NCBI GenBank assembly: GCA_903928115.1
Contig: CAIYPP010000040.1
Span: forward strand, 1 to 64,000
Source: an uncultured Planctomycetota bacterium
GTDB lineage: Bacteria > Planctomycetota > UBA1135 > GCA-002686595
Direction of reading: 5' to 3'
DNA length: 64,000 nucleotides
The first letter of the stretch is position 1. Each line of letters opens with the position of its first letter. Positions 1 through 64,000 of this stretch are shown piece after piece. The notes under the pieces are model-generated. The model was given only the letters and a program-made list of their open reading frames with translations, had not been told where the DNA came from and did not search any database. Position numbers and translations under genes: made by a program.

Positions 1-2225
<2,225 letters not shown>

Positions 2226-2371
2226 AGGCCTCGCTGGGCTCGGGGGAGCGCAGGTTTTTCCGGTCCCGAGGGGCCGGGAGGCGCCCTCCGTGTCCCCGCG
2301 GCGGTGGGACTGGGTCTACAGTGGAATAGGGCGTGCGGGAGAGATCCGGCACCCGGCTCGCCCTGAACGTG

Positions 2372-4831
2372 ATGCGTTTCCTCGGCCCGACCCTCGCGCT
2401 CGTGGGGGCTGCCCTCCTCGTCGGCGGGCAGCCTTGGGCCCAGTCGCTGCCGCCGGAAGCGGTCGTGGCGCTCACGTCCGAGCAGGCCACCCTACTCGTG
2501 CGCTCGCCGCGCTGGCTCGCGCTGCGCGCTGGCGGCTTCGACACACGCGGCAACGAGCCGGAGATTCCCTCGGACCTGCGGCGGGAGCGGCGCGAGCGCG
2601 GCGGTCCGACCTGCTTCTTGGTGCAGTTCTCGCAGGCGCTCACGCCGGAGCTGCGCACGCGCGTGGAGCAGAGCGGCGCGACCCTGCTCGAGTATCTGCC
2701 GACGAACGCATTTCTCGTGCGCGGCACACCCGCGCAGCGCGCGGCGCTCGAGCGCGTCGCGGAGGTCGCGTGGAGCGGCGAGCTGCACCCCGCATGGCGA
2801 ATCGAGTCGCGGCTGCGCGACGCAGCGGCGGAACCCGCGGGCGCCGAGATCGAACACGAGCTGGTGGCGCTGGGCTTCCGCGGCGGCGCGCGCGCGGCGC
2901 TGGAGCTGGCGCTGCGTCGCAGCGGCGCGACGGTGCTCGACATCACGGAAGAACAAGACCGCTGGGTCGCGCGCGTTCGCGCGAGCGCGGCCGAGGCGCG
3001 GCGTGCAGCGCGCGAAGACGCGCTGCAGTGGATCGAATCCGCGCAGCCCGTGACGCTGCGCAACAACTCGGTCGCGTGGGTCGTGCAGACGAACCAGAAC
3101 CAGCTCATGAAGGTCTGGGATCGCGGCCTGCGCGGCGAAGGGCAGGTGATCGGGCACATCGACAGCGCGATCTCGGTGCTCAACAACTGCTGGCTGCGCG
3201 ATCCCAGCGGCGCGCCCGTTGGCCCGACGCACCGCAAGGTCGTCTACCTCTCGAGCTCCGGCGCCGACGTGCATGGCATGCACACCGCGGGCACGATCGC
3301 GGGCGATGCACAGCCGGTGACGGGCTCGACGCTCGGACGCGGCATCGCCTACCTCGCGCGGCTCGCGCACACCGATCTGCCGGTCGCGAATTACTCCGCG
3401 ACGGCGACGGTGCACGCAGGCGTCGGCGCGCGCATCCACTCGAATTCGTGGGGCGTCGACAGCGTCACGTCGTACAGCGCGCTCTGCGCGTCGATCGACG
3501 GCTTCCAGTGGGCCAACGAGGACCACCTCGCGGTGTTCTCCGTGTCCAACGGCGCCTTCGTGACGAGCCCCGAGAACGCGAAGAACGTGCTCGCGGTCGG
3601 CTCGACGGAAAACGGCGCCAACGCGGATCAGTTCTGCTTCGGCGGGCTCGGCCCGACCTCGGACGGACGCCGGCGACCGGAGGTGATGGCGCCGGGTTGC
3701 AACGTGATCTCTGCGGCACCGGGCACGTGCGCGACGGGCACGCTCAACGGCACGAGCATGGCGACCGCCGCCGTCGCGGGCGCTGCGGCACTCGCCCGCG
3801 AGTACTTCATGGACGGCTTCTATCCGAGCGGGCGCGCCAACAACGCCGACGCGTTCGTGCCGAGCGGCGCACTGCTCAAGGCCGTGCTCGTGAACTCGGG
3901 TCAGGACCTCTCGAGCGCGAGCGGGTATCCGTCGCTGCGCGAGGGCTGGGGACGGATCAACCTCGACCACGCGCTGCACTTCGTCGGCGATGCGTCGAAG
4001 CTCTTCGCGACCGAGCTGCGCCATGCCGCAGGGCTCGCCACGGGACAAGTGACGAGCTGGAACGTACACGTGCAATCGAGTGCCGTGCCGTTCGAGGTCA
4101 CGCTCGCGTTCATGGACGCGCCGGGCTCGGTCAACGCGGCCCTCGCGGTGGTGAACGACCTCGACCTCGAGGTCGTGTCCCCGTCCGGCACGCTGTACCT
4201 CGGCAACGCCTTCGTGAACGGCGTTTCGGCCGTCGGCGGCAGCGCGGATCCGCTCAACAACGTCGAGCGCGTGGTCTTCGCGGCCCCCGAGCTTGGAACG
4301 TGGACGCTGCGCGTGCGCGGAGCAAACGTGCCGCAGGGTCCGCAGGGCCTCGGGCTGTGCGCGACAGGCGACCTCTCGTTCGGCGGGACGTCGTCGCCGA
4401 CGCGCTACTGCACGACGAGCCAGACCACGAACTTCTGCGCGCCGCGGCTCGAGTGCTCCGGCGTGGCACGCGCTGGCGCAGCGAGCGGCTTCACGCTCGC
4501 CGCGGCGGAGGTCGAAGGCCAGCGTCAGGGGCTCATCTATTACGGCACGCAGGGGCGCACCTCGGTTCGCTGGACCTTCCAGAGCTCGAGCTTCTGGTGC
4601 GTGCGGCCGCCGGTGCAGCGCATGAACGCCCAGACGAGCGGCGGCACGCTCGGCGGCTGTGACGGGCTCCTGTTCGTCGATTGGAACGCTTGGGTCGCTT
4701 CGCGGCCGGACGCGCTCGGTGCGCCTTTTGGGCCGGGGGCGCTCGTGCAAGCGCAGGCGTGGTTCCGTGATCCGCTCGCGCCCGGGCAGGGGAACCTGAC
4801 GGACGCGCTCGAGTTCACGGTCCAGCCCTGA
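2372..4831 (+). CDS. secreted S8 (subtilisin-like) serine peptidase, copy 1
   Basis: The ATG at 2372 gives a clean signal peptide (MRFLGPTLALVGAALLVGG, cleavage probably after WAQS); the frame is open back to a GTG at 2333. A propeptide-like region of about 200 residues precedes the catalytic domain. Counted from 2333, the triad is Asp277 (GHIDSA), His314 (HGMHTAG) and Ser475 (NGTSMAT). A jelly-roll domain like that of KP-43-type subtilases follows (about 570-690), then a Cys-containing C-terminal domain (about 690-832, starting near RYCTTSQ and ending WFRDPLAP...LEFTVQP). That last domain recurs in four other secreted proteins of this window. It is a tandem paralogue of the next gene. Substrate unknown; a secreted or surface protease with an intact triad. 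Confidence 0.92.
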   Translation: MRFLGPTLALVGAALLVGGQPWAQSLPPEAVVALTSEQATLLVRSPRWLALRAGGFDTRGNEPEIPSDLRRERRERGGPTCFLVQFSQALTPELRTRVEQSGATLLEYLPTNAFLVRGTPAQRAALERVAEVAWSGELHPAWRIESRLRDAAAEPAGAEIEHELVALGFRGGARAALELALRRSGATVLDITEEQDRWVARVRASAAEARRAAREDALQWIESAQPVTLRNNSVAWVVQTNQNQLMKVWDRGLRGEGQVIGHIDSAISVLNNCWLRDPSGAPVGPTHRKVVYLSSSGADVHGMHTAGTIAGDAQPVTGSTLGRGIAYLARLAHTDLPVANYSATATVHAGVGARIHSNSWGVDSVTSYSALCASIDGFQWANEDHLAVFSVSNGAFVTSPENAKNVLAVGSTENGANADQFCFGGLGPTSDGRRRPEVMAPGCNVISAAPGTCATGTLNGTSMATAAVAGAAALAREYFMDGFYPSGRANNADAFVPSGALLKAVLVNSGQDLSSASGYPSLREGWGRINLDHALHFVGDASKLFATELRHAAGLATGQVTSWNVHVQSSAVPFEVTLAFMDAPGSVNAALAVVNDLDLEVVSPSGTLYLGNAFVNGVSAVGGSADPLNNVERVVFAAPELGTWTLRVRGANVPQGPQGLGLCATGDLSFGGTSSPTRYCTTSQTTNFCAPRLECSGVARAGAASGFTLAAAEVEGQRQGLIYYGTQGRTSVRWTFQSSSFWCVRPPVQRMNAQTSGGTLGGCDGLLFVDWNAWVASRPDALGAPFGPGALVQAQAWFRDPLAPGQGNLTDALEFTVQP

Positions 4832-4937
4832 GCCCATGGAAGGCATGGGGCGGGCACTGGGCCGAACATCCGGAACCCAAGTCGCGTCGTAGGGGTTAGG
4901 GTCTACGGTGCCCGCTCGCACTCGAGACGATTCCCCC

Positions 4938-7394
4938 ATGACGCGTACCCCCCGCCTTGCCGTGATTTTGGCCGCCCTCGGCCTCTCCCCCGCTTTCGCC
5001 CAAGAGCTCCCCCCGCTGCCGGAGAACCCGCAGCGCGCGTGGACCTTCGAGGAAGCCAACGGCCTCGCAGCCGAGCCGAGCTGGCTCTCGCTCGCCTATG
5101 CCGAGTTCGACACGCGACGGGGCACGCCGGAGCTGCCGCGCGATCTCTCGCTCGAAACGAACGCGGACGCGGGGTACTTCCTCGCCCAGTTCTCGGGGCC
5201 GATCACCGAGGAGCTGCGTGCGGAGCTCGCCGCGCTCGGTGCGGAGCTGCTCGACTACGTCCCCAACTACGCATTCCTCGTGCGCGGCGACGCCAAGGTG
5301 CGCGCGGCCGTTGGCGCTGTGGCGGCCCATGCGTGGACCGGCGACTTCCATCCCGCCTATCGACTGGAGCCGCGGCTGCGGCTCGCGGCGGATCTGGAGC
5401 CGCTCGCCTCACTCGCGCGTCCGCTGCTCGTCAGCGGCTTCCGAGGGGTGGACATTTCCGTGCTGCGGGAGCAGTTGGCCTCCGCGGGTGTCGACGTCGA
5501 ACAGGCTTGGGAGGAATACGGTCGTTGGTACGTGCAGGTGAGCGCGAGTCCGCTGGTCGCGCGTGCCATCGCGCGTGCGCGCGACGTGCAGTGGGTCGAG
5601 CCCGCCCCGGAGATCACGCTGCGCAACGACTCGATCGCGTGGGTCGTACAGACCAACGTGTCGGGCAACACGCGCATCTGGAGCCAAGGCTTGAACGGTC
5701 AGGGGCAGGTCATCGGCCACGTCGACGGCTTGCTCTCGACCACCTCGTGCTACTTCTCCGATCCCAGTGGCGCGGCGGTGGGGCCGACGCACCGCAAGAT
5801 CGTCTATCGCAACGGCAGCGGCAGTTCCGACAGCCACGGCACGCATACCGCGGGCACCGCGGCGGGAGATGCTCAGCCCGTCAATGGCTCGACCGCGACT
5901 CGCGGTCTCGCCTACCTTGCAAAGCTCGCGCACACCGAGCTTCCGATCACCGGCTTCAACACGACGGGAGTCGCGCACGCGAACGTCGGCGCGCGCGTGC
6001 ACACCAACTCGTGGGGCAACGACGCGACCACGACGTATGACTCGCTGTGCAATTCGATCGACACGTTCCAGTGGAACAACGAGGACAACCTCGTGCTCTT
6101 CTCGACGACGAACACGTCGACGCTGAAGAACCCTGAGAACGCGAAGAACCTCCTCGCGGTCGGCGCGACGCAGGACACGCCGAGCGTGAACTCGTTCTGC
6201 TCGGGCGGAACGGGCCCGACAGCGGATGGTCGGCGCAAGCCCGAGGTCATGACGCCGGGCTGTGGCACGGTCTCGGCGAGCACGGGTGCGTGCGGTACGA
6301 CCTCGTTCACAGGAACGAGCATGGCGTGCCCGTCGGCGACGGCGGCCGCGGCGCTCGTCCGCGAGTATTTCATGGACGGCTTCTACCCGACCGGTGCCGC
6401 CGTCCCCGCCAACGCGTTCACGCCGACCGGCGCGTTGATCAAGGCCGTGCTCGTGAACACGGCGCAGGACATGACCGGGATCACGGGCTACCCCAGCAAC
6501 CAAGAAGGCTGGGGACGACTCAACCTCGATGAGTCGCTGTCGTTCACGGGCGATGCTGCGAAGATGATCGCGGTCGATGTGCGCAAGGCGCAGGGATTGA
6601 CCACCGGCGGGACCTACGTGCGCCAGTTCCAAGTGAACGCGAGCACGACTCCGCTGGAGATCACGCTCGCGTGGCATGACGCGCCGGGCTCGACGAACGC
6701 CACGAATCCGGTCGTCAACAACCTCGATCTCACCGTGACGAGCCCCACGAGCGTCGTGTATCGCGGCAACGTCTTCACGGGCGGCTGGTCCGCAACGGGG
6801 GGCACCGCCGATCTGAAGAACAACGTCGAGCGTGTGGCGATTCAAGCGCCGACGGCGGGCACGTGGAGCTTGACGATCACGGCGACGAACGTGCCGACCC
6901 CGAATCAAGGTTTCGGGCTGTGTGTGACGGGCAACGTCACCGACGGCGGCGGCTCGAACCCCACGAGCTACTGCACAGCGGGGCTCACCTCGAGCTTCTG
7001 CATCCCGGACCTCACGGCGTCGGGCATCGCTAGCGCGACGGCCAGCTCGGGTTTCCTGCTGACGGCCCTGCAGGTCGAAGGCAACCGCCAAGGGCTCATC
7101 TTCTACGGGATCACGGGGCGGCACGCTGCGCTGTGGGCACCCGGAAGCGGCAGCTTCCTGTGCGTGAAGGCACCGGTGCAGCGCACGACAGCGCTCAACA
7201 CCGGCGGCGCGAATGACACGTGCCAAGGCACACTCTCGATCGACTGGAACGCGTATCGGTTCTCGCGTCCGAGCGCGCTCGGCAACCCGTTCACCTCGGG
7301 CCAGCTCGTGCAGGCGCAGGCGTGGTTCCGTGATCCGGCGGCGCCCGGCACCACGAACCTCTCCGACGGACTCGAGTTCACCGTGAGACCCTGA
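4938..7394 (+). CDS. secreted S8 (subtilisin-like) serine peptidase, copy 2
   Basis: A tandem duplicate of the preceding gene with the same architecture: signal peptide (MTRTPRLAVILAALG, probable cleavage after AFAQ), propeptide-like region, S8 domain, jelly-roll domain and the shared C-terminal domain from about SYCTAGLTSSF. I start at the ATG at 4938; the frame is open back to a GTG at 4908. Counted from 4908, the catalytic residues are Asp273 (GHVDGL), His310 (SHGTHTAG) and Ser471 (TGTSMAC); an Asn follows in LFSTTNTS where the oxyanion Asn is expected. Both copies have a similar GGTCTAC(A/G)GTG segment upstream (2313 and 4900), suggesting the promoter was duplicated as well. The gene ends at a strong bidirectional hairpin. 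Confidence 0.93.
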   Translation: MTRTPRLAVILAALGLSPAFAQELPPLPENPQRAWTFEEANGLAAEPSWLSLAYAEFDTRRGTPELPRDLSLETNADAGYFLAQFSGPITEELRAELAALGAELLDYVPNYAFLVRGDAKVRAAVGAVAAHAWTGDFHPAYRLEPRLRLAADLEPLASLARPLLVSGFRGVDISVLREQLASAGVDVEQAWEEYGRWYVQVSASPLVARAIARARDVQWVEPAPEITLRNDSIAWVVQTNVSGNTRIWSQGLNGQGQVIGHVDGLLSTTSCYFSDPSGAAVGPTHRKIVYRNGSGSSDSHGTHTAGTAAGDAQPVNGSTATRGLAYLAKLAHTELPITGFNTTGVAHANVGARVHTNSWGNDATTTYDSLCNSIDTFQWNNEDNLVLFSTTNTSTLKNPENAKNLLAVGATQDTPSVNSFCSGGTGPTADGRRKPEVMTPGCGTVSASTGACGTTSFTGTSMACPSATAAAALVREYFMDGFYPTGAAVPANAFTPTGALIKAVLVNTAQDMTGITGYPSNQEGWGRLNLDESLSFTGDAAKMIAVDVRKAQGLTTGGTYVRQFQVNASTTPLEITLAWHDAPGSTNATNPVVNNLDLTVTSPTSVVYRGNVFTGGWSATGGTADLKNNVERVAIQAPTAGTWSLTITATNVPTPNQGFGLCVTGNVTDGGGSNPTSYCTAGLTSSFCIPDLTASGIASATASSGFLLTALQVEGNRQGLIFYGITGRHAALWAPGSGSFLCVKAPVQRTTALNTGGANDTCQGTLSIDWNAYRFSRPSALGNPFTSGQLVQAQAWFRDPAAPGTTNLSDGLEFTVRP

Positions 7395-7415
7395 GCAGGT
7401 CCTCACGACAAGCCT

Positions 7416-7448
7416 GCGGGCGCGGTCCTCGACGAGGACCGCGCCCGC
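7416..7448. terminator. bidirectional hairpin between convergent genes
   Basis: Near-perfect inverted repeat: a 16-bp arm GCGGGCGCGGTCCTCG, one base, then its complement. It lies between the 3' ends of the peptidase gene (plus) and the TPR lipoprotein gene (minus). No long T-run on either side, so efficiency is uncertain. Confidence 0.75.
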
Positions 7449-7471
7449 TGTGCTTCGTGGAGCTCTGCGTC

Positions 7472-8959
7472 TCAGCGCGAGTTCGCGACGCGCTCGACCT
7501 GCTCCATGTACTCTTGGATGTTCTCGCGCGGCTTGATCGTCTGCGCACGGCGCAGGAGCGGCAGAGCCTCGCTGTAGCGACCGAGGCCGACGAGCAGCTG
7601 GGCATGACGCACCTTGGCGTCCGCTTCGTAGGCCTCGATCGCGGCAGCTCGCTCGAAGAGGAAGATGGCGCGGTCCGGGTCGCTCGAGCGCTGGGCGTGC
7701 TGGCCGAGGAGGATCAGCGCCTCGCCGTCGAGCGGATCGAGAGCCACGATCTCTTCGAGGATGCGCACCTCGTCGCCGCTCGCGCCTTCGGCGACCGCGA
7801 GGCGCGCGCGCAGCTTGAGCAAGTCCTTGCGCTCCGACTCCGAGAGACGCTCGGCGCGGAGACGCTGCACGTCTTCGACGAGTCGGCGCGCGTCGGCGGT
7901 GGCGCCGCGGGCCATCAGCACGCGGGCTGCGCGCACGGCTCGATCGCTCGACTGGGCCGGATTGCGCTCGAGCGCGCGCGTGTACGCAGCCACGGCGAGC
8001 TCGAACAGCTCTTCGTTGACGTAGATGTCGCCGAGCATGTTCTGACTGTCGGCCGTGCCAGCGCCCATGCGCTCGACGATCTCGTAGTTCTCCGCCGCGC
8101 GCATGCGCTGGCCGAGCCCAATGTAGGCGTTCGCCTGCAGGAGCCAGAGGTCCGCGCGATCGGGCTGATCGGCGAGCATGGTGCCGCACAGCGCTGCAGC
8201 GTCATCGAAACGGCGCTGCTTGAAGAAGCAGCGGGCGAGCCCCATCTTCCAGTCCTGCGTCGCGGGGTCGAGCAGGTTGGCCATGCGGTAGGCCGACTCA
8301 GCGGCGAGGTGGTTCTCGAGGTTCGAGTTCGCGAACCCGAGCAGACCGTAGGTGAGCGCATCGCCGCCACCGAGCTCGATCACTCGCGTGAGCGCCGTCG
8401 AGGCGCGACGGTGATCGCTCTGGCGAACATGAATCAACGCAAGGTTGCGCCACGCACGACGGAAGCGCGGAAACTTCTCCACGGCGGCGTCGTAGACCGG
8501 AATCGCCTTGTCGAGCTCTTCGCGCTGGAAGTAGATGTTCGCGAGCGTGAAGTCGATCACCGCACTCGCACCAGCGCCGCGCAGCTTCTCGATCTCGACG
8601 ATCGCGAGGTCGAGCTTCTCGGTCGAGATCAGCTCCAGCACCTTCTGCATCGACTCGCGCTCGAGCTGCGTGACCTTCGGCTCGATGTCCGTCTCGGACG
8701 CATAGCTCTCGATCAGGCGGCGACGGAACGTGGCGTCGCTCCAGAGCTCGTCCCCGGGCTTGCGCGCACTGCGCTCTTGCACGACCGGCTCGAAGACCGG
8801 CTCGCTCGCCACTGGACCGGACTCCGCGATCGGAGCCGAAGCCTCGACGAGCGCAAGCTCGAGAACGGGAGTCGACGGCGCGGGCGCAACCGCGGCGGTC
8901 GACGCGCATGACGCGGCCAGCAGGAGGATCGGGGCGCTGAGGGAGATCTTCATCGGCAT
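7472..8959 (-). CDS. TPR-repeat lipoprotein of the TonB system
   Basis: Last gene of the TonB operon. The start at 8959 (MPMKISLS...) overlaps the tonB stop as TGATG, implying translational coupling; an ATG two codons on (8953) is equally possible. The N-terminus MKISLSAPILLLAASC has a lipobox with lipidated Cys, so it is probably membrane-anchored. The body of about 450 residues consists of TPR-type helical repeats (for example an ALTYGLLGFANSNLENHLAA segment and a GEALILLGQHAQRSSDPDRA segment). In Vibrio-type TonB2 clusters a TPR protein occupies the same position after tonB2. Its role is unproven; a scaffold or energy-coupling accessory is plausible. Confidence 0.85.
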   Translation of the reverse strand: MPMKISLSAPILLLAASCASTAAVAPAPSTPVLELALVEASAPIAESGPVASEPVFEPVVQERSARKPGDELWSDATFRRRLIESYASETDIEPKVTQLERESMQKVLELISTEKLDLAIVEIEKLRGAGASAVIDFTLANIYFQREELDKAIPVYDAAVEKFPRFRRAWRNLALIHVRQSDHRRASTALTRVIELGGGDALTYGLLGFANSNLENHLAAESAYRMANLLDPATQDWKMGLARCFFKQRRFDDAAALCGTMLADQPDRADLWLLQANAYIGLGQRMRAAENYEIVERMGAGTADSQNMLGDIYVNEELFELAVAAYTRALERNPAQSSDRAVRAARVLMARGATADARRLVEDVQRLRAERLSESERKDLLKLRARLAVAEGASGDEVRILEEIVALDPLDGEALILLGQHAQRSSDPDRAIFLFERAAAIEAYEADAKVRHAQLLVGLGRYSEALPLLRRAQTIKPRENIQEYMEQVERVANSR

Positions 8960-9645
8960 CACTTCTCCGGGAAGGTGATCGGCACGCGCATGCGGAAGCG
9001 GACGGGCTGTCCCTTGCGCTTGCCGGGCTCGAACTTCCACTGCTTGACGGCGTTGAGCGCCGCCTTCTCGAACACGGGGTCGGTGGACTTCTGAACGATG
9101 GGATTTTCGACGCGCCCCTGCTGGTCGACGACGAACAGCACCGAGACGCTGCCGGGCAGCTTCTTGCGCATGTCCGCAGTCACGGTGGGGCCGGGTTGGT
9201 AGACGATGCGCGGCTGCTGATCGAGGTCCGCGAGCGAGAAAAGCGAGTCGACTTCCTCACCGCCACCGGAGCTGCCCGTCGCAGCGGCCACGTTGAGCTT
9301 GACCACGAAGTCGCCGCCGAGGCCGTCGCCTCCCATGCCAGGATTGAGCGCCAGCTCGAGCTGCGAAAGGTCGAGCGGCGGCGCCTCCTCGGTGAGCTCC
9401 GGCGGCTTCGGTTCTTCCTGTTGTTCCTCCTCCTGCTCGGGCTCTTGCTCGGGCGGAGGAGGAGGCGGCGGCACGTCCGCGGTCGCCACGGTGCGCAGCG
9501 TGGTGTCCTCGGGCGTCGTCGCGCTGATAGCTTGCAAGAACGGCAGCAGCAGGAACAACACGAGCGCAAACGCGAGCCCCACCAGCAGCACGAGGATGCC
9601 GTGGACGAGCTTGCCGAGCAGGGTCGAGGCGCGAGTGCGGCGCAC
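8959..9645 (-). CDS. tonB: energy transducer TonB
   Basis: TonB carries proton-motive energy from ExbB/ExbD to outer-membrane receptors. The 228-residue protein has one N-terminal membrane anchor (about 13-40), a Pro/Glu-rich periplasmic spacer (PPPPPPPEQEPEQEEEQQEE, about 58-90), a Gly-rich linker and a C-terminal TonB domain (from about 150: VSVLFVVDQQGRVENP, KAALNAVKQWKFEPGKRKG). It lies 10 bp after exbD and overlaps the next gene. The acidic spacer, rather than a Lys-Pro repeat, is slightly unusual. Confidence 0.93.
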   Translation of the reverse strand: MRRTRASTLLGKLVHGILVLLVGLAFALVLFLLLPFLQAISATTPEDTTLRTVATADVPPPPPPPEQEPEQEEEQQEEPKPPELTEEAPPLDLSQLELALNPGMGGDGLGGDFVVKLNVAAATGSSGGGEEVDSLFSLADLDQQPRIVYQPGPTVTADMRKKLPGSVSVLFVVDQQGRVENPIVQKSTDPVFEKAALNAVKQWKFEPGKRKGQPVRFRMRVPITFPEK

Positions 9646-9655
9646 GGTCGTGGTC

Positions 9656-10069
9656 TCAGCTCTTCGCGCGGCTCGTCGCCACGCTCACCTTCTCGGCGCC
9701 ACCGAGCTTGCACTCATCGATCACGCGCACGAGCAGGCCCGATTGCGCGTTGGTGTCGGCCTGCACGATCACAGGCACCTTTTCCTTTTGGAGCATGCGG
9801 CGCACCAGGGGCTGAACACCTGCGACGCCGATCTGACGACCGCCGTACACGATGTCACCCTTGTCGGTGATCGCGATCAGGATGCTGGTCTTCTCGAGGC
9901 GCGCGGCACTGGCAGCCTGCGGCTTGTCGACCTCGATGCCGGTCTCCTCGACGAACGTCGTGGTGACGATGAAGAAGATCAGCAGGATGAAGACGCAGTC
10001 GATCATCGGCGACATGTCGATGCCGCCTTCGCTGCCGGAGTCGTCGGAAGAGTTCTTGAAGCGTCCCAT
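9656..10069 (-). CDS. exbD: ExbD/TolR-family biopolymer transport protein
   Basis: 137 residues, the usual ExbD length. A short cytoplasmic N-terminus leads into a single membrane helix (CVFILLIFFIVTTTF) preceded by the conserved proton-path Asp at position 24 (SPMIDCVF). The periplasmic domain includes KVPVIVQADTNAQ. It pairs with the ExbB encoded 17 bp upstream to form the inner-membrane motor that drives TonB. Confidence 0.94.
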   Translation of the reverse strand: MGRFKNSSDDSGSEGGIDMSPMIDCVFILLIFFIVTTTFVEETGIEVDKPQAASAARLEKTSILIAITDKGDIVYGGRQIGVAGVQPLVRRMLQKEKVPVIVQADTNAQSGLLVRVIDECKLGGAEKVSVATSRAKS

Positions 10070-10086
10070 GGCTTGGTTTCTCGCGT

Positions 10087-10749
10087 TCAGGCCGCAGCGC
10101 CACGCTGGCGCAGCTCACGGTAGAGCGTCTGGGTGCAGATGGTCTCGAGATGCGAGACGAAGGTGCGGTAGAGGTCGTGCTGGCGCGCGAGCATCCACTG
10201 GAAGAACAGGCCCGGAAGCGCGACGACGAGACCCGCTTCGGTCGTGATGAGCGCCTCGGAAATGCCCTTGGCGATCTGCGCCATCGTTTGGTCACCGCCG
10301 GAGCCAGAAGCGAGCGCGCCGAACGTAGCGAGCATGCCCGTGACCGTTCCGAACAGGCCAAACAGCGGCGCCGTGCCGACGCAGATCTTCATCACGCGAA
10401 GATCGCGCTCGAACGGCGCAACTTCCGTGGCGTTGATGCCGCCGAACGCCGCAGCCATGTCGTCGAGCTTGCGCTCCCCGGTCACGAAGTCGAGTAGCTC
10501 GCCAATCGCACCCTTGCGCTGTGCGGGTTCGGCGACCCAAGCGCGGATCTGCTGGTCCTTCATGAACATCGCGCGCAGCAGGCCCTTCTCGAGGAGCCGC
10601 AGCTGGATGTGCATGCCGAGCCCGAAGAGCACGAGCGCATTGATGGCGATTGCGGCCATGCCCCAGCCCCCCGCGATCCAGATCGCGTAGGCTTGGTCCC
10701 AGATCGCCTGGAGGCTGCCGAGCGCCTCGATTCCGCCGATGTGCTGCAT
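10087..10749 (-). CDS. exbB: MotA/TolQ/ExbB-family proton channel protein
   Basis: 220 residues with three expected membrane segments: an N-terminal one around GGWGMAAIAINALVLFGLG, then two around GTAPLFGLFGTVTGMLATF and TTEAGLVVALPGLFFQWML. The GLFGTVTGM signature is typical of the family. It is encoded 11 bp after a larger ExbB-like protein and just before exbD. Its short form matches ExbB2 of TonB2 systems. Motor subunit for TonB energisation. Confidence 0.92.
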   Translation of the reverse strand: MQHIGGIEALGSLQAIWDQAYAIWIAGGWGMAAIAINALVLFGLGMHIQLRLLEKGLLRAMFMKDQQIRAWVAEPAQRKGAIGELLDFVTGERKLDDMAAAFGGINATEVAPFERDLRVMKICVGTAPLFGLFGTVTGMLATFGALASGSGGDQTMAQIAKGISEALITTEAGLVVALPGLFFQWMLARQHDLYRTFVSHLETICTQTLYRELRQRGAAA

Positions 10750-10761
10750 GTCGAGCTCGGC

Positions 10762-12180
10762 TCAGGCGGCCTCGGCGAGCGGGGTCTTCGCGACTTGGTT
10801 CATCATCGCGATCGCGGCCTTCTCCATCTCGTCTTGCACGCCGCGCGCCTTGCGGGCGAGGAATGCGTGCAGGAGCAGCGACGGGATCGCGACGATGAGA
10901 CCGTATTCGGTTGTGATGAGCGCTTCGGAGATGCCGCTCGAGAGCGTCTTCACATCGCCGGTGCCGAACACCGTCATCAACGAGAAGGTGTTCATGATGC
11001 CCGTCACGGTGCCGAGCAGCCCGAGGAGCGGAGCCGCCGACGCGCTGATTGCCACGAACGGCAGCAGGCTGTTCAGCTTGAGCTTCGTCGCGAGCATCTT
11101 CTCGTACATCACCTCTTCGACGAGCTCCTTCGGCTCGCGCAGATGGGCGACGCCGACGGCGAGCATCTCGCCGATCGGACCGCGGATCGCTCCGACGCGC
11201 TCCTTCGCGAGCTTCTCGTCGCGCGCGGCGAGCGCCTCGACGAGGCCGTCGACTTGCTTGCGCGAAGGCATGCGCAGCACCGTCATCGAGCCCCACTTGT
11301 AGAGCGCGACGAGGAAGGCCGCGACGGCCAGAACGAGGATCGGCCACATGATCGGACCGCCCGCGAGGAAGTGCTCGACCACGGTCTCTTCGATGGCCTC
11401 GACCTTGAGCGCGTTGCCTTGGCTGGCGTCGAACGGGAGCTTGCCCGCGCCCATGGTCACGAGATCGGCAGCCGCCGCCGCATCTTCGGGCTTGCCGAAG
11501 GGGAGCACCGCGGGCTCGAGCGAGCCGAGGCGCTGTTCTGCCACGCCGACAGCGAGCCCGTCCGCCGAACGGAAGAGCGCGACCGGTCCCGCCATCACGA
11601 ACGTGCCGGGCTTCACCGTGCCGTTCGAGTCGACCGCGGCGCCTTCGAAGCGCGAGCCACCGAGTGCGTCTTCCAGACGACCGATCGAAGTCTCGAGCAG
11701 CGCCACCTGCGTCAGGGAGATCTGCTGCTCGGTGAGCGTCGTGTTCTCCGGCGCGAGTTTCGCGGCTTCGAGTTCCTTGGCGTAGCGATCGAGCTCGGCG
11801 ATATGCAGGCGCGAGTCGAAGTTGCGCGTGTACTCGCCCATCAGGGTCGAGAGGTAGGCGGCCTCGTCGTTGCGCGACTTGATCTCGTTGCGCAGGTTCG
11901 AGAGGTCGAGGGTGCGGCTGTCGAGCAGGCGGCTGGTGGTCTGGAACTCCTGTCGCACCTTGACGAGCTCGGCTTCGAGCTCGCGCAGCTGGCGGCTCAA
12001 CGGCAGCTTCTCCGCGGCCATCTGCTCGCGCAGTGCGCCGAGCTCGGCCACGCTCTCCTGCAGCTGACGCTGCACCGATTGCGCGGCGGTTTCGAACTGG
12101 GCCTGCGGCTTCGCCGCGCCATCCTGCGCGAGAGCGGGTGCGGCGACGAAGGCGAGGAGGATCGTCGTGAAGATCTTCAT
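10762..12180 (-). CDS. TtpC-like ExbB-family protein with long periplasmic N-terminus
   Basis: The ATG at 12180 begins a signal peptide (MKIFTTILLAFVAAPALAQ); the frame is open further upstream but that part overlaps the previous gene. About 472 residues: a coiled-coil periplasmic region (roughly 30-150), a beta-rich stretch, then a C-terminal MotA/TolQ/ExbB module with membrane helices (PILVLAVAAFLVALYKWG; SAAPLLGLLGTVTGIMNTF; TTEYGLIVAIPSLLLHAFL). Two ExbB-like proteins in a row, the first with a large N-terminal extension, is the hallmark of the TtpC protein of Vibrio TonB2 systems. Assignment is by architecture and order. Confidence 0.88.
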   Translation of the reverse strand: MKIFTTILLAFVAAPALAQDGAAKPQAQFETAAQSVQRQLQESVAELGALREQMAAEKLPLSRQLRELEAELVKVRQEFQTTSRLLDSRTLDLSNLRNEIKSRNDEAAYLSTLMGEYTRNFDSRLHIAELDRYAKELEAAKLAPENTTLTEQQISLTQVALLETSIGRLEDALGGSRFEGAAVDSNGTVKPGTFVMAGPVALFRSADGLAVGVAEQRLGSLEPAVLPFGKPEDAAAAADLVTMGAGKLPFDASQGNALKVEAIEETVVEHFLAGGPIMWPILVLAVAAFLVALYKWGSMTVLRMPSRKQVDGLVEALAARDEKLAKERVGAIRGPIGEMLAVGVAHLREPKELVEEVMYEKMLATKLKLNSLLPFVAISASAAPLLGLLGTVTGIMNTFSLMTVFGTGDVKTLSSGISEALITTEYGLIVAIPSLLLHAFLARKARGVQDEMEKAAIAMMNQVAKTPLAEAA

Positions 12181-12191
12181 GGTTGCTCCGC

Positions 12192-12980
12192 TCACTGCAC
12201 GCGCAGCGGAAGCTGCACGAACTCGGCCACGGTCTCGTTCTTCAGGATCGCGATCGCCTTGTTGACGTCGCCCGCGAGCGCATCCGCGCTCGTCCAGCCC
12301 CAACCGTCGGCCGTCGAGGTTCCGATACCCGCCGCCATACCATCGGCGCTGGCGTAGAACGCGCAGCTCATTCCGACGTACAGCACGGTCACTTCCGCAC
12401 TGCGACCATCGCCCAGCGTGCGCACTTCACTCGTCACCGTGATCTCGCGGTGGAACTTGTTGAGCTCGTTCAGGATGCCCACCACGTTCTGGAAGCGCGC
12501 GGAGAGCGACTCCTTGGACGCCTCACCGGCCTTCGGAAGACGCTGGCTCAGCGGCTTGACGCGCTCGCGGATCGGCTCCGGCGCACGGGCGAGAAGTGCG
12601 AGCGTGCGCTGCTCGAGCTTCGACGCGGTCTCGACGAGGGCCGACGACGAATTCTTGAGGCGCTCGTTCTCTTGCACGAGCTCGTCGCGCTTGCGATCGG
12701 CCTCGGCGATGCTGCCTTCGGCCTCCTTGATCTTGCCGCGCAGGCTCTCGATCTCACGCTGTACGAGCGCGATGCGGTCCTGCAGGAGCTCCTTGCCGAG
12801 CTGCCAGTCGCGCCGCTCTTGCGTGATCACCTTGCGGGTCTCGACCCAGCGCTCGAGCGCTCCGCGCGCGTCGTCGAGTCCATCCGGACCCTGCGCGCCG
12901 ATGGCCACACCCGCGCCGAGGGCCGCCAGCGCGGCGCCCGCGAGCGCAATCCGAGTCTTGCTTGCCAAAAGTTCCTTCAT
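12192..12980 (-). CDS. DUF3450-family periplasmic coiled-coil protein
   Basis: 262 residues. An N-terminal hydrophobic segment (RIALAGAALAALGAGVAIG) is followed by a long coiled coil (about 55-125, rich in E/R/K/L, including LQDRIALVQREIESLRGKIK) and a C-terminal domain with EVTVLYVGMSCAFYASADG. This resembles DUF3450, found next to ExbB/TtpC genes in TonB2-type clusters. It sits 11 bp upstream of the TtpC-like gene and 13 bp after the receptor gene. Biochemical role unknown; a periplasmic adaptor of the TonB complex is the likely job. Confidence 0.82.
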   Translation of the reverse strand: MKELLASKTRIALAGAALAALGAGVAIGAQGPDGLDDARGALERWVETRKVITQERRDWQLGKELLQDRIALVQREIESLRGKIKEAEGSIAEADRKRDELVQENERLKNSSSALVETASKLEQRTLALLARAPEPIRERVKPLSQRLPKAGEASKESLSARFQNVVGILNELNKFHREITVTSEVRTLGDGRSAEVTVLYVGMSCAFYASADGMAAGIGTSTADGWGWTSADALAGDVNKAIAILKNETVAEFVQLPLRVQ

Positions 12981-12993
12981 CTGCCGTCTCTTC

Positions 12994-15993
12994 TCAGAAG
13001 CTGTAGGAGAGGTTGAGGGTGAGCGTGACGTCGATGCCGCGCGTGAACGAAGTGCGCCGCACGTCGTCGCCGATGTACTTGGAGCGGTAGACCGTCTCGA
13101 TCGTCGGATCGGTCAGGTTCTTGGCCTGCAGCTGCAGGCGCATGTACTCGCCGATGCGCTGGAACACGCTCAGGTTCAGCGTGTCGTACTGCACGGCGTA
13201 CACGTTGGGGATGTAGTTTCCGTTGGACTCGCCCGCGCCCGCGATCAGCGTGTCACCTTGGATGGTGTAGAAGAGTCCCACCTGCGTCCCGCTCTCTTCG
13301 TTGTCCCACGTGAGGAACAGATTGAAGAGTTGCTCGGGAGCGTTGGTCATGTCGCGCGTCGACATCGGCGCCGCGATGTTGGGCTGGTTGAACTGGTCGA
13401 TCTCGGCCTGCGTCAACGAGACCTGCGAGTCGATGAAGGTGGCGTTCGCTCCGAGCGAGAAGCCCGTCAGCGCGTCGTTCCACTTCGACAGATCTTGGCG
13501 TAGCTCAATCTCCGCGCCCCCCAGTCGACCTTCGGGATAGTTGACCGCGGTCGTGTAGTTGAAACCCGCGATGCGCTGGACGTACTCGATCGGATCGGTC
13601 AGGTCTTTGTGGAACCCCGAGACGGAGACGAGACCGCCGTCGTAGGGCGTGTAGTCGACTCGCAGGTCGTAGTTCTGCAGCTCGCTCATCTGCAAGTCCG
13701 GGTTGCCGATGAAGATCGGACCACCGAGGAACTCGGACTGGATGATCGGCGTGAGCTCCTTGAACGTCTGACGCGCAAGCGTCTGGCTCCAAGCCGCGCG
13801 CAGCGTCCACTTGTCCGCCGGCTTGTATTCGAGCCCGAGCGACGGGAGCACGTTCGTCTGCGAGAAGTCGACGTCGGCGTCACCGGGATTGAGCTGCGTG
13901 GGCGCAGCCGCGCCCGGCGGATACCACAGCGCGAGCGCGTCGGGATCGTTGACGATCCCTATCTCCGTGCTTTCGACACGCGCGCCGCCGACGGCCTTGA
14001 ATACTGGCGAAAACGGCAGATCGACCATGCCGTACCAAGCCTGAATGTTCTGCTCGCCGTCATAGTCGACGTCTTCGAGCGACTCGAACATCGGGTGGTT
14101 CTCGTCCGGGAACTGCGCGCTCCACGGATCGTCGAAGTCGCCCTGATACGTCGAGAAATCGCCGCTGTTCGTGTAGGTGTCCTGCGTGAACTTGCGGTCG
14201 ACGCTGTCACTGAAGACGCCGAGCTTCGCGTAGCCTTCCTGACCGGACCACTGCTCGAAGGGCAGCTTCATGTTGAGCGCCAGCTGCGAGTTCTCCTCCT
14301 CGATCGTCTTCCAGATGCGCTGGACGTTGCCGAGGTTGAAGTTGGCGGCCGGCTTGTAGGGCAGCCAAGTCGCCGGCGTGGTGAAGGGCGGGATGAACGG
14401 CGGGAAGCCAGGGTTGAACGACGAAGGCTGCCAGAGCGCGCCAAACTGGCGCTTGTCCGGCTGGTCCATGGATGCGGAGCTTGCGGAGAGCGTCCAATCG
14501 AGCTTGGGCTCCTTGAAGAAGCCCGCTGCGTCGCCGGGTGCGGGCAGTTCGTGCTCGCCGCGCAGCTGCAGCGTGCTCGTCGTGCGCTCGGTGTACTCGA
14601 GCGTCTCCGTGCGCAAGTACGGCGCTGCGTTCAGGCTCGCGGCATCCGTGCCCGGGCTCGACGTGTCGTTCGGATCATGGCCGGGGAAGAAGTACTCCTT
14701 GCCTCGCGTATCGATCGCGAGCGTCGCGGTGTCCTCGGCGGCGTGCGTGTAGAGGTACGTGAGGCTGAGCTTGTTCTTCTCGTTCTCGACGCCGAAGACT
14801 CCGAGCGCGCCCCAGCGCACGTTGAGCGAGCTCTGGTCGATGTCGAACAAGCCCGTCTTGAAGTCGCCGTCCGTCGGCGTGCCCTGATAGGTCTGCGGCG
14901 TCATCCCCGTGCCGGGAGTGGTCACCCACCACGAGTCGTCGGTCCCATCGTCGATGTACTGGCTGTCGCGCTCGTAGAAGAAGCTGCCGAAGCTGCCCAT
15001 GCGCCATCCGTTGGCGAGCTCGCGCATGCCGCCGCCGGAGATCGACCACTTCGAGTCGATGGGAGCATCTTCCTCGCGCACGCCGACCGCGCCCTTCCAG
15101 CTCTGCCCAAGCAAGCTGTCTTGCGGGTCTCGGCCGCCGTCGTCGAAGCCGAAGAACTCGATTCCGCCGCCGTCGTAGGACAGGAAGTCACCGCGGCCGG
15201 TGACGTTCGAGTTGTAGCCGAGCTGACCGCTGATGTTCAGCGTCGTCTCTTCGGGAATACCGCGCAGGCGCACATCGACCGCACCACCGGAGGCGTCACC
15301 CTGCTGGTCGGGCGTAAAGGTCTTGCTGACCTGAATGCTCTCGATGACCGACGTGGGGAACTGATCGAGCTCGACCGCGCGCTTGTCCTCGTCCGCGGAC
15401 GGCAGGCGCACGCCGTTCATCTGCGAGCTGACGTAGCGATCGGGCAGGCCGCGAATGACCGCGAACTTGCCGTCTTGCACGGTCGCGCCCGAGACGAGGC
15501 GCAGCGCACTCGCCGCATCACTCGCACCAGCGCGGCTCATCAGGCCCGCGCTGATCGAGTCCATCAGAGCCGGCGTCTCGAAGCGCAGCTCGAGCAGACC
15601 GGCCTCCGTGCCGGTATCCATCTCGAGCACGTCCTCGACGACGAACTCCTCCATCTCGGTGAACTCGCCCGAGAGGTAGGCGTCGACGTCGGCGAGCTGA
15701 CCCGGAAGGACGAGCACGTCGGCCTTCACTTGCCTCACGTAACCGTCCTTCGAGAAGACCAGCGTGTACTTGCCGGGCGCGACCTCGGGGAACACGTAGT
15801 TGCCCTGCTCGGACGCCACGAGCTTCTGGCCTGTCTCGACGATCAGGACCTGCGCTCCGCCGAGCGGCGCGTCGAAGTCCTTGTCGAACACCACCCCGCG
15901 CACGGAGCCCGCACGGTCTTGCGCATACGCCGCGCTGGCCGCGATCACGACCGCCGCGGCGGTGCACAGGAGCTGGGGGGAGAGGTTCTTCAC
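12994..15993 (-). CDS. TonB-dependent outer-membrane receptor
   Basis: First gene of the TonB operon; GTG start at 15993. Signal peptide (about 1-24, ending AAYAQ), a carboxypeptidase-regulatory-like beta-sandwich (about 28-110: VRGVVFDKDFDAPLGG), a plug domain (about 140-245: FAVIRGLPDRYVSSQMNGV, IQVSKTFTPDQQGDASGG), then a 22-strand-type barrel to residue 999, ending LNLSYSF with the C-terminal Phe typical of outer-membrane barrels. The ligand cannot be read from sequence. It is co-transcribed with its own TonB motor. A four-unit 11-bp direct repeat lies just upstream (16020-16063), so phosphate-starvation or other OmpR-family control is inferred. Confidence 0.93.
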   Translation of the reverse strand: MKNLSPQLLCTAAAVVIAASAAYAQDRAGSVRGVVFDKDFDAPLGGAQVLIVETGQKLVASEQGNYVFPEVAPGKYTLVFSKDGYVRQVKADVLVLPGQLADVDAYLSGEFTEMEEFVVEDVLEMDTGTEAGLLELRFETPALMDSISAGLMSRAGASDAASALRLVSGATVQDGKFAVIRGLPDRYVSSQMNGVRLPSADEDKRAVELDQFPTSVIESIQVSKTFTPDQQGDASGGAVDVRLRGIPEETTLNISGQLGYNSNVTGRGDFLSYDGGGIEFFGFDDGGRDPQDSLLGQSWKGAVGVREEDAPIDSKWSISGGGMRELANGWRMGSFGSFFYERDSQYIDDGTDDSWWVTTPGTGMTPQTYQGTPTDGDFKTGLFDIDQSSLNVRWGALGVFGVENEKNKLSLTYLYTHAAEDTATLAIDTRGKEYFFPGHDPNDTSSPGTDAASLNAAPYLRTETLEYTERTTSTLQLRGEHELPAPGDAAGFFKEPKLDWTLSASSASMDQPDKRQFGALWQPSSFNPGFPPFIPPFTTPATWLPYKPAANFNLGNVQRIWKTIEEENSQLALNMKLPFEQWSGQEGYAKLGVFSDSVDRKFTQDTYTNSGDFSTYQGDFDDPWSAQFPDENHPMFESLEDVDYDGEQNIQAWYGMVDLPFSPVFKAVGGARVESTEIGIVNDPDALALWYPPGAAAPTQLNPGDADVDFSQTNVLPSLGLEYKPADKWTLRAAWSQTLARQTFKELTPIIQSEFLGGPIFIGNPDLQMSELQNYDLRVDYTPYDGGLVSVSGFHKDLTDPIEYVQRIAGFNYTTAVNYPEGRLGGAEIELRQDLSKWNDALTGFSLGANATFIDSQVSLTQAEIDQFNQPNIAAPMSTRDMTNAPEQLFNLFLTWDNEESGTQVGLFYTIQGDTLIAGAGESNGNYIPNVYAVQYDTLNLSVFQRIGEYMRLQLQAKNLTDPTIETVYRSKYIGDDVRRTSFTRGIDVTLTLNLSYSF

Positions 15994-16019
15994 GCGGGGC
16001 GGGAGGTTCGTGCGTCTTT

Positions 16020-16063
16020 ATGAAGCCCCGGTGAACGCTTCGTGGCCTCTATGTGAAGCAAGC
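16020..16063 (-). promoter_or_regulatory. four-unit 11-bp direct repeat (PHO-box-like) before the receptor gene
   Basis: On the plus strand, units begin at exactly 11-bp steps: ATGAAG (16020), GTGAAC (16031), GTGGCC (16042, degenerate), GTGAAG (16053). On the gene strand these read CTTCAC/GTTCACC. Seven-base repeats at 11-bp spacing are how PhoB/PhoP-type regulators bind, and GTTCACC is the Streptomyces PHO unit. The array ends 26 bp before the receptor start codon. Identity of the regulator is inference. Confidence 0.55.
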
Positions 16064-16147
16064 GAGGAGTCCGTGAGGGATCGGGAGACTGCCCATGAGT
16101 CCGCAGACGCCCGCCGCAGCGTGGATCAAGCTTCCATAAATGCCGAA

Positions 16148-16179
16148 CGCCTGCGGCGAGACGGATCTCGCGGCAGGCG
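16148..16179 (-). terminator. hairpin after the helical-repeat gene
   Basis: Inverted repeat CGCCTGC-G-GCGAGA / TCTCGC-G-GCAGGCG with a 4-base loop, about 24 bp past the stop of the minus-strand gene at 16203. A moderately T-rich segment follows on that strand. Confidence 0.6.
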
Positions 16180-16202
16180 CCCGGGCGCGCTCACTCACAG
16201 GC

Positions 16203-17402
16203 CTACCAAGGTTCGCCGAGCGAGGCGCGAGCAAGCTGCATGCGCTGGAACAGGGCCGCGTCAGGCCGTGCGCCACAGCGAGCCATGGCGCAGGCCGTTG
16301 CGGCGAGATCATCGGCGCGGGGCCGTGAGTTCGGGTTTACGAGTCCTTCATCGAGTGCGCGACCGAAGGTGGCGAGGGCCGCGGAGCTCTCACCCATCGA
16401 CTGCTGCGCCTCGGCCACGGCACGCAGCGCGCCGGCGCGGTAGATGTCGACGATGCGCTCGCGCTCGCGCTCGAAGAGGCCGAGCACGCCCGCGATGTCG
16501 CGCTGAGCGCGATCCGACTGACCCGCGGCATGGCGCAGGCGCGCGATCGCGGCGATCTGCACGATGTGGTCCTCCGCGACCCAGTGATTGTTGTCGACGA
16601 GTGCCTGCGCTTCGTCGAGCTGACGCTCCGCACCGGAGCGGTCGTCGATCGCGATCAGGTTCTCGGCAAGTCGCCGCAGGAGCCCGGTGCGGACGTCGAG
16701 GGGTAGCTTCTCCCAGCTCGACTTCACCAAGAACTCGATCTTCTCGCGGCGCTCCGAGTCCGCACCGGCGACGCGGTGCAGCTCGACCGCGGTCTCGAGC
16801 GAGCACTTGAGCGCATCGAAGCCGCCGTTTTTCGCCGTTGCGCGCAGGAGCTCGAGCCGCCCATCGAACTGCTCGATCGAAGACTGCGAGGCGACCACCA
16901 CCTGCACGGCGCCGATCTCGGCTTCGCCAACGCCCTGCGTGAGACGCGCCACTGCGTCGGCATTGCCGAGCCAGTGGTGAGCAGCCGCGAGGTGCGCGCG
17001 CACGCGCTCGTCGTGCCATTCCTGAGTGCCCGGAACGAGCGACGCTTCAGCGAGCGCGAGCACACGGCGCGCATCGTCCGTCCGCGCCAGACGAGCTTGA
17101 TGCAAGGCGACATCAGCGAGCGCCTGCGCTCGTCTCCAATCGGTGATCGCAAGCGCCATGCGCTCCGCTTGGCTCGGCAGATCGAGCTCCAAGGCGGCCT
17201 GCACCACCGACTCCTGTGCGCGACAGCGATTGCGCGCGTGCGGAACGTCCGGCATCGCGCTGACGGCCGCGAACCCTAGCTCGACGAGAGCCTCGCGTGT
17301 CGGAGCCGTTGCGACCTGCGCTGAGGACTGCGAAGGAATCGGTGTCGACGCGGACGGGGCGTCGTGGGTGAAAAGAACGAGCGTCAGGCAGGCGAGGTGC
17401 AT
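16203..17402 (-). CDS. secreted helical-repeat protein of unknown function
   Basis: Starting at the ATG at 17402 gives 399 residues with a short signal-like N-terminus (MHLACLTLVLFTHDAPSAS); an upstream in-frame start exists at 17465. The rest is almost all alpha-helical, Ala/Arg/Glu-rich, with TPR-like 30-40-residue periodicity (for example LADVALHQARLARTDDARRV and RLRHAAGQSDRAQRDIAGVL). No catalytic motif recognised. It lies between the receptor operon and the beta-helix gene on the same strand, with a hairpin on each side, so it is probably transcribed on its own. A function in the neighbouring uptake system is only suggested by position. Confidence 0.65.
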   Translation of the reverse strand: MHLACLTLVLFTHDAPSASTPIPSQSSAQVATAPTREALVELGFAAVSAMPDVPHARNRCRAQESVVQAALELDLPSQAERMALAITDWRRAQALADVALHQARLARTDDARRVLALAEASLVPGTQEWHDERVRAHLAAAHHWLGNADAVARLTQGVGEAEIGAVQVVVASQSSIEQFDGRLELLRATAKNGGFDALKCSLETAVELHRVAGADSERREKIEFLVKSSWEKLPLDVRTGLLRRLAENLIAIDDRSGAERQLDEAQALVDNNHWVAEDHIVQIAAIARLRHAAGQSDRAQRDIAGVLGLFERERERIVDIYRAGALRAVAEAQQSMGESSAALATFGRALDEGLVNPNSRPRADDLAATACAMARCGARPDAALFQRMQLARASLGEPW

Positions 17403-17422
17403 GGGTGTCGGCTCAAGGAAGC

Positions 17423-17458
17423 GCGCTCCGCACCCGCCGTAAGGCAGGTGCGGAGCGC
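17423..17458 (-). terminator. hairpin after the beta-helix gene
   Basis: Perfect 12-bp inverted repeat GCGCTCCGCACC / GGTGCGGAGCGC with a 12-base loop, 28 bp beyond the stop at 17487 and just upstream of the helical-repeat gene. Only a short T-rich tail (TTCCTT) on the minus strand. Confidence 0.65.
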
Positions 17459-17486
17459 TCGTCACATCAGCTCAGGAGTCTCTCGA

Positions 17487-19436
17487 TCACGGCAGGAGCG
17501 TGAACTCGAGCGCGTTGGAGAGGTGCGTCGTCTTCGGCGCCGGCGGGTCGCGGAACCAGCCCTGGGCCTGGTAGACCTGACCCGCGACGCGCGGGTTACC
17601 GACGGCCGTCGGAGCAGCAGTCGCCATGTAGGCGTTCCAATCGACCGAGAGCTCGCCGTTGCAGGAACCAGCGGCGCCGCCGGTGTTCTGGGCCGGGATG
17701 CGCTGGGTCGGAGCCTTGACGCACAGGAAGCTCGAGCCCGTGCCCCAAGCGGCGGCCGAACGACCGCTGATGCTGTAGAAGAGCAGACCCTGCTTCTGAC
17801 CTTCGACGTTGCTGACGAGCAGCGTGTAGCCCGAGGTCGCCGAGGCGCTCGGCGTGCCGATCGCGGTCATCGTCGCGTTGCAGCCGTTGCTCGTCGTGCC
17901 CGCGGTGCAGTAGGCGACGGTGCTCGTGACCGGCGTCAGACCGAAGGCCGAGGTGGCGGTCCAGCCGTCGAGCCAGTTCTCGCCGGGCGCGAACGCGCCG
18001 CGGTAGCTGGCCGAGGTGAAGAAGCCGTCGTTGGGGGCGGAGGCGACGCTCGCGAGGGCATCGGCCGCCGGACGAGGATCGAGGCTCAGGACGGGGAGCA
18101 TCGTCTTGCCGCCCTTGACCACCGGGCTACCGCGCGTGATCGACACGATCGGCTGCACGGTCGCCGTGACATTGTTGTTGCTCGCGCCGAAGACGCCGCG
18201 CGCGGTCGCCTCGGTGTACGCACTCGCGAACAAGTTGCGGAAGAACACGCTGTCCTTGAGCTCGCACAGGTTGCCCGAGGTCTGGACCGTGTAGAACGCG
18301 GCCGGGTTCGCCGGAGCGTTGACCGTCGACGTCGTGGTGTACGCCGTCGTCCAGAGGTTGGCCCACGTGGTCGTGCCATTGAAGCCGTAGCCGCTGCCGC
18401 CGTCCCCGTCGATGTTGTCGTTCTGGACGAGGCGCTCGCCGAGGTCCATGAACACGCTGTTGCGGATCTGGACGCGGGCACCGTCGCGCCACGCCGTGCC
18501 GTGGTCGCCGTCGATCGGCTGGCCGATCACGGTCATGTTGTAGAGGGTCGAGGTCGTGACCGGCTGCCAGTCCGAGTTCTCGGCGCCGTCCATCTCGATG
18601 GCGTTGTCGCCGACGCCCGAGCCCTGCGCCGCGTTGGCGCTGTGGCCCTGAACGATCAGGCCGAACTGGGCCTTGCCGCGCCAGCCCTGGTCGATGTCGA
18701 GGCTGTCGTCACCGACGTTCCAGATCGAGAAGTGCTTGAGGTTGACCGTGCCGCCCCAGATCTCGATGCCGTCGTCGACGTTGTTGAGGATCTCGACGTG
18801 GTGGATTTCCGTGTTGCGACCGATGCCGCCGAGCGAGAGGCCGTTGAGCTCGTTGTTGAGGCCGACCACCTTGCCCGCGTAGCGGATCGAGACGTAGCTG
18901 ATCGAGCCCGAGTCGTCGTCGTCGTTGCCGCCGCCGTAGAGCACCTTGGTGTCACCGGGGAACTGGGCGACGAGACCTTCCATCGGCGCGAAGTTCGCGG
19001 CGTTCGGCGTCGCGGTGTTCGGCGTCGTCGTGCCGTTGACGTTCTCCGAGATGTAGCCCGCGCCCATGATCGTGAGGTTGCCCCACTCGTTGGCGCCTTC
19101 GCGGTACGTGCCGGTGTGCGGGTTGCCGGCGACCCACGTGGCGGTGTCAGCCTTCGAGGTCATGATGACCGGGTTCGCGGCGGTGCCGTTGACGAAGATC
19201 TGGGCGCCCTTGCAGACGGCGAGGCTGCCGCCAAGGTTCGTGGTGCTCGCGATGACCGTGCCCGCTTCGATCGTCAGCGTGGCGCCGGGGAGCACGTAGA
19301 TCTGCTGCTGGAGGTTGTAGACGTTGTTGGCGGTCCACGTCGTGGAGGTGGAGATGTTGCTGGTGACCAGCACTTCGCCGGCCTGCGCGGTGGCTGCCAA
19401 CGCGAACGAGGCGAGGAGGATGGATGCGTTTCTCAT
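17487..19436 (-). CDS. secreted right-handed beta-helix protein with shared C-terminal domain
   Basis: The ATG at 19436 opens a signal peptide (MRNASILLASFALAATAQAG); the longer open frame upstream is not coding. The 649-residue protein begins with a beta-helix entry segment (IYVLPGATLTIEAGTVIAST), then parallel-beta-helix repeats containing N/D-rich turns (YGGGNDDDDSGSISYVSIRY, VEILNNVDDGIEIWGG). The C-terminal domain (about 508-649, from AYCTAGTTSNGC, ending WFRDPPAP...LEFTLLP) is shared with the two peptidases and, more distantly, the two delta-60 proteins. Related beta-helix proteins are common beside TonB-dependent receptors in other bacteria. A surface ligand-capturing partner of the receptor is inferred from that and from the matching upstream repeats. 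Confidence 0.85.
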   Translation of the reverse strand: MRNASILLASFALAATAQAGEVLVTSNISTSTTWTANNVYNLQQQIYVLPGATLTIEAGTVIASTTNLGGSLAVCKGAQIFVNGTAANPVIMTSKADTATWVAGNPHTGTYREGANEWGNLTIMGAGYISENVNGTTTPNTATPNAANFAPMEGLVAQFPGDTKVLYGGGNDDDDSGSISYVSIRYAGKVVGLNNELNGLSLGGIGRNTEIHHVEILNNVDDGIEIWGGTVNLKHFSIWNVGDDSLDIDQGWRGKAQFGLIVQGHSANAAQGSGVGDNAIEMDGAENSDWQPVTTSTLYNMTVIGQPIDGDHGTAWRDGARVQIRNSVFMDLGERLVQNDNIDGDGGSGYGFNGTTTWANLWTTAYTTTSTVNAPANPAAFYTVQTSGNLCELKDSVFFRNLFASAYTEATARGVFGASNNNVTATVQPIVSITRGSPVVKGGKTMLPVLSLDPRPAADALASVASAPNDGFFTSASYRGAFAPGENWLDGWTATSAFGLTPVTSTVAYCTAGTTSNGCNATMTAIGTPSASATSGYTLLVSNVEGQKQGLLFYSISGRSAAAWGTGSSFLCVKAPTQRIPAQNTGGAAGSCNGELSVDWNAYMATAAPTAVGNPRVAGQVYQAQGWFRDPPAPKTTHLSNALEFTLLP

Positions 19437-19540
19437 GGGTGTGTTCCTTGGGGAGTGAGGCGTTTTCCGTCGGTGCGCGAGCACAGCTCCCGCACGGTGG
19501 TTCGATGGAAAGGAAGGTAGGTGCCCGCCCCCGCGGACCC

Positions 19541-19573
19541 GTGAAGACCCTGTGAAGCCTTGTCGAAGCTTCG
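19541..19573 (-). promoter_or_regulatory. three-unit 11-bp direct repeat (PHO-box-like) before the beta-helix gene
   Basis: Plus-strand units GTGAAG at 19541 and 19552 and the weaker TCGAAG at 19563, exactly 11 bp apart; on the gene strand CTTCAC is repeated. The array lies 104 bp upstream of the start codon, with a possible -10 (TACCTT) about 20 bp downstream of it. Same motif and orientation as the repeat before the receptor gene. Confidence 0.5.
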
Positions 19574-19705
19574 AGCAGGCCCGGCTCTGGGCGCTGAGTA
19601 GCTCGTAAGTCCCTGCTGCGAAACGGGCTGCGCGCGCCCATCGGCCTCGAACGGCCCCGGCCCGGAGCTTGCGCGAGGCCACCCCTCACGTTGCGATAGC
19701 GCCCC

Positions 19706-20536
19706 ATGTCGCGCGTTCATCGCCTCGGCGTCTGCTCGTGGTCGCTTCAACCGACTTCTCCCACAGACCTTGCTCACAAGCTGTCCAAGGTCGGGGTCCG
19801 CGCCTGCCAGCTGCACCTCGACCCGCTGCGCGAGGGCGCGTGGGATCCCGCGGAGACCGTCGAGGCCCTGTGGGGCGCGGGTGTCTCCGTCTTGAGCGGC
19901 ATGATGACGCCGCACGGCGAGGACTACTCGACCCTCGACTCGATCCGCACGAGCGGTGGACTGCGCCCGACAGAGCACTGGTCGCGCAACCTCGAGATCG
20001 CGAAGGGCGACGCACGCATCGCGCGCTCGCTCGGCCTCCCGCTCGTCACCTTTCACGCCGGCTTCCTCCCCCACGACGCGCGCGACCCCGAGCGTGCGGT
20101 GCTACTCGGGCGACTGCGGCAGGTCGTCGACGTGTTCGCCGATCAGGGCGTGCGCCTCGCGTTCGAGACCGGTCAGGAGACCGCGGACACGCTGCTGCAC
20201 GCGCTGGCCGAGCTCGAACGGCCGCGGGCAGGCGTCAACTTCGATCCCGCGAACATGCTGCTCTACGGCATGGGCGATCCGATCGCTGCTCTCGGGTTGC
20301 TCGCACCGCACGTGCGCCAAATCCACATCAAGGATGCGCGTCGCACCAAGACGCCCGGCACGTGGGGTGAAGAGGTCCCCGCAGGCACGGGCGAAGTGAA
20401 TTGGAAGCAGTTCTTCGCCGTCGTCGCGGAGCGCGAGCTGTCTGTCGACTTGATGATCGAGCGCGAGGCGGGCAACGACCGCGTCGGAGACATCGTCACA
20501 GCCCGCAAGCTCGTCGAGCAGGAGATCGCCAAGTGA
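19706..20536 (+). CDS. sugar phosphate isomerase/epimerase-family TIM barrel
   Basis: 276 residues, cytoplasmic, of the xylose-isomerase-like TIM-barrel family that isomerises or epimerises sugars with a divalent metal. Candidate metal ligands sit at the expected strand ends: Glu154 (LAFETGQE), Asp180 (VNFDPANML), His207 (IHIKDAR) and Glu252 (MIERE). It overlaps the following dehydrogenase gene (stop and GTG start share GTGA), so the two are co-translated. Such pairs usually act in inositol, keto-sugar or other sugar-derivative catabolism. The exact substrate cannot be read. Confidence 0.9.
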   Translation: MSRVHRLGVCSWSLQPTSPTDLAHKLSKVGVRACQLHLDPLREGAWDPAETVEALWGAGVSVLSGMMTPHGEDYSTLDSIRTSGGLRPTEHWSRNLEIAKGDARIARSLGLPLVTFHAGFLPHDARDPERAVLLGRLRQVVDVFADQGVRLAFETGQETADTLLHALAELERPRAGVNFDPANMLLYGMGDPIAALGLLAPHVRQIHIKDARRTKTPGTWGEEVPAGTGEVNWKQFFAVVAERELSVDLMIEREAGNDRVGDIVTARKLVEQEIAK

Positions 20537-21558
20537 GCACGCACAAGATCGGTGTCGGGATCGTCGGCCTCGGATTCATGGGCCGAACGCACCTCGCCGC
20601 GTTCAACGCAGCCGATGCGGCCGGCTTCGGGAACCAGCTCGTCGCCGTCTGCGACTCGGACCCGGCGCGGCGCGCAGGAATCGTCGGCGCGGGCGGGAAC
20701 ATCGATACGGGCGCTGCCTCCGAGCGCATGTTCGATCCCGCCAAGGTGCGCGGGTACGCCGAACCCGCTCAGCTCTTCGCAGATCCGTCCGTCGAGCTGG
20801 TCAGCATCTGCACGCACACGACGTCGCACGTCGACCTCGCGCTCGCAGCGCTGGCAGCGGGGAAGCACGTCCTACTAGAGAAGCCCGTCGCGCTCGACAG
20901 TGCTTCCGCACAGCGCCTCGCGGACGCCGCAGCGAAGTCCAAGGGCCTCTGCATGCCGGCGATGTGCATCCGCTTCTGGCCTGCGTGGGAACGCGCGCTC
21001 CGCGCCGTGCGCAGCGGCGAGTTCGGTGCCGCTCGCAGCGCGGTGTTCCGCCGCTTGGGCAACCGACCCGGCTGGAACGGCTTCTACTCGGACTACGAGC
21101 AGAGCGGCGGCGCGCTGTTCGACTTGCACGTGCACGACGTCGACTTCGTGCGCGCCTGCTTCGGCGACCCCGCTTCGGTCGCGAGTACGGGTTCGCTCGA
21201 CCACGTCACGACGCTCTACCACTACCCGAGCGGCCCGTCGCACGTCGTCGCCGAGGGCGGCTGGGATCACGGCGACGGTTGGGCCTTCAAGATGTCGTTC
21301 ACGATCATCTTCGAGCGCGCCACGCTCGACTACGAGTTCGCGCGCAGTCCAGAGCTCGTTCTCGTGAAAGACGGCCAGCGCACGGCGCTCGACGTAGGAC
21401 CGCTCCATGGCTACGACGGCGAGGTGCGACACCTGCTCGCGGCGATCGCGGCGGGCTCGCGCACACTGGGCGCGACCATGGCAGATGCCGTGGCACACAC
21501 CCGGCTGATCGAAGCCGAGCGTAAGAGCCTCGGTTCGCGCTCTACCGTCGCGCTCTAG
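20533..21558 (+). CDS. Gfo/Idh/MocA-family oxidoreductase
   Basis: The GTG at 20533 overlaps the preceding stop (GTGA); 341 residues. The N-terminal Rossmann fold opens with VGIVGLGFMGRTHLAAF for NAD(P) binding, the family motif EKPVALDS lies near residue 118, and the C-terminal alpha/beta substrate domain contains the GALFDLHVHDVDF segment typical of the family. It oxidises or reduces a sugar or cyclitol using NAD(P). Works with the isomerase encoded just upstream. It faces the minus-strand beta-lactamase-like gene across only 7 bp. Confidence 0.92.
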   Translation: MSTHKIGVGIVGLGFMGRTHLAAFNAADAAGFGNQLVAVCDSDPARRAGIVGAGGNIDTGAASERMFDPAKVRGYAEPAQLFADPSVELVSICTHTTSHVDLALAALAAGKHVLLEKPVALDSASAQRLADAAAKSKGLCMPAMCIRFWPAWERALRAVRSGEFGAARSAVFRRLGNRPGWNGFYSDYEQSGGALFDLHVHDVDFVRACFGDPASVASTGSLDHVTTLYHYPSGPSHVVAEGGWDHGDGWAFKMSFTIIFERATLDYEFARSPELVLVKDGQRTALDVGPLHGYDGEVRHLLAAIAAGSRTLGATMADAVAHTRLIEAERKSLGSRSTVAL

Positions 21559-21565
21559 GTCCGAC

Positions 21566-22879
21566 TCACTCCAATCTTCGCGCGGTCGTTTGCAGCCCGC
21601 GCTGCGTGAGCACGAACGAGACGGCTCGTCCGTGTTCGATCGTGAACTCCAGCGTGAACTCGGGGTCCTCGGCCGAGACGAAGCGCTCGTGGCCCTGATA
21701 GCGCAAGCGGTGCCGATCGCCGTAGGGCGTCTGGTACTCCAGCGCGTCCCCGCGCTCGTCGATCGTCACGCGCGTGCAGCCGATGTAGTAGCCGCCGATG
21801 TAGATCTCGCGCTGGTCGCGCCCGAGCGGAAGATCGACGATTCCAGGCTCCGGCAGGTCGAGGATCGTGCGCACCAAGCGTCGCTCGAGTACCGGAAGCC
21901 GCTCCGTGTCTCCTGACGTGGCTAGCACGATCGAGAGCTCCAAGTCTGGATACCACGCCGCGTAGAGCGAGCCCGTGGCGCCGTTGGAGCTGAAGGAGAG
22001 CGCCTCGTTGCGAGCCAAGCTCGCGCGCTGGAACCCGCAGGCTCGGGACCCGTTGCGCGGCAACGCCAACGTCCCCGTCTGCAACACGCGAACCCCCGCA
22101 GCTCCGATGACCTTGCCCGAACCGATGCCGCGCAGGAATTTCTCGACATCCGCGAGCTGAGTCGTGATCGGCGGAAGGTTCAGAAGCTCGCGCGGCGACT
22201 CCTGCAAGACACTCGCGCGCGCTGAGGCCTCACGCAACTCCACACGCGTCGCGATCGACGTCTCCTCGAGCCCGAGCGGATCGAGAACCTTGGATTGAAG
22301 GATCTCCGCCAAAGGCCTCTCGCCGAGACGCTCCAGCAGAACGCCGACCAAGACCACGTTGCTCGCGCTGTACGCCGTACACGTACCGGGGTCCGAATCC
22401 AGCGGGCGCGTCTCGAGCCAAGCGACGACATCCGCCGCCGTCGCGGGCTCTGCGCGAACCACGAGCCAGTCGCTGCAATCGGGAATGCCGGAGGCCTGCT
22501 CGAGCAAGTGGCCGACGAGCACGCGCTTGCCGCCGAACGTCAACTTGGGGAAGAACTCCGTCAGCGGCGCATCCAGCGCGAGCTTCCCAGCCTCAACCTG
22601 CGCGAGCAGGCCCGTGCAGAGGAACGGTTCCATCAGGGCCTCGCCATCGCGTGAGGCAAGCGGCGTCTCGATCGTCTTCCGCTCGCTGTCGATGTAGCCC
22701 AAGCCACGCGAAAGCAGCACTCCGTCGTGGGTGGCGATGCGAACGCTCAACCCTGGAATTTCAAACTCCGCGACCGCCGCGCGCGCGACGCTCTGCAAGC
22801 GACCGCCGAGGTCTGCCTCCTGCTGCTGAAGCCCGAGACAACCGATCCCCAATGCGAGAGAAAGCCAACTTGCTGCCAC
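21566..22879 (-). CDS. class-C beta-lactamase-fold lipoprotein, catalytic Ser and Lys missing
   Basis: The GTG start at 22879 is chosen because a strong GGAGGAGG ribosome site lies 6 bp upstream and it gives a lipoprotein signal (LSLALGIGC). The 437-residue protein has the serine beta-lactamase/PBP fold: VGHLLEQASGIPDCSDW matches the usual HLLxHxSGLP, and AYSASNVVLVGVLLERLG matches the YSN region. Where active enzymes have S-x-x-K-x-F before QLVEEGKL, this one reads ALMEPF (Ala and Glu instead of Ser and Lys), with no gap in the alignment to AQVEAGKL. Hydrolysis is therefore unlikely; a binding or structural role is inferred. It follows the efflux operon by 85 bp. Confidence 0.8.
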   Translation of the reverse strand: MAASWLSLALGIGCLGLQQQEADLGGRLQSVARAAVAEFEIPGLSVRIATHDGVLLSRGLGYIDSERKTIETPLASRDGEALMEPFLCTGLLAQVEAGKLALDAPLTEFFPKLTFGGKRVLVGHLLEQASGIPDCSDWLVVRAEPATAADVVAWLETRPLDSDPGTCTAYSASNVVLVGVLLERLGERPLAEILQSKVLDPLGLEETSIATRVELREASARASVLQESPRELLNLPPITTQLADVEKFLRGIGSGKVIGAAGVRVLQTGTLALPRNGSRACGFQRASLARNEALSFSSNGATGSLYAAWYPDLELSIVLATSGDTERLPVLERRLVRTILDLPEPGIVDLPLGRDQREIYIGGYYIGCTRVTIDERGDALEYQTPYGDRHRLRYQGHERFVSAEDPEFTLEFTIEHGRAVSFVLTQRGLQTTARRLE

Positions 22880-22964
22880 GACGCACCTCCTCCGTGAGAG
22901 ACGGAACGAGGGATCGTGGTGCAGCGACGGAGTCCGTTCCCCTGCGAAAACGTGCGCAGCCGAG

Positions 22965-24401
22965 CTAGTTCGAAGCCGGCGCGATCCCAACCTGAGTGAG
23001 CGCCGGAACTTCGGCTTCGATTTCCCACCCTCCCCCCAGCGCCTTGTAGAGCGCGACAGAGGCGACCACGCGGTCGGTTCGCCCGCGCGCGAGCTCACTC
23101 TCGGCCGCGAGGACGGAGCGCTGGACGTCGAGCACCGTCAGGTAGTCGCTCAAGCCCGCTTCATAGAGCTCCGTTGCGAGCTCGTGCGCTCGACGCTCGG
23201 CACGGAGGGCCTCCTCCAGCGCAACGACGCGCTGCGCCGTGCGCCCGACTGCGACAAGCGCGTCCTCCACGTCGCGCATGGCTCCGACGAACGCCTGCTC
23301 GTGCGCAAGCAGCGCCTGCTCCTGCTGCGAGGTCCGCACCTCGATTCCGGCCTCGATGATGCGTCGACGGAAGATCGGACCCGTCATCGACGGACCGACC
23401 GAGAACGAGCGCGAAGGGTTGGAGAACATGTCGTCGATGTACTGGCTCTCCCAGCCGAACAGCGCGCCGATCGAGAGCCGTGGGTAGAGCTCCGCCGTAG
23501 CACCGGCTGTCATCGCAGCCGCACGAGCTAGCTCGCGCTCCGTGCGCCGCACGTCGGGACGCCTCCGCAGCAGATCGACGGGCGAGCCGATGGGAACGCC
23601 CACTGGCGCCACGGGCAGCTTGCCGTCGAACGAGATGCGCGTGTTGCATTCAGCAGGGAACTCTCCGAGCAAGACAGCGAGGGCGTGGACCCGGGCTGCC
23701 CGCGTACGCTCCAGCGCAGGAACTTGCGAGCGTGTCGTCGCGAGCATGCCTGCGATGCGCGCTGCGTCCAGCTCCGTAGCGATTCCGGCGTCCACCCGAG
23801 TCCCCACGAGCTCCGCTGCGTCTTCTTGAGCTGCGAGGCTCTCTCTCAGGACGACGAGCTCGCGCTCGACGCCGCGCAGCTCGACGTAGTTGCGTGCGAC
23901 CTCTGCGACTAGGCGCTGCAGCACGCCGCGCGCGTCTTCCAGAGCAGATCCATAGCCCGCCTCGACGGCCTCGATCGCTCGCGCGTTGTGGCCAAAGAGG
24001 TCGATCTCCCAACGGGCGTCGAAACCCACGGTGTGAACGCTCGCCGGATCCGGCGGAAGAAATTGGCCGCCCGCCACTGCCGTGCTCGGCTTGCGCCGCA
24101 CGTATCCTGCGCGGCCATCGACTGTCGGGTAGTTCTTGTCGCCTTCGATGTCGATCACCGCGCGAGCTTCGCGCACGCGCTGCGCCGCCGCGAGCAAGTC
24201 GCGATTGCGCGTCAGAGCGGCTTCGACCAGCTCGTCGAGGACCGGGTCCGAGAAGCTCTTCCACCAGCGGGCGTCGGCCTCGGCGAGATCGGCGCCAGCG
24301 GACTGCGAGAACGACTGCGGTGCTTCGACCTGCGGCGGTACATAGTCGGGTCCCACCTTGCAGGCCGATAGAAACAGCAAGAGTCCGGCGACGCGCTTCA
24401 C
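22965..24401 (-). CDS. TolC/NodT-family outer-membrane efflux lipoprotein
   Basis: 478 residues, GTG start overlapping the adaptor stop as GTGA. Lipobox LLLFLSACKVGPDY, then the family landmarks: the KVGPDYVPP N-terminus, WWKSFSDPVLDELVEAAL, RPDVRRTERELARA near the middle and the repeated coiled-coil halves. It forms the trimeric outer-membrane channel of the tripartite pump encoded by this operon. Confidence 0.94.
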   Translation of the reverse strand: MKRVAGLLLFLSACKVGPDYVPPQVEAPQSFSQSAGADLAEADARWWKSFSDPVLDELVEAALTRNRDLLAAAQRVREARAVIDIEGDKNYPTVDGRAGYVRRKPSTAVAGGQFLPPDPASVHTVGFDARWEIDLFGHNARAIEAVEAGYGSALEDARGVLQRLVAEVARNYVELRGVERELVVLRESLAAQEDAAELVGTRVDAGIATELDAARIAGMLATTRSQVPALERTRAARVHALAVLLGEFPAECNTRISFDGKLPVAPVGVPIGSPVDLLRRRPDVRRTERELARAAAMTAGATAELYPRLSIGALFGWESQYIDDMFSNPSRSFSVGPSMTGPIFRRRIIEAGIEVRTSQQEQALLAHEQAFVGAMRDVEDALVAVGRTAQRVVALEEALRAERRAHELATELYEAGLSDYLTVLDVQRSVLAAESELARGRTDRVVASVALYKALGGGWEIEAEVPALTQVGIAPASN

Positions 24402-25459
24402 TGCTTCCCCCGGCCGCTCGGCGAGTCGACGAACACGTCCATCTGCTGCCCGACGTACACGGGGATGGCATCCGCGGAGAAGCTGTAGATCACCTGAAGC
24501 ACGCGAGTATCGATGCGCTCCAAGGTGTCGCCCGTGAGCGAGCGCTTGGGCATGACATAGGGATCGACGCGCACGAACTCGAGCTCCGTGGCAAGCTCCG
24601 AGTTGCCGCGCAGAAAGCCACGCGCCGCGCTACCGGGCCGGAAGCGCCATGCATCGCTCTCGTCGATGTCGATGCGCACGTGCAACCGCGAGAGGTCGCC
24701 CAAGAGAACCAGCGGCGTCGTGCTGCCGCTCATCGCAAACTCACCGACGCGCGCCGAGACCTGCAAGCACGTCCCGTCGATCGGAGCCTTGACCGACAGC
24801 CGGTCGATCTCGATCTCGATGCGCTCGCACGCTGCCTTCGATACCGCGATGCGAGCCTCTGCGACCGCGAGATCCGAGGCCCAGGCTCCGGCGCGCAGCT
24901 TGGCGAGTTCCGCCTCGGCCGTCGCGAGCTCGGCCTGCGCACTCTTCACGGCAAACGTGCGACGTGAGAGCTCCTCCGTGCTGATCGCGCGACGATCGGT
25001 CACGGCCTCCGCGAGCGCCAGTCGTGCCTGCGCGTCCTCCACCGCCACGCGCGACGCATCGACACGCGCCTGCGCGGGAGGAAGATCCTCGGCCCGCGGC
25101 TGCGCGCGCAGGCGCGCGAGCTCCGAGCGAGCCGACTCGAGCTCCGCGCGTCGCTGAAGCAACTCCGCCTCGAGCGATCGGCTGTCGAGGCGCAGCAAGA
25201 GGTCCCCGCGCTGCACCTTCTGGCCTTCGGTCACCGAAACCCCGACGATCACGCCCGAGCTCGGCGCCGCGACCGCCACGTTCTCGCTCCGCGCTTCGAC
25301 GATGCCCGCCCCCGCGATTTGGCGCTCGAAAGGAGACGGCGAAGGCGGCGCGATCGGCGGCGCGGCCGCGAGGTGACGATCCGACGTTCGCACCGTGTGA
25401 ACGGCGGCGACCATTCCGAGGAGCGCGACAGCGGGCAGGGCGTAGGTGCGGAGCTTCAT
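24398..25459 (-). CDS. HlyD/MacA-type periplasmic adaptor
   Basis: ATG at 25459; 353 residues. An N-terminal membrane anchor or signal (LPAVALLGMVAAVHTV) is followed by a lipoyl half-motif (VAAPSSGVIVGVSVTEGQKV), a long alpha-hairpin (about 90-185), a second lipoyl half (IDGTCLQVSARVGEF) and beta-barrel segments. It bridges the inner-membrane ABC permease and the outer-membrane channel. Located 10 bp after the ATPase gene. Confidence 0.92.
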   Translation of the reverse strand: MKLRTYALPAVALLGMVAAVHTVRTSDRHLAAAPPIAPPSPSPFERQIAGAGIVEARSENVAVAAPSSGVIVGVSVTEGQKVQRGDLLLRLDSRSLEAELLQRRAELESARSELARLRAQPRAEDLPPAQARVDASRVAVEDAQARLALAEAVTDRRAISTEELSRRTFAVKSAQAELATAEAELAKLRAGAWASDLAVAEARIAVSKAACERIEIEIDRLSVKAPIDGTCLQVSARVGEFAMSGSTTPLVLLGDLSRLHVRIDIDESDAWRFRPGSAARGFLRGNSELATELEFVRVDPYVMPKRSLTGDTLERIDTRVLQVIYSFSADAIPVYVGQQMDVFVDSPSGRGKQ

Positions 25460-25469
25460 GGAGTTCGTC

Positions 25470-26180
25470 TCAGGCTCGCGACGGTGTCTCGATGCGCTCC
25501 ACATGGCCGTCGTCCATGTGCGCGATGCGATCTGCGAATGAAAAAATGCGGGAGTCGTGCGTCACGACGATGAGAGCGCGGTCCTCGCGCGAGGCGACCT
25601 CGCGCAGAAGCTGCATGACTTTGTGACCTGTCTCGTGGTCGAGCGCGCTGGTGGGCTCGTCGCACACCAGGAGCCGTGGCTCGTGCACGAGCGCGCGAGC
25701 GATCGCAATGCGTTGCTGCTGGCCACCGGAGAGCTGGGCGGGCAGCGACTTGATGCGTCCGCCGAGCCCCACACGCTCCAGCATCACCGCCGCGCGCTGC
25801 AGCGCACTCTTGTAGTCGACGCCGAGGATCAGGAGCGGAATCGCGACGTTCTCCGCAGCAGTCAGCGTCGGAACGAGGTTGAGCGCCTGAAACACGAAGC
25901 CGACATTTCGGCCGCGCCACGCTGCCCGCTGGCGATCGGGCAACGAGCTCGTGTCCTCCCCGAGCACGGTGCACTCGCCCGCGCTGCGGTTGAGGATTCC
26001 GGCGATCACGGAGATCAGCGTCGTCTTCCCGCAGCCCGAAGGCCCGACGAGCATCGTCATTTGACCGAGCAGCACTTCGAGATCCACGCCGCGCAGTGCA
26101 TGCACCGCGTTCTCGCCTTCGCCGAAGGTCTTCGTCACCCCGCGGCAAGACACCGCGATGCGTTGAGCCGTCGTCGTCAT
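25470..26180 (-). CDS. MacB/LolD-type ABC transporter ATPase
   Basis: 236 residues. Walker [10 protein letters not shown] (46-54), a Q-loop in [14 protein letters not shown], signature [15 protein letters not shown], Walker [13 protein letters not shown] and switch His in VVTHD. It powers the adjacent permease, 4 bp apart. The family exports drugs, lipoproteins or peptides; the cargo here is unknown. Confidence 0.95.
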
Positions 26181-26184
26181 CTCG

Positions 26185-27345
26185 TCAGCCCTTGAACACC
26201 ACGGCCGGCTCGAGCCGCATCACGCGTCGAATCGAGATCGCAGCGGCGATGAGGCAACACACAAGGATTGCGATGCCACCGAACACGGGAACCTGCCATG
26301 CCATGTGGAACGCGAGCTTGGAGTCGTGCAACAGGAGGCCCACCACCGCCGTGACTCCCACGCCGATCCCAAAGCCGATGAACGCGGCGAAGAGCACCTG
26401 CGCGAAGACCATGCGCAAGAGCAGCATGTTGCTCGCCCCCATCGCCTTCATCGCGGCGAAGGCGCGCTGGTTCTCCAGAATGAAGTTGTAGAGCAGCTGG
26501 CCTGAGATCAGGACACCGATCACGAAGCCGAGAGCAATGGTGATGCCGAAGTTGGGCAGGATGCCCGTCTTGGCCAAGATGAAGTCCATCGAGCGGTTCT
26601 CGTAGTCCTCGCTCGTGTCGGCCCGCAGGCGCGTGGTCTCCTCCACGCGCCGCGCCACCTCGCGCGGATCGTGCCCCGACTTCACGCGTGCGAGCACATA
26701 TCCGAGCGACTTCCGCTCCGGCGGCGCCATGCGCAGCGCGCGGGTGTAGGTGGTGTAGACCACCGGGTCCCAGAAGAACTCGCGCGTGCGGCGAAACGTG
26801 CCGACGACGACTGTCTCGTGCTCGTTCAGGTCGATGCGGTCTCCGACGCGCAGCTCGCGCGGGCCTTCGTCGTCCATGCCGCGCCGCAGCCGCAACCCGT
26901 CGTCGACATCGCGCGCGTCGACGAGGATCGCGCGGTCCTGCTTGAGCAGCTCGAGCGAGCCTTCTTCCATGATCGGCGGCCCGCCCGTCAGCGTTGCGTC
27001 GTCGAGTCCGATCATGCGCACGACCACGCGCGTGCCGTCCTGCAGCCGCGCTTGAACGTAGGACTTGTAGAGCGGCACGGCCCATTCGATGCCTTCGACC
27101 CCGCGCACCTTCAGGAGCGCGCTGTCGAGCATCGCCTTGCGGTCCTCGGTGAACTCGACCTGCGGGTCCATGATCCACAGGTCCGCCTGGGCGGTGTCGC
27201 GAATCCACGAGCCCGAGCGACGTGTGAAGCCTGCGAAGATCGAGCCCTGTTGCGTGATGAGCAGGGTCGCGAACGCTAAACCCGCGACGAGGCCGAGGTA
27301 CTTCAGGCGATCGCCCACCAACATGCGCAGCGCAATACGGATCAC
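26185..27345 (-). CDS. FtsX/MacB-like ABC transporter permease
   Basis: Starts at the GTG at 27345, overlapping the TetR stop (GTGA); 386 residues. N-terminal helix (LGLVAGLAFATLLITQ), a periplasmic domain of about 200 residues, then three C-terminal helices in the FtsX-like layout (NFGITIALGFVIGVLISGQL; VFAQVLFAAFIGFGIGVGV; PVFGGIAILVCCLIAAAIS), ending RVMRLEPAVVFKG as usual. The periplasmic domain is the MacB/DevC type. It forms the pump with the ATPase, adaptor and channel encoded downstream. Confidence 0.92.
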   Translation of the reverse strand: MIRIALRMLVGDRLKYLGLVAGLAFATLLITQQGSIFAGFTRRSGSWIRDTAQADLWIMDPQVEFTEDRKAMLDSALLKVRGVEGIEWAVPLYKSYVQARLQDGTRVVVRMIGLDDATLTGGPPIMEEGSLELLKQDRAILVDARDVDDGLRLRRGMDDEGPRELRVGDRIDLNEHETVVVGTFRRTREFFWDPVVYTTYTRALRMAPPERKSLGYVLARVKSGHDPREVARRVEETTRLRADTSEDYENRSMDFILAKTGILPNFGITIALGFVIGVLISGQLLYNFILENQRAFAAMKAMGASNMLLLRMVFAQVLFAAFIGFGIGVGVTAVVGLLLHDSKLAFHMAWQVPVFGGIAILVCCLIAAAISIRRVMRLEPAVVFKG

Positions 27346-27992
27346 TTGCTTCGCCCTCTCTTGGCAGGTTCGACGCACATGCCCGCCAAGAGCGCGTCGA
27401 GCATCGCCTCCGTGCGGCGGCGGATCGGTCGCCACGCGACCCATGCATCGCCGCTGAAGTTGATTTCGATCGAGGCGACGCCGTGCACTGCGGCCCAGAA
27501 CGTCTCGGCTACGAGCTCCGCATCGGCGAACTCGCGGCGCATGCGGCCCTGCTCGATCGCCTGCTGCGCAGCGAGCTTCAGGAAGGCGTAACCGTCACGC
27601 CGAGGGTCGCCGCGCCGCTCGAGCGCGCGCGCGTCATGGTCGTACGGAGAAGCCTGCATGAAGAGCAGCCTGTAGCTGTTGGGATGCTCGAGCGCGAAGG
27701 ACACGTACGCCCGCCCCATGCGCCGCATGCGCTCGATGGGATCCGCGATCTTCGCCATCGGCGCGACCGTCTTCGTGACGGAATCGAAGTCCGCGAGGCA
27801 CAGCGTGCGGATCAGCTCTTCCTTGTCGCGGAAGTGCACGTAGATGGCGCCGGCGACGTAGTCGATCTCGGCAGCGATCTTGCGAAGGGTCACGGCCTCG
27901 AAGCCATGGCGAGCGAACAGGCCGCGCGCGGCCGAGAGGATGCGGTCGCGGACTTGCTCGCGCTGACGCGCGCGTCGATCGGAAGAGGGCAT
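27342..27992 (-). CDS. TetR/AcrR-family transcriptional regulator
   Basis: The ATG at 27992 is preferred; the frame is open to 28055 but that stretch contains the operator. 216 residues with an N-terminal helix-turn-helix (GFEAVTLRKIAAEIDYVAGA then IYVHFRDKEEL) and a ligand-binding C-terminal domain containing FWAAVHGVASIEI. It is the first gene of the efflux operon and overlaps the permease gene, so it most likely represses its own operon through the palindromes at 28005-28029. Confidence 0.92.
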   Translation of the reverse strand: MPSSDRRARQREQVRDRILSAARGLFARHGFEAVTLRKIAAEIDYVAGAIYVHFRDKEELIRTLCLADFDSVTKTVAPMAKIADPIERMRRMGRAYVSFALEHPNSYRLLFMQASPYDHDARALERRGDPRRDGYAFLKLAAQQAIEQGRMRREFADAELVAETFWAAVHGVASIEINFSGDAWVAWRPIRRRTEAMLDALLAGMCVEPAKRGRSK

Positions 27993-28004
27993 GGCGAGTG
28001 ATCC

Positions 28005-28029
28005 GTGTTCAGTCAGTGAACACTGTTCA
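28005..28029. promoter_or_regulatory. TetR operator: overlapping TGTTCA palindromes
   Basis: TGAACACTGTTCA (28017-28029) is a perfect palindrome. GTGTTCA (28005-28011) also pairs with TGAACAC (28017-28023) across 5 bases, giving three half-sites. It lies 12 bp upstream of the TetR start, where an autorepressor would bind. Confidence 0.65.
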
Positions 28030-28136
28030 TTATCCGAGCCGGAGCGAACCCGCAAGTAGCCCGAGAGCCCGTGAGGCGGCCGCCGAGCCGCTTGCCGTCG
28101 CGCTCGGCGCCTCGAACCGACCGAAACCGTCCGCGC

Positions 28137-29297
28137 TCAGCGCCGAGCGAGGCCTGCGAGCACCGTCTCGATACGCCCGAACGTCTGTTCGCGGTCGAAG
28201 CGCTGCATCCGCTCCTGCCCCACGGCGACGAAGCGCCGCGCGAGCTCGGGGTCGTCGAGCAGTCGAGCGATCGCGGCGCGGAGCGCTTCATCGTCCCGCA
28301 GCGGCACGAGCAAGCCGTTGCGCTCGTGCTCCACGACCTCCGGATTGCCGCCGATTCGGCTCGCCACGATCGGCGTGCCGAGTGCGCTCACTTCGAGCAG
28401 GGTGTGCGAGAGCCCTTCGTACTCGCTGTTCAACACGAAGACGTCGGCGGCACAGATCAGGTCCGGGATGCGCTCGTAGGGCACGTTTCCGAGAAAGTGC
28501 GCGCGCTCCGCGACCCCGAGCTCGCGGGCCAGCTGCTGCCAGCCCTCGAGCATGTCTCCATCGCCCGCGACGAGCAGCTCGACGTCTCCCGGCAGCTTCG
28601 CAAGCGCTCGCAGGATGCCGTCGACGCGCTTCCACACCATGAGGCGGCAGATGGTGAGCAGGTAGCGCTTCTTCGGCTCGAGCCGCAGTCGCTCGCGCGC
28701 GCCCGCGCGGCCGCCGGAGACGTCCGCGGCCTTCGGGCCGTGGTACGCGTTGTAGACGAGCTCGACCTTCGACGAGGGCACGCCGTAGCGCTCGATCGGG
28801 ATGCGGCGCAGGAAGTCGCTGCAGGCGATCAGCTGGTGGCACCAACCCCACCATGTTCGTTGCAAGCGCCGCGTGAGCGCGACCTTCCACCCGTAGCGCT
28901 TGCCCTCGAAGGTCTCGATGTCGTCACCGCCGATCCAGCCCTTGCGGTGGCTGATCTCCCACGCGCCGTCGACCATCAGCCGGATCATCACCTTGCGTCC
29001 GGCGAGCCGCGCGGCAGCGACATGCAGCAGCGCAAGGTGCTCATTCACATACACGACGTCGGCCTTGCGCGCCTCGACGAAGGTGCGCCATGCCGCCTTG
29101 AGATACCGAACCGCCAGCGGCCCACGCTCGATCGCGACGACGCGAAACGGATAGCCGCTCGGCTTCGGGTCCGCGCAGAACGCCACGACCGTCACGTCGT
29201 GCCCGCGCTCCGAGAGGAAGCGCCCGAGGCTCGGCACGTACACGGCCGGACCGCCGAGATCCGGCGGAAAGACGGGCGAAGTGATCAGGACGCGCAT
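28137..29297 (-). CDS. family 4 glycosyltransferase
   Basis: The ATG at 29297 (MRVLITSPVFPPDLGG) is the natural start; a -10-like TATGCT lies 16 bp upstream. 386 residues in the GT-B fold: N-terminal Gly-rich loop DLGGPAVYVPSLGRFL, hinge, then a C-terminal GT4 domain with TICRLMVWKR, VLNSEYEGLSHTLLEVSALG (the EX7E motif) and GTPIVAS. A retaining transferase for a cell-surface glycan or lipid-linked sugar. No neighbouring glycan cluster on either side, so substrate unknown. Confidence 0.92.
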   Translation of the reverse strand: MRVLITSPVFPPDLGGPAVYVPSLGRFLSERGHDVTVVAFCADPKPSGYPFRVVAIERGPLAVRYLKAAWRTFVEARKADVVYVNEHLALLHVAAARLAGRKVMIRLMVDGAWEISHRKGWIGGDDIETFEGKRYGWKVALTRRLQRTWWGWCHQLIACSDFLRRIPIERYGVPSSKVELVYNAYHGPKAADVSGGRAGARERLRLEPKKRYLLTICRLMVWKRVDGILRALAKLPGDVELLVAGDGDMLEGWQQLARELGVAERAHFLGNVPYERIPDLICAADVFVLNSEYEGLSHTLLEVSALGTPIVASRIGGNPEVVEHERNGLLVPLRDDEALRAAIARLLDDPELARRFVAVGQERMQRFDREQTFGRIETVLAGLARR

Positions 29298-29416
29298 GAC
29301 TGCAGCCTCGGGGAGCATACCCCTTCGGAGTGCGTGGATCCCGCGCTTGCGCAGCGCCGACGCGCGTCGCTCCCCGGCGGGAAGAAGTTGCCGCGAGCAC
29401 GTAGAGTGTCACGGTC

Positions 29417-30295
29417 ATGCCCCCCACCGTTCCGCCCGAGTGGCCCGAGCTTCCTCGAGGTCTGGCCGCGCTGCGCGAGCGCTATGACGCCGTGCTGTGT
29501 GACCTGTGGGGAGTGGTCCACAACGGCAAGCGGCCGTTCGAGCGTGCGGTGCGTGCCCTGTGCGAGTTCCGTGCGAACGGCGGACGCGTCATCCTGCTCA
29601 CGAACGTCCCCAAGCCGCGCGATCCGATTCCGCGCCAGCTCGACCGGATCGGCGTCGCGCGCGACGCGTGGGACGTGATCGTGACCAGCGGCGATGCGAT
29701 CCGCAGCGAGCTCGCAGCGCGCGCGCCGGGACCGATGCACCTGATCGGGCCCTTGTCGGACAGTGTCCTGTGGGACGGGCTTGGCATGGAACTCGCGTCG
29801 CTCGAGCACGCGAGCTTCGTCTGTGCCACGGGCCTCGATGACTTTGACGACGAGCACCCGGAGCACTACGCGCCCCGCCTCGCGCTGGCACGTTCGCGGA
29901 AGCTCGACTTCGTGTGCGCGAACCCCGACATCGTCGTGCGGCTCGGCGATCGGCTGCACTGGTGCGCCGGCGTGCTTGCGCGCGACTACGAAGCACTCGG
30001 GGGACGCGTGATCATGGCCGGCAAGCCGCACGCGCCGATCTACGCGCTGGCGCTGCGCGAGCTCGCTGCGCTCCTCCAACGCCCCGTCGACCGTTCCCGC
30101 GTTCTCGCCATCGGCGATGGGCCGGGCACCGACATCCTCGGGGCCAACCGCGAAGGGCTCGATGCGCTGTTCGTGTCGTCGGGCGTCCACGATGGCGAGC
30201 TGCATCACGAGGGCGCCCTCGACCTCGCGAAAGTGCACGCCACGTTGCGCGCCGCCAACGTCTCGGCGCGCTACGCGTTGCCCGAGTTGTGCTGA
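29417..30295 (+). CDS. HAD-superfamily hydrolase (TIGR01459-like)
   Basis: 292 residues. Motif I is VLCDLWGVVHNG (nucleophile Asp29; the second Asp is replaced by Trp, as in the NagD-like type IIA subfamily entry D-x-W-G-V). Motif II is VILLTNVPKPRD, a Lys lies in VIMAGKPHAPIYA, and motif IV is AIGDGPGTDILGANREG. The family lacks a firmly known substrate. A TAGAGT element ends 9 bp before the ATG and I see no ribosome site, hinting at a very short or absent leader. Confidence 0.88.
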   Translation: MPPTVPPEWPELPRGLAALRERYDAVLCDLWGVVHNGKRPFERAVRALCEFRANGGRVILLTNVPKPRDPIPRQLDRIGVARDAWDVIVTSGDAIRSELAARAPGPMHLIGPLSDSVLWDGLGMELASLEHASFVCATGLDDFDDEHPEHYAPRLALARSRKLDFVCANPDIVVRLGDRLHWCAGVLARDYEALGGRVIMAGKPHAPIYALALRELAALLQRPVDRSRVLAIGDGPGTDILGANREGLDALFVSSGVHDGELHHEGALDLAKVHATLRAANVSARYALPELC

Positions 30296-30333
30296 ACTTG
30301 ACAGCACGCGCCCCGCACCGCTCGACTACGGTC

Positions 30334-30834
30334 ATGTCGCTCAACGCAGTCTTCGAAGGTGTGGGTTCCGCCGTCGCCGCGGATGTTCGCAACGCTCAAG
30401 CCACGTTCACGGCCTCGCTGGAGCTCACCGGCACCACCGAGTGCCGCGGAGCCACGGGCACGTCCCATCGCGTGGTCGTCGACGAGCCGACGTCGCTCGG
30501 TGGCACGAACACCGCCGCCAACCCGCTGGAGTACGCGCTCGCCGCGCTCGGCTCCTGCCAACTCATCACGTATCGCTTCTGGGCCGACCGCCTCGGCATT
30601 CGCTTCGACAAGCTGTCCGTCGAAGTCGAAGGCGACCTCGATGTGCGCGGCTTCTTCGGCATCGACCCGAACGTGCGTCCCGGCTTCGGCGCCGTGCGCG
30701 TGAAGCTCCACATCCGCGGCCCCGAGCCGCGCACCCGCTACGAAGAGCTGCAGCGCGCCGTCGACGCGCACTGCCCCGTCTTCGACGCGCTCAGCCGAGC
30801 GACGCCCCTTCAAACGTCCCTGCAGGTGGACTGA
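30334..30834 (+). CDS. OsmC/Ohr-family protein
   Basis: ATG at 30334; 166 residues (the longer open frame upstream overlaps the HAD gene and is not coding). OsmC-like proteins reduce organic hydroperoxides with two Cys; both are present (Cys75 in LGSCQLITY and Cys147 in AHCPVFD), plus the NPLEYALAALGSC helix. The TTGACA at 30298, inside the end of the HAD gene, could be a -35 box. Peroxide repair is expected from the family. Confidence 0.9.
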   Translation: MSLNAVFEGVGSAVAADVRNAQATFTASLELTGTTECRGATGTSHRVVVDEPTSLGGTNTAANPLEYALAALGSCQLITYRFWADRLGIRFDKLSVEVEGDLDVRGFFGIDPNVRPGFGAVRVKLHIRGPEPRTRYEELQRAVDAHCPVFDALSRATPLQTSLQVD

Positions 30835-30854
30835 CGGCTCGGCGTACGCGGAGC

Positions 30855-31142
30855 TCAGGGCATCAGCCAGGCTTGAAATGCGAGCGCGCTAGCCTGACGG
30901 CGGTGTGCGTCGAAGAGATAGCGTGCGAGCGCTCGAGGATCGTCTTCAAGCTGCAGCCGTTGGATGTCTGCATAGCTCGCCCCGTAGCGCTCGCGCAAGA
31001 CGCGTAGGATCTCCGCTTTGCCGAACCCCTCGACGCGCCGCAGCTCCGCGTAGTCCATCGGTTGTGCGCCAAGCAGCCTGCGCGCCTCCGCGAGGAATTC
31101 GCGGCCAAATGGATCGGAGTGACGAGGTTCGCGGGTGTCCAT
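30855..31142 (-). CDS. small helical protein of unknown function
   Basis: 95 residues from the ATG at 31142. Predicted mostly helical, with a helix-hairpin-like segment (LRRVEGFGKAEILRVLRERY) and an Arg/Ala-rich C-terminus. No signal peptide or metal-binding motif. The tail of the OsmC gene faces it across 20 bp, and it follows the YfhO-like gene by 33 bp on the same strand. I do not recognise the family; coding status rests on the open frame and codon pattern. Confidence 0.5.
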   Translation of the reverse strand: MDTREPRHSDPFGREFLAEARRLLGAQPMDYAELRRVEGFGKAEILRVLRERYGASYADIQRLQLEDDPRALARYLFDAHRRQASALAFQAWLMP

Positions 31143-31175
31143 GGAATCCAAGTTATTCCGTCGGGGCTCGGCAGT

Positions 31176-33569
31176 CTACGCAACCGAGGCTCGAACGCGG
31201 GCGCGCAGGAGTACGAGGCCGACGGCGATCGAGGCACCGAGAGCGGCGAGCCAGAGACCGTCGCGCAGGGATGTGGGGTCGTAGCGGAGCTCGACCTCGT
31301 GGCGGCCGGCGGGAAGATCGAGGCCCATGAACGCGGTGTTGGCGTCGAGGAGGGGCGCGGGCGCGCCGTCGAGCGTGGCGAGCCAGCCGGGATAGCGTGT
31401 GAGCACGGCGATGAGATAGCTCGGAGCGTCGGACTCGATCGTCAGGCGCACGAGCGTCGGCGTCTCGAGGTCGAGCGAGAGCTTGGCGGCCGAGAGATCG
31501 ATCGGAGCATCCGCTCGACGCGCGACGAACCCCTCAGGGACGACGGGGCCGATGATCGCGGTCGTGTAGGGATCGACATCGAGCTCCGCGGTGCGGAAGA
31601 GCGCCTTGCGCGGGCCGGGGCGAGCCTCCGCATGCGGCGCCAGCCAAAAGCGCCCGCGCGAAGCAGTGAAGCGATACAGGACGCAGCCCGGGAAGTCGGC
31701 GACGCGCTCCAGCGAATCCGAGGGGCCTTCCCAGCAAGGCGGGAGAGTTCCCGACGCGGATGGGGGCAAGACAACGTGGGTGATGCCGAGCACGGCAAGC
31801 GCGTGCGCACTGGCCTTGGTCGCCGTCTGCCAGGCGGTCTTCGGCTCGACGAGCAGGCCGAGCAAGCGGTTGTATTCCGATAGCCCGAGAGCGTCGTACG
31901 AGGTCGGCACCGCGAGGCCGTACATCACGTTGGCGTGCGGCGGAATCCCGAGCGGATCGACGAAGAGCACCCGACCCGCTCCGACTTCGCGTCTCAACGT
32001 CTCGACCGCCTCGGATCGCGGATAGACGAGCCGCTCGTCCACGGCGATCTGGTAGTGGGCGAAGAGCTGCACGTTTTGGTGGAACAGCCCAACGAACAAC
32101 GCGGCCGAAGCCAGCAGTCGTACGAAACGAGCTCGAAGCCAGAGCGCGCCGAGCCATACAGCCGCGGTGAGCAGCGAGCTCAGCGTGATCCACAGGACAT
32201 GCTCGGCACCGGCGTAGGCGGCTTGGCTCGAAGCATCGAGGAAGGGCGCCAGCTCCTCGAGTGCGCGCGTGCGTGCGACGAGCAGAAGGAAGACAGCGCC
32301 CGCGATGGCGAAGCTCGCCCACACGCGGTTGCCCCGCCCGTCGAGCAGCGACTGCAGCGCGTGCGCCGCGAGCACCGCCGTGGCGATCGCCCATGCACCT
32401 TGACTCACGTAGCTCGGAATGAAGCCGAGACCCAGCCACGCGGAAGCGCCGCTCGCGACACCGAGCGCATCGTGCGCCCACAAGGGCCACAACAACGCGA
32501 CGAGCGCGAACGAGACTGTGCGACTCGAACGCAGCGCAGCCGGAATCGAAACGAGAGCGAGCGCAAGGACCAGCCAGCCGACGTAGCCGAGATTCGCAAT
32601 CTCGTAGTTCGGCGGCGGACGGCGCACGTCGACGAGCCGTGCGTCGACCGGCGAGCCGAGGTAGTTCGGGAACACGTAGCGCGGCCAGTGCGTGACATCG
32701 AGCGCGACATGCGTCGTCGACTCCAGTCCGAACGCGCGCGGACTCTGCTGCACGTACTCGAGGAAGGGAAGCACGAGCGGCATCGACATCAAGACCGCGG
32801 CGAAGCCGAGAGCGCCGATCCGAGCGGCGAGCTTCAACGTGCAGCCGCACTTGTCTCGCAGCTGAGGGAGCAGCCGTGTCAACGTGTAGGCCGCGATGGT
32901 GAGCGCTCCGAAGAACAGCGTCTCGGGATGCCCCGCGTAGGCCATCGAGACGAGCGAGACGACGAGTCCCGCCGACCACTTGCGCAGCCCGCCGCCCGAG
33001 ACGAGCTTCTCCACGCACAAGAGCGCTGCAGGGACGCACGCGATCACGCCGCTGTGCGGATAGGACAGCAGGAGCGCATTGTGCCCGCTCGCCTGAAACG
33101 CGATCGCGCCGAAGGCACTCGCTGTCTTCGAGAGACCGAGCGTGCGCAGGAACAGAAGCAGCGCGGCGCCTGCGACGAAGCTCTTGAGAAACGCGCTCGA
33201 GAGCAGGGCCCACTTCAGCGGCAGCACGTAGAACGGCAGGCTGAACGGGGAGAGCACGGCGGACTGGAAGTTGGCCCAGTGCGGGACGCCGCAGCCGTTG
33301 TAGGGGTTCCAGAGCGGAAAGCGGCCCTCCGCGAGCTCGGCGCGAGAGAACTCCAGCCACGGCACGAACTCGACGACGGGGTCGGAGAGCAGCTGGTTGC
33401 GCGGCGCGGACGCGCCGTCCACCGCGAGCAGCGGATGCGCCTGAAGCAGATCCGCCGTCGTGAAGGCTTGATCAGGGAAGCGTGAAAACGGCTCCCACAG
33501 CAGCACGAGCGCCGTGAGCGCGGCCGCGCACAGTGCAAAGAGCAGGTCTCGCTTCGCTTCTCGGTTCAC
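31176..33569 (-). CDS. YfhO-like multi-pass membrane protein (putative GT-C enzyme)
   Basis: About 797 residues from a GTG at 33569; an alternative start lies at 33626. An N-terminal helix (LLFALCAAALTALVLLW) is followed by an extracytoplasmic loop and at least ten further membrane segments, then a large soluble C-terminal domain (from about 590). The layout is that of YfhO/GT-C type membrane proteins with WNPYNGCGVPHWANFQ and DPVVEFVPW after the first helix, the region where GT-C enzymes hold acidic catalytic residues. A lipid-linked sugar transfer role is inferred from fold only. Confidence 0.8.
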   Translation of the reverse strand: MNREAKRDLLFALCAAALTALVLLWEPFSRFPDQAFTTADLLQAHPLLAVDGASAPRNQLLSDPVVEFVPWLEFSRAELAEGRFPLWNPYNGCGVPHWANFQSAVLSPFSLPFYVLPLKWALLSSAFLKSFVAGAALLLFLRTLGLSKTASAFGAIAFQASGHNALLLSYPHSGVIACVPAALLCVEKLVSGGGLRKWSAGLVVSLVSMAYAGHPETLFFGALTIAAYTLTRLLPQLRDKCGCTLKLAARIGALGFAAVLMSMPLVLPFLEYVQQSPRAFGLESTTHVALDVTHWPRYVFPNYLGSPVDARLVDVRRPPPNYEIANLGYVGWLVLALALVSIPAALRSSRTVSFALVALLWPLWAHDALGVASGASAWLGLGFIPSYVSQGAWAIATAVLAAHALQSLLDGRGNRVWASFAIAGAVFLLLVARTRALEELAPFLDASSQAAYAGAEHVLWITLSSLLTAAVWLGALWLRARFVRLLASAALFVGLFHQNVQLFAHYQIAVDERLVYPRSEAVETLRREVGAGRVLFVDPLGIPPHANVMYGLAVPTSYDALGLSEYNRLLGLLVEPKTAWQTATKASAHALAVLGITHVVLPPSASGTLPPCWEGPSDSLERVADFPGCVLYRFTASRGRFWLAPHAEARPGPRKALFRTAELDVDPYTTAIIGPVVPEGFVARRADAPIDLSAAKLSLDLETPTLVRLTIESDAPSYLIAVLTRYPGWLATLDGAPAPLLDANTAFMGLDLPAGRHEVELRYDPTSLRDGLWLAALGASIAVGLVLLRARVRASVA

Positions 33570-33793
33570 GCAGACCCATCGTAGTGTCCGCGCGCCGGAA
33601 AACGGCTCATTCGCCGCTCGAAACACGCCCTCGCGTCGCCCCTGCCCACCGCGCGGACCGGCGGACCTGCGCGCAAACCCTCACTCAGGCTTGACGCACG
33701 CTTCTCGATTCGAGGGTTCCATCCGCAAACCACGGGCTCGCGCACTGCGCGCCCCACCCGGATTCCAATTCCAATCCACGAGATTCCCCCACC

Positions 33794-35392
33794 ATGACGA
33801 AGTTCTCCCTCGCACTCGGCGCATTCGCGTTCTGCGCTGCGCCTGCGCTCGCACAGAACGAGCAACTGCACTTCCTCTCGCGCTACACCACGGGCCTCGG
33901 CACCGCGAACGCCGAGATCGCCGCGTTCGATGCCTCGAGCAACCGCATGTTCTGCGTGAACGGCGGCAATTCCTCCGTCGACATCGTCGACCTCTCCAAC
34001 GCCGCGAGCCCAGCACTGGTCACGCGCCTCAGCATCGCCCAGCTCTTCGGCGATGCCGAAGCCTCTGCTGCTCCCAATAGCGTCGCCGCATCCAACGGCC
34101 TCATCGCCGTCGCGATCGAGCGCAAGGAGCCCTCTGGCCGCCACAAGCCCGGCCGCATCGCCTTCTTCAACCCGGCGGGCGCGCTGATCGACGTCGCCAC
34201 CACGGGCTACCTCCCCGATATGGTCACGTTCTCGCCGGATGGGCGCTTTGCGCTGACGGCAAACGAGGGCGAGCCGACCGGCGACTACAGCTTCGACGCC
34301 GAAGGCTCGGTCTCGATCGTCGATTGCACGAAGGTTCGGCTTGCGCTGGCGAATCCGTCTCAGGCCGCGTCCTACGCGCTGACCGCCGCGGACGTGAAGC
34401 TCGCCACCTTCGGCCGCTTCAACTCGATGGTGACGAGCCTGCGGGCCGCTGGAGTCCGCATCTATGGACCCAACGCCACCGTCGCTCAGGACTTGGAGCC
34501 CGAGTACATCACGGTCCCGCAGGGTTCCATCTACGCCTACGTGACGCTGCAAGAGAACAACGCCGTCGCGATGGTGAACATGCTCACCGGCGTCGTCGCG
34601 CGCATCATGCCGCTCGGCTACAAGGACTGGTCGCTGTCCGCGTTCGACGCAAGCGATCGCGACTTCGCGATCAAGATCCAATCGTGGCCGGTGTACGGCA
34701 TGTACCAGCCCGATGCGATCGTCTCGTTCCGCATCGGCACGAGCACGTACTTCCTCACCGCCAATGAAGGCGATGCGCGCGACTACAGCGCCTTCAAGGA
34801 GGAGAAGCGCGTCAAGGACCTCACCCTCGACCCGACGGCGTTCCCCAATGCTGCCACGCTGCGCCTCGACCAGAACCTCGGCCGTCTGACGGTGACCGAC
34901 AAGCTGGGCAACCCCGACAACGACGGCGACTTCGACCAGCTCTATACGCTCGGCGGGCGATCCTTCACGATCTACCGTGCGGGCAACTCGGGCACGCTGA
35001 CGCGCATCTACGACAGCGGTGACCAGCTCGAGCAGATCACCGCGCAGCTCGTGCCGAGCCGCTTCAATGGCGATCCCGTGTTCGATACGCGCAGCGACAA
35101 CAAGGGCCCCGAGCCCGAGGGTGCTGCGGTCGGCGTCGTGAACGGTCGCACCTACGCCTTCGTGTGTCTCGAGCGCACGAACGGCGTGATGATGTTCGAC
35201 GTCAGCAACCCGAACACGCCTGTGTTCCGCAGCTACCTCAACACGAGCACCGTTTCGGGATCGTCACAGAGCGGTGACGTCTCGCCCGAAGGCCTCGTGT
35301 TCGTTCCGGCGGCGCAAAGCCCGAGCGGCAACGCGCTCGTCCTGAGCTCGAACGAGCTCAGCGGCACGGTTGCGATCTACGAAGTGCGCTGA
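33794..35392 (+). CDS. secreted choice-of-anchor I family beta-propeller protein
   Basis: 532 residues; signal peptide MTKFSLALGAFAFCAAPALAQ. The rest follows the choice-of-anchor I pattern: repeated beta-propeller blades (NGGNSSVDIVDLSNAASPAL; LPDMVTFSPDGRFALTANEG; YFLTANEGDARDY; FVCLERTNGVMMFDVSNPN), ending in a short strand (LSGTVAIYEVR) without the C-terminal domain of the other secreted proteins here. In some bacteria this family is fused to or located near phosphatases; here it stands alone. Function not known. Confidence 0.88.
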   Translation: MTKFSLALGAFAFCAAPALAQNEQLHFLSRYTTGLGTANAEIAAFDASSNRMFCVNGGNSSVDIVDLSNAASPALVTRLSIAQLFGDAEASAAPNSVAASNGLIAVAIERKEPSGRHKPGRIAFFNPAGALIDVATTGYLPDMVTFSPDGRFALTANEGEPTGDYSFDAEGSVSIVDCTKVRLALANPSQAASYALTAADVKLATFGRFNSMVTSLRAAGVRIYGPNATVAQDLEPEYITVPQGSIYAYVTLQENNAVAMVNMLTGVVARIMPLGYKDWSLSAFDASDRDFAIKIQSWPVYGMYQPDAIVSFRIGTSTYFLTANEGDARDYSAFKEEKRVKDLTLDPTAFPNAATLRLDQNLGRLTVTDKLGNPDNDGDFDQLYTLGGRSFTIYRAGNSGTLTRIYDSGDQLEQITAQLVPSRFNGDPVFDTRSDNKGPEPEGAAVGVVNGRTYAFVCLERTNGVMMFDVSNPNTPVFRSYLNTSTVSGSSQSGDVSPEGLVFVPAAQSPSGNALVLSSNELSGTVAIYEVR

Positions 35393-35415
35393 ACGCAAAG
35401 GCGGAACTTCTTTCC

Positions 35416-35449
35416 AGCGGGCGTCGGTGCCACAGCACCGGCGCCCGCT
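35416..35449 (+). terminator. hairpin after the beta-propeller gene
   Basis: Inverted repeat AGCGGGCG-T-CGGTGC / GCACCG-G-CGCCCGCT around a CACA loop, 24 bp after the stop, followed by GTTCTTC. Confidence 0.75.
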
Positions 35450-35452
35450 GTT

Positions 35453-35474
35453 CTTCACGATCGCTTCACGATCG
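35453..35474 (+). promoter_or_regulatory. two perfect 11-bp direct repeats (PHO-box-like) before the Sel1 gene
   Basis: The unit CTTCACGATCG occurs twice back to back at 35453 and 35464. It has the same CTTCAC core, 11-bp spacing and orientation relative to the downstream gene as the repeats before the receptor and beta-helix genes, and ends 101 bp before the ATG at 35576. It directly follows a terminator hairpin, so a chance duplication is the alternative. Confidence 0.5.
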
Positions 35475-35575
35475 CACGCGGCAGCGCGCGAGGCGAATCA
35501 AGGCGCAGCTAGCTCGCTCCCGATGTACGCAACGAGGGGCTCAGGTGAGCGCGCGCGGCCTCCGATAGCGGGGAC

Positions 35576-36139
35576 ATGAAGCTCCTCCACCTCGCCGCCG
35601 CATCGCTCACACTTCCGCTGCTCCTCGTCGCCTGCGCGTCGCCGCGCAATGCCGCTTGGCGTGCCTACGAGACCGGAAATTACGGACAAGCCGCCGAGCG
35701 ATGGGAGGAGCTGGCTCGAGCTGGCGACAGCGACGCGCAGTTCTTGCTCGGACTCGTGTACGACGAAGGCCAGCTCGGGGAAGCCGATGCGAATGAAGCC
35801 GTGCGTTGGTACACGCTCTCGGCCGAGCAGGGCCACCCCGCCGCACAGTGCAACCTCGGACTGTGCTACTACGAGGGACGCGGCGCACTGCGCTCCCATG
35901 AGCGCGCGGCGCTGTGGTTCGAACGCGCGGCGGCGCAGGGCTTCGCCAAGGCGCAAAACAACCTCGCCGTGATGCACCTCCTCGGGCAAGTCCCGAGCTC
36001 CGACCCCGAGCGGGCACGCGCGCTGCTCGCACAGGCGGCAGAGGGTGGCGATCCCAAGGCTGCTGCCTTGCTGCCCAAGCTCGCCCAGCTCGCGCCCGGA
36101 GCGACGCGGGATCAGGTGCTGACGGCGCTCGCGCGCTGA
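35576..36139 (+). CDS. Sel1-repeat lipoprotein
   Basis: 187 residues. Lipoprotein signal LTLPLLLVAC (lipidated Cys at about 21), then Sel1-type helical repeats (DAQFLLGLVYDEGQLGEADA; AAQCNLGLCYYEGRGALRSH; KAQNNLAVMHLLGQVPSSDP). Sel1 proteins mediate protein-protein contacts, often in the envelope. It precedes pgeF by 31 bp on the same strand. Confidence 0.88.
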   Translation: MKLLHLAAASLTLPLLLVACASPRNAAWRAYETGNYGQAAERWEELARAGDSDAQFLLGLVYDEGQLGEADANEAVRWYTLSAEQGHPAAQCNLGLCYYEGRGALRSHERAALWFERAAAQGFAKAQNNLAVMHLLGQVPSSDPERARALLAQAAEGGDPKAAALLPKLAQLAPGATRDQVLTALAR

Positions 36140-36158
36140 AGCTCTGCCTGAACGCTGG

Positions 36159-36164
36159 TACGCT
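36159..36164 (+). promoter_or_regulatory. -10-like element just before pgeF
   Basis: TACGCT ends 6 bp before the pgeF ATG. With a start site about 7 bp downstream of the element, the message would begin at or next to the start codon (leaderless). Confidence 0.35.
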
Positions 36165-36170
36165 CCGGGG

Positions 36171-36914
36171 ATGTTGCAGCGCATCGTGCACCGAACGGGG
36201 CTGGTCGGATATCGCTCGCCGGGGCTGGCGCAGCTCGGCGTTCCGCACTTGTTCACGACCCGCGTGGGCCTCGGGGGAGCGCCGTGGGACCTGCGCGAGT
36301 CGGACGAGCGGGTGCTCGCAGTGCTGCGCGAGTGTGCCGGTGCGCGGGAGGATGCGCCGCTCGTCTCGATGAAGCAGGTGCACGGTGCCGCGGTGCACGA
36401 GCTCGGCGCGAGCGCCGGGCCGCTGGAAGGCGACGCGTGGACCAGCGGTCGCGGTGACGCGCTCGCCCTCGTCTACACCGCCGACTGCGTGCCGGTGCTC
36501 GTCGCCAGCGCGGACGGAGCGCGCGTCGCAGCGATCCATGCCGGTTGGCGCGGAATCATCGCAGGCGTGATCCCGGCGGCGCTTGCGAGGCTTGGAGTAC
36601 CTGCGGCCTGCGCTGCGATCGGTCCGTGCCTCTCGCTGGAGAGCTGTGAGATGGGGCCCGAGGTCGCGCAGCAGTTCGTACAAGCGGGGTTGCGGGATGC
36701 GGTGCACGAGCGAGCCGGCGCACGGCCTCGCGTGGATCTTCGCGCCGCCGCGCGCATGCAGCTCGAGCGCGCTGGCTGCACGAGCGTCGACGTCTCGGAC
36801 CGCTGCACGTACCTGCATGCCGACGAGCTGCCGTCCCATCGAAGAGAGGTGACCCACGGCGGCGCCGTGCGCGCGGGTCGCATTGGCGCCTTCATCGCGG
36901 CGCGCACGCGCTGA
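36171..36914 (+). CDS. pgeF: PgeF/YfiH-family multicopper-fold protein
   Basis: 247 residues, the normal length for the DUF152/YfiH family, called peptidoglycan editing factor in E. coli and shown elsewhere to act on purine nucleosides. The conserved metal-site triad is present: His71 (KQVHGAAVH), Cys106 (TADCVPVLV) and His123 (AIHAGWRG); AIGPCLSLESCEMGPEV is another family landmark. No signal peptide; cytoplasmic. Confidence 0.93.
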   Translation: MLQRIVHRTGLVGYRSPGLAQLGVPHLFTTRVGLGGAPWDLRESDERVLAVLRECAGAREDAPLVSMKQVHGAAVHELGASAGPLEGDAWTSGRGDALALVYTADCVPVLVASADGARVAAIHAGWRGIIAGVIPAALARLGVPAACAAIGPCLSLESCEMGPEVAQQFVQAGLRDAVHERAGARPRVDLRAAARMQLERAGCTSVDVSDRCTYLHADELPSHRREVTHGGAVRAGRIGAFIAARTR

Positions 36915-37034
36915 GCTGCCCTGCGACGAGCGGCGCAGGCTCGCCTACGCTCTGCGGTCACTGCGGACTGCGGCGTCCGCGTGCGAAGAGATGCCGAGCG
37001 AGCGCGACGTCGAGATCCGCGCGAGGAGGCGTCC

Positions 37035-38654
37035 ATGACCGCGAAGCAAGTGCTGTTCGAGAGTGAAGCCCGCGAGAAGATCCTTCACGGAGCGGAGCGG
37101 CTGGCGGACGCTGTTCGCATCACCCTTGGGCCGAAGTCGAAATCGGTCGTGATTCAGAAGCGCGTGGGCGCGCCCGTGGTGTGCAACGACGGCGTGACCA
37201 TCGCGAAGGAAATGGAGTTCGAAGATCCCGAAGAGAAGCTCGGTGCGCAGATACTGCGTCAGGCGGCGGAGCTCACGGGAGACGCCATCGGCGACGGCAC
37301 GAGCACGTCGACGGTACTGGCTCACGCGATTCTCACCGAGGGTGTGCGCAGAATCTCGGCAGGTGCGAGCGCGGTCGACCTCAAGCGCGGCCTCGAACGC
37401 GGGCTGGGCGTGGCAAAAGAAGCGCTGAAATCGCTCGCTCGGCCCGTTCGTACGCGGCAGGAGAAAGCGCAGGTGGCGACGATCTCCGCGCACAACGATC
37501 CGGCGATCGGCGAGCTCGTGGCGGACGCGCTGGAGAGGCTCGGCAGCGACGGCGCAATCACGGTCGAGGAGTCGAAGGCTAGCGAGGCCTCGCTGGAAAT
37601 CGTCGAAGGAATGCGGTTCAACCGCGGCTACATCTCGCCGCACTTCGTGGCGGACACGGCGCGCGTGGAGATGGTGCTCGAGGACACGCTGGTGTTCGTG
37701 ACCGAGCGCAAGCTCAACCTGATCAAGGACCTGACACCACTGCTGGATGTCGTGGCCAAGTCGGGTCGACCGATCTTGTTCATTGCGGACGAGATCCAGG
37801 GCGAGGCACTCGCGACGCTCACGGGGAATCACAACCGTGGAATGCTGACAACCTGCGCAGTGCGCGCTCCAGACATGGGCGATCAGCGCAAAGCGATGTT
37901 GCAGGACATTGCAATCTTCACGGGCGCACAGCTCTTCTCCGAAGATGCGGGTGCTGCGCTGGAGCACGTGCGGCTCGGGCAGTTGGGGCGCGCACGGCGT
38001 GCGATTGTTGACGAGAACTCGACTACGTTGATCGGCGGTGGTGGCGATCCCGCGAGCATCGCTGGTCGCGTGGTGCAACTGCGCACCGAAATTCAGCGGG
38101 CCACGAGCGATTTCGAGCGAGAGAAGCTGCAGAAACGGCTCACCCAACTGTCCGGCAACGTCGCAGTCCTACGCGCCGGCGCTACGTTCGAGGGCGAGAT
38201 GAAGGCGCGCAGGGAGGCCTTGAACGATGCGATCGGCTCGACCAAGGCGGCAATCGCCGAGGGCATTGTTCCCGGTGGCGGGCTCGCTCTGATCAAGCTC
38301 GCGGACGCGCTTGCCGCGGAAGAGCGCGCGACTGGGGGCGACGAACGAATGGGATTCTCGATCTTGCGTCGCGCGCTTGAGGCGCCGGCCCGACAGATCG
38401 CAGAGAACTCGGCGGCCGACGGCGGCGTAGCCATCGACCGCGTGCGAGCAGCGGGTGGCAACATCGGCTTCGATGCGGCAACGCAGCGTTACGTCGACCT
38501 GTTCGAAGCGGGCATCGTCGACCCGGCGAAGGTCGTGCGTATCGCACTCGAAAACGCGGTGGCCGCAGCCGGCATCTTGCTGCTCACCGACGCGGCGATG
38601 ACAGAGAAAGCGCGCAAGGTAGACAACACCGAGAAGCGTGACCCGGAGCTGTGA
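37035..38654 (+). CDS. groEL: GroEL-family chaperonin, divergent orphan copy
   Basis: The ATG at 37035 has a strong GAGGAGG ribosome site 5 bp upstream; 539 residues. ATP-site residues are kept: NDGVTIAKE (Asp52 region of E. coli), GDGTSTSTVL (usual GDGTTT, Asp87) and NDAIGSTKAAIAEGIVPGGG (Asp398). Departures from housekeeping GroEL: GDGTST for GDGTTT, APDMGDQRKAML for APGFGDRRKAML, and no Gly-Gly-Met tail (it ends EKRDPEL). No groES lies beside it. Several codons ending in A or T (ATT, TTG, GCA) are used more than in neighbours, hinting at a different history. Probably a secondary paralogue for special clients; ring assembly is likely since the core is complete. Confidence 0.93.
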   Translation: MTAKQVLFESEAREKILHGAERLADAVRITLGPKSKSVVIQKRVGAPVVCNDGVTIAKEMEFEDPEEKLGAQILRQAAELTGDAIGDGTSTSTVLAHAILTEGVRRISAGASAVDLKRGLERGLGVAKEALKSLARPVRTRQEKAQVATISAHNDPAIGELVADALERLGSDGAITVEESKASEASLEIVEGMRFNRGYISPHFVADTARVEMVLEDTLVFVTERKLNLIKDLTPLLDVVAKSGRPILFIADEIQGEALATLTGNHNRGMLTTCAVRAPDMGDQRKAMLQDIAIFTGAQLFSEDAGAALEHVRLGQLGRARRAIVDENSTTLIGGGGDPASIAGRVVQLRTEIQRATSDFEREKLQKRLTQLSGNVAVLRAGATFEGEMKARREALNDAIGSTKAAIAEGIVPGGGLALIKLADALAAEERATGGDERMGFSILRRALEAPARQIAENSAADGGVAIDRVRAAGGNIGFDAATQRYVDLFEAGIVDPAKVVRIALENAVAAAGILLLTDAAMTEKARKVDNTEKRDPEL

Positions 38655-38675
38655 GCCGCTTGCGTGGCGCCGCGC

Positions 38676-39278
38676 TCAGGGCTCGAGCTTCGTGTCCCAG
38701 TACGCGTCGCTGACGAAGCGCGCCCAACTTTGGCGCACGCGCCCCACCGGCACTTCGAGGATCGGAGACCAGCGCGGCTTCACGGGCTGCTTCAAGAGCC
38801 GCATTCCGGCTTCCTCGGGCGTGCGGTCGCGCTTCTTGTGGTTGCACTCCGTGCACGCGAGCACGCAATTTTCCCACGAGCTCCGGCCGCCGCGCGCGCG
38901 CGGAAAGACGTGGTCGATCGAGAGCTCCGGCGTGCCGGGACGGCGACCGCAGTACTGGCAGCGGTTCTCGTCGCGGCGGAACAAGTTGCGGCGACTGAAC
39001 GACGCCGCGGGGTTGGGCTGACCACCGAAGTGCGTGAGCACCACGATCTCCGGCACGCGGATGCGCAGCTTCACCGTGCGGATCGACGGCTCGTCCGGAG
39101 GGATCGCGAGGCTGACCCAGCTGTCGAAGCCGTGCAGCTCGTAGCTCTCCGGCACGACCGCCTTCGCGGTGCCGTTGAACATCAGGCGCAGCGCGTCGTA
39201 GGCCGTCGTCGTGTGGATCGCGAGCCACGACGAGTTGAGCACCAGTGCAGGCTGCGAAAGTGCGCTCGACGTGCTCAT
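38676..39278 (-). CDS. HNH endonuclease family protein
   Basis: 200 residues. The HNH/zinc module lies at 107-147: CQYC (Cys107, Cys110), IDHVFPRARGG (Asp122, His123), WENCVLACTECNHKKR (Asn137, Cys142, Cys145, His147). The N-terminal half (LVLNSSWLAIHTTTAYDAL) is the domain commonly found in stand-alone HNH proteins of many bacteria. No phage or restriction genes nearby, so a housekeeping or DNA-repair role fits better than mobility. Confidence 0.9.
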   Translation of the reverse strand: MSTSSALSQPALVLNSSWLAIHTTTAYDALRLMFNGTAKAVVPESYELHGFDSWVSLAIPPDEPSIRTVKLRIRVPEIVVLTHFGGQPNPAASFSRRNLFRRDENRCQYCGRRPGTPELSIDHVFPRARGGRSSWENCVLACTECNHKKRDRTPEEAGMRLLKQPVKPRWSPILEVPVGRVRQSWARFVSDAYWDTKLEP

Positions 39279-39376
39279 GACCCCTTGGAGGCTAGTTTCT
39301 AGCCCGGAGAAAGCAAGTTCGTGCCCCGCCGCGCTACGGCGGGGCCGGACCTAGCCAGCGCGTGCAGCGGTCCCGC

Positions 39377-40864
39377 TCAGGTCTGAGCCGGCTCGGCGGT
39401 GATGGCGCGCTGGGCGTCGCAGCGCTCGCCCTCGATCGCCATCAGCATCTCGCGAGTGACGTCGCCGGTCGGGTAGTCGCCGGTGAAGCACGCGTTGCAA
39501 AACTTCTCGATCTTCGGGTTGCCCGCACGAGCGGCCTCGTTCATCGCGTCGCGATCGAGGTAGAGCACGTAGTCCGCCCCGATCTCGCGCGCGACCTCGG
39601 CCGGAGTGCGGTTCGTCGCGATGAACTCCGTCTTGGTCGCCATGTCGATGCCGTAGGGGCACGGGCTGACGAGCGGCGGGCTCGTGATCGCCATGTAGAC
39701 CCGGCGAGCGCCCGCGTCGCGGGCCATCTGCACGATGCGCTTCGAGGTGTTGCCGCGCACGATCGAGTCGTCGACGAGCAAGACATCCTTGCCCGCGAAC
39801 TCCAGCGGGATGGTGTTCAGCTTGCGGCGCACCGAGCTCGTGCGTGCGCCGTGGCTCGGCATGATGAACGTGCGGCCGATGTAGCGGTTCTTGACCAGAC
39901 CTTCGCGGTAGGGAATCGCGATCGCCTCGGCCATCGCCATGGCGGCCTCGCGCGAGCTGTCGGGGATCGGCACGACCACGTCCGGCGTCGGAGCGCCTTC
40001 GCGCTTCCACTGCTCGCCGAGCTCTTTACCGAAGCGGCGGCGCGTGCGGTACACCGAGATATCGTCGAGCATCGAGTCGGGGCGCGCGAAGTAGACCCAC
40101 TCGAAGATGCAGGGACGGTGCGGCTTGTCGCCGAGCTTGCGCTGATGGATCACGCGCGCGGCATCGACGTACACGCACTCGCCGGGGCCGATGTCGAGCG
40201 TGCGGTCGTAGCCGTTGACGTCGAGCACCACGGACTCGCTCGCGCACGCGAAGCTCGTGCCTTGCTCGGTCTGCTTCTGGCCGAACACGATCGGCTTGAT
40301 GCCGAACGGGTCGCGGAAGCACACCATGCCGCCGTCTGCGAGGATCGCAACGACGGAGTACGCGCCCTTGACCTTCTCGTGTACGACCTTGACCGACGCG
40401 AACACGTCTTCCGGAGTCGGCTTCTGCGTCGGCTTCACGCGATCGGCGAGCGCGCGCGCGAAGACGTACAGGATCACCTCGACGTCACAGGACGATCCAA
40501 GGCGCACGCCCTTGAGCGCGAGCCGCTCCTTGAGCTCGAGGAAGTTCGTCACGTTGCCGTTGTGCGCCATGGCGATGCCCATGGGGAACACCATGTGGAA
40601 CGGCTGAACGTCCTCGTCCGAGCCGACGCCGACCGTCGGGTAGCGCACGTGTCCGACGCCGATCGGTCCGCGCAAGCGTGCCATGTTGCGCTCGTTGAAC
40701 ACGTCGCGGACGAGGCCGAGGCCCTTCTTGACGTGGAACTTGTCCGTGAAGGTCGTGATGCCCGCTGCGTCTTGGCCGCGGTGCTGCACGGCGAGCAGGC
40801 CCTCGTAGATCTCCAGAGCCACGTCGCTGCCGTTGGGTCCGTAGATGCCGATGAAGCCGCACAT
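39377..40864 (-). CDS. purF: amidophosphoribosyltransferase
   Basis: The first committed step of purine synthesis: PRPP plus glutamine to phosphoribosylamine. The start at 40864 is fixed by MCGFIGIYG, since Cys2 becomes the N-terminal nucleophile of the glutaminase; the longer open frame upstream is not coding. 495 residues: glutaminase domain (HRGQDAAGI, RYPTVG), then a phosphoribosyltransferase domain with the PRPP loop VLLVDDSIVRGNT. The C-terminal CFTGDYP segment is typical. CAGGAG lies 10 bp upstream of the ATG. Confidence 0.97.
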   Translation of the reverse strand: MCGFIGIYGPNGSDVALEIYEGLLAVQHRGQDAAGITTFTDKFHVKKGLGLVRDVFNERNMARLRGPIGVGHVRYPTVGVGSDEDVQPFHMVFPMGIAMAHNGNVTNFLELKERLALKGVRLGSSCDVEVILYVFARALADRVKPTQKPTPEDVFASVKVVHEKVKGAYSVVAILADGGMVCFRDPFGIKPIVFGQKQTEQGTSFACASESVVLDVNGYDRTLDIGPGECVYVDAARVIHQRKLGDKPHRPCIFEWVYFARPDSMLDDISVYRTRRRFGKELGEQWKREGAPTPDVVVPIPDSSREAAMAMAEAIAIPYREGLVKNRYIGRTFIMPSHGARTSSVRRKLNTIPLEFAGKDVLLVDDSIVRGNTSKRIVQMARDAGARRVYMAITSPPLVSPCPYGIDMATKTEFIATNRTPAEVAREIGADYVLYLDRDAMNEAARAGNPKIEKFCNACFTGDYPTGDVTREMLMAIEGERCDAQRAITAEPAQT

Positions 40865-40925
40865 TCGAGCGCTCGATCTCCTGAGGGGTGGCGCGCGACG
40901 GAGGAGAGCCGCGCGGGGAGTGTGG

Positions 40926-40931
40926 AGTCTA
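40926..40931 (-). promoter_or_regulatory. -10-like TAGACT upstream of purF
   Basis: TAGACT on the minus strand within CGCTAGACTCC, 61 bp upstream of the purF start. The same 11 bases occur upstream of lpxA and the response-regulator gene, suggesting a recurring promoter core. Confidence 0.4.
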
Positions 40932-41013
40932 GCGAGCCGCCACGCGGAACCCACGCCGCAATCGGTCGTACGGCCCATCGCCGCAACCTCACGCCCTGCT
41001 TGGGGATGGAGCC

Positions 41014-43491
41014 TCAGCGCCGCCGGAGGAACTCGATGTAGCGGGTGCGGGCCGCACCATAGCCCGCACCAGAATCGATGTCCGCGACGAAGTCGAGCGC
41101 ACCGCGCTGCAGCCGCGCGCGCTCGGCGAGCACCGCCTCGCGTTGGAAGCGGTCGGATCCTGCGAGCGGCGGCTCGCCCGTCGCGCTCGCGAGCCAGCGG
41201 TAGACCTCGAGCGGATAGGTGCCGTAGGCGGCGAGCGGCGCGTGGAACTCGATCCACGGGTCGTCGTCCGTGTTCGGACGGTCGGAGCGCTCCTCGATCC
41301 ACGCGAGGGCCTCCGGGCCTGCGAAGCAGCAGCCCAAGAGCTCCTCGGCGGACTCGATCCCCACCGCCTCGAGCAGCTCGCGCACGGAAGGCTCGTCCAT
41401 GCGCTCAGCGACGCGTGCGAGCTCGAGCTGCAACGGCTCGGCACTCCCGAGCAGCAGCATGTCGTAGCCGGTGACCCACGCCGTCGCGTGAGGGAATACG
41501 CGGCGGAACGTGCGCACGATGCCCGCGATGTCGCTCGGGGCGAGGTCGTACAGCGGAATCCACTGCGACATCACGCCGCCTTCGGCGAGCCGCGCACGCC
41601 CGAGCTGGTAGTACTCCTCGGTGTAAAGATAGGCCGAGCCGCTGACACACGGATCGATCGGATCCGCGGAGATCACGTCGAAGCGCTCGCTCGTACGCGC
41701 CAGCCACGCGCGGCCGTCGTCCGCGACGATGCGCACGTCGTCGCGCGCGTGCAGCGCCGCGTTCCACGCCTCGAAGCGCCGCGCAGCCTCGATGACAGCC
41801 GGACTGAGCTCGACCACCGTCAGCTCGCCTCCGCAGACGGCCATCGCCGCCGAGGTCATGCCCGTACCAAGGCCGATGCAGAGCAGCTTGTCGGGCTTGG
41901 GGTGCGCGAGCGTCGAGATGCACCCGAGCAAGTACTGCAGCCGTCGGTCGATGAAGATCGACGACGCGACGGTCTTGCCGTTGACGCGCAGGTTGCGGAT
42001 CGGCTCGGAGTCGGTGGAGTCCGTGAACTCCTGCACCTTGGCGCTCGACGCCGCAGCATCGGCGACGAACACCGTGCGCAGCTCTTCGCGAGTGCCCGGC
42101 GGCGCGCCAGGGAGCAGCGCAAAGAACCCACACCCGCTCGCGGCCAGCGCTGCCCAACGCAGCGCCCCACGCGCGCCTTCGACCTTCGCAGCTTCGCTCC
42201 ACAGCAGCGCGACCCCGCACGGAATCGGCAGGACGCACAGCGCGACGAAGCCTCCGCGCAGTCCGAGCTCCGGCAGCAGCACGAACGACGCGAGCAACGA
42301 ACCTGCGATCGAGCCGAGCGTGTTCCACAGGTACACGCGGCCGAGCGACGCGCCCAACTGCGCGCCGGTGCCGCGAGCCCACGCGAGCGCGATCGGGAAG
42401 AACGCGCCAGAGATCAGCGTCGGACCGAGCAACGCGAGCGCCGAGAGCGAGACCGTCAAAGCGAGATACCGCGAGGGCGGATACTCACTCACCCACTCGC
42501 CGGGCTCGAGCAGTGCGATGTTGTCGGGGCCGAGCAGGAGGTCCTCCCCGCCCGCGCGCGAACGCAGCAAGGCGAGTCCGATGCCCACGGAAAGCGTAAA
42601 TGCGAGCGCTAGTACGCCGAGCAGCGTGGCCGGCCGCCGCGTGCGCTGGCCGAGGTGTCCCCCGAGCGCCCCGCCGAGCGCGATGCCGAGCAAGAACACC
42701 GCGACGATCGCGGCGAAGACGTACACCGTGCCGCCGAGCAGCGAGAGGATCACGCGATGGGCGAGTACCTGCAGCGCGAGCGACGCAGCGCCGAGCGTGG
42801 CGACCGCGAAGGCGAGCAGGCTCGCAGGAGCCGGTGCTTGCGAGCTTTCGGGACCCGCCTCGGACAAGAGCTGTCCATGGTCCTGCTCGTTGCGCGCCAG
42901 CCCAAGCGCGACGAGCGCGATCGCGACGTTGGCGGCGACCGCGACGTGCGTGGTTCCCGTGAGGCCAAAGCGCGGAAGCAGGGCGTAGGCCGCGAGCAGC
43001 GCACCGAGGCACGCGCCGAGCGTGTTGATCGCGTACAGCCACCCGACGCTCGCCCACGTGTTGCGTCCGTCGCGCGCCACCGCACGGCCGAGCAGCGGGA
43101 ACGTCGCTCCCATGCAGATCGTAGGCCACGCGAGGAGGACGAACGCCGCGAGCAGCGCGACGAGCGGCGAGTCGAGGCCGAGCTCGCCCCGCTCGACCGA
43201 GCCGCGCGCGAAGCGCATCAAGTCGGGCGCGAACCACCCGTAGAGCGCAATCGCGAGCTCCACGCACGCGTACGCCGTCAGCGGCTTCGCACGCGCGAGC
43301 CAGCGGCCGCCCAGCCATGCTCCCAGCCCGAGACCGAAGAGAAACGCGCCGACGACCGCAGCGACAGCGTGGCTCGCGACTCCGAAAGCCAAGCCGAAGC
43401 CACGGAAAAAGACCACCTCGTAGACGAGCGCGGCCGCGCCGGACGCGAGCGCGAGGGCGAGCACGAGCGCGGCGTGCAGTCGGTTCCGCAT
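41014..43491 (-). CDS. membrane-fused spermidine synthase-like protein
   Basis: The ATG at 43491 gives 825 residues. The N-terminal part carries many membrane helices in an MFS-like pattern (HAALVLALALASGAAALVYE; VVGAFLFGLGLGAWLGG). The C-terminal 280 residues form a spermidine-synthase/SAM-type Rossmann domain (LLCIGLGTGMTSAAM, VVELSPAVIEAARR, IVADDGRAWLART, DVISADPIDP). The acidic loop that binds the amine in true SpeE is not clear, so polyamine synthesis is unproven; the family is widespread but poorly characterised. Confidence 0.88.
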   Translation of the reverse strand: MRNRLHAALVLALALASGAAALVYEVVFFRGFGLAFGVASHAVAAVVGAFLFGLGLGAWLGGRWLARAKPLTAYACVELAIALYGWFAPDLMRFARGSVERGELGLDSPLVALLAAFVLLAWPTICMGATFPLLGRAVARDGRNTWASVGWLYAINTLGACLGALLAAYALLPRFGLTGTTHVAVAANVAIALVALGLARNEQDHGQLLSEAGPESSQAPAPASLLAFAVATLGAASLALQVLAHRVILSLLGGTVYVFAAIVAVFLLGIALGGALGGHLGQRTRRPATLLGVLALAFTLSVGIGLALLRSRAGGEDLLLGPDNIALLEPGEWVSEYPPSRYLALTVSLSALALLGPTLISGAFFPIALAWARGTGAQLGASLGRVYLWNTLGSIAGSLLASFVLLPELGLRGGFVALCVLPIPCGVALLWSEAAKVEGARGALRWAALAASGCGFFALLPGAPPGTREELRTVFVADAAASSAKVQEFTDSTDSEPIRNLRVNGKTVASSIFIDRRLQYLLGCISTLAHPKPDKLLCIGLGTGMTSAAMAVCGGELTVVELSPAVIEAARRFEAWNAALHARDDVRIVADDGRAWLARTSERFDVISADPIDPCVSGSAYLYTEEYYQLGRARLAEGGVMSQWIPLYDLAPSDIAGIVRTFRRVFPHATAWVTGYDMLLLGSAEPLQLELARVAERMDEPSVRELLEAVGIESAEELLGCCFAGPEALAWIEERSDRPNTDDDPWIEFHAPLAAYGTYPLEVYRWLASATGEPPLAGSDRFQREAVLAERARLQRGALDFVADIDSGAGYGAARTRYIEFLRRR

Positions 43492-43543
43492 GGGGCGCGC
43501 AGAGGGTAGCAGCGCCGAGGGCTGCAGCCACACGGAGCAGGGC

Positions 43544-43549
43544 TATACT
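43544..43549 (+). promoter_or_regulatory. -10 TATACT before the GT9 gene
   Basis: TATACT ends 7 bp before the GTG at 43557, placing transcription start at about the start codon. No ribosome site is seen; a leaderless message is likely and supports the GTG start. Confidence 0.45.
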
Positions 43550-43556
43550 CGACCGC

Positions 43557-44801
43557 GTGGGAGCGAGCATCTCGATGAAGGCCCTGCAGAGGGCGGATCA
43601 GGCGCTCGGCTTGGCCGCCTGCGCGCTGCTCCAGCCCGCGAAGCTCTTCCGCGAGCGCGAGGCCGAGTACCCGCCCAAGCGCGTGCTCGTGATCAAGTTC
43701 TGGGGAATCGGCAGTCTGCAGCTCCTGACTCCCGCGATCGCCACGCTGCGCAAGCGCCATCCGTTCGCGGAGATCACCCTGCTCACTCTGGCCGGCAACG
43801 CAGAGTTTGCGCGCGGACTCAACGTCTTCGATCGCGTGATCACTCTCGAGGTCGCTCGAGCTGGCTGGCTGCACGTCCTCACGCGCGTCGCGCGGCTCGC
43901 GGGCGAGCTGCGACGCACCCGCTACGACGTGGTCTACGACTTCGAGTTCTTCACGCGTTTCTCGGCGCTGATCTCGACGCTCTCCGGCGCGCCCAAGCGC
44001 CATGGATTCGCGAGCCCGAGCGTTTGGCGCGGCGGTTTTCACACCGACACCGTGATGTTCAATCGCTACTGGCACGTGGCGCGCAACTTCCGTGCGCTCG
44101 CCGGCGGCGAGGACGGCCGCAATCTGACCGGCGATGAGGTGAAACCGCGCTTCTTCGACGAGCACGAGGAAGCGCGCGCCGTGGCGGCGCTCGAGCGGCA
44201 CGGCATCGGCGACGACGACATCTTCGTCGTGCTCAACCCCAATGCGGGCGAACTCTCGCTCGAGCGGCGCTGGCCCGCGGCCAACTTCATCGAGCTTGCG
44301 CGCCGCTGGATCGAGCGCGAGCGCTGGCCCGTCGTGCTCATCGGCTCCGCCTCCGAGCGCGCCTACACGCAGGGCATCTGCGACCGCGTCGCGAGCCCGC
44401 GCTGTGTCAATCTCGCGGGAGAGCTCTCGACCGGCGAGCTCGTCGCGCTCTTCGCGCGCTCCACCATCGTCGTGAGCAACGACTCCGGTCCCATGCACCT
44501 CGCCGCAGCGATCGGGGCGCCGACCTTGGGCCTCTTCGGGCCGGAGACGCCGGTCATGTACGGTCCGCTCGGGCTCCGCGCTCGTGCGCTCTACCGTCCG
44601 CCCGCGTGCAGCCCGTGCATCAACGTGCACGAAAACAAGGTGTCGTCGTGCATCTACGGCGAACCGCAGTGCCTCGTGTCGATCTCGGTCGACGAAGTGC
44701 ACGCATCCGCACGCGCCCTCGCGCTCGGCACGGACTTCGAAGCGGGGCTCGCGCCGCAGCCCGAGCGACGCCCCGACGGAATCGACCCGCGGAGGGAGTG
44801 A
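43557..44801 (+). CDS. family 9 glycosyltransferase (heptosyltransferase-like)
   Basis: 414 residues from the GTG at 43557 (an ATG at 43575 is the alternative). GT-B fold with RVLVIKFWGIGSLQLLTPAI at the N-terminal sugar-acceptor domain and STIVVSNDSGPMHLAAAIGA for ADP-sugar binding in the C-terminal domain, as in lipopolysaccharide heptosyltransferases. Catalytic Asp is expected in the N-domain loop (GNAEFARGLNVFD region). A stop/start overlap (TGATG) couples it to the radical SAM gene. Role in outer-membrane glycan assembly inferred from family. Confidence 0.9.
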   Translation: MGASISMKALQRADQALGLAACALLQPAKLFREREAEYPPKRVLVIKFWGIGSLQLLTPAIATLRKRHPFAEITLLTLAGNAEFARGLNVFDRVITLEVARAGWLHVLTRVARLAGELRRTRYDVVYDFEFFTRFSALISTLSGAPKRHGFASPSVWRGGFHTDTVMFNRYWHVARNFRALAGGEDGRNLTGDEVKPRFFDEHEEARAVAALERHGIGDDDIFVVLNPNAGELSLERRWPAANFIELARRWIERERWPVVLIGSASERAYTQGICDRVASPRCVNLAGELSTGELVALFARSTIVVSNDSGPMHLAAAIGAPTLGLFGPETPVMYGPLGLRARALYRPPACSPCINVHENKVSSCIYGEPQCLVSISVDEVHASARALALGTDFEAGLAPQPERRPDGIDPRRE

Positions 44802-46192
44802 TGCGCGTCCTGTTGCTGAACCCTCCGGGTCAGCGCACGTACATTCGCGACTACTTCTGCTCGAAGACCACGAAGTCGAACTATCTGTTCCACCCGATCG
44901 ATCTCGTCATGCTCTCGGGGCGGGTGGCGAGCGCGCACGACACGGCGGTGCTCGACTGCATCGCGGAGGAGCTCTCGCCCGAAGCCGCCGACGCGCGCAT
45001 CGACACCTTCGCGCCGGATGCGATCGTGAGCCTCGTCGGTTCGGTCTCGTGGCCGGAAGACCGCGAGTTCCTTCGCGCGCAGGCGGCCCGCGGTCGGCGC
45101 GTGATCGCCATCGGCGACGTGCTCCACGAGAAGGCCGAGGAACGGTTGCGCGACGAGCCGTGGCTCGAAGCGGTGCTGGGAGACTTCGTGAGCGCCGACG
45201 TTCTCGCGCTACTCGAGCGAGACTTCGGGAGAGCTCGCGGGTCGACCGTGCGCCATTCCGACGGGCGCGTCGAGACGCTCGGCACGCCGGGGAAGCTGCG
45301 CGGCGAATACGACCTGCCGCGGCCGCGCCACGAGCTCTTTTCGCAGCGCGGCTATCGCTTCTCCTTCGCACGCTCCGCGCGCTTCGCCACGATCCTCACC
45401 GACTGGGGTTGCCCGTATCCCTGCACGTTCTGCGTGATGTCGACGCTCGGCCACGCGTCGCGCCCCATCGCGAGCGTCCTCGACGAGATCGATCATCTGC
45501 GCGCACGCGGAATCCACGAGCTTTTCGTGATGGATCAGACGTTCGGCGTGAATCGCAAGCGCGGCCTCGAGCTGTGCGCCGAGCTCGAGCGCCGCGGCGA
45601 TCTCTCGTGGACGACGTACGTTCGACCGGATCGCAGCGACGACGAGCTGCTCGCAGCGATGCGGCGGGCAGGCTGCCACACCGTGATGATGGGCGTGGAG
45701 AGCGCGAGCCCCGAGGTACTCGCGAGCTACGAGAAGCGCTACGAGCTGCGCGACGTACGCGAGGGGTTCGCGCGCGCGCGGCGCCACGGTCTGCGCACGG
45801 TCGGGACGTTCATCATCGGCCTGCCCGAAGAGACCGAGGCATCCCTGCGGGCTTCGCTGGAGCTCGCACTGGAGCTGGAACTCGACTTCATGAGCCTCAA
45901 CATGGCCGTCCCGCGCTTCGGTACGCCTTTCCGTCGCCGCGCGATCGAGCTCGGACTCGTCGACGAGCAGGACCTCGTGATGGACCAAGGCGGCGCCGAA
46001 GCCAAGCTGCCGACGCAGTCGCTCGACCGCGCCACGATGCTCGCCCTCAAGCAACGCATGATCCGCCGGTTTTATCTGCGTCCGACCTATCTGTGGCGCC
46101 GCGCGCGCTCTGCGCAGAGCCTTGGAGAATTCCTCCGCCAAGTCCGCGAAGGCGCGGCGCTTCTCACCCGCAATGCGAAGAGCGGAGGCTGA
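44801..46192 (+). CDS. B12-binding-domain radical SAM protein
   Basis: ATG at 44801 overlapping the GT9 stop; 463 residues. The N-terminal region (1-140) looks like a degenerate cobalamin-binding Rossmann fold (MRVLLLNPPG, IVSLVGSVSWPEDREFL). The radical SAM cluster is Cys204, Cys208, Cys211 (GCPYPCTFC), followed by HELFVMDQTFGVNRKRGLEL and VGTFIIGLPEET. It carries out SAM-radical chemistry, in this family often methylation or rearrangement. Coupling to a GT9 gene suggests modification of a glycan or lipid; the substrate is unknown. Confidence 0.9.
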   Translation: MRVLLLNPPGQRTYIRDYFCSKTTKSNYLFHPIDLVMLSGRVASAHDTAVLDCIAEELSPEAADARIDTFAPDAIVSLVGSVSWPEDREFLRAQAARGRRVIAIGDVLHEKAEERLRDEPWLEAVLGDFVSADVLALLERDFGRARGSTVRHSDGRVETLGTPGKLRGEYDLPRPRHELFSQRGYRFSFARSARFATILTDWGCPYPCTFCVMSTLGHASRPIASVLDEIDHLRARGIHELFVMDQTFGVNRKRGLELCAELERRGDLSWTTYVRPDRSDDELLAAMRRAGCHTVMMGVESASPEVLASYEKRYELRDVREGFARARRHGLRTVGTFIIGLPEETEASLRASLELALELELDFMSLNMAVPRFGTPFRRRAIELGLVDEQDLVMDQGGAEAKLPTQSLDRATMLALKQRMIRRFYLRPTYLWRRARSAQSLGEFLRQVREGAALLTRNAKSGG

Positions 46193-46231
46193 GGCAATTC
46201 TCAGCAAATTGCTGGGAATGCCCCCCTTTTT
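46193..46231 (+). terminator. intrinsic terminator after the radical SAM gene
   Basis: Starts right after the stop codon: stem GGCAATTCTCAGCAA paired with TTGCTGGGAATGCC (one bulge), then CCCCTTTTT. The clearest intrinsic terminator in the window. Confidence 0.75.
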
Positions 46232-46332
46232 GCCGGTCCTAGGTACCCTCAGGGCGCTTTGGAAGTTCCCTTCCGGCGCCCCCCCTCCGACCGAAGCAAC
46301 TGCAACGCGCCCACACTCGCGCGTACATCGCC

Positions 46333-49005
46333 ATGGCTCGTCTCGCTCGTGTAGTTCCGACCGCCCTCGCGCTCGCCTGCCTCCTGAGCCCCTCGTGGGC
46401 TGCAAGTCAAGACGGAGCGAATGATCCGACGTTCAATCTCGCGGACCAGGAGGGCCTCGGCGAGGGCGCGAACGACACGGTCTTCGCCGTTGCTGTGGAC
46501 GCTGCCGGTGGCGTGCTGATCGGCGGACAGTTCCAGCGCTACAACGCGGATTCGCGCCTGTACCTCGAACGCCTCCTTCCCGACGGAAGACGCGACCTCA
46601 ACTTTCAGGGCGGATCGCTCTTCGACGGCCCCGTCCATGCGCTCACCCTTCAGGCGGACGGAAAGATCTTGGTCGGCGGCGCCTTCACGCAGGCCGGCGG
46701 TCAGCTGCGACGTGGACTCGCGCGCTTGAACTCCGACGGAACCCTCGATTCGAGCTTCAATCCCCTCGCGACGTTCGACGCTCCGGTGACGTCGATCCGC
46801 GTGCAACCGGACGGAAAGTTGCTCGTGGGCGGCTCGTTCCAATTCGTGGCCGGAGCCCTGCAGCCAGGCCTCACGCGACTGAACTCCAACGGAACGCCAG
46901 AGTTTGGTTTCGCTCCGAGCAACGGGCCAGCCGGTTCGATTCAAGACATCGCACTGCTTCCCTCCGGCGCCATGTGGGTCGGCGGCCTTTTCGCGAGCTA
47001 CGACGGCTTCGGCTCAGCCAACCTCGCGCGGGTTCAATCCACGGGCGAGTTCAGCACCCTCGTGATTCCGGCGGAGCCCAATGGCGAGGTCCGCGCCTTG
47101 GTCGCGCTCGCCGACGGTTCGCTGCTCATCGGCGGCGCCTTCACCGCCGTTGGCGGGACCGCAAGATCGTTCCTAGCGCGCCTGCTCCCGAACGGGCAGT
47201 TGGATACTGCGTTCAGTCCGATTCTCGACGGCGCCGTCGATGCGATCTCCGTCGGATCCGACGGGAAGCTCGTGATTTCAGGCGAGTTCCGCTTCATCAA
47301 CTTCAACTCTCGCCCGCGTATTGCGCGACTGCTGCCCACCGGAGCGCTCGATGGTTCGTTTGCACCTGGCAGCGGTGCCAATGCACGCGTGCACGACTTC
47401 GCGGTGCTCGCGAACGGACAGGTCATGGTGGCGGGCGCATTCGACCACTACGGGGGCAAGAGCCGTCGGGGAATCGCGCGCGCCAGCTCGAGCGGCGTCA
47501 TCGACGCGAGCTTCAACAACAGCGGAGGCGCAGACGACAGCGTGCGGAGCGTCGTGGCCCAGCCCGACGGCAAGCTGCTGCTCGGAGGCGCCTTCAATTC
47601 CTTCAACGACACCCCGTTCAATGGACTCGTTCGAATCGCGTCGGATGGGACGATCGACACCAGCTTTTCGATCGGAGCTGGATTTGGCCCGCTCTCCGGC
47701 AACAGCGTCGGTGTCGTGGAGAGCATCGCTCTCGACCCCGACGGCAAGATCGTCGTCGTTGGAGCGTTTGCAAGCTTCAACGGCACTCCCCGCGCATCGG
47801 TCGCGCGCATTCTTCCCAATGGCTCCCTCGACACCTCGTTCAACTCAGGTACCGGCCCAGACTCCGACGTGCTGCGCGTGGTTCGCACGCCCGATGGCAA
47901 GTACCTGCTCGGCGGCGACTTCACGAGCTTCAACGGCTTCAGCGCTTCTCGCATCGTCCGGCTGAACTCCAACGGCTCGCTGGACCTGACCTTTGCGGGC
48001 TCTCTGGGCCCCAATCGAGTCGTGCGCGCGATCGCCATCGATGCGACCGGCAAGATCGTCGTCGGCGGAGACTTCAGCCTTGTGGGCGGCGTCGCATGCA
48101 CCCGCATCGCGCGCCTGCTTCCCACGGGCGCCCTCGACACCACCTTCGCCCCGACCGGCGGCATCGGCGGCGGCAAGGTGCTCGACCTCGCGATCCAGAG
48201 CGACGGCCGCATCGTGGCCGCCGGCATCTTCTCGAGCTTCAACAACTTCTCGCGCCGAGGAATTACCCGCATCAACTCCAATGGCAGCGTGGACATCTCG
48301 TTCTCGCCCCAGAACGGGACGTTGGAGGAGGTGCGGAGCGTGGCGATCCTGCCCAACGGAAAGCTGATGATCGCTGGAGACTTCGACAGCTTTGCCGGAG
48401 TGTCCACCGATGGGGTCGCGCGGCTCCTCTCCAACGGTGCACTCGATCCGAGCTTCACGCTTCGATCGAGCGAGGGGGGCGGCGCTCGCGCGGTCGCCGT
48501 GCTGCCGAACGGCCGCTGCGCGATCGGGGGCGACTTCGATCGCTTCCACGGTCCCACACGCCATGGCATCGCGCTCTTGTTGCAGGGCACAACGAGCAGC
48601 TACTGCGTGGGCAAGCTGAACTCGGCGGGCTGCGTCCCGTCCATCGGCACCAACGGACTTCCGCCATCGATCTCTTCGGCCGATTTCCGCGTGTCGTGCA
48701 TCTTGGCCCTCAACCAGAAGAGCGGGCTCATGTTCTTCGGGCGTCGGCCGCTCGCCACGCCCTTCCAAGGCGGGACCCTTTGCGTGGGCCTGCCCACGAC
48801 GCGCACGACCCTGAGCAATTCGGGTGGGTCGCTCAGCGGCTCCAACTGTACGGGCACCTACGACTTCGCCTTCGACAGCGCGACGCTCGCCGCGCTCTCG
48901 CTCTCGGCAGGCGACCAGATCTTCTGTCAGTGGTGGATGCGCGATCCGGCCAGCCCTTCGACCACGGGTCTCTCGAACGCGCTGGTCGTGACGTTCGAGC
49001 CATGA
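46333..49005 (+). CDS. secreted delta-60 repeat protein, copy 1
   Basis: 890 residues with a signal peptide (MARLARVVPTALALACLLSP, cleaved about AAS). I count 14 delta-60 repeats, each of the type QxDGKxLVGGxF followed about 30 residues later by RLxxxGxLDxSF, together spanning about 30-750 and probably folding as beta-propellers. The C-terminal domain (757-890, from SYCVGKLNSAGC, ending WMRDPASPSTTGLSNAL) is a Cys-containing variant of the domain in the peptidases and beta-helix protein. Surface or secreted; ligand or substrate unknown. Confidence 0.92.
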   Translation: MARLARVVPTALALACLLSPSWAASQDGANDPTFNLADQEGLGEGANDTVFAVAVDAAGGVLIGGQFQRYNADSRLYLERLLPDGRRDLNFQGGSLFDGPVHALTLQADGKILVGGAFTQAGGQLRRGLARLNSDGTLDSSFNPLATFDAPVTSIRVQPDGKLLVGGSFQFVAGALQPGLTRLNSNGTPEFGFAPSNGPAGSIQDIALLPSGAMWVGGLFASYDGFGSANLARVQSTGEFSTLVIPAEPNGEVRALVALADGSLLIGGAFTAVGGTARSFLARLLPNGQLDTAFSPILDGAVDAISVGSDGKLVISGEFRFINFNSRPRIARLLPTGALDGSFAPGSGANARVHDFAVLANGQVMVAGAFDHYGGKSRRGIARASSSGVIDASFNNSGGADDSVRSVVAQPDGKLLLGGAFNSFNDTPFNGLVRIASDGTIDTSFSIGAGFGPLSGNSVGVVESIALDPDGKIVVVGAFASFNGTPRASVARILPNGSLDTSFNSGTGPDSDVLRVVRTPDGKYLLGGDFTSFNGFSASRIVRLNSNGSLDLTFAGSLGPNRVVRAIAIDATGKIVVGGDFSLVGGVACTRIARLLPTGALDTTFAPTGGIGGGKVLDLAIQSDGRIVAAGIFSSFNNFSRRGITRINSNGSVDISFSPQNGTLEEVRSVAILPNGKLMIAGDFDSFAGVSTDGVARLLSNGALDPSFTLRSSEGGGARAVAVLPNGRCAIGGDFDRFHGPTRHGIALLLQGTTSSYCVGKLNSAGCVPSIGTNGLPPSISSADFRVSCILALNQKSGLMFFGRRPLATPFQGGTLCVGLPTTRTTLSNSGGSLSGSNCTGTYDFAFDSATLAALSLSAGDQIFCQWWMRDPASPSTTGLSNALVVTFEP

Positions 49006-49132
49006 TTGAGGCAGCTAGAGCTGCTGCACTGTCCTGCCCCAAAATCCCCCGAAATCCAGAAATGTCGGTAGCTTCTCGAGCGACGGAGCAGAGACGTCCG
49101 CTCTCGATTCCCAAGCACCTGAGTCGATCCTC

Positions 49133-51811
49133 ATGTCCCGAAACATCACCTCCCACCTCGTCCTCGCGCTCTTCCTGAGTCTGTTCGCAACGATCGCTCG
49201 CGCGCAGCAGGAGGGGCTCAACGACCCGACCTTCAACCTTGCGGACACGGAATTTGGCTTCGGCGCCGACGGGACCGTGCACGCTGTGGCGATCCAAGCC
49301 GACAGCAAGATCCTGATCGGTGGTGAGTTCACCCGCTACAACGAGGAGCCGCGCAGCTTCTTGGAGCGCGTCGACACCGAGGGTCGTCGGGACATCCTTT
49401 ACGGAGGCGGGCAGTCACTGAATGGCGCCGTTCATGCCATCGCGCTGCAGAGCGATGGGAAAGCCATCGTCGGCGGTGACTTCACCATCGCCAACAATCT
49501 TCAACGCAGTCGCATCGCCCGCTTGCGAGCCGATGGTTTCGTCGATTCGAGCTTTGATCCGGGTACGGGCGCCAACGGGCTCGTGAGCGCCATCGCGGTG
49601 CAGGCCAACGGCAAGATCGTCGTCGCAGGCACCTTCACTACGTTCAATGGCTTGGCTCGCAACAACATCGTGCGGCTCAACGCGGATGGATCCGTCGACA
49701 CGTTCTTCCAGCCCGGCATCGGCCCCAACGGCATCCTCCAGTGCCTCGCGATTCAGCCCAACGGCAGCATCCTCGTCGGAGGCAACTTCACGAGCTGGAA
49801 CAACCTGAACTTCCGGCGCGTGATTCGACTCAACGCGCTCGGCGGGCTCGATACCACGTTCACGCCGGCCTCGCTCAACGGTCCCGTGCTCGCGGTGGCG
49901 CTGCAGAGCGACGGCAAGGTCCTCGCGGGCGGCTCCTTCACGACGGTCGATGGAGTGTCGCAGGCGGGCTTCGTGCGCCTGCTCTCCACGGGTCAGCGTG
50001 ACACGAGCGTGCTGAACAGCCCCAACGGACCGGTTCACTCCATCGCGATCTCCAGCACCGGCACCATCGCGGTCGGCGGTGACTTCTCGAGCTACGGCAT
50101 TCTCCCGCGCCAACGGCTGGCGATCCTCACGGCGGGCGGCGCTCCCAGCGTGACCTTCAATTCGAGCCTCGGGGCCAATGCACCAGTCAACAGCATCGCC
50201 TTCGATGCGGCCGAGCGGTTGGTGATCGGCGGCGAATTCACGGTGTACAACAACGGCGCGCGCGGTCGCCTCGCGAGAGTGCAGGTGGATGGGACGGTCG
50301 ATGGCACCTTCAACCCGCTCGGTGGCGCGAACGGACCGATCAATGCGGTCAAGGCTCAGAGCGACGGCAAGCTCGTGATCGGCGGAGAGTTCAGCTTCTT
50401 CAACGACCTGCCGCGGAGCTGCATCGCGCGCCTCAACAGCGATGGCAGTGTCGACACGACGTTCACCACGGGCAGCGGCTTCGCGCCGAATCTGCCGTTC
50501 ACCAATCTGGGAGTCCTCGACCTCGAGATTGAGCCCAGTGGCAAGATCCTCGTGGTTGGAGCTTTCGGAAGCTACAGAGGCACGGCCCGCGCCAACGTGT
50601 TGAGGCTCAACGCGGATGGTTCGCTCGATACGACCTTCGTTGTGGGCTCCGGAGCCAACGATGTGACCAACTCCGTCCAACGCTTCTCGGACGGGAAGGT
50701 CCTGATCGGCGGCCTCTTTTCTACCTACGACGGCGTCTCGGCCGGGGCGGTCGCGCGCTTGTTGCCTTCGGGGGCCATCGATCCGGGTTTCAACACCTCG
50801 ACCGCCGGCGGCAGGGTCGAGTGCACGGCCATTCAGTCGGACGGCTCGGTCTGGATCGGAGGCACCTTCGACAGCGTCAACGGAGTGAACTGCAAGTCGG
50901 TCGCGCATCTCACCACAACGGGAGCTCTAGACCCGACGTTCACGGTCAAGACCGCCTTTGGATTGACGAGCACTGCGGCGGTGGAAGACATCATCGTCCA
51001 GCCCAATGGGCGCGTCTTGCTGGCCGGATTGTTCAGTACGTACAACACGTTTTCGAGGCGCGGCATCGTGCGCATCCTCGCCAGTGGCAGCCTCGACACC
51101 AGCTTCTTCCCCGGAACGGGCACGCTCGCAGACGTAAGCGACATCGAACTCCTCTCCGATGGCCGTATCTTGGCGGTGGGCAACTTCGAGAGCTTCGATT
51201 CCGTAGCTACCGAAGGCGTCATCCGCCTGAACTCGAGCGGTGTCGTGGATTCGACCTTCGCCACGCTGTTGACGACGACCACGGCGGGCTGTCGAACGGT
51301 CGAATTGCTGGCGGATGGTCGCGCCTTGGTCGGCGGCCAGTTCGATCAATTCCACGGAGTGCGGCGGCATGGGCTGGCTCGCTTGCGCGTCAATCAAGCC
51401 GTGACCTATTGCGTTGGCAAGCTCAACTCCGCAGGTTGCATACCCGCGATTGGAACGAACGGAGCAGCGCCTTCCTTCGGAGCGGGCAACTTCCAGGTGA
51501 CCTGCTCGAACGCTCTCAATCAGCGCACGGGCCTCCTCTTCTTCGGCAGCTCGGCGATTGCGGTTCCGTTCCAAGGCGGGACCCTGTGCGTGGGATCTCC
51601 GACGCGGCGCACGCCCGCACAAAACTCCAATGGTTCCCTGACCGGCGTCGATTGCTCCGGCACGCATGCCTTCCAGTTCACGACTGGGGAGCTCAGCGCT
51701 GCAGGAATCGAGCCCGGAGACCTCGTCTTCTGTCAGTGGTGGATGCGCGACCCCGGGAGCGCATCCACAACCTCCCTCTCCAACGCACTGCGTTTCACAG
51801 TCATGCTGTGA
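49133..51811 (+). CDS. secreted delta-60 repeat protein, copy 2
   Basis: Tandem paralogue of the preceding gene, 892 residues, ATG at 49133. Signal peptide (LVLALFLSLFATIARA), 14 delta-60 repeats (for example QSDGKAIVGGDF, QANGKIVVAGTF, QSDGKVLAGGSF), then the same C-terminal domain (about 758-892, from TYCVGKLNSAGCIPAIGTNG). The repeat number is identical in the two copies, which fits whole-gene duplication rather than repeat expansion. The two genes lie 127 bp apart on one strand; each probably has its own promoter. Confidence 0.92.
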   Translation: MSRNITSHLVLALFLSLFATIARAQQEGLNDPTFNLADTEFGFGADGTVHAVAIQADSKILIGGEFTRYNEEPRSFLERVDTEGRRDILYGGGQSLNGAVHAIALQSDGKAIVGGDFTIANNLQRSRIARLRADGFVDSSFDPGTGANGLVSAIAVQANGKIVVAGTFTTFNGLARNNIVRLNADGSVDTFFQPGIGPNGILQCLAIQPNGSILVGGNFTSWNNLNFRRVIRLNALGGLDTTFTPASLNGPVLAVALQSDGKVLAGGSFTTVDGVSQAGFVRLLSTGQRDTSVLNSPNGPVHSIAISSTGTIAVGGDFSSYGILPRQRLAILTAGGAPSVTFNSSLGANAPVNSIAFDAAERLVIGGEFTVYNNGARGRLARVQVDGTVDGTFNPLGGANGPINAVKAQSDGKLVIGGEFSFFNDLPRSCIARLNSDGSVDTTFTTGSGFAPNLPFTNLGVLDLEIEPSGKILVVGAFGSYRGTARANVLRLNADGSLDTTFVVGSGANDVTNSVQRFSDGKVLIGGLFSTYDGVSAGAVARLLPSGAIDPGFNTSTAGGRVECTAIQSDGSVWIGGTFDSVNGVNCKSVAHLTTTGALDPTFTVKTAFGLTSTAAVEDIIVQPNGRVLLAGLFSTYNTFSRRGIVRILASGSLDTSFFPGTGTLADVSDIELLSDGRILAVGNFESFDSVATEGVIRLNSSGVVDSTFATLLTTTTAGCRTVELLADGRALVGGQFDQFHGVRRHGLARLRVNQAVTYCVGKLNSAGCIPAIGTNGAAPSFGAGNFQVTCSNALNQRTGLLFFGSSAIAVPFQGGTLCVGSPTRRTPAQNSNGSLTGVDCSGTHAFQFTTGELSAAGIEPGDLVFCQWWMRDPGSASTTSLSNALRFTVML

Positions 51812-51839
51812 AGCGCGGGCCCGTGCGTCTTCGCAGCGG

Positions 51840-52673
51840 CTAGAAGGAGTCCTCGCTGTCGTCGGCGGCCGCGCGGACTCCCGCGGGGCCCGCGCACACG
51901 CCGCGCTTGGACTCGAGCACGAAGCGCGCGATCTCCGCGACTTCGGGCACGGGGCTCTTGGAGAGCTCGTGTGCGACCTTCGCGGGGCTCTGGCCCGAGC
52001 GGAAGATGCGTGAGAGAGCGTGGCGCACCGACGTGCGCTGCTCCGTGGTGAAGCCCGCGCGGCGCAGGCCGATCGTGTTCGGAGAACGCCAGCGGATCGG
52101 ATAGGAGCCCGCGACGATCGAGAAGGGCGGCGCGTCCTTCGTCACCATCGCGACGCCGCCGACGAGCGTGAGGCGACCGACGCGGCAAAACTGGTGCACG
52201 GCCGCGCCACCGGAGATGAACGCGCGCTCGCCCACGTGGACATGGCCGCCGAGCATCGCGCTGTTCACCAAGATCGCGCCGGATTCGATGCGGCAGTTGT
52301 GGCCGACGTGAGAGCTCGCCATGAGCATCACGCCGTCGCCCACCCAAGTCTCCGTGTCCGCGCCGGTGCCACGGTGAACGGTCACATGCTCGTGAATGCG
52401 ACAGTTGGCGCCGATCACGACGCGTGAAGGATCGTCCTTGTACTTGACGTCCTGCGGCTCGCCGCCGATCACGCTGTGGTCACGGATCGAAGTCCCGGCT
52501 CCGATCTTCGCGCAGCCGTGGACACGGACGTAGGCGCCGAGCTTGCAGCCCTCGCCGAGCACCGCTCCGGCGTCGATCACGCAGTAGGGTCCGACTTCGA
52601 CTCCCGCGCCAAGATGGGCGGCGCTGTCGACGATCGCTGTGGAGTGGATGCGAGGGAACGCAGCGGTGCTCAT
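51840..52673 (-). CDS. lpxA: UDP-N-acetylglucosamine acyltransferase
   Basis: First step of lipid A synthesis: acyl transfer from ACP to UDP-GlcNAc. The ATG at 52673 gives 277 residues, close to the usual 260-270. Left-handed beta-helix hexapeptide repeats run from about 8 to 190. The catalytic His is His125 (SSHVGHNCRIE), the same number as in E. coli, and GGEPQDVKYKD and FSIVAGSYPIRWRSPNTIGL match family landmarks. It supports an outer membrane with lipid A. The partner genes lpxD/fabZ are not adjacent. A TAGACT element ends 10 bp upstream. Confidence 0.95.
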   Translation of the reverse strand: MSTAAFPRIHSTAIVDSAAHLGAGVEVGPYCVIDAGAVLGEGCKLGAYVRVHGCAKIGAGTSIRDHSVIGGEPQDVKYKDDPSRVVIGANCRIHEHVTVHRGTGADTETWVGDGVMLMASSHVGHNCRIESGAILVNSAMLGGHVHVGERAFISGGAAVHQFCRVGRLTLVGGVAMVTKDAPPFSIVAGSYPIRWRSPNTIGLRRAGFTTEQRTSVRHALSRIFRSGQSPAKVAHELSKSPVPEVAEIARFVLESKRGVCAGPAGVRAAADDSEDSF

Positions 52674-53854
52674 GGTTGCGCGGAGTCTAGCGAGCGACCC
52701 GCGGCATCGCGCACGATCCACTCGGCGAGCTCGTGCGCGCAGCGGTCGGGGTCGGTCGAGTCAAAGCTCGCTTCGAAGCGGCGGCCCTGCTGCGAGTGGC
52801 GATAGCGGGGGTCGTACCAGCGCTCGAGCAGCAGAGCGACGAGCTCGCGCTCCCGTCCGGTGTCGAGCAACGGCACGAGCGGGGCGGCCCACTCGTCCGC
52901 AATGCGCTCGGTGAGCGCGCGCAGGCTCTCACGCAGCTGGAGTCGACTCTCCTGCGTCGCGAGGTAGTCCTCGATCAGGACGTCGATGCGGCGCTCTTGC
53001 CCGGTGACGAGGTCGAGGTGCACGCCCGCATCGAGCGCGCGCCAAACCGCGCTCGGCACGATCACGTCCCCCACCTTGCGGCTCTCGCCCTCGACCACCA
53101 TCACGCCGCGGGGAAAGCCGCGCGCGATGCGCTGGGCGACGCGGTTCTCGAACTGCTTTTGCGACGCGGGCCGCAGGCCGGCGCTGCCGAGGAGCGAACT
53201 GCGATGACCCGCTTCGAGCTCGAGGTCGAGCGTCCAATGGGGTCGGATGCGCTCGAGGGCGCGCAGCACGAGCGTCTTGCCGACTCCCGTGAGTCCGTGG
53301 AGCACATAGGTCTGCGGCGGAGTGAAGCCCGACAATCGAGCGAGGAGCTCGGTGCGACAGCGCTTGTATCCACCTTCGACCGCGACGGCGCGCTCGAGCC
53401 CGAGCGCGCGCACCAACGCGGTCACGCTGCGCGAGCGTAGGCCGCCGCGCCAACAGCAGAGCACCACGGGACGCTCTGGAACCGCGGCGCACGAGCGGCC
53501 CGCAACCCTGCGATCCATCGCGGCGATCCCGTCGCGGCTGAGTGCCTCCACGAGCGCGGCGACATCGACCTGAGGCACTTCCCAACGCGCGAGCGCGGCG
53601 ATCGCACCAACGATGCGTTCCGCGGACGCACGCACGCGATCGCGCGCGACGGCGAACGCCGCTTCGGGCGACTCGCGGCGATACAGGAGCCCCACCAGCG
53701 CACGCTCTTCGTCGTCGAGGAGTGGCACGTTGTGCGCACCGGGAACATGGTCGGCCGCGAACTCGCCGGGCGAGCGCAGATCGATCCACAGCGTGTCGCG
53801 AAGCGCGAGCGCTGCACTCGCGGACAGCGTCGGGACTCCCTCGTCCGCGCTCAC
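52670..53854 (-). CDS. mnmH: tRNA 2-selenouridine synthase
   Basis: GTG start at 53854, overlapping the preceding stop (GTGA); 394 residues. MnmH (SelU) replaces sulfur by selenium in the wobble 2-thiouridine of Lys, Glu and Gln tRNAs. N-terminal rhodanese domain with DLRSPGEFAADHVPGAHNVP and the catalytic-Cys segment LCCWRGGLRSRS, then a P-loop domain (HGLTGVGKTLVL) and the conserved EAGHRSSLLG and EGESRKVGD motifs. Overlaps lpxA by 4 bp. No selD is visible in the window. The longer upstream open frame is a shadow of the previous gene. Confidence 0.94.
   Translation of the reverse strand: MSADEGVPTLSASAALALRDTLWIDLRSPGEFAADHVPGAHNVPLLDDEERALVGLLYRRESPEAAFAVARDRVRASAERIVGAIAALARWEVPQVDVAALVEALSRDGIAAMDRRVAGRSCAAVPERPVVLCCWRGGLRSRSVTALVRALGLERAVAVEGGYKRCRTELLARLSGFTPPQTYVLHGLTGVGKTLVLRALERIRPHWTLDLELEAGHRSSLLGSAGLRPASQKQFENRVAQRIARGFPRGVMVVEGESRKVGDVIVPSAVWRALDAGVHLDLVTGQERRIDVLIEDYLATQESRLQLRESLRALTERIADEWAAPLVPLLDTGRERELVALLLERWYDPRYRHSQQGRRFEASFDSTDPDRCAHELAEWIVRDAAGRSLDSAQP
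52684..52689 (-). promoter_or_regulatory. -10-like TAGACT before lpxA
   Basis: TAGACT in CGCTAGACTCC on the minus strand ends 10 bp before the lpxA ATG. It lies inside the end of mnmH, giving lpxA its own promoter with an almost absent leader. Confidence 0.4.
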
Positions 53855-55530
53855 TTCGACGCCGGCGGGCGCACCGCCCCCACCTTGGCATCGAGCAAGC
53901 ACTTCTCGACGCGCGGCCGCAGCCACTCGACGTTGTCCTTGGCGATCGACATGGTGACCAACACGGGACGTCCGTCGAGGAGATAGGCGAGCATCGTGCA
54001 GTCGAGCTCGTTCTCCTCGATCTTGCCGTGGTAGCGCACGTAAGCGAAGTCGCGCGTGCCGAGCGTGCGGCGCTCCGCCGCATCGAGCGTGAGACCGGGC
54101 GAGTTCGCGAGGATGTTCTTCTGCTTCTCGATCCACTGATCGAGCGACATCCCGCGCTCGGCCTCGAGGGCGACCACGCTGAGGTTGTCCTTGAAGCGCC
54201 CGATCTGCGGTCCGACGAGGAACGGCTGGCCGCCGAGCGTGTCGGTGATCCAGCCCTCGGGAACAGGGATCGACAGCTCGAAGCGCGGCAGCACCCAGCG
54301 ACCGCCCTCGACGCGCGGGCGCATATCGACCAGCGATTCCAGCGCTTTTTCGATCAGGATCGTGGAGTCCTGATCCTCGCGGTTGGCCTTGAGGCCCGGC
54401 TTTTGCCCGTTGAGCGTCGCGACGAGTCCGTCGACCGTCGCAACGTTCTCCGAACGAATCCAGTCGAGGACGAACCCGCGCGGAATCACGGTACCGAGCG
54501 CGCGCTCTCGCAGCTCGAGCGTGAACTGCGCGGTGTCGTCGATGCGATCGAAGGAGATGCGCGCGACGAAGGCCAAGCGCCCCGCGGAGTCGCGCAGGAA
54601 TTGCGCGCGATCGCCGTCCCATCCCACCGTCGCGACTCGCGCGACCGCGGGCGTGACGCCGCTCTCGACGAGCAGCGCGTAGAGCCCGAGCTCGCCGAAC
54701 GACTCTTCGCGCACAAGAGTGAGCCCGAGCTCGGCAGGCCACTGCGGGAGGTCGAGCGCGCGCGGGCGATCCTTGTAGAGCTTGGTCGGATGCAAGAGCT
54801 GCTCCGTCGACGCGGGCGCCTCGCTGAGCAATCCCGTGATCCCAGCCGAGCCAAAGTCGCGCCAGCGCCGCAGCACGTGATCGCGCCCCGAGCGCACGAG
54901 CTCGCGGCTGAGCGTGTCGCCGACGCCCGCGGCGAGCGGCTCGTCGAGGCTCTCCCACTTGAGCTGTGCGGGATCGCGCCCCGCGCGCGTCTCGGCGAGC
55001 ACGAGAGTGGCCCACTCTCCCTGACCCGCGACGAGCGCGCGGACGAGCTGCACCTTCTCGCTGGTGCGGGGCGCAGCGAGGAGCTCTGCGAGCGCGGGCT
55101 CCTGTGCCCGCGATGCGAATGCGAGCGCGCGAGCGAGCTCCGCATCGCGCAGCTCGTCGCGCCGAGAGTCGTCGATCACGAGCGTGCGCGTGTCGGTGCG
55201 GTAGAAGACGGCGAAGCAACCGAGCTGCGAGCGCCCGAGCGCCGTGCGCACGGCCGCGCGGTTCGAGCTGCGGTCGATGCCAAGCGCTTCGCGGACGAAG
55301 GACTGCGTCTCGAGCCAGCCCTCGCCGTACAGGCGCTCGAGCTCCGCCTGCGCCTGCTCCTGAAACTCGCCGGCGCCGACCTGCTGCACCGCCGTCGGCG
55401 TCTCGAAGCGCATGCCGCCGCGCGCGAGCTCGGCCTCCAGCGCACGCACGCGCGCCGTCGGGTCTTCGCTCGGAGCGGGGGCCATGCCGGTGACGAACGG
55501 GAGCGTGGCGAGGAACGCGAGCAACTTCAT
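53851..55530 (-). CDS. secreted protein with degenerate metallopeptidase-like and C-terminal domains
   Basis: The ATG at 55530 begins a signal peptide (MKLLAFLATLPFVTGMAPAP); 559 residues. The N-terminal two-thirds resembles a family of zinc-peptidase-like proteins, recognised by the later landmark APASTEQLLHPTKLY. Where that family carries HExxH-type helices this protein has AELARALAFASRAQ, lacking the zinc His, so peptidase activity is unlikely. The last 150 residues (from about FELSIPVPEGW) look like a PsbP/DcrB-type alpha-beta domain. It overlaps mnmH by 4 bp. Family assignment is from memory of the motif and is moderate. Confidence 0.6.
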   Translation of the reverse strand: MKLLAFLATLPFVTGMAPAPSEDPTARVRALEAELARGGMRFETPTAVQQVGAGEFQEQAQAELERLYGEGWLETQSFVREALGIDRSSNRAAVRTALGRSQLGCFAVFYRTDTRTLVIDDSRRDELRDAELARALAFASRAQEPALAELLAAPRTSEKVQLVRALVAGQGEWATLVLAETRAGRDPAQLKWESLDEPLAAGVGDTLSRELVRSGRDHVLRRWRDFGSAGITGLLSEAPASTEQLLHPTKLYKDRPRALDLPQWPAELGLTLVREESFGELGLYALLVESGVTPAVARVATVGWDGDRAQFLRDSAGRLAFVARISFDRIDDTAQFTLELRERALGTVIPRGFVLDWIRSENVATVDGLVATLNGQKPGLKANREDQDSTILIEKALESLVDMRPRVEGGRWVLPRFELSIPVPEGWITDTLGGQPFLVGPQIGRFKDNLSVVALEAERGMSLDQWIEKQKNILANSPGLTLDAAERRTLGTRDFAYVRYHGKIEENELDCTMLAYLLDGRPVLVTMSIAKDNVEWLRPRVEKCLLDAKVGAVRPPASK

Positions 55531-55635
55531 GGCGGTGCAGAATCTAACCCAGCGAGGGCCCCGGAAATCGACCCCGATGTCCGCGCGACCCAAGCCTTGC
55601 AAGTCCGCCGGGCCGGTCTCGGGAACTTCCTTCCC

Positions 55636-56256
55636 TCACTCGGCCTTGCGAGCGCCGCGCCCCAGCATCAGGTTGCGGATCTGGACCAGCGGGCCGGGCA
55701 CGTAGCCCCACGCGAGCACCGCGTCGCCGAGATGGACGGTGTAGGCGAGCAGGAGCAGGTTGCCCAGTAGCGAGAGCCACCAGAAGAGGCGCGGGAAGTG
55801 GCTCTCCGAGGCGCGCTCGCTCGCCCACCACTGGACGACGAAACGTGAGGACCAGAGGCTCTGACCGAAGAGCGCGACGGCCACCCACGCGGGCTCGGCT
55901 TCCGCGCGCCGCTGGACCTCGTACACGGCCGCACCGACGAGCAGGCTGAACGCGAGTAGGGCGAAGAGCGCGAGAAGCGCCGCACGAGGGGCCGCGGAGC
56001 CGGGTCGATGCAGCTTGAGGTTGCGAGCGTAGATCAGGCCGTTGATCACGTAGCCCAACACGAGCACGTAGCTCTCGCGCGAGTACGAGTACGCGCCTAG
56101 CAGCACGGTACCGACCAGCGAAAGCCACCAGAAACTAGGCGGCGCGACGCTCTTGCCCGCGCGCTCGCTCTTGTACCACTGCACGAAGAAGCGCGAAAAA
56201 AAGCAGGCGTTGCCAGCCCAGCCGGCGACCTCCAGCGGCAGCGTGGGCGCGGACAT
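55636..56256 (-). CDS. membrane protein with two LAB_N (lipid-A synthase N-terminal-like) domains
   Basis: ATG at 56256, overlapping the stop of the GT2 remnant as TGATG; 206 residues. Two related halves, each with the LAB_N signature: FSRFFVQWYKSERAGKS...PPSFWWLSL (about 15-50) and SSRFVVQWWASERASES...FPRLFWWLSL (about 120-160), each with membrane helices after it. Elsewhere this domain accompanies GT2 and GT39 enzymes that add sugars to lipid A or other lipids; here both neighbouring partners are decayed, while this gene stays intact. Confidence 0.88.
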   Translation of the reverse strand: MSAPTLPLEVAGWAGNACFFSRFFVQWYKSERAGKSVAPPSFWWLSLVGTVLLGAYSYSRESYVLVLGYVINGLIYARNLKLHRPGSAAPRAALLALFALLAFSLLVGAAVYEVQRRAEAEPAWVAVALFGQSLWSSRFVVQWWASERASESHFPRLFWWLSLLGNLLLLAYTVHLGDAVLAWGYVPGPLVQIRNLMLGRGARKAE

Positions 56257-57007
56257 CAGCAGTGGCTCAAGTCGGCTTCCCCGACCACGATCGGGAGTCG
56301 ACGGATGCGAGTCCGCATCCAACGAGCAGCAAGAAGATCGCGCAGCGCCCGCAACGCGCGGTTTGCCACGGCGTACTTGCTCACGCCCGCACGGCGCAGG
56401 TGATGGGAAACGGGGTGCTCGAGCACCTTGAAGCCGAGGTAGCGCATCAAAGTCGGCATGAAGCGGTGCATGCCCTCGACGTGCAGCGGAACCTGACGGA
56501 TCGCGGCGGTGCGGAACAGCTCGAGCGAGCAGCCGGTGTCGCGGATCTGGTCGTGCGAGAGTTTGTTGTGGATCGCATTCGCGATCTTCGAGCTCGCCCG
56601 GCGCCCGAAGTCATCGTTGCGCTTCATGCGCCAGCCGACCACGGCGTCCGCGTCGCCGAATAGCCTCAGCATCTTCGGCAGGTCCGCGGGGTCGTTCTGC
56701 ATGTCGGCATGAGCGGCGCCATGAACGGCGCGCCCTCTCTCGATCCCCGCTCGCATCGAGCTGGTCTGACCGCAGCTGCGCGCGAAGAACACGCAGCGCA
56801 CGCGCGGGTCGTCGCGGTACAGCCCCTTCGTCACGCCCGTCGAGCCGTCGGGGCTGCCTTCGTCGACCAGAACGAGCCCCCAGCGCGTCCATTCGTCCAA
56901 TACTTCGCATCCGTGCTGATACACAGCAGGCCGGCGCTGTCTGTCTCGTTGTAGACAAGGGCGAGGAGGCTGAACTCGACCTGCTCGGCTCGCAAGAACT
57001 CGGCCAC
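56256..57007 (-). pseudogene. decayed family 2 (ArnC/DPM-like) glycosyltransferase
   Basis: On the minus strand a GTG at 57007 opens VAEFLRAEQVEFSLLALVYN, the expected N-terminus of a lipid-linked-sugar GT2. That frame runs into a stop near 56840, while the rest of the family (EVLDEWTRWGLVLVDEGSPDGS, NDPADLPKML) continues in another frame, so a one-base shift lies around 56915-56945. Further damage: HADMQNDPADLP in place of DADLQNDPADLP (catalytic Asp to His) and VDEGS for VDDGS. The remainder up to the stop at 56256 is recognisable. Overlap with the LAB_N gene shows the ancestral operon. Confidence 0.75.
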
Positions 57008-57102
57008 TGGATCGACCGTGGCTCGGGGCTGCGTTCAGGTGGGAATCGCTCAATTTTGCACGCGTCAGACGCTACTCAGAGGGTAGCAACGGCCGCTCCC
57101 GC

Positions 57103-57782
57103 GTGACTACGCCGCCCCGATTCCCGAGCTGGACACCGCGCTGGTAGTGGTTCCTCGTGCCCATGCTCGCGTGCGCCGCCGTGCGCGACCTGTGGGCGCC
57201 CCACGAGCCGCGCTACGCGATTATCGCGACGTGGATCTACCTCCACGACGAGTTCCTCGTGCTGCGGCGCTGCGGGATGCTCTGTCCCGACAGGCCGCCG
57301 CAGGTGTAGTGGCTCGCGAGATCTGCGGGCCCGCCGACCGACTGGAGCGACCTCGCGACTCGCCGCGTATCCGTCGCTTCGATCGCGGCGGCCGCGTGGA
57401 GGACCGCGCGGCTTGCGCGGCAGTGATTCGGGAAGCTCGAAGAGCGCTCGGTCCCGTCTTCTTCCCCGGCTTCGCACGGATCTTCTGGAACGGTGCGCGC
57501 ATGGCGCTCGACGCGCTTCTGACCTTGGGTCAGGTGGGCGCGCTCTACTGCAACGCGCAGGTCGCTGGGAACATTCGATCCGCTCGGAATCGGACCCTGC
57601 TCGTAGGTCTCTTGGGGGGCAGCGGCATGCTCGCCAAGGGCCCGCCCGCTTTGGTGAACAAGTCTGCCGCTGCTCGCGTGGGCGTGGCAACGCCAGCGCG
57701 TCGGCGGCGCGCGCGGCTCGCGTTGCGCGGGAGCGTGCTCGCCGGCTCGCGGCGCGTGTTCGTCGTCGCGCTCGCGCGTTGA
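57103..57782 (+). pseudogene. decayed family 39 (ArnT/PMT-like) glycosyltransferase
   Basis: From a GTG at 57103 one frame encodes a GT39 N-terminus (WFLVPMLACAAVRDLWAP, HEPRYA). It contains TAG stops at 57145 and 57307, the first in a Trp-rich position (W*WFLVP), and reads APHEPRYA where active enzymes have APDEPRYA, so the catalytic Asp is lost. After a frame change (57310-57440) the family continues as VFFPGFARIFWNGARMALDA and GMLAKGPPALV, then shifts again near 57660 (LLAWAWQR). Only about 200 of the usual 500 or so residues remain. It is divergent from the GT2 remnant. Confidence 0.75.
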
Positions 57783-57789
57783 CAGGCGC

Positions 57790-59199
57790 TCAGGCGCGCT
57801 CGCGCGGCAGCTCGACGGTGAAGCGCGCCCCACCCAAGTGCGAGGTGTCGATGCGCACCGTGCCGCCTTGGGCTTCGACGGCGGAGCGCACGATCGAGAG
57901 CCCGAGTCCGTACCCCGCGCGTCGGCCTTCGCGCGTCGCACCGCGGCGGAAAGGCTCGAAAACGAGCTCGCGCTCCTCCGGCGGGATACCGGGGCCCGAG
58001 TCGTCGACGACGATGCGCACCCGCTCGCCTTGGTCACACAGCTCCAGCCGCACTTGACCGCCGCGCGGCGTGTAGTCGATCGCGTTGGCGACGAGGTTCG
58101 AGACGACGAGCCACAGGGCTTCTCGGTCACCCGAGATCGAGAGGTCGCCGGAGATGCGCACGTCGAGCGCGATCCCGTTGCGCAGCGCGTGCGCACGCTC
58201 GCGGGCGAGGCGCAGCTCGATCTCCACTCCGAGGTCGAAGCGCTCGCTCGCGGTGCCGCCCTCGCCTCGGCGCTGAGAGACGAGCGTCATCAGGTTGCCA
58301 ATGGCATGGCCAATGTCGCGCAGCTCTTCGAGATGGCTCTCGAGCACGCGCCGATACTCCGCCGGATCCTGCTTGGCCATCAGCGCGACCTCGGTCTCGC
58401 CGATCAGGTTCTGCAGCGGCGAGCCGAGCTCGTGAGCCAGACCGCGCGCGAGCAAGCGGGTACGCTCCTCCTCGACGCGAATGTTGGAGAGCATGTGCTC
58501 GAGCGCGCGCACGAGCTCGGCGATCTCCTCGGGCACCGAGCCGGGTTCGATGCGGACCTGCTCCGTCGAATAGCGGACCTCGCGCGTGCGCTTGGCGAGC
58601 GCGCTCATGTACTCGCAGGCGCGTTGAATGAAGAATCGTCCGGAGAAATAGGCGCCGAAGCCCGCGACGATCGCCAGCGCGAAGGCCGTGAGCGCGAAGC
58701 GGCGCCACTCGTCGTACTGGTGGCGGCCGTCGATCACCATGACGACGTGGATGTCGCTCACGAGGCGGTCGCTGTGCGCGAAGCGATCACCGGGCAGACG
58801 CTGCGGCTCCTCTCGCACCGGAAGTTCCGTCGGAATGAGCCGCACTTGCCCGAAGTCGCCGAGCGACTCGCCGGTGGTCGCATCGATCACCCGCACGCCG
58901 AGCGGGTTGTCGCCGCTCTGCCGACTGATCGCATCCACGAGCCGAGTGAACTCCGCGCGCCGCTGCCGAAACACTTCGCCGGCGTGCGACGCGGACTCGA
59001 GCTCCTCGGCGGGATCGAAGCGGGTGCGAAGCTCCGCCATGCGTTCCGTCGCGAGTGCGTCGATCTCGTTGTCCTTGGAGTGACGCACCTCCCACGTCGC
59101 GTAGCCCGCGATGCCGAGCACGACGGTCCCCGTCGTCGCCGCAAACCAGACCGTGGCGCGCTCGGCGATCGACCAGGAGCGTCGCGCCTGCGGGTTCAC
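57790..59199 (-). CDS. sensor histidine kinase
   Basis: 469 residues, GTG start overlapping the response-regulator stop (GTGA). Two membrane helices (about 15-34 and 168-190) bracket a periplasmic sensor of about 130 residues; a HAMP-like segment follows. The H-box is ARGLAHELGSPLQN (His256), the N-box NLVANAIDYTPRGG (Asn368/Asn372), with DSGPGIPPEE and GYGLGLSIV of the ATP lid. It autophosphorylates and passes phosphate to the regulator encoded just upstream. Signal unknown; an acidic, Arg-rich sensor. Confidence 0.94.
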   Translation of the reverse strand: MNPQARRSWSIAERATVWFAATTGTVVLGIAGYATWEVRHSKDNEIDALATERMAELRTRFDPAEELESASHAGEVFRQRRAEFTRLVDAISRQSGDNPLGVRVIDATTGESLGDFGQVRLIPTELPVREEPQRLPGDRFAHSDRLVSDIHVVMVIDGRHQYDEWRRFALTAFALAIVAGFGAYFSGRFFIQRACEYMSALAKRTREVRYSTEQVRIEPGSVPEEIAELVRALEHMLSNIRVEEERTRLLARGLAHELGSPLQNLIGETEVALMAKQDPAEYRRVLESHLEELRDIGHAIGNLMTLVSQRRGEGGTASERFDLGVEIELRLARERAHALRNGIALDVRISGDLSISGDREALWLVVSNLVANAIDYTPRGGQVRLELCDQGERVRIVVDDSGPGIPPEERELVFEPFRRGATREGRRAGYGLGLSIVRSAVEAQGGTVRIDTSHLGGARFTVELPRERA

Positions 59200-59876
59200 C
59201 GCGCGTCCTTGGGCGTCGCGATGCGATAGCCCTCGCCGACGACCGTCTCGATCAGGGGCGCTCCACCGCGCTCGATGCGTCGGCGCAAGCGCGCGACGAG
59301 GGCGTCGACCACGTTCGTCTGCGGATCGAAGTGAATGCCCCAGACCTGCTGGAGCAGCTCCATGCGAGAAAGCGTGCGACCGCGGGCCTCCGCGAGCGTG
59401 CGCAGCAAGTCGAACTCCTTGGGACTCAAGTCGATGCGCGCGCCGCCACGCTCGACGATGCGGCGCAAAGGATCGATGCGCAGATCGCCGACCTCGTACA
59501 CCGTCGGCCGCGAGCGCCGACGCGCCACCGCTTCGATACGCGCGAGCAGCTCTTCGAACTGAAACGGCTTGACGAGGAAATCGTCGGCGCCGAGCCGCAG
59601 ACCGCGCACGCGATCTTCGACGCTGCGTGCCGCGGAGACGAAGATCACCGGCGTCTCGATGCCGCGCCGACGCAGCTCCTCGAGGAACGACATGCCGTCG
59701 CCCGCGGGCATCATCACGTCGAGCAAGATCACATCCGGCAACGGGCCCATCGTGGCGAGCACCGAGCGCGCTTCATTCCCGCCGCCCGCCGCCACGGTGG
59801 AGTAGCCCTGAGTCTCGAGTCCCTTGGCGACGAAGGCGCGCAGCTTCGGATCGTCATCGACAATCAGGATCTTCAT
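59196..59876 (-). CDS. OmpR-family response regulator
   Basis: ATG at 59876; 226 residues. Receiver domain with acidic pocket Asp7-Asp9 (VDDD), phosphoacceptor Asp53 (ILLDVMMP), Ser/Thr in FVSAA and Lys in LVKPF. C-terminal winged helix (EVGDLRIDPLRRIVERGG, DPQTNVVDALVARLRRRIE). Regulators of this family bind tandem direct repeats at 10-11-bp spacing, so it is one candidate for the arrays at 16020, 19541 and 35453, though nothing ties it to them directly. Confidence 0.95.
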   Translation of the reverse strand: MKILIVDDDPKLRAFVAKGLETQGYSTVAAGGGNEARSVLATMGPLPDVILLDVMMPAGDGMSFLEELRRRGIETPVIFVSAARSVEDRVRGLRLGADDFLVKPFQFEELLARIEAVARRRSRPTVYEVGDLRIDPLRRIVERGGARIDLSPKEFDLLRTLAEARGRTLSRMELLQQVWGIHFDPQTNVVDALVARLRRRIERGGAPLIETVVGEGYRIATPKDAR

Positions 59877-59897
59877 GCGGCGCGCCTCGCTCACTGG

Positions 59898-59903
59898 AGT
59901 CTA
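59898..59903 (-). promoter_or_regulatory. -10-like TAGACT before the two-component operon
   Basis: TAGACT in GCTAGACTCC on the minus strand, 21 bp upstream of the response-regulator ATG. Same core as upstream of purF and lpxA. Confidence 0.4.
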
Positions 59904-59986
59904 GCGCTCTCGATGGGGGCTTCTCGATGGCTCCGGCTCCAGTGCTCGCTCGGGTTCACAAGTTCGTCATGCGGACGGAGCGCGCG

Positions 59987-61726
59987 TCACCTGCTCGGCG
60001 GAAGCGCGTAGACCTCGAGCTGGGGTCCGAACCAGCGCCGCGTGGAGACGTACCACGTGAAATGCGGGGTATCGAGGCCTTCCAAACCCGAGACCGGCGG
60101 ACGGGACTCCGCAGGCAGCTCCAACGCGCGCGTTGCCCCGCGCCTCACGAGCTCCTCTCGAATGGCGCGTGTGAGCGGCGTAACACCCACCCCTTCGCCC
60201 GCGGGCAGCACCACGTAGTCCGCGTCGACCTCGTCGAGGTGCGCTGCGGGATCTTTGACGACCTGCGGCCAACGCTCGCGCTGCGGGTAGAGCGGCTCGA
60301 CGTCCCAGCGCTCTCCCGCCCAGAACGCGTCCATGCGCTCCGTCTGATGGATCAGCCATGGACTGAACGCGAGCTTGCGGGGCGCACCCTGCGCATCGAC
60401 GAAGTTGCGGTGCTCGCGCGCGAGCGGCACGTCCCACAGAAGGTGAATCGCGACGCGTTCTTCGCCGCGGCGGACGTGCGCGCGAACCCACTCGGCAACC
60501 TGCTCCAGCGTGTGGGGCCGCAGCCGCATCGCCGTGTAGCCAAGGCAGGCCCAAAGCGGGATCACACACAGCGCGCTCACAGACCACGCAAGCGTGCGCA
60601 GACGCGCCGTGCGCCACAACGCTGCAAGTCCGTAGGCAGCGCCCGCGAAAACGAACGGGACGAGCGGGAGGACGAAGCGCTGCTGGTTGCGGCGCTGCAG
60701 CCCGATCACGAGCGCGTAGGCCAGCGCGAACGACAACGCCACGATCAAGTCTTTGCGACGCTCGCGTGCTTCCGCCGTTCCATCGAAGCGACGCAGGATC
60801 CACGCCGACGCGCCGACGAGCGCGAGCAGCGAAGCTACCGGCTCGTAGTACCACAGAGTCATGAACAAGGTCGGGAAGCCCGCGCCTTGGAACTCGCTCC
60901 AATTGAAGGTCTGCCAGCCAAAGCTGACCGTGCCCTCTTCCGTCGGCATCACCGCATCGGGCGGCGTCGGCACGAAAAAGAACGGATAGAAGACGCGCAC
61001 GGCGAGGGCGAGGAGCGCGAGCGGCAGCAGCAGCTTGGCATCGAAGATGCGGTGCCGCGCGTTGTTGCGCAGCAAGTACGCGAGCCCCGCGGGGATCAAC
61101 ACCGCGAACGCGTTGGTGAGCGTCGCTAGCGCGAGCGCGCAGAGCCCGCCCGCGAGTGCGAACGACCCCCAGTCGCCGCGCCGCCGCAGGTTCACGCAGC
61201 TCGCCACCGCGAGCACGATCAACGGAGCGACCGCCGCATGCGGGCGCGCCTGTTGACCAAACTGCAGCGAGAGCGTGCTCACCGCCGCCAGTCCCGCCGC
61301 AGCGAGCGCGAAGCGCCGCGTCATGAAGAAACTGGCGAGCCAAAACGTCGCCGGCACGATCAAGATCGAGAGCCACGCGATCAGGAGCCGCACGTGGTGA
61401 TGCATGCGCGCAGCGACGGCGAGCTGGCCCTCGAAGTCGAGGCGTTCGAAACCGTCGGGCACCTGCACGGGCGCCCCGGTCGCGATCGCAAGCCGCGCGA
61501 GCAGATGCGGATAGATCGAGCTGTAGAAGATGTCGCGCTCGTCGCAGTCGGGCTTCGAGAGCAGCGCGATCTGGTCGAGGATGTGCGGGTCGGGCTCCTG
61601 CGTGTAGGGCAGGCCGAAGTCGAGCGTCCAAAGCCGCAGCACAAGCGCGAACGCCATCAGCGCGCCGACCACGAGCGCGCACGTACCGCCCTTCGGTTCC
61701 CGCTCTTCCATCGCCGACTCGATCAT
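59987..61726 (-). CDS. multi-pass membrane protein, GT39/GT-C-like glycosyltransferase
   Basis: Starting at the ATG at 61726 gives 579 residues; the upstream open frame overlaps the divergent gene and is not coding. Membrane helix 1 (GTCALVVGALMAFALVLRLW) is followed by LDFGLPYTQEPDPHILDQ, the place where GT-C enzymes keep catalytic acids, then about ten more helices (FGQQARPHAAVAPLIVLAV; RRNQQRFVLPLVPFVFAGA) and an extracytoplasmic C-terminal domain. Sugar transfer from a lipid carrier is inferred from fold. It is a distant relative of the divergent neighbour (shared FGQQARPHA/FAQQARPHA and RF..PL.P). Confidence 0.82.
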   Translation of the reverse strand: MIESAMEEREPKGGTCALVVGALMAFALVLRLWTLDFGLPYTQEPDPHILDQIALLSKPDCDERDIFYSSIYPHLLARLAIATGAPVQVPDGFERLDFEGQLAVAARMHHHVRLLIAWLSILIVPATFWLASFFMTRRFALAAAGLAAVSTLSLQFGQQARPHAAVAPLIVLAVASCVNLRRRGDWGSFALAGGLCALALATLTNAFAVLIPAGLAYLLRNNARHRIFDAKLLLPLALLALAVRVFYPFFFVPTPPDAVMPTEEGTVSFGWQTFNWSEFQGAGFPTLFMTLWYYEPVASLLALVGASAWILRRFDGTAEARERRKDLIVALSFALAYALVIGLQRRNQQRFVLPLVPFVFAGAAYGLAALWRTARLRTLAWSVSALCVIPLWACLGYTAMRLRPHTLEQVAEWVRAHVRRGEERVAIHLLWDVPLAREHRNFVDAQGAPRKLAFSPWLIHQTERMDAFWAGERWDVEPLYPQRERWPQVVKDPAAHLDEVDADYVVLPAGEGVGVTPLTRAIREELVRRGATRALELPAESRPPVSGLEGLDTPHFTWYVSTRRWFGPQLEVYALPPSR

Positions 61727-61794
61727 GGCCTTCCGTCCGTGCCCCGCCAAGCTCGCACCCGCGCGTCCTTCGTGAGTGCGCGCCGCCGCACTGC

Positions 61795-61800
61795 TATCCT
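61795..61800 (+). promoter_or_regulatory. -10 TATCCT before the membrane protein gene
   Basis: TATCCT ends 8 bp before the GTG at 61809, so the transcript probably starts at that codon. Confidence 0.4.
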
Positions 61801-61808
61801 CGCCCGAG

Positions 61809-63551
61809 GTGCGTACCTCCCTCGCTCTGATCGTGCTCACGCTCGCCGCGCTGGCGCTGCATCTCGTGGGCATCGACCACTGCGTGCCGCACCACAAGGA
61901 AGCCGACGCGCACATGGCTCTGCACGTCGAGCTCCTGCGCGCCGGCTCCACCGAGCCCGACCCCCACCACAACGACGCGCAGTACCCGATCCTCTTCCCC
62001 GGCCTGCTCTCGCTGCTGCCGGACTCGACGCCCACCCCGTCGCCGAACGACCCGCTCGAGGAACACCTCGCCGCCGCCGCCCACGCCTATGTCGAGCTGC
62101 GCATCGCGATGGCCGTGCTCGCCGCGCTCGCAGTCCCGCTCGTCTACGCGCTCGCCCGCCGCTTCCTCCCGCCCGCTGGCTCGCTGCTGGCCGCGGCGCT
62201 CTTTGCCGCGAGCTTTCTGATGCAGTTCTTCGCGCAGCAGGCACGACCGCACGCCGGTGCGTCGACCGTGTTCCTGCTCTCCGTGCTCGCTTCGATGCAC
62301 TTCGCGCGCTCACCCAGCTGGCGCAGCGGCGCGCTCGCCGCCGCGAGCGTCGCCATCGGCATCGGCACGCTGCAGAGCGGACTCGCGCTCCTCGCGCCGT
62401 TCTCCGTCGCGTGGCTCTTCGCGACGCTGCGACACGTTCACCTGAGCGCGCGCTTGCTCTCGTGGCGGGTGTGGGGCCTGCCGCTCGTGCTCGCGGCGCT
62501 TGCCGCCGCGTCCTTCGCCGTCTTCTATCCGTACCTCTACTTCGAGGGGAAAGAGGCGGCGTACGGCGACCCGCAGCTCGTCGGAACACGACTCATCTGG
62601 GGCGACCACACGCTCGACCTGCACGACTGGAAAGGCCTTGGGTTCCTCACGCTCGGCCGCACGCTCGTCTACTACGAGCCGGGCCTGCTCGCGCTGCTCG
62701 TCCTCGCGCTCGGCGCGTGGATCGCGCGCAAGCTCGACATCTATCGGCCGTGGGAGCGCTGGAGCGACTTCTGGGTCGCCGCCGGTTTCGCGCTGCCCTA
62801 CCTCGTGGTGACGGGCCTCTTCCGCAACACGTTCGAGCGCTTCCTCATCCCGCTCCTGCCGTACCTCGCCGTCCTCGGCGCGTGGGGCGTGTGCTTCTGG
62901 TGGGAGCGCGGCGGCAAGCTCGCACGCGGCGCGCTCGCAACCCTCGCGTTCTCGGCGCTCGCGCTGCCGAGCGTTGCGTCGCTGCGCCTCGCGCGGCTCC
63001 GCTCGCAAGACGACACGGTGGAGCGCACTGCGCACTGGCTCGCCGCTCAGCCCGACGGCGCGAGCACGCCGATCTACATCACGCCGTTCTTCGATCTCCC
63101 GCTCGCGCGCACGCAAGACAGCCTGCAACCCGCCGACAAGCGCCCCGCCGCGATCCTCTCGCGTTGGTCGATCTGGCAAAAGCGCGTCGGTGCGGCGTCG
63201 CTCCCCGAGCCGAAGTTCGACCTGCGCTACTTGGTGCCGCGACCCGACCTCGGCTTCGGCGTCGCGAGGATGAAGAGCGAGGCCGCGAGCTACGTGCAGG
63301 CGCTCGGCCCCGGGTACTTCGTGCTCGACATGTCGCGCCAGCCTGCGCAGCCCGTGCTCGATCGCCTTCGCCACGAGGTGCGCGCACGCGGAGAGCTCGT
63401 CTTCCGCAGCGCGCCCGACGCCTCGGATCCGCAGTCGGAGTGGGGCTTCCCCTTCGAAGACGAGCTGCTCCCGGGCTGGCCCAACGTGCTCGCGCGCACG
63501 TTGCGCGTCGACGCTGTCGGGCCTGTGATCGAGGTCTACCGCTTGCGCTGA
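61809..63551 (+). CDS. multi-pass membrane protein, GT39/GT-C-like glycosyltransferase
   Basis: I take the GTG at 61809 because a -10 element ends 8 bp upstream; the frame is open from 61776. 580 residues: helix 1 (SLALIVLTLAALALHLVG), then an acidic loop (HHKEADAHMALHVELL) in the position of the GT-C catalytic acids, many membrane helices (LLAAALFAASFLMQFFAQQA; FERFLIPLLPYLAVLGAWG) and a soluble C-terminal domain of about 170 residues. It is paired divergently with the related gene at 59987. Its last 16 bp overlap the convergent methyltransferase gene. Confidence 0.82.
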   Translation: MRTSLALIVLTLAALALHLVGIDHCVPHHKEADAHMALHVELLRAGSTEPDPHHNDAQYPILFPGLLSLLPDSTPTPSPNDPLEEHLAAAAHAYVELRIAMAVLAALAVPLVYALARRFLPPAGSLLAAALFAASFLMQFFAQQARPHAGASTVFLLSVLASMHFARSPSWRSGALAAASVAIGIGTLQSGLALLAPFSVAWLFATLRHVHLSARLLSWRVWGLPLVLAALAAASFAVFYPYLYFEGKEAAYGDPQLVGTRLIWGDHTLDLHDWKGLGFLTLGRTLVYYEPGLLALLVLALGAWIARKLDIYRPWERWSDFWVAAGFALPYLVVTGLFRNTFERFLIPLLPYLAVLGAWGVCFWWERGGKLARGALATLAFSALALPSVASLRLARLRSQDDTVERTAHWLAAQPDGASTPIYITPFFDLPLARTQDSLQPADKRPAAILSRWSIWQKRVGAASLPEPKFDLRYLVPRPDLGFGVARMKSEAASYVQALGPGYFVLDMSRQPAQPVLDRLRHEVRARGELVFRSAPDASDPQSEWGFPFEDELLPGWPNVLARTLRVDAVGPVIEVYRLR

Positions 63552-64000
63552 ACGCAGCGGATCGCGTACTCGACCACCTCGGGATGCTCGAGCTCGCGCG
63601 TGATCACGTCCCCGCGCTGAACTTCGTCGAGGTACTCCTGCATGCTGCCCAAGAGCGGCAGCTTGAAGGGCCGCGACAGCCGCGCGGGGTAGTGGCCGAA
63701 GATCGACTTGTAGAGGAACGAGAGCAGCGCGGGCGGGAGCCACAGCTCGGCCAGCCGATTTCCCCGCGCCGAACCGAGCGCGGAGATCTCGCACTCGAAG
63801 CCCTGCGCTTCGAGGAGGTGCTGCCAGACCCACGCGGGGTAGAGGTGGTGATGTTGGTAGAAGCCGTCCCACATGCCGCCGTAGGTACCCGACACGCGGT
63901 GGCCGAGCTTGCCCAGCAGGCGTTTCACCACGAACGTGTCGCTCCAGCGTGGCGCGGGCACGAAGAGCCACAGCTCGCCGTCCGGCGCCATGTAGCGGCG
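63536..64000 (-). CDS. SAM-dependent methyltransferase, C-terminal part (5' end outside the window)
   Basis: Open from the window edge; 154 residues visible. YMAPDGELWLFVPAPRWSD corresponds to the strand-5 region of a class I methyltransferase (usually LxPGGxLxxxxP), followed by YQHHHLYPAWVWQHLLEAQG, like the helix and strand after it in lipid or sugar methyltransferases. The SAM-binding motifs would lie upstream, outside the window. Its stop overlaps the end of the plus-strand gene by 16 bp. Confidence 0.7.
   Translation of the reverse strand, partial: RRYMAPDGELWLFVPAPRWSDTFVVKRLLGKLGHRVSGTYGGMWDGFYQHHHLYPAWVWQHLLEAQGFECEISALGSARGNRLAELWLPPALLSFLYKSIFGHYPARLSRPFKLPLLGSMQEYLDEVQRGDVITRELEHPEVVEYAIRCVQRKR

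Follow-up and report, generated by a model that had tools for sequence, protein, structure and literature searches.

A TtpC-type Ton operon in planctomycetes, with a conserved secreted partner protein and a probable link to phosphorus acquisition

A private Ton system in a planctomycete

What would a lake planctomycete do with a complete TtpC-type Ton motor that comes with its own receptor? We examined this question in a 64,000-nucleotide stretch of DNA (the window), where a sequence-only reading had placed seven genes at 7472-15993, running from receptor through DUF3450, long ExbB, short ExbB, ExbD and TonB to a TPR lipoprotein, with tight spacing and a TGATG coupling at the end. All seven open reading frames lie on the minus strand in that order and are Pfam-assigned, and the proposed TtpC-type motor, dedicated receptor and planctomycete origin all hold. 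The gaps are 10-17 bp (13, 11, 12, 17 and 10 bp from the receptor towards the TPR gene), followed by the 1-bp TGATG overlap. In a profile search, DUF3450 scored 109.1 bits against a Pfam cut-off of 32.6. The start listed for the TPR gene, a GTG at 9040, was replaced by one at 8959, and a unit of seven genes only was rejected, as two conserved genes upstream (16203-17465 and 17487-19436, the products of which we call UP420 and BH) belong to it too. BH and UP420 are separated by 21 bp, UP420 and the receptor gene (REC) by 209 bp. The extended unit reads as follows:

7472..8959, minus strand: TPR lipoprotein in the TtpD position; its start overlaps the TonB stop (TGATG)
8959..9645, minus strand: TonB (TonB_C, Pfam)
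9656..10069, minus strand: ExbD (Pfam)
10087..10749, minus strand: short ExbB (MotA_ExbB, Pfam)
10762..12180, minus strand: long, TtpC-like ExbB; a DUF3450-shaped periplasmic domain, then an ExbB/TolQ domain
12192..12980, minus strand: DUF3450, TtpB-like (Pfam, model); a coiled coil and a small five-strand domain
12994..15993, minus strand: REC, TonB-dependent receptor (Pfam); CarboxypepD_reg, Plug and barrel
16020..16036, minus strand: Pho-box-like repeat GTTCACCGGGGCTTCAT, 26 bp ahead of the REC start
16203..17465, minus strand: UP420, TPR-like; homologue in 105 of 139 loci
17487..19436, minus strand: BH, secreted; homologue in 114 of 139 loci
19541..19557, minus strand: Pho-box-like 11-bp direct repeat CTTCACAGGGTCTTCAC, 104 bp ahead of the BH start codon

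The complete seven-gene order recurs in 76 of the 139 loci examined, which indicates that the arrangement is not due to chance; these are raw locus counts and not independent, since some genomes contribute to both L031-L062 and L123-L202. Loci without the complete order are mostly cut by contig ends or belong to a single-ExbB type described below. Of the 343 genomes that we sampled in the window's phylum, 66 contain DUF3450, which also occurs in other PVC phyla; the whole motor is present in most of the loci read. The nearest named record is the uncultured planctomycete isolate Erken-D4, whose DUF3450 is 95% identical; the metagenome record names 'Akkermansia', 'Chitinophaga', 'Singulisphaera' and 'Phycisphaera mikurensis' were not accepted as taxonomy.

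The source genome (4.3 Mb, approximately 88% complete) encodes one DUF3450, four MotA_ExbB proteins, two of them in the operon, two Plug receptors and two TonB_C proteins. REC and the operon's TonB are thus each one of two in the genome. The notion of a "specialised" uptake machine is supported. The only other TonB receptor (691 aa, contig C7) is followed at once by a TonB of its own; among the open reading frames listed nearby, ExbBD was not found.

BH is a conserved partner of the receptor

As read from the translation, BH carries a signal peptide that is not followed by a lipobox cysteine. It matches no Pfam or NCBIfam family, and sequence searches of the PDB gave nothing useful. A repeated Gly/Asp pattern, together with one weak Beta_helix match among 37 BH homologues, makes a parallel beta-helix the probable fold. 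Its C-terminal 147 aa form a lineage-specific module: a convergent subtilase next door, at 4908-7394 of the window, ends in approximately 147 aa that match it. The common module has no Pfam family and probably serves in sorting or anchoring, as a domain specific to the lineage.

Across the 64 loci with two ExbBs (62 measured), BH has a mean identity of 62.6% to the window copy and is thereby more conserved than REC (55.9%) and all motor proteins except ExbD (72.9%). BH occurs in 52 of the 343 genomes of the phylum and DUF3450 in 66, with both in 47. By raw counts that ignore kinship, DUF3450 is found in 47 of the 52 BH-bearing genomes versus 19 of the 291 others; among the 46 strong BH matches, 43 are accompanied by DUF3450. 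Where a locus shows both BH and REC (100 loci), BH immediately precedes REC in the same orientation in 77 and comes downstream of the operon in 17. Two variants were seen in single loci: L106 holds two BH units in one frame of 1066 aa, and in L145 a further BH lies downstream of the operon. For UP420 the window copy has no Pfam match, and 14 of 27 aligned homologues match TPR_12.

The pairing of BH and receptor extends to other phyla, as the two adjoin in plasmid records from Alteromonas/Pseudoalteromonas, Sphingomonas, Indioceanicola, Parabacteroides and Hymenobacter. On the Sphingomonas and Indioceanicola plasmids the order is BH, receptor (TBDT) and type II secretion (T2SS) genes; T2SS genes are present in loci L212 and L213. 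The same order, elpS (cc0170)-cc0171 (TBDT)-gsp, is published for Caulobacter and likewise for Sphingomonas alaskensis (PMC2996285). According to that report, Caulobacter produces ElpS when starved of phosphate, the protein reaches the cell surface without the T2SS, and homologues of elpS and cc0171 are widespread and co-occur; against a phosphate link, cc0171 is described as constitutive. The Caulobacter T2SS itself is placed in the PhoB regulon (PMC11208175). The window operon resembles ElpS/CC0171 in having a secreted or surface protein gene beside a TBDT gene, in a phosphate link and in the joint conservation of the two. In contrast to ElpS, the window BH is without a lipobox. The pair is accompanied by a private TtpC-type motor, and no T2SS family was named among the window genes and flanking open reading frames scanned. 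The likeness of BH to ElpS rests on synteny through alphaproteobacterial homologues, and we do not claim membership.

Evidence for a phosphate context

Several related operons adjoin phosphate genes. In Anammoxibacter OFTM214 a pstS-pstC-pstA-pstB-phoU run leads straight into BH-UP420-REC and the motor, and in Anammoxibacter OFTM134 phoU lies ahead of BH and, beyond the TPR gene, come phoB, a Porin_O_P gene and pstSCAB-phoU. At the single-ExbB locus L196, pstSCAB-phoU-phoB-phoR precede BH, in L133 and L174 phoB adjoins BH (pstB matches lie on other contigs of both genomes), and in L117 a phosphate-porin-like (Porin_O_P-like) gene adjoins the operon. The phosphate genes and the operons they adjoin share contigs. 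The PhoB and PhoR assignments are best matches below the cut-off, and translations were the basis for naming some genes in these runs. Such pho, pst or porin neighbours occur in only 6 of the 129 PVC loci searched, two of them from one genus, and many flanks are short.

Candidate Pho boxes point the same way. The repeat TTCACA-N5-TTCACA has 6 and 13 matches in the two Anammoxibacter genomes, compared with 2 and 0 for the reversed control, and 4 of the 6 and 8 of the 13 fall inside the pst/operon stretch (p 2.5e-9 and 4e-14), where repeats precede pstS, PhoX-like, GDPD and BH genes. The window holds three BTTCAYN5BTTCAY sites against 0.05 expected, and none of 100 shuffles reached three, with a pattern that was chosen after the first window box had been seen; the sites precede BH, REC and a Sel1 lipoprotein at 35576. 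Among REC upstream regions, 11 of 88 carry a repeat at the 11-bp spacing versus 0-4 at other spacings, and among BH upstream regions 8 of 66 do so versus 0-3 (81 upstreams, 66 of them non-redundant). The footprint at 16020-16036 ahead of REC is kept in the same-genus loci L031, L032 and L036, the last having four repeat units in a row.

Other counts speak against this reading. A slightly different, stricter repeat pattern gave 4 matches in the window genome versus 2 in the reversed control, and over eight pho-adjacent stretches a 12-bp spacing (14) was commoner than the 11-bp one (8). On contig C158 of the window genome, which carries phoB/R/U, the phoBRU stretch examined showed no box, and no pst genes were recognised.

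Further features accompany these genes. At 33794-36139 of the window, a choice-of-anchor I protein comes first, then a Pho-box-like repeat at 35453-35469, then the Sel1 lipoprotein. In 30 of 139 loci the operon has Sel1 proteins in its flanks, and the Anammoxibacter Pho island includes a choice-of-anchor I/phytase-like gene. A 50-kb phosphate island (L264-L265; genome G385, contig 14, 150-189 kb) contains PhoX-like, GDPD and metallophosphatase genes and repeated TTCACA boxes, and pstS adjoins the operon.

Of the limiting conditions that the sequence-only reading had named (phosphate, iron or glycan), the genomic evidence points to phosphate. Uptake of glycans or peptides, with BH as a beta-helix protein that acts on or binds glycans and a receptor that imports oligosaccharides, is very unlikely: TIGR01782-type and CarboxypepD_reg receptors often are glycan receptors and the TonB2 system of T. 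turnerae works in cellulose use, but BH has no Pfam or NCBIfam match to a glycan enzyme, and among the 25 of 110 flanking families listed (100 open reading frames) we find Sel1 (14), response regulators (4) and PhoU (2), with a 3-keto-disaccharide hydrolase in 2 of the 100.

DUF3450 resembles the periplasmic domain of TtpC

The long ExbB at 10762-12180 has its MotA_ExbB domain at the C-terminus. AF2 models of DUF3450 and of the TtpC N-terminus (mean pLDDT 88 and 84) run through the same series of a long coiled coil, a helix, five strands and a helix. Profile comparison by hhalign with gammaproteobacterial rows added gave a probability of 94% (E 9e-8, 183 columns), compared with 6% for PVC rows only; a coiled-coil bias is possible in this match, since a comparison restricted to the globular parts gave P 0.008. 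The models and the profile match suggest that DUF3450 may be a free copy of the TtpC periplasmic domain, and a 2025 paper already describes it as an appendage at the N-terminus of ExbB-like proteins (PMC12505986). A PDB fold search for DUF3450 returned no match at E<=0.001.

The long and short ExbBs of PVC bacteria both retain the counterparts of E. coli T148, E176 and T181 (one gap in 30 TtpC rows), so each of the two could conduct. The ExbD motif check missed 2 of 126. A single-sequence phmmer search with the Alteromonas TtpD protein found no match in the window, where a TPR protein occupies the TtpD position. Four loci (L120, L141, L144 and L149) have two consecutive ExbD genes per operon. 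The genome of L061 (G015, contig C128), which also has the main cluster, holds a second, divergent DUF3450-type Ton cluster, for which no BH or receptor match was found.

Probable motor exchange behind a stable BH-receptor pair

In a tree of ExbB and TtpC proteins, PVC TtpC, PVC ExbB, gammaproteobacterial TtpC and gammaproteobacterial ExbB each form one group (supports 98-100 / 97-99), in an analysis whose bootstrap had not settled and whose outgroups sit on long branches. PVC ExbB joins gammaproteobacterial ExbB at weak support (81/61), and the two TtpC groups lie side by side in an open fork. The proteins do not each have unrelated neighbours: the pairs of the window with L032 and of L110 with L113 recur in both parts of the tree, so that TtpC and ExbB have nearest neighbours in common. 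A possible old transfer between phyla had been suggested from the gene order. The separate groups, together with a DUF3450 identity of 13-17% between PVC and gammaproteobacterial proteins, rule out a recent gammaproteobacterial transfer; a very old one is possible.

A second type of motor, with one long ExbB and no short one, was found in 14, 13 and 1 complete loci of the 139. BH and the receptor are unchanged in kind in these operons (L044, L050, L053, L058, L122, L178, L185, L190 and others), and the long ExbBs form one group (96/91). Identity to the window copies is 60.5% for BH and 55.1% for the receptor (13 measured), about as in the two-ExbB loci, whereas between two-ExbB and single-ExbB loci it falls from 57% to 35% for TtpC and from 73% to 29% for ExbD. 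The motor type changes at least ten times on the BH tree, with six changes forced by starred branches (by SH-aLRT only), and eight times on the receptor tree, with five to six forced. Rows sharing >80% of 6-mers with an earlier row were left out of these trees and of the profile comparison, BH matches below 300 bits out of the tree and box tests, and matches covering <60% of the query were left out. Repeated motor exchange behind a stable BH-receptor pair would be the simplest account of these gene comparisons, the alternative being transfer of BH and receptor.

The motor comparisons also bear on the direction of transport. A TonB-driven export or surface display of BH by the receptor and its private motor would fit a pair that stays constant and travels together over phyla while motors are swapped at least six times between a two-ExbB and a single-long-ExbB form. 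ElpS reaches the Caulobacter surface without the T2SS (PMC2996285), and the TBDT Oar is reported to be required for PopC secretion in Myxococcus, a precedent. However, deletion of cc0171 did not suppress ElpS production (PMC2996285), and the partnership is equally expected of a pair that delivers a ligand. We consider export unlikely.

Relation to other Ton systems

The operon had been matched gene for gene to the Vibrio TonB2 cluster. The match stands for the motor, as the six motor genes (TtpB, TtpC, ExbB, ExbD, TonB, TtpD) have the same order in Vibrio vulnificus TonB2 and TonB3, with DUF3450 as TtpB; TonB3 is the closer layout, since it too is led by an outer-membrane receptor gene. Compared by published layout, the window operon differs from both in the BH and TPR genes upstream and in its phosphate context. 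It is deeply diverged from gammaproteobacterial TtpC-type systems, and the PVC ExbBs keep E176, which is missing in 17 of 18 gammaproteobacterial copies examined. TtpB and TtpD are reported to be essential in V. vulnificus TonB2 (PMC6957404).

A BH homologue, a homologous receptor and the six motor genes also occur together on Alteromonas macleodii pBGP9 (NZ_OX359244) and in Pseudoalteromonas chromid clusters; in each of the 13 Alteromonadales records that gave a TtpC match, the top receptor match is no more than 10 kb away from it. In these clusters UP420 was not found, the receptor is upstream (Alteromonas) or downstream (Pseudoalteromonas), and the literature searched reports no function for them. 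In the V. parahaemolyticus peuA-TonB2 operon a receptor likewise comes with a TtpC-type TonB2 system. It is co-transcribed with TonB2, serves iron/enterobactin uptake under Fur and is confined to the V. harveyi group, and the accessible text mentions no BH (PMC4141801).

Iron or siderophore uptake, as by Vibrio TonB2 with a dedicated receptor, is a rival reading: the motor genes match TonB2/TonB3, TonB2 serves iron, and peuA-TonB2 is a receptor-led iron operon. Against it stand the pst/pho neighbours and Pho-box-like repeats, the pairing with BH, which points to ElpS/CC0171, and the closer TonB3, which does not appear to be iron-regulated (PMC6957404). The best NCBIfam match of REC is TIGR01782, below its cut-off, siderophore models match weakly, and a PDB sequence search with REC gave no match. 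An iron function is therefore improbable.

A model for phosphorus acquisition

Gene content, conservation, co-occurrence, partner pairing, the DUF3450/TtpC shape match, the Pho-box-like repeats and the pst/pho neighbourhood are the direct observations on which our model builds. We propose that the unit, with BH, its partner receptor and a private motor, is probably a phosphorus-acquisition system under Pho control. Phosphate starvation would induce it. BH would be exported, act with the receptor either extracellularly or at the cell surface, and bind or process a phosphorus-containing compound that the receptor would import. TtpC, ExbB and ExbD would turn the ion gradient into TonB movement that opens the receptor, and in the periplasm DUF3450 and the TPR lipoprotein would probably bridge TonB or hold it steady.

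The motor and the pairing of BH with this type of receptor are each already known, and their combination is new; in the open-licence literature we found no paper that joins a TtpC-type motor with the pair or reports the operon from PVC bacteria. The result suggests a testable role for a highly conserved secreted family that has no name yet, and for its receptor, and it ties a TtpC-type motor to phosphorus, not iron. It also offers a natural experiment on ExbB, since in one lineage the same receptor is served by a motor that lacks the short ExbB.
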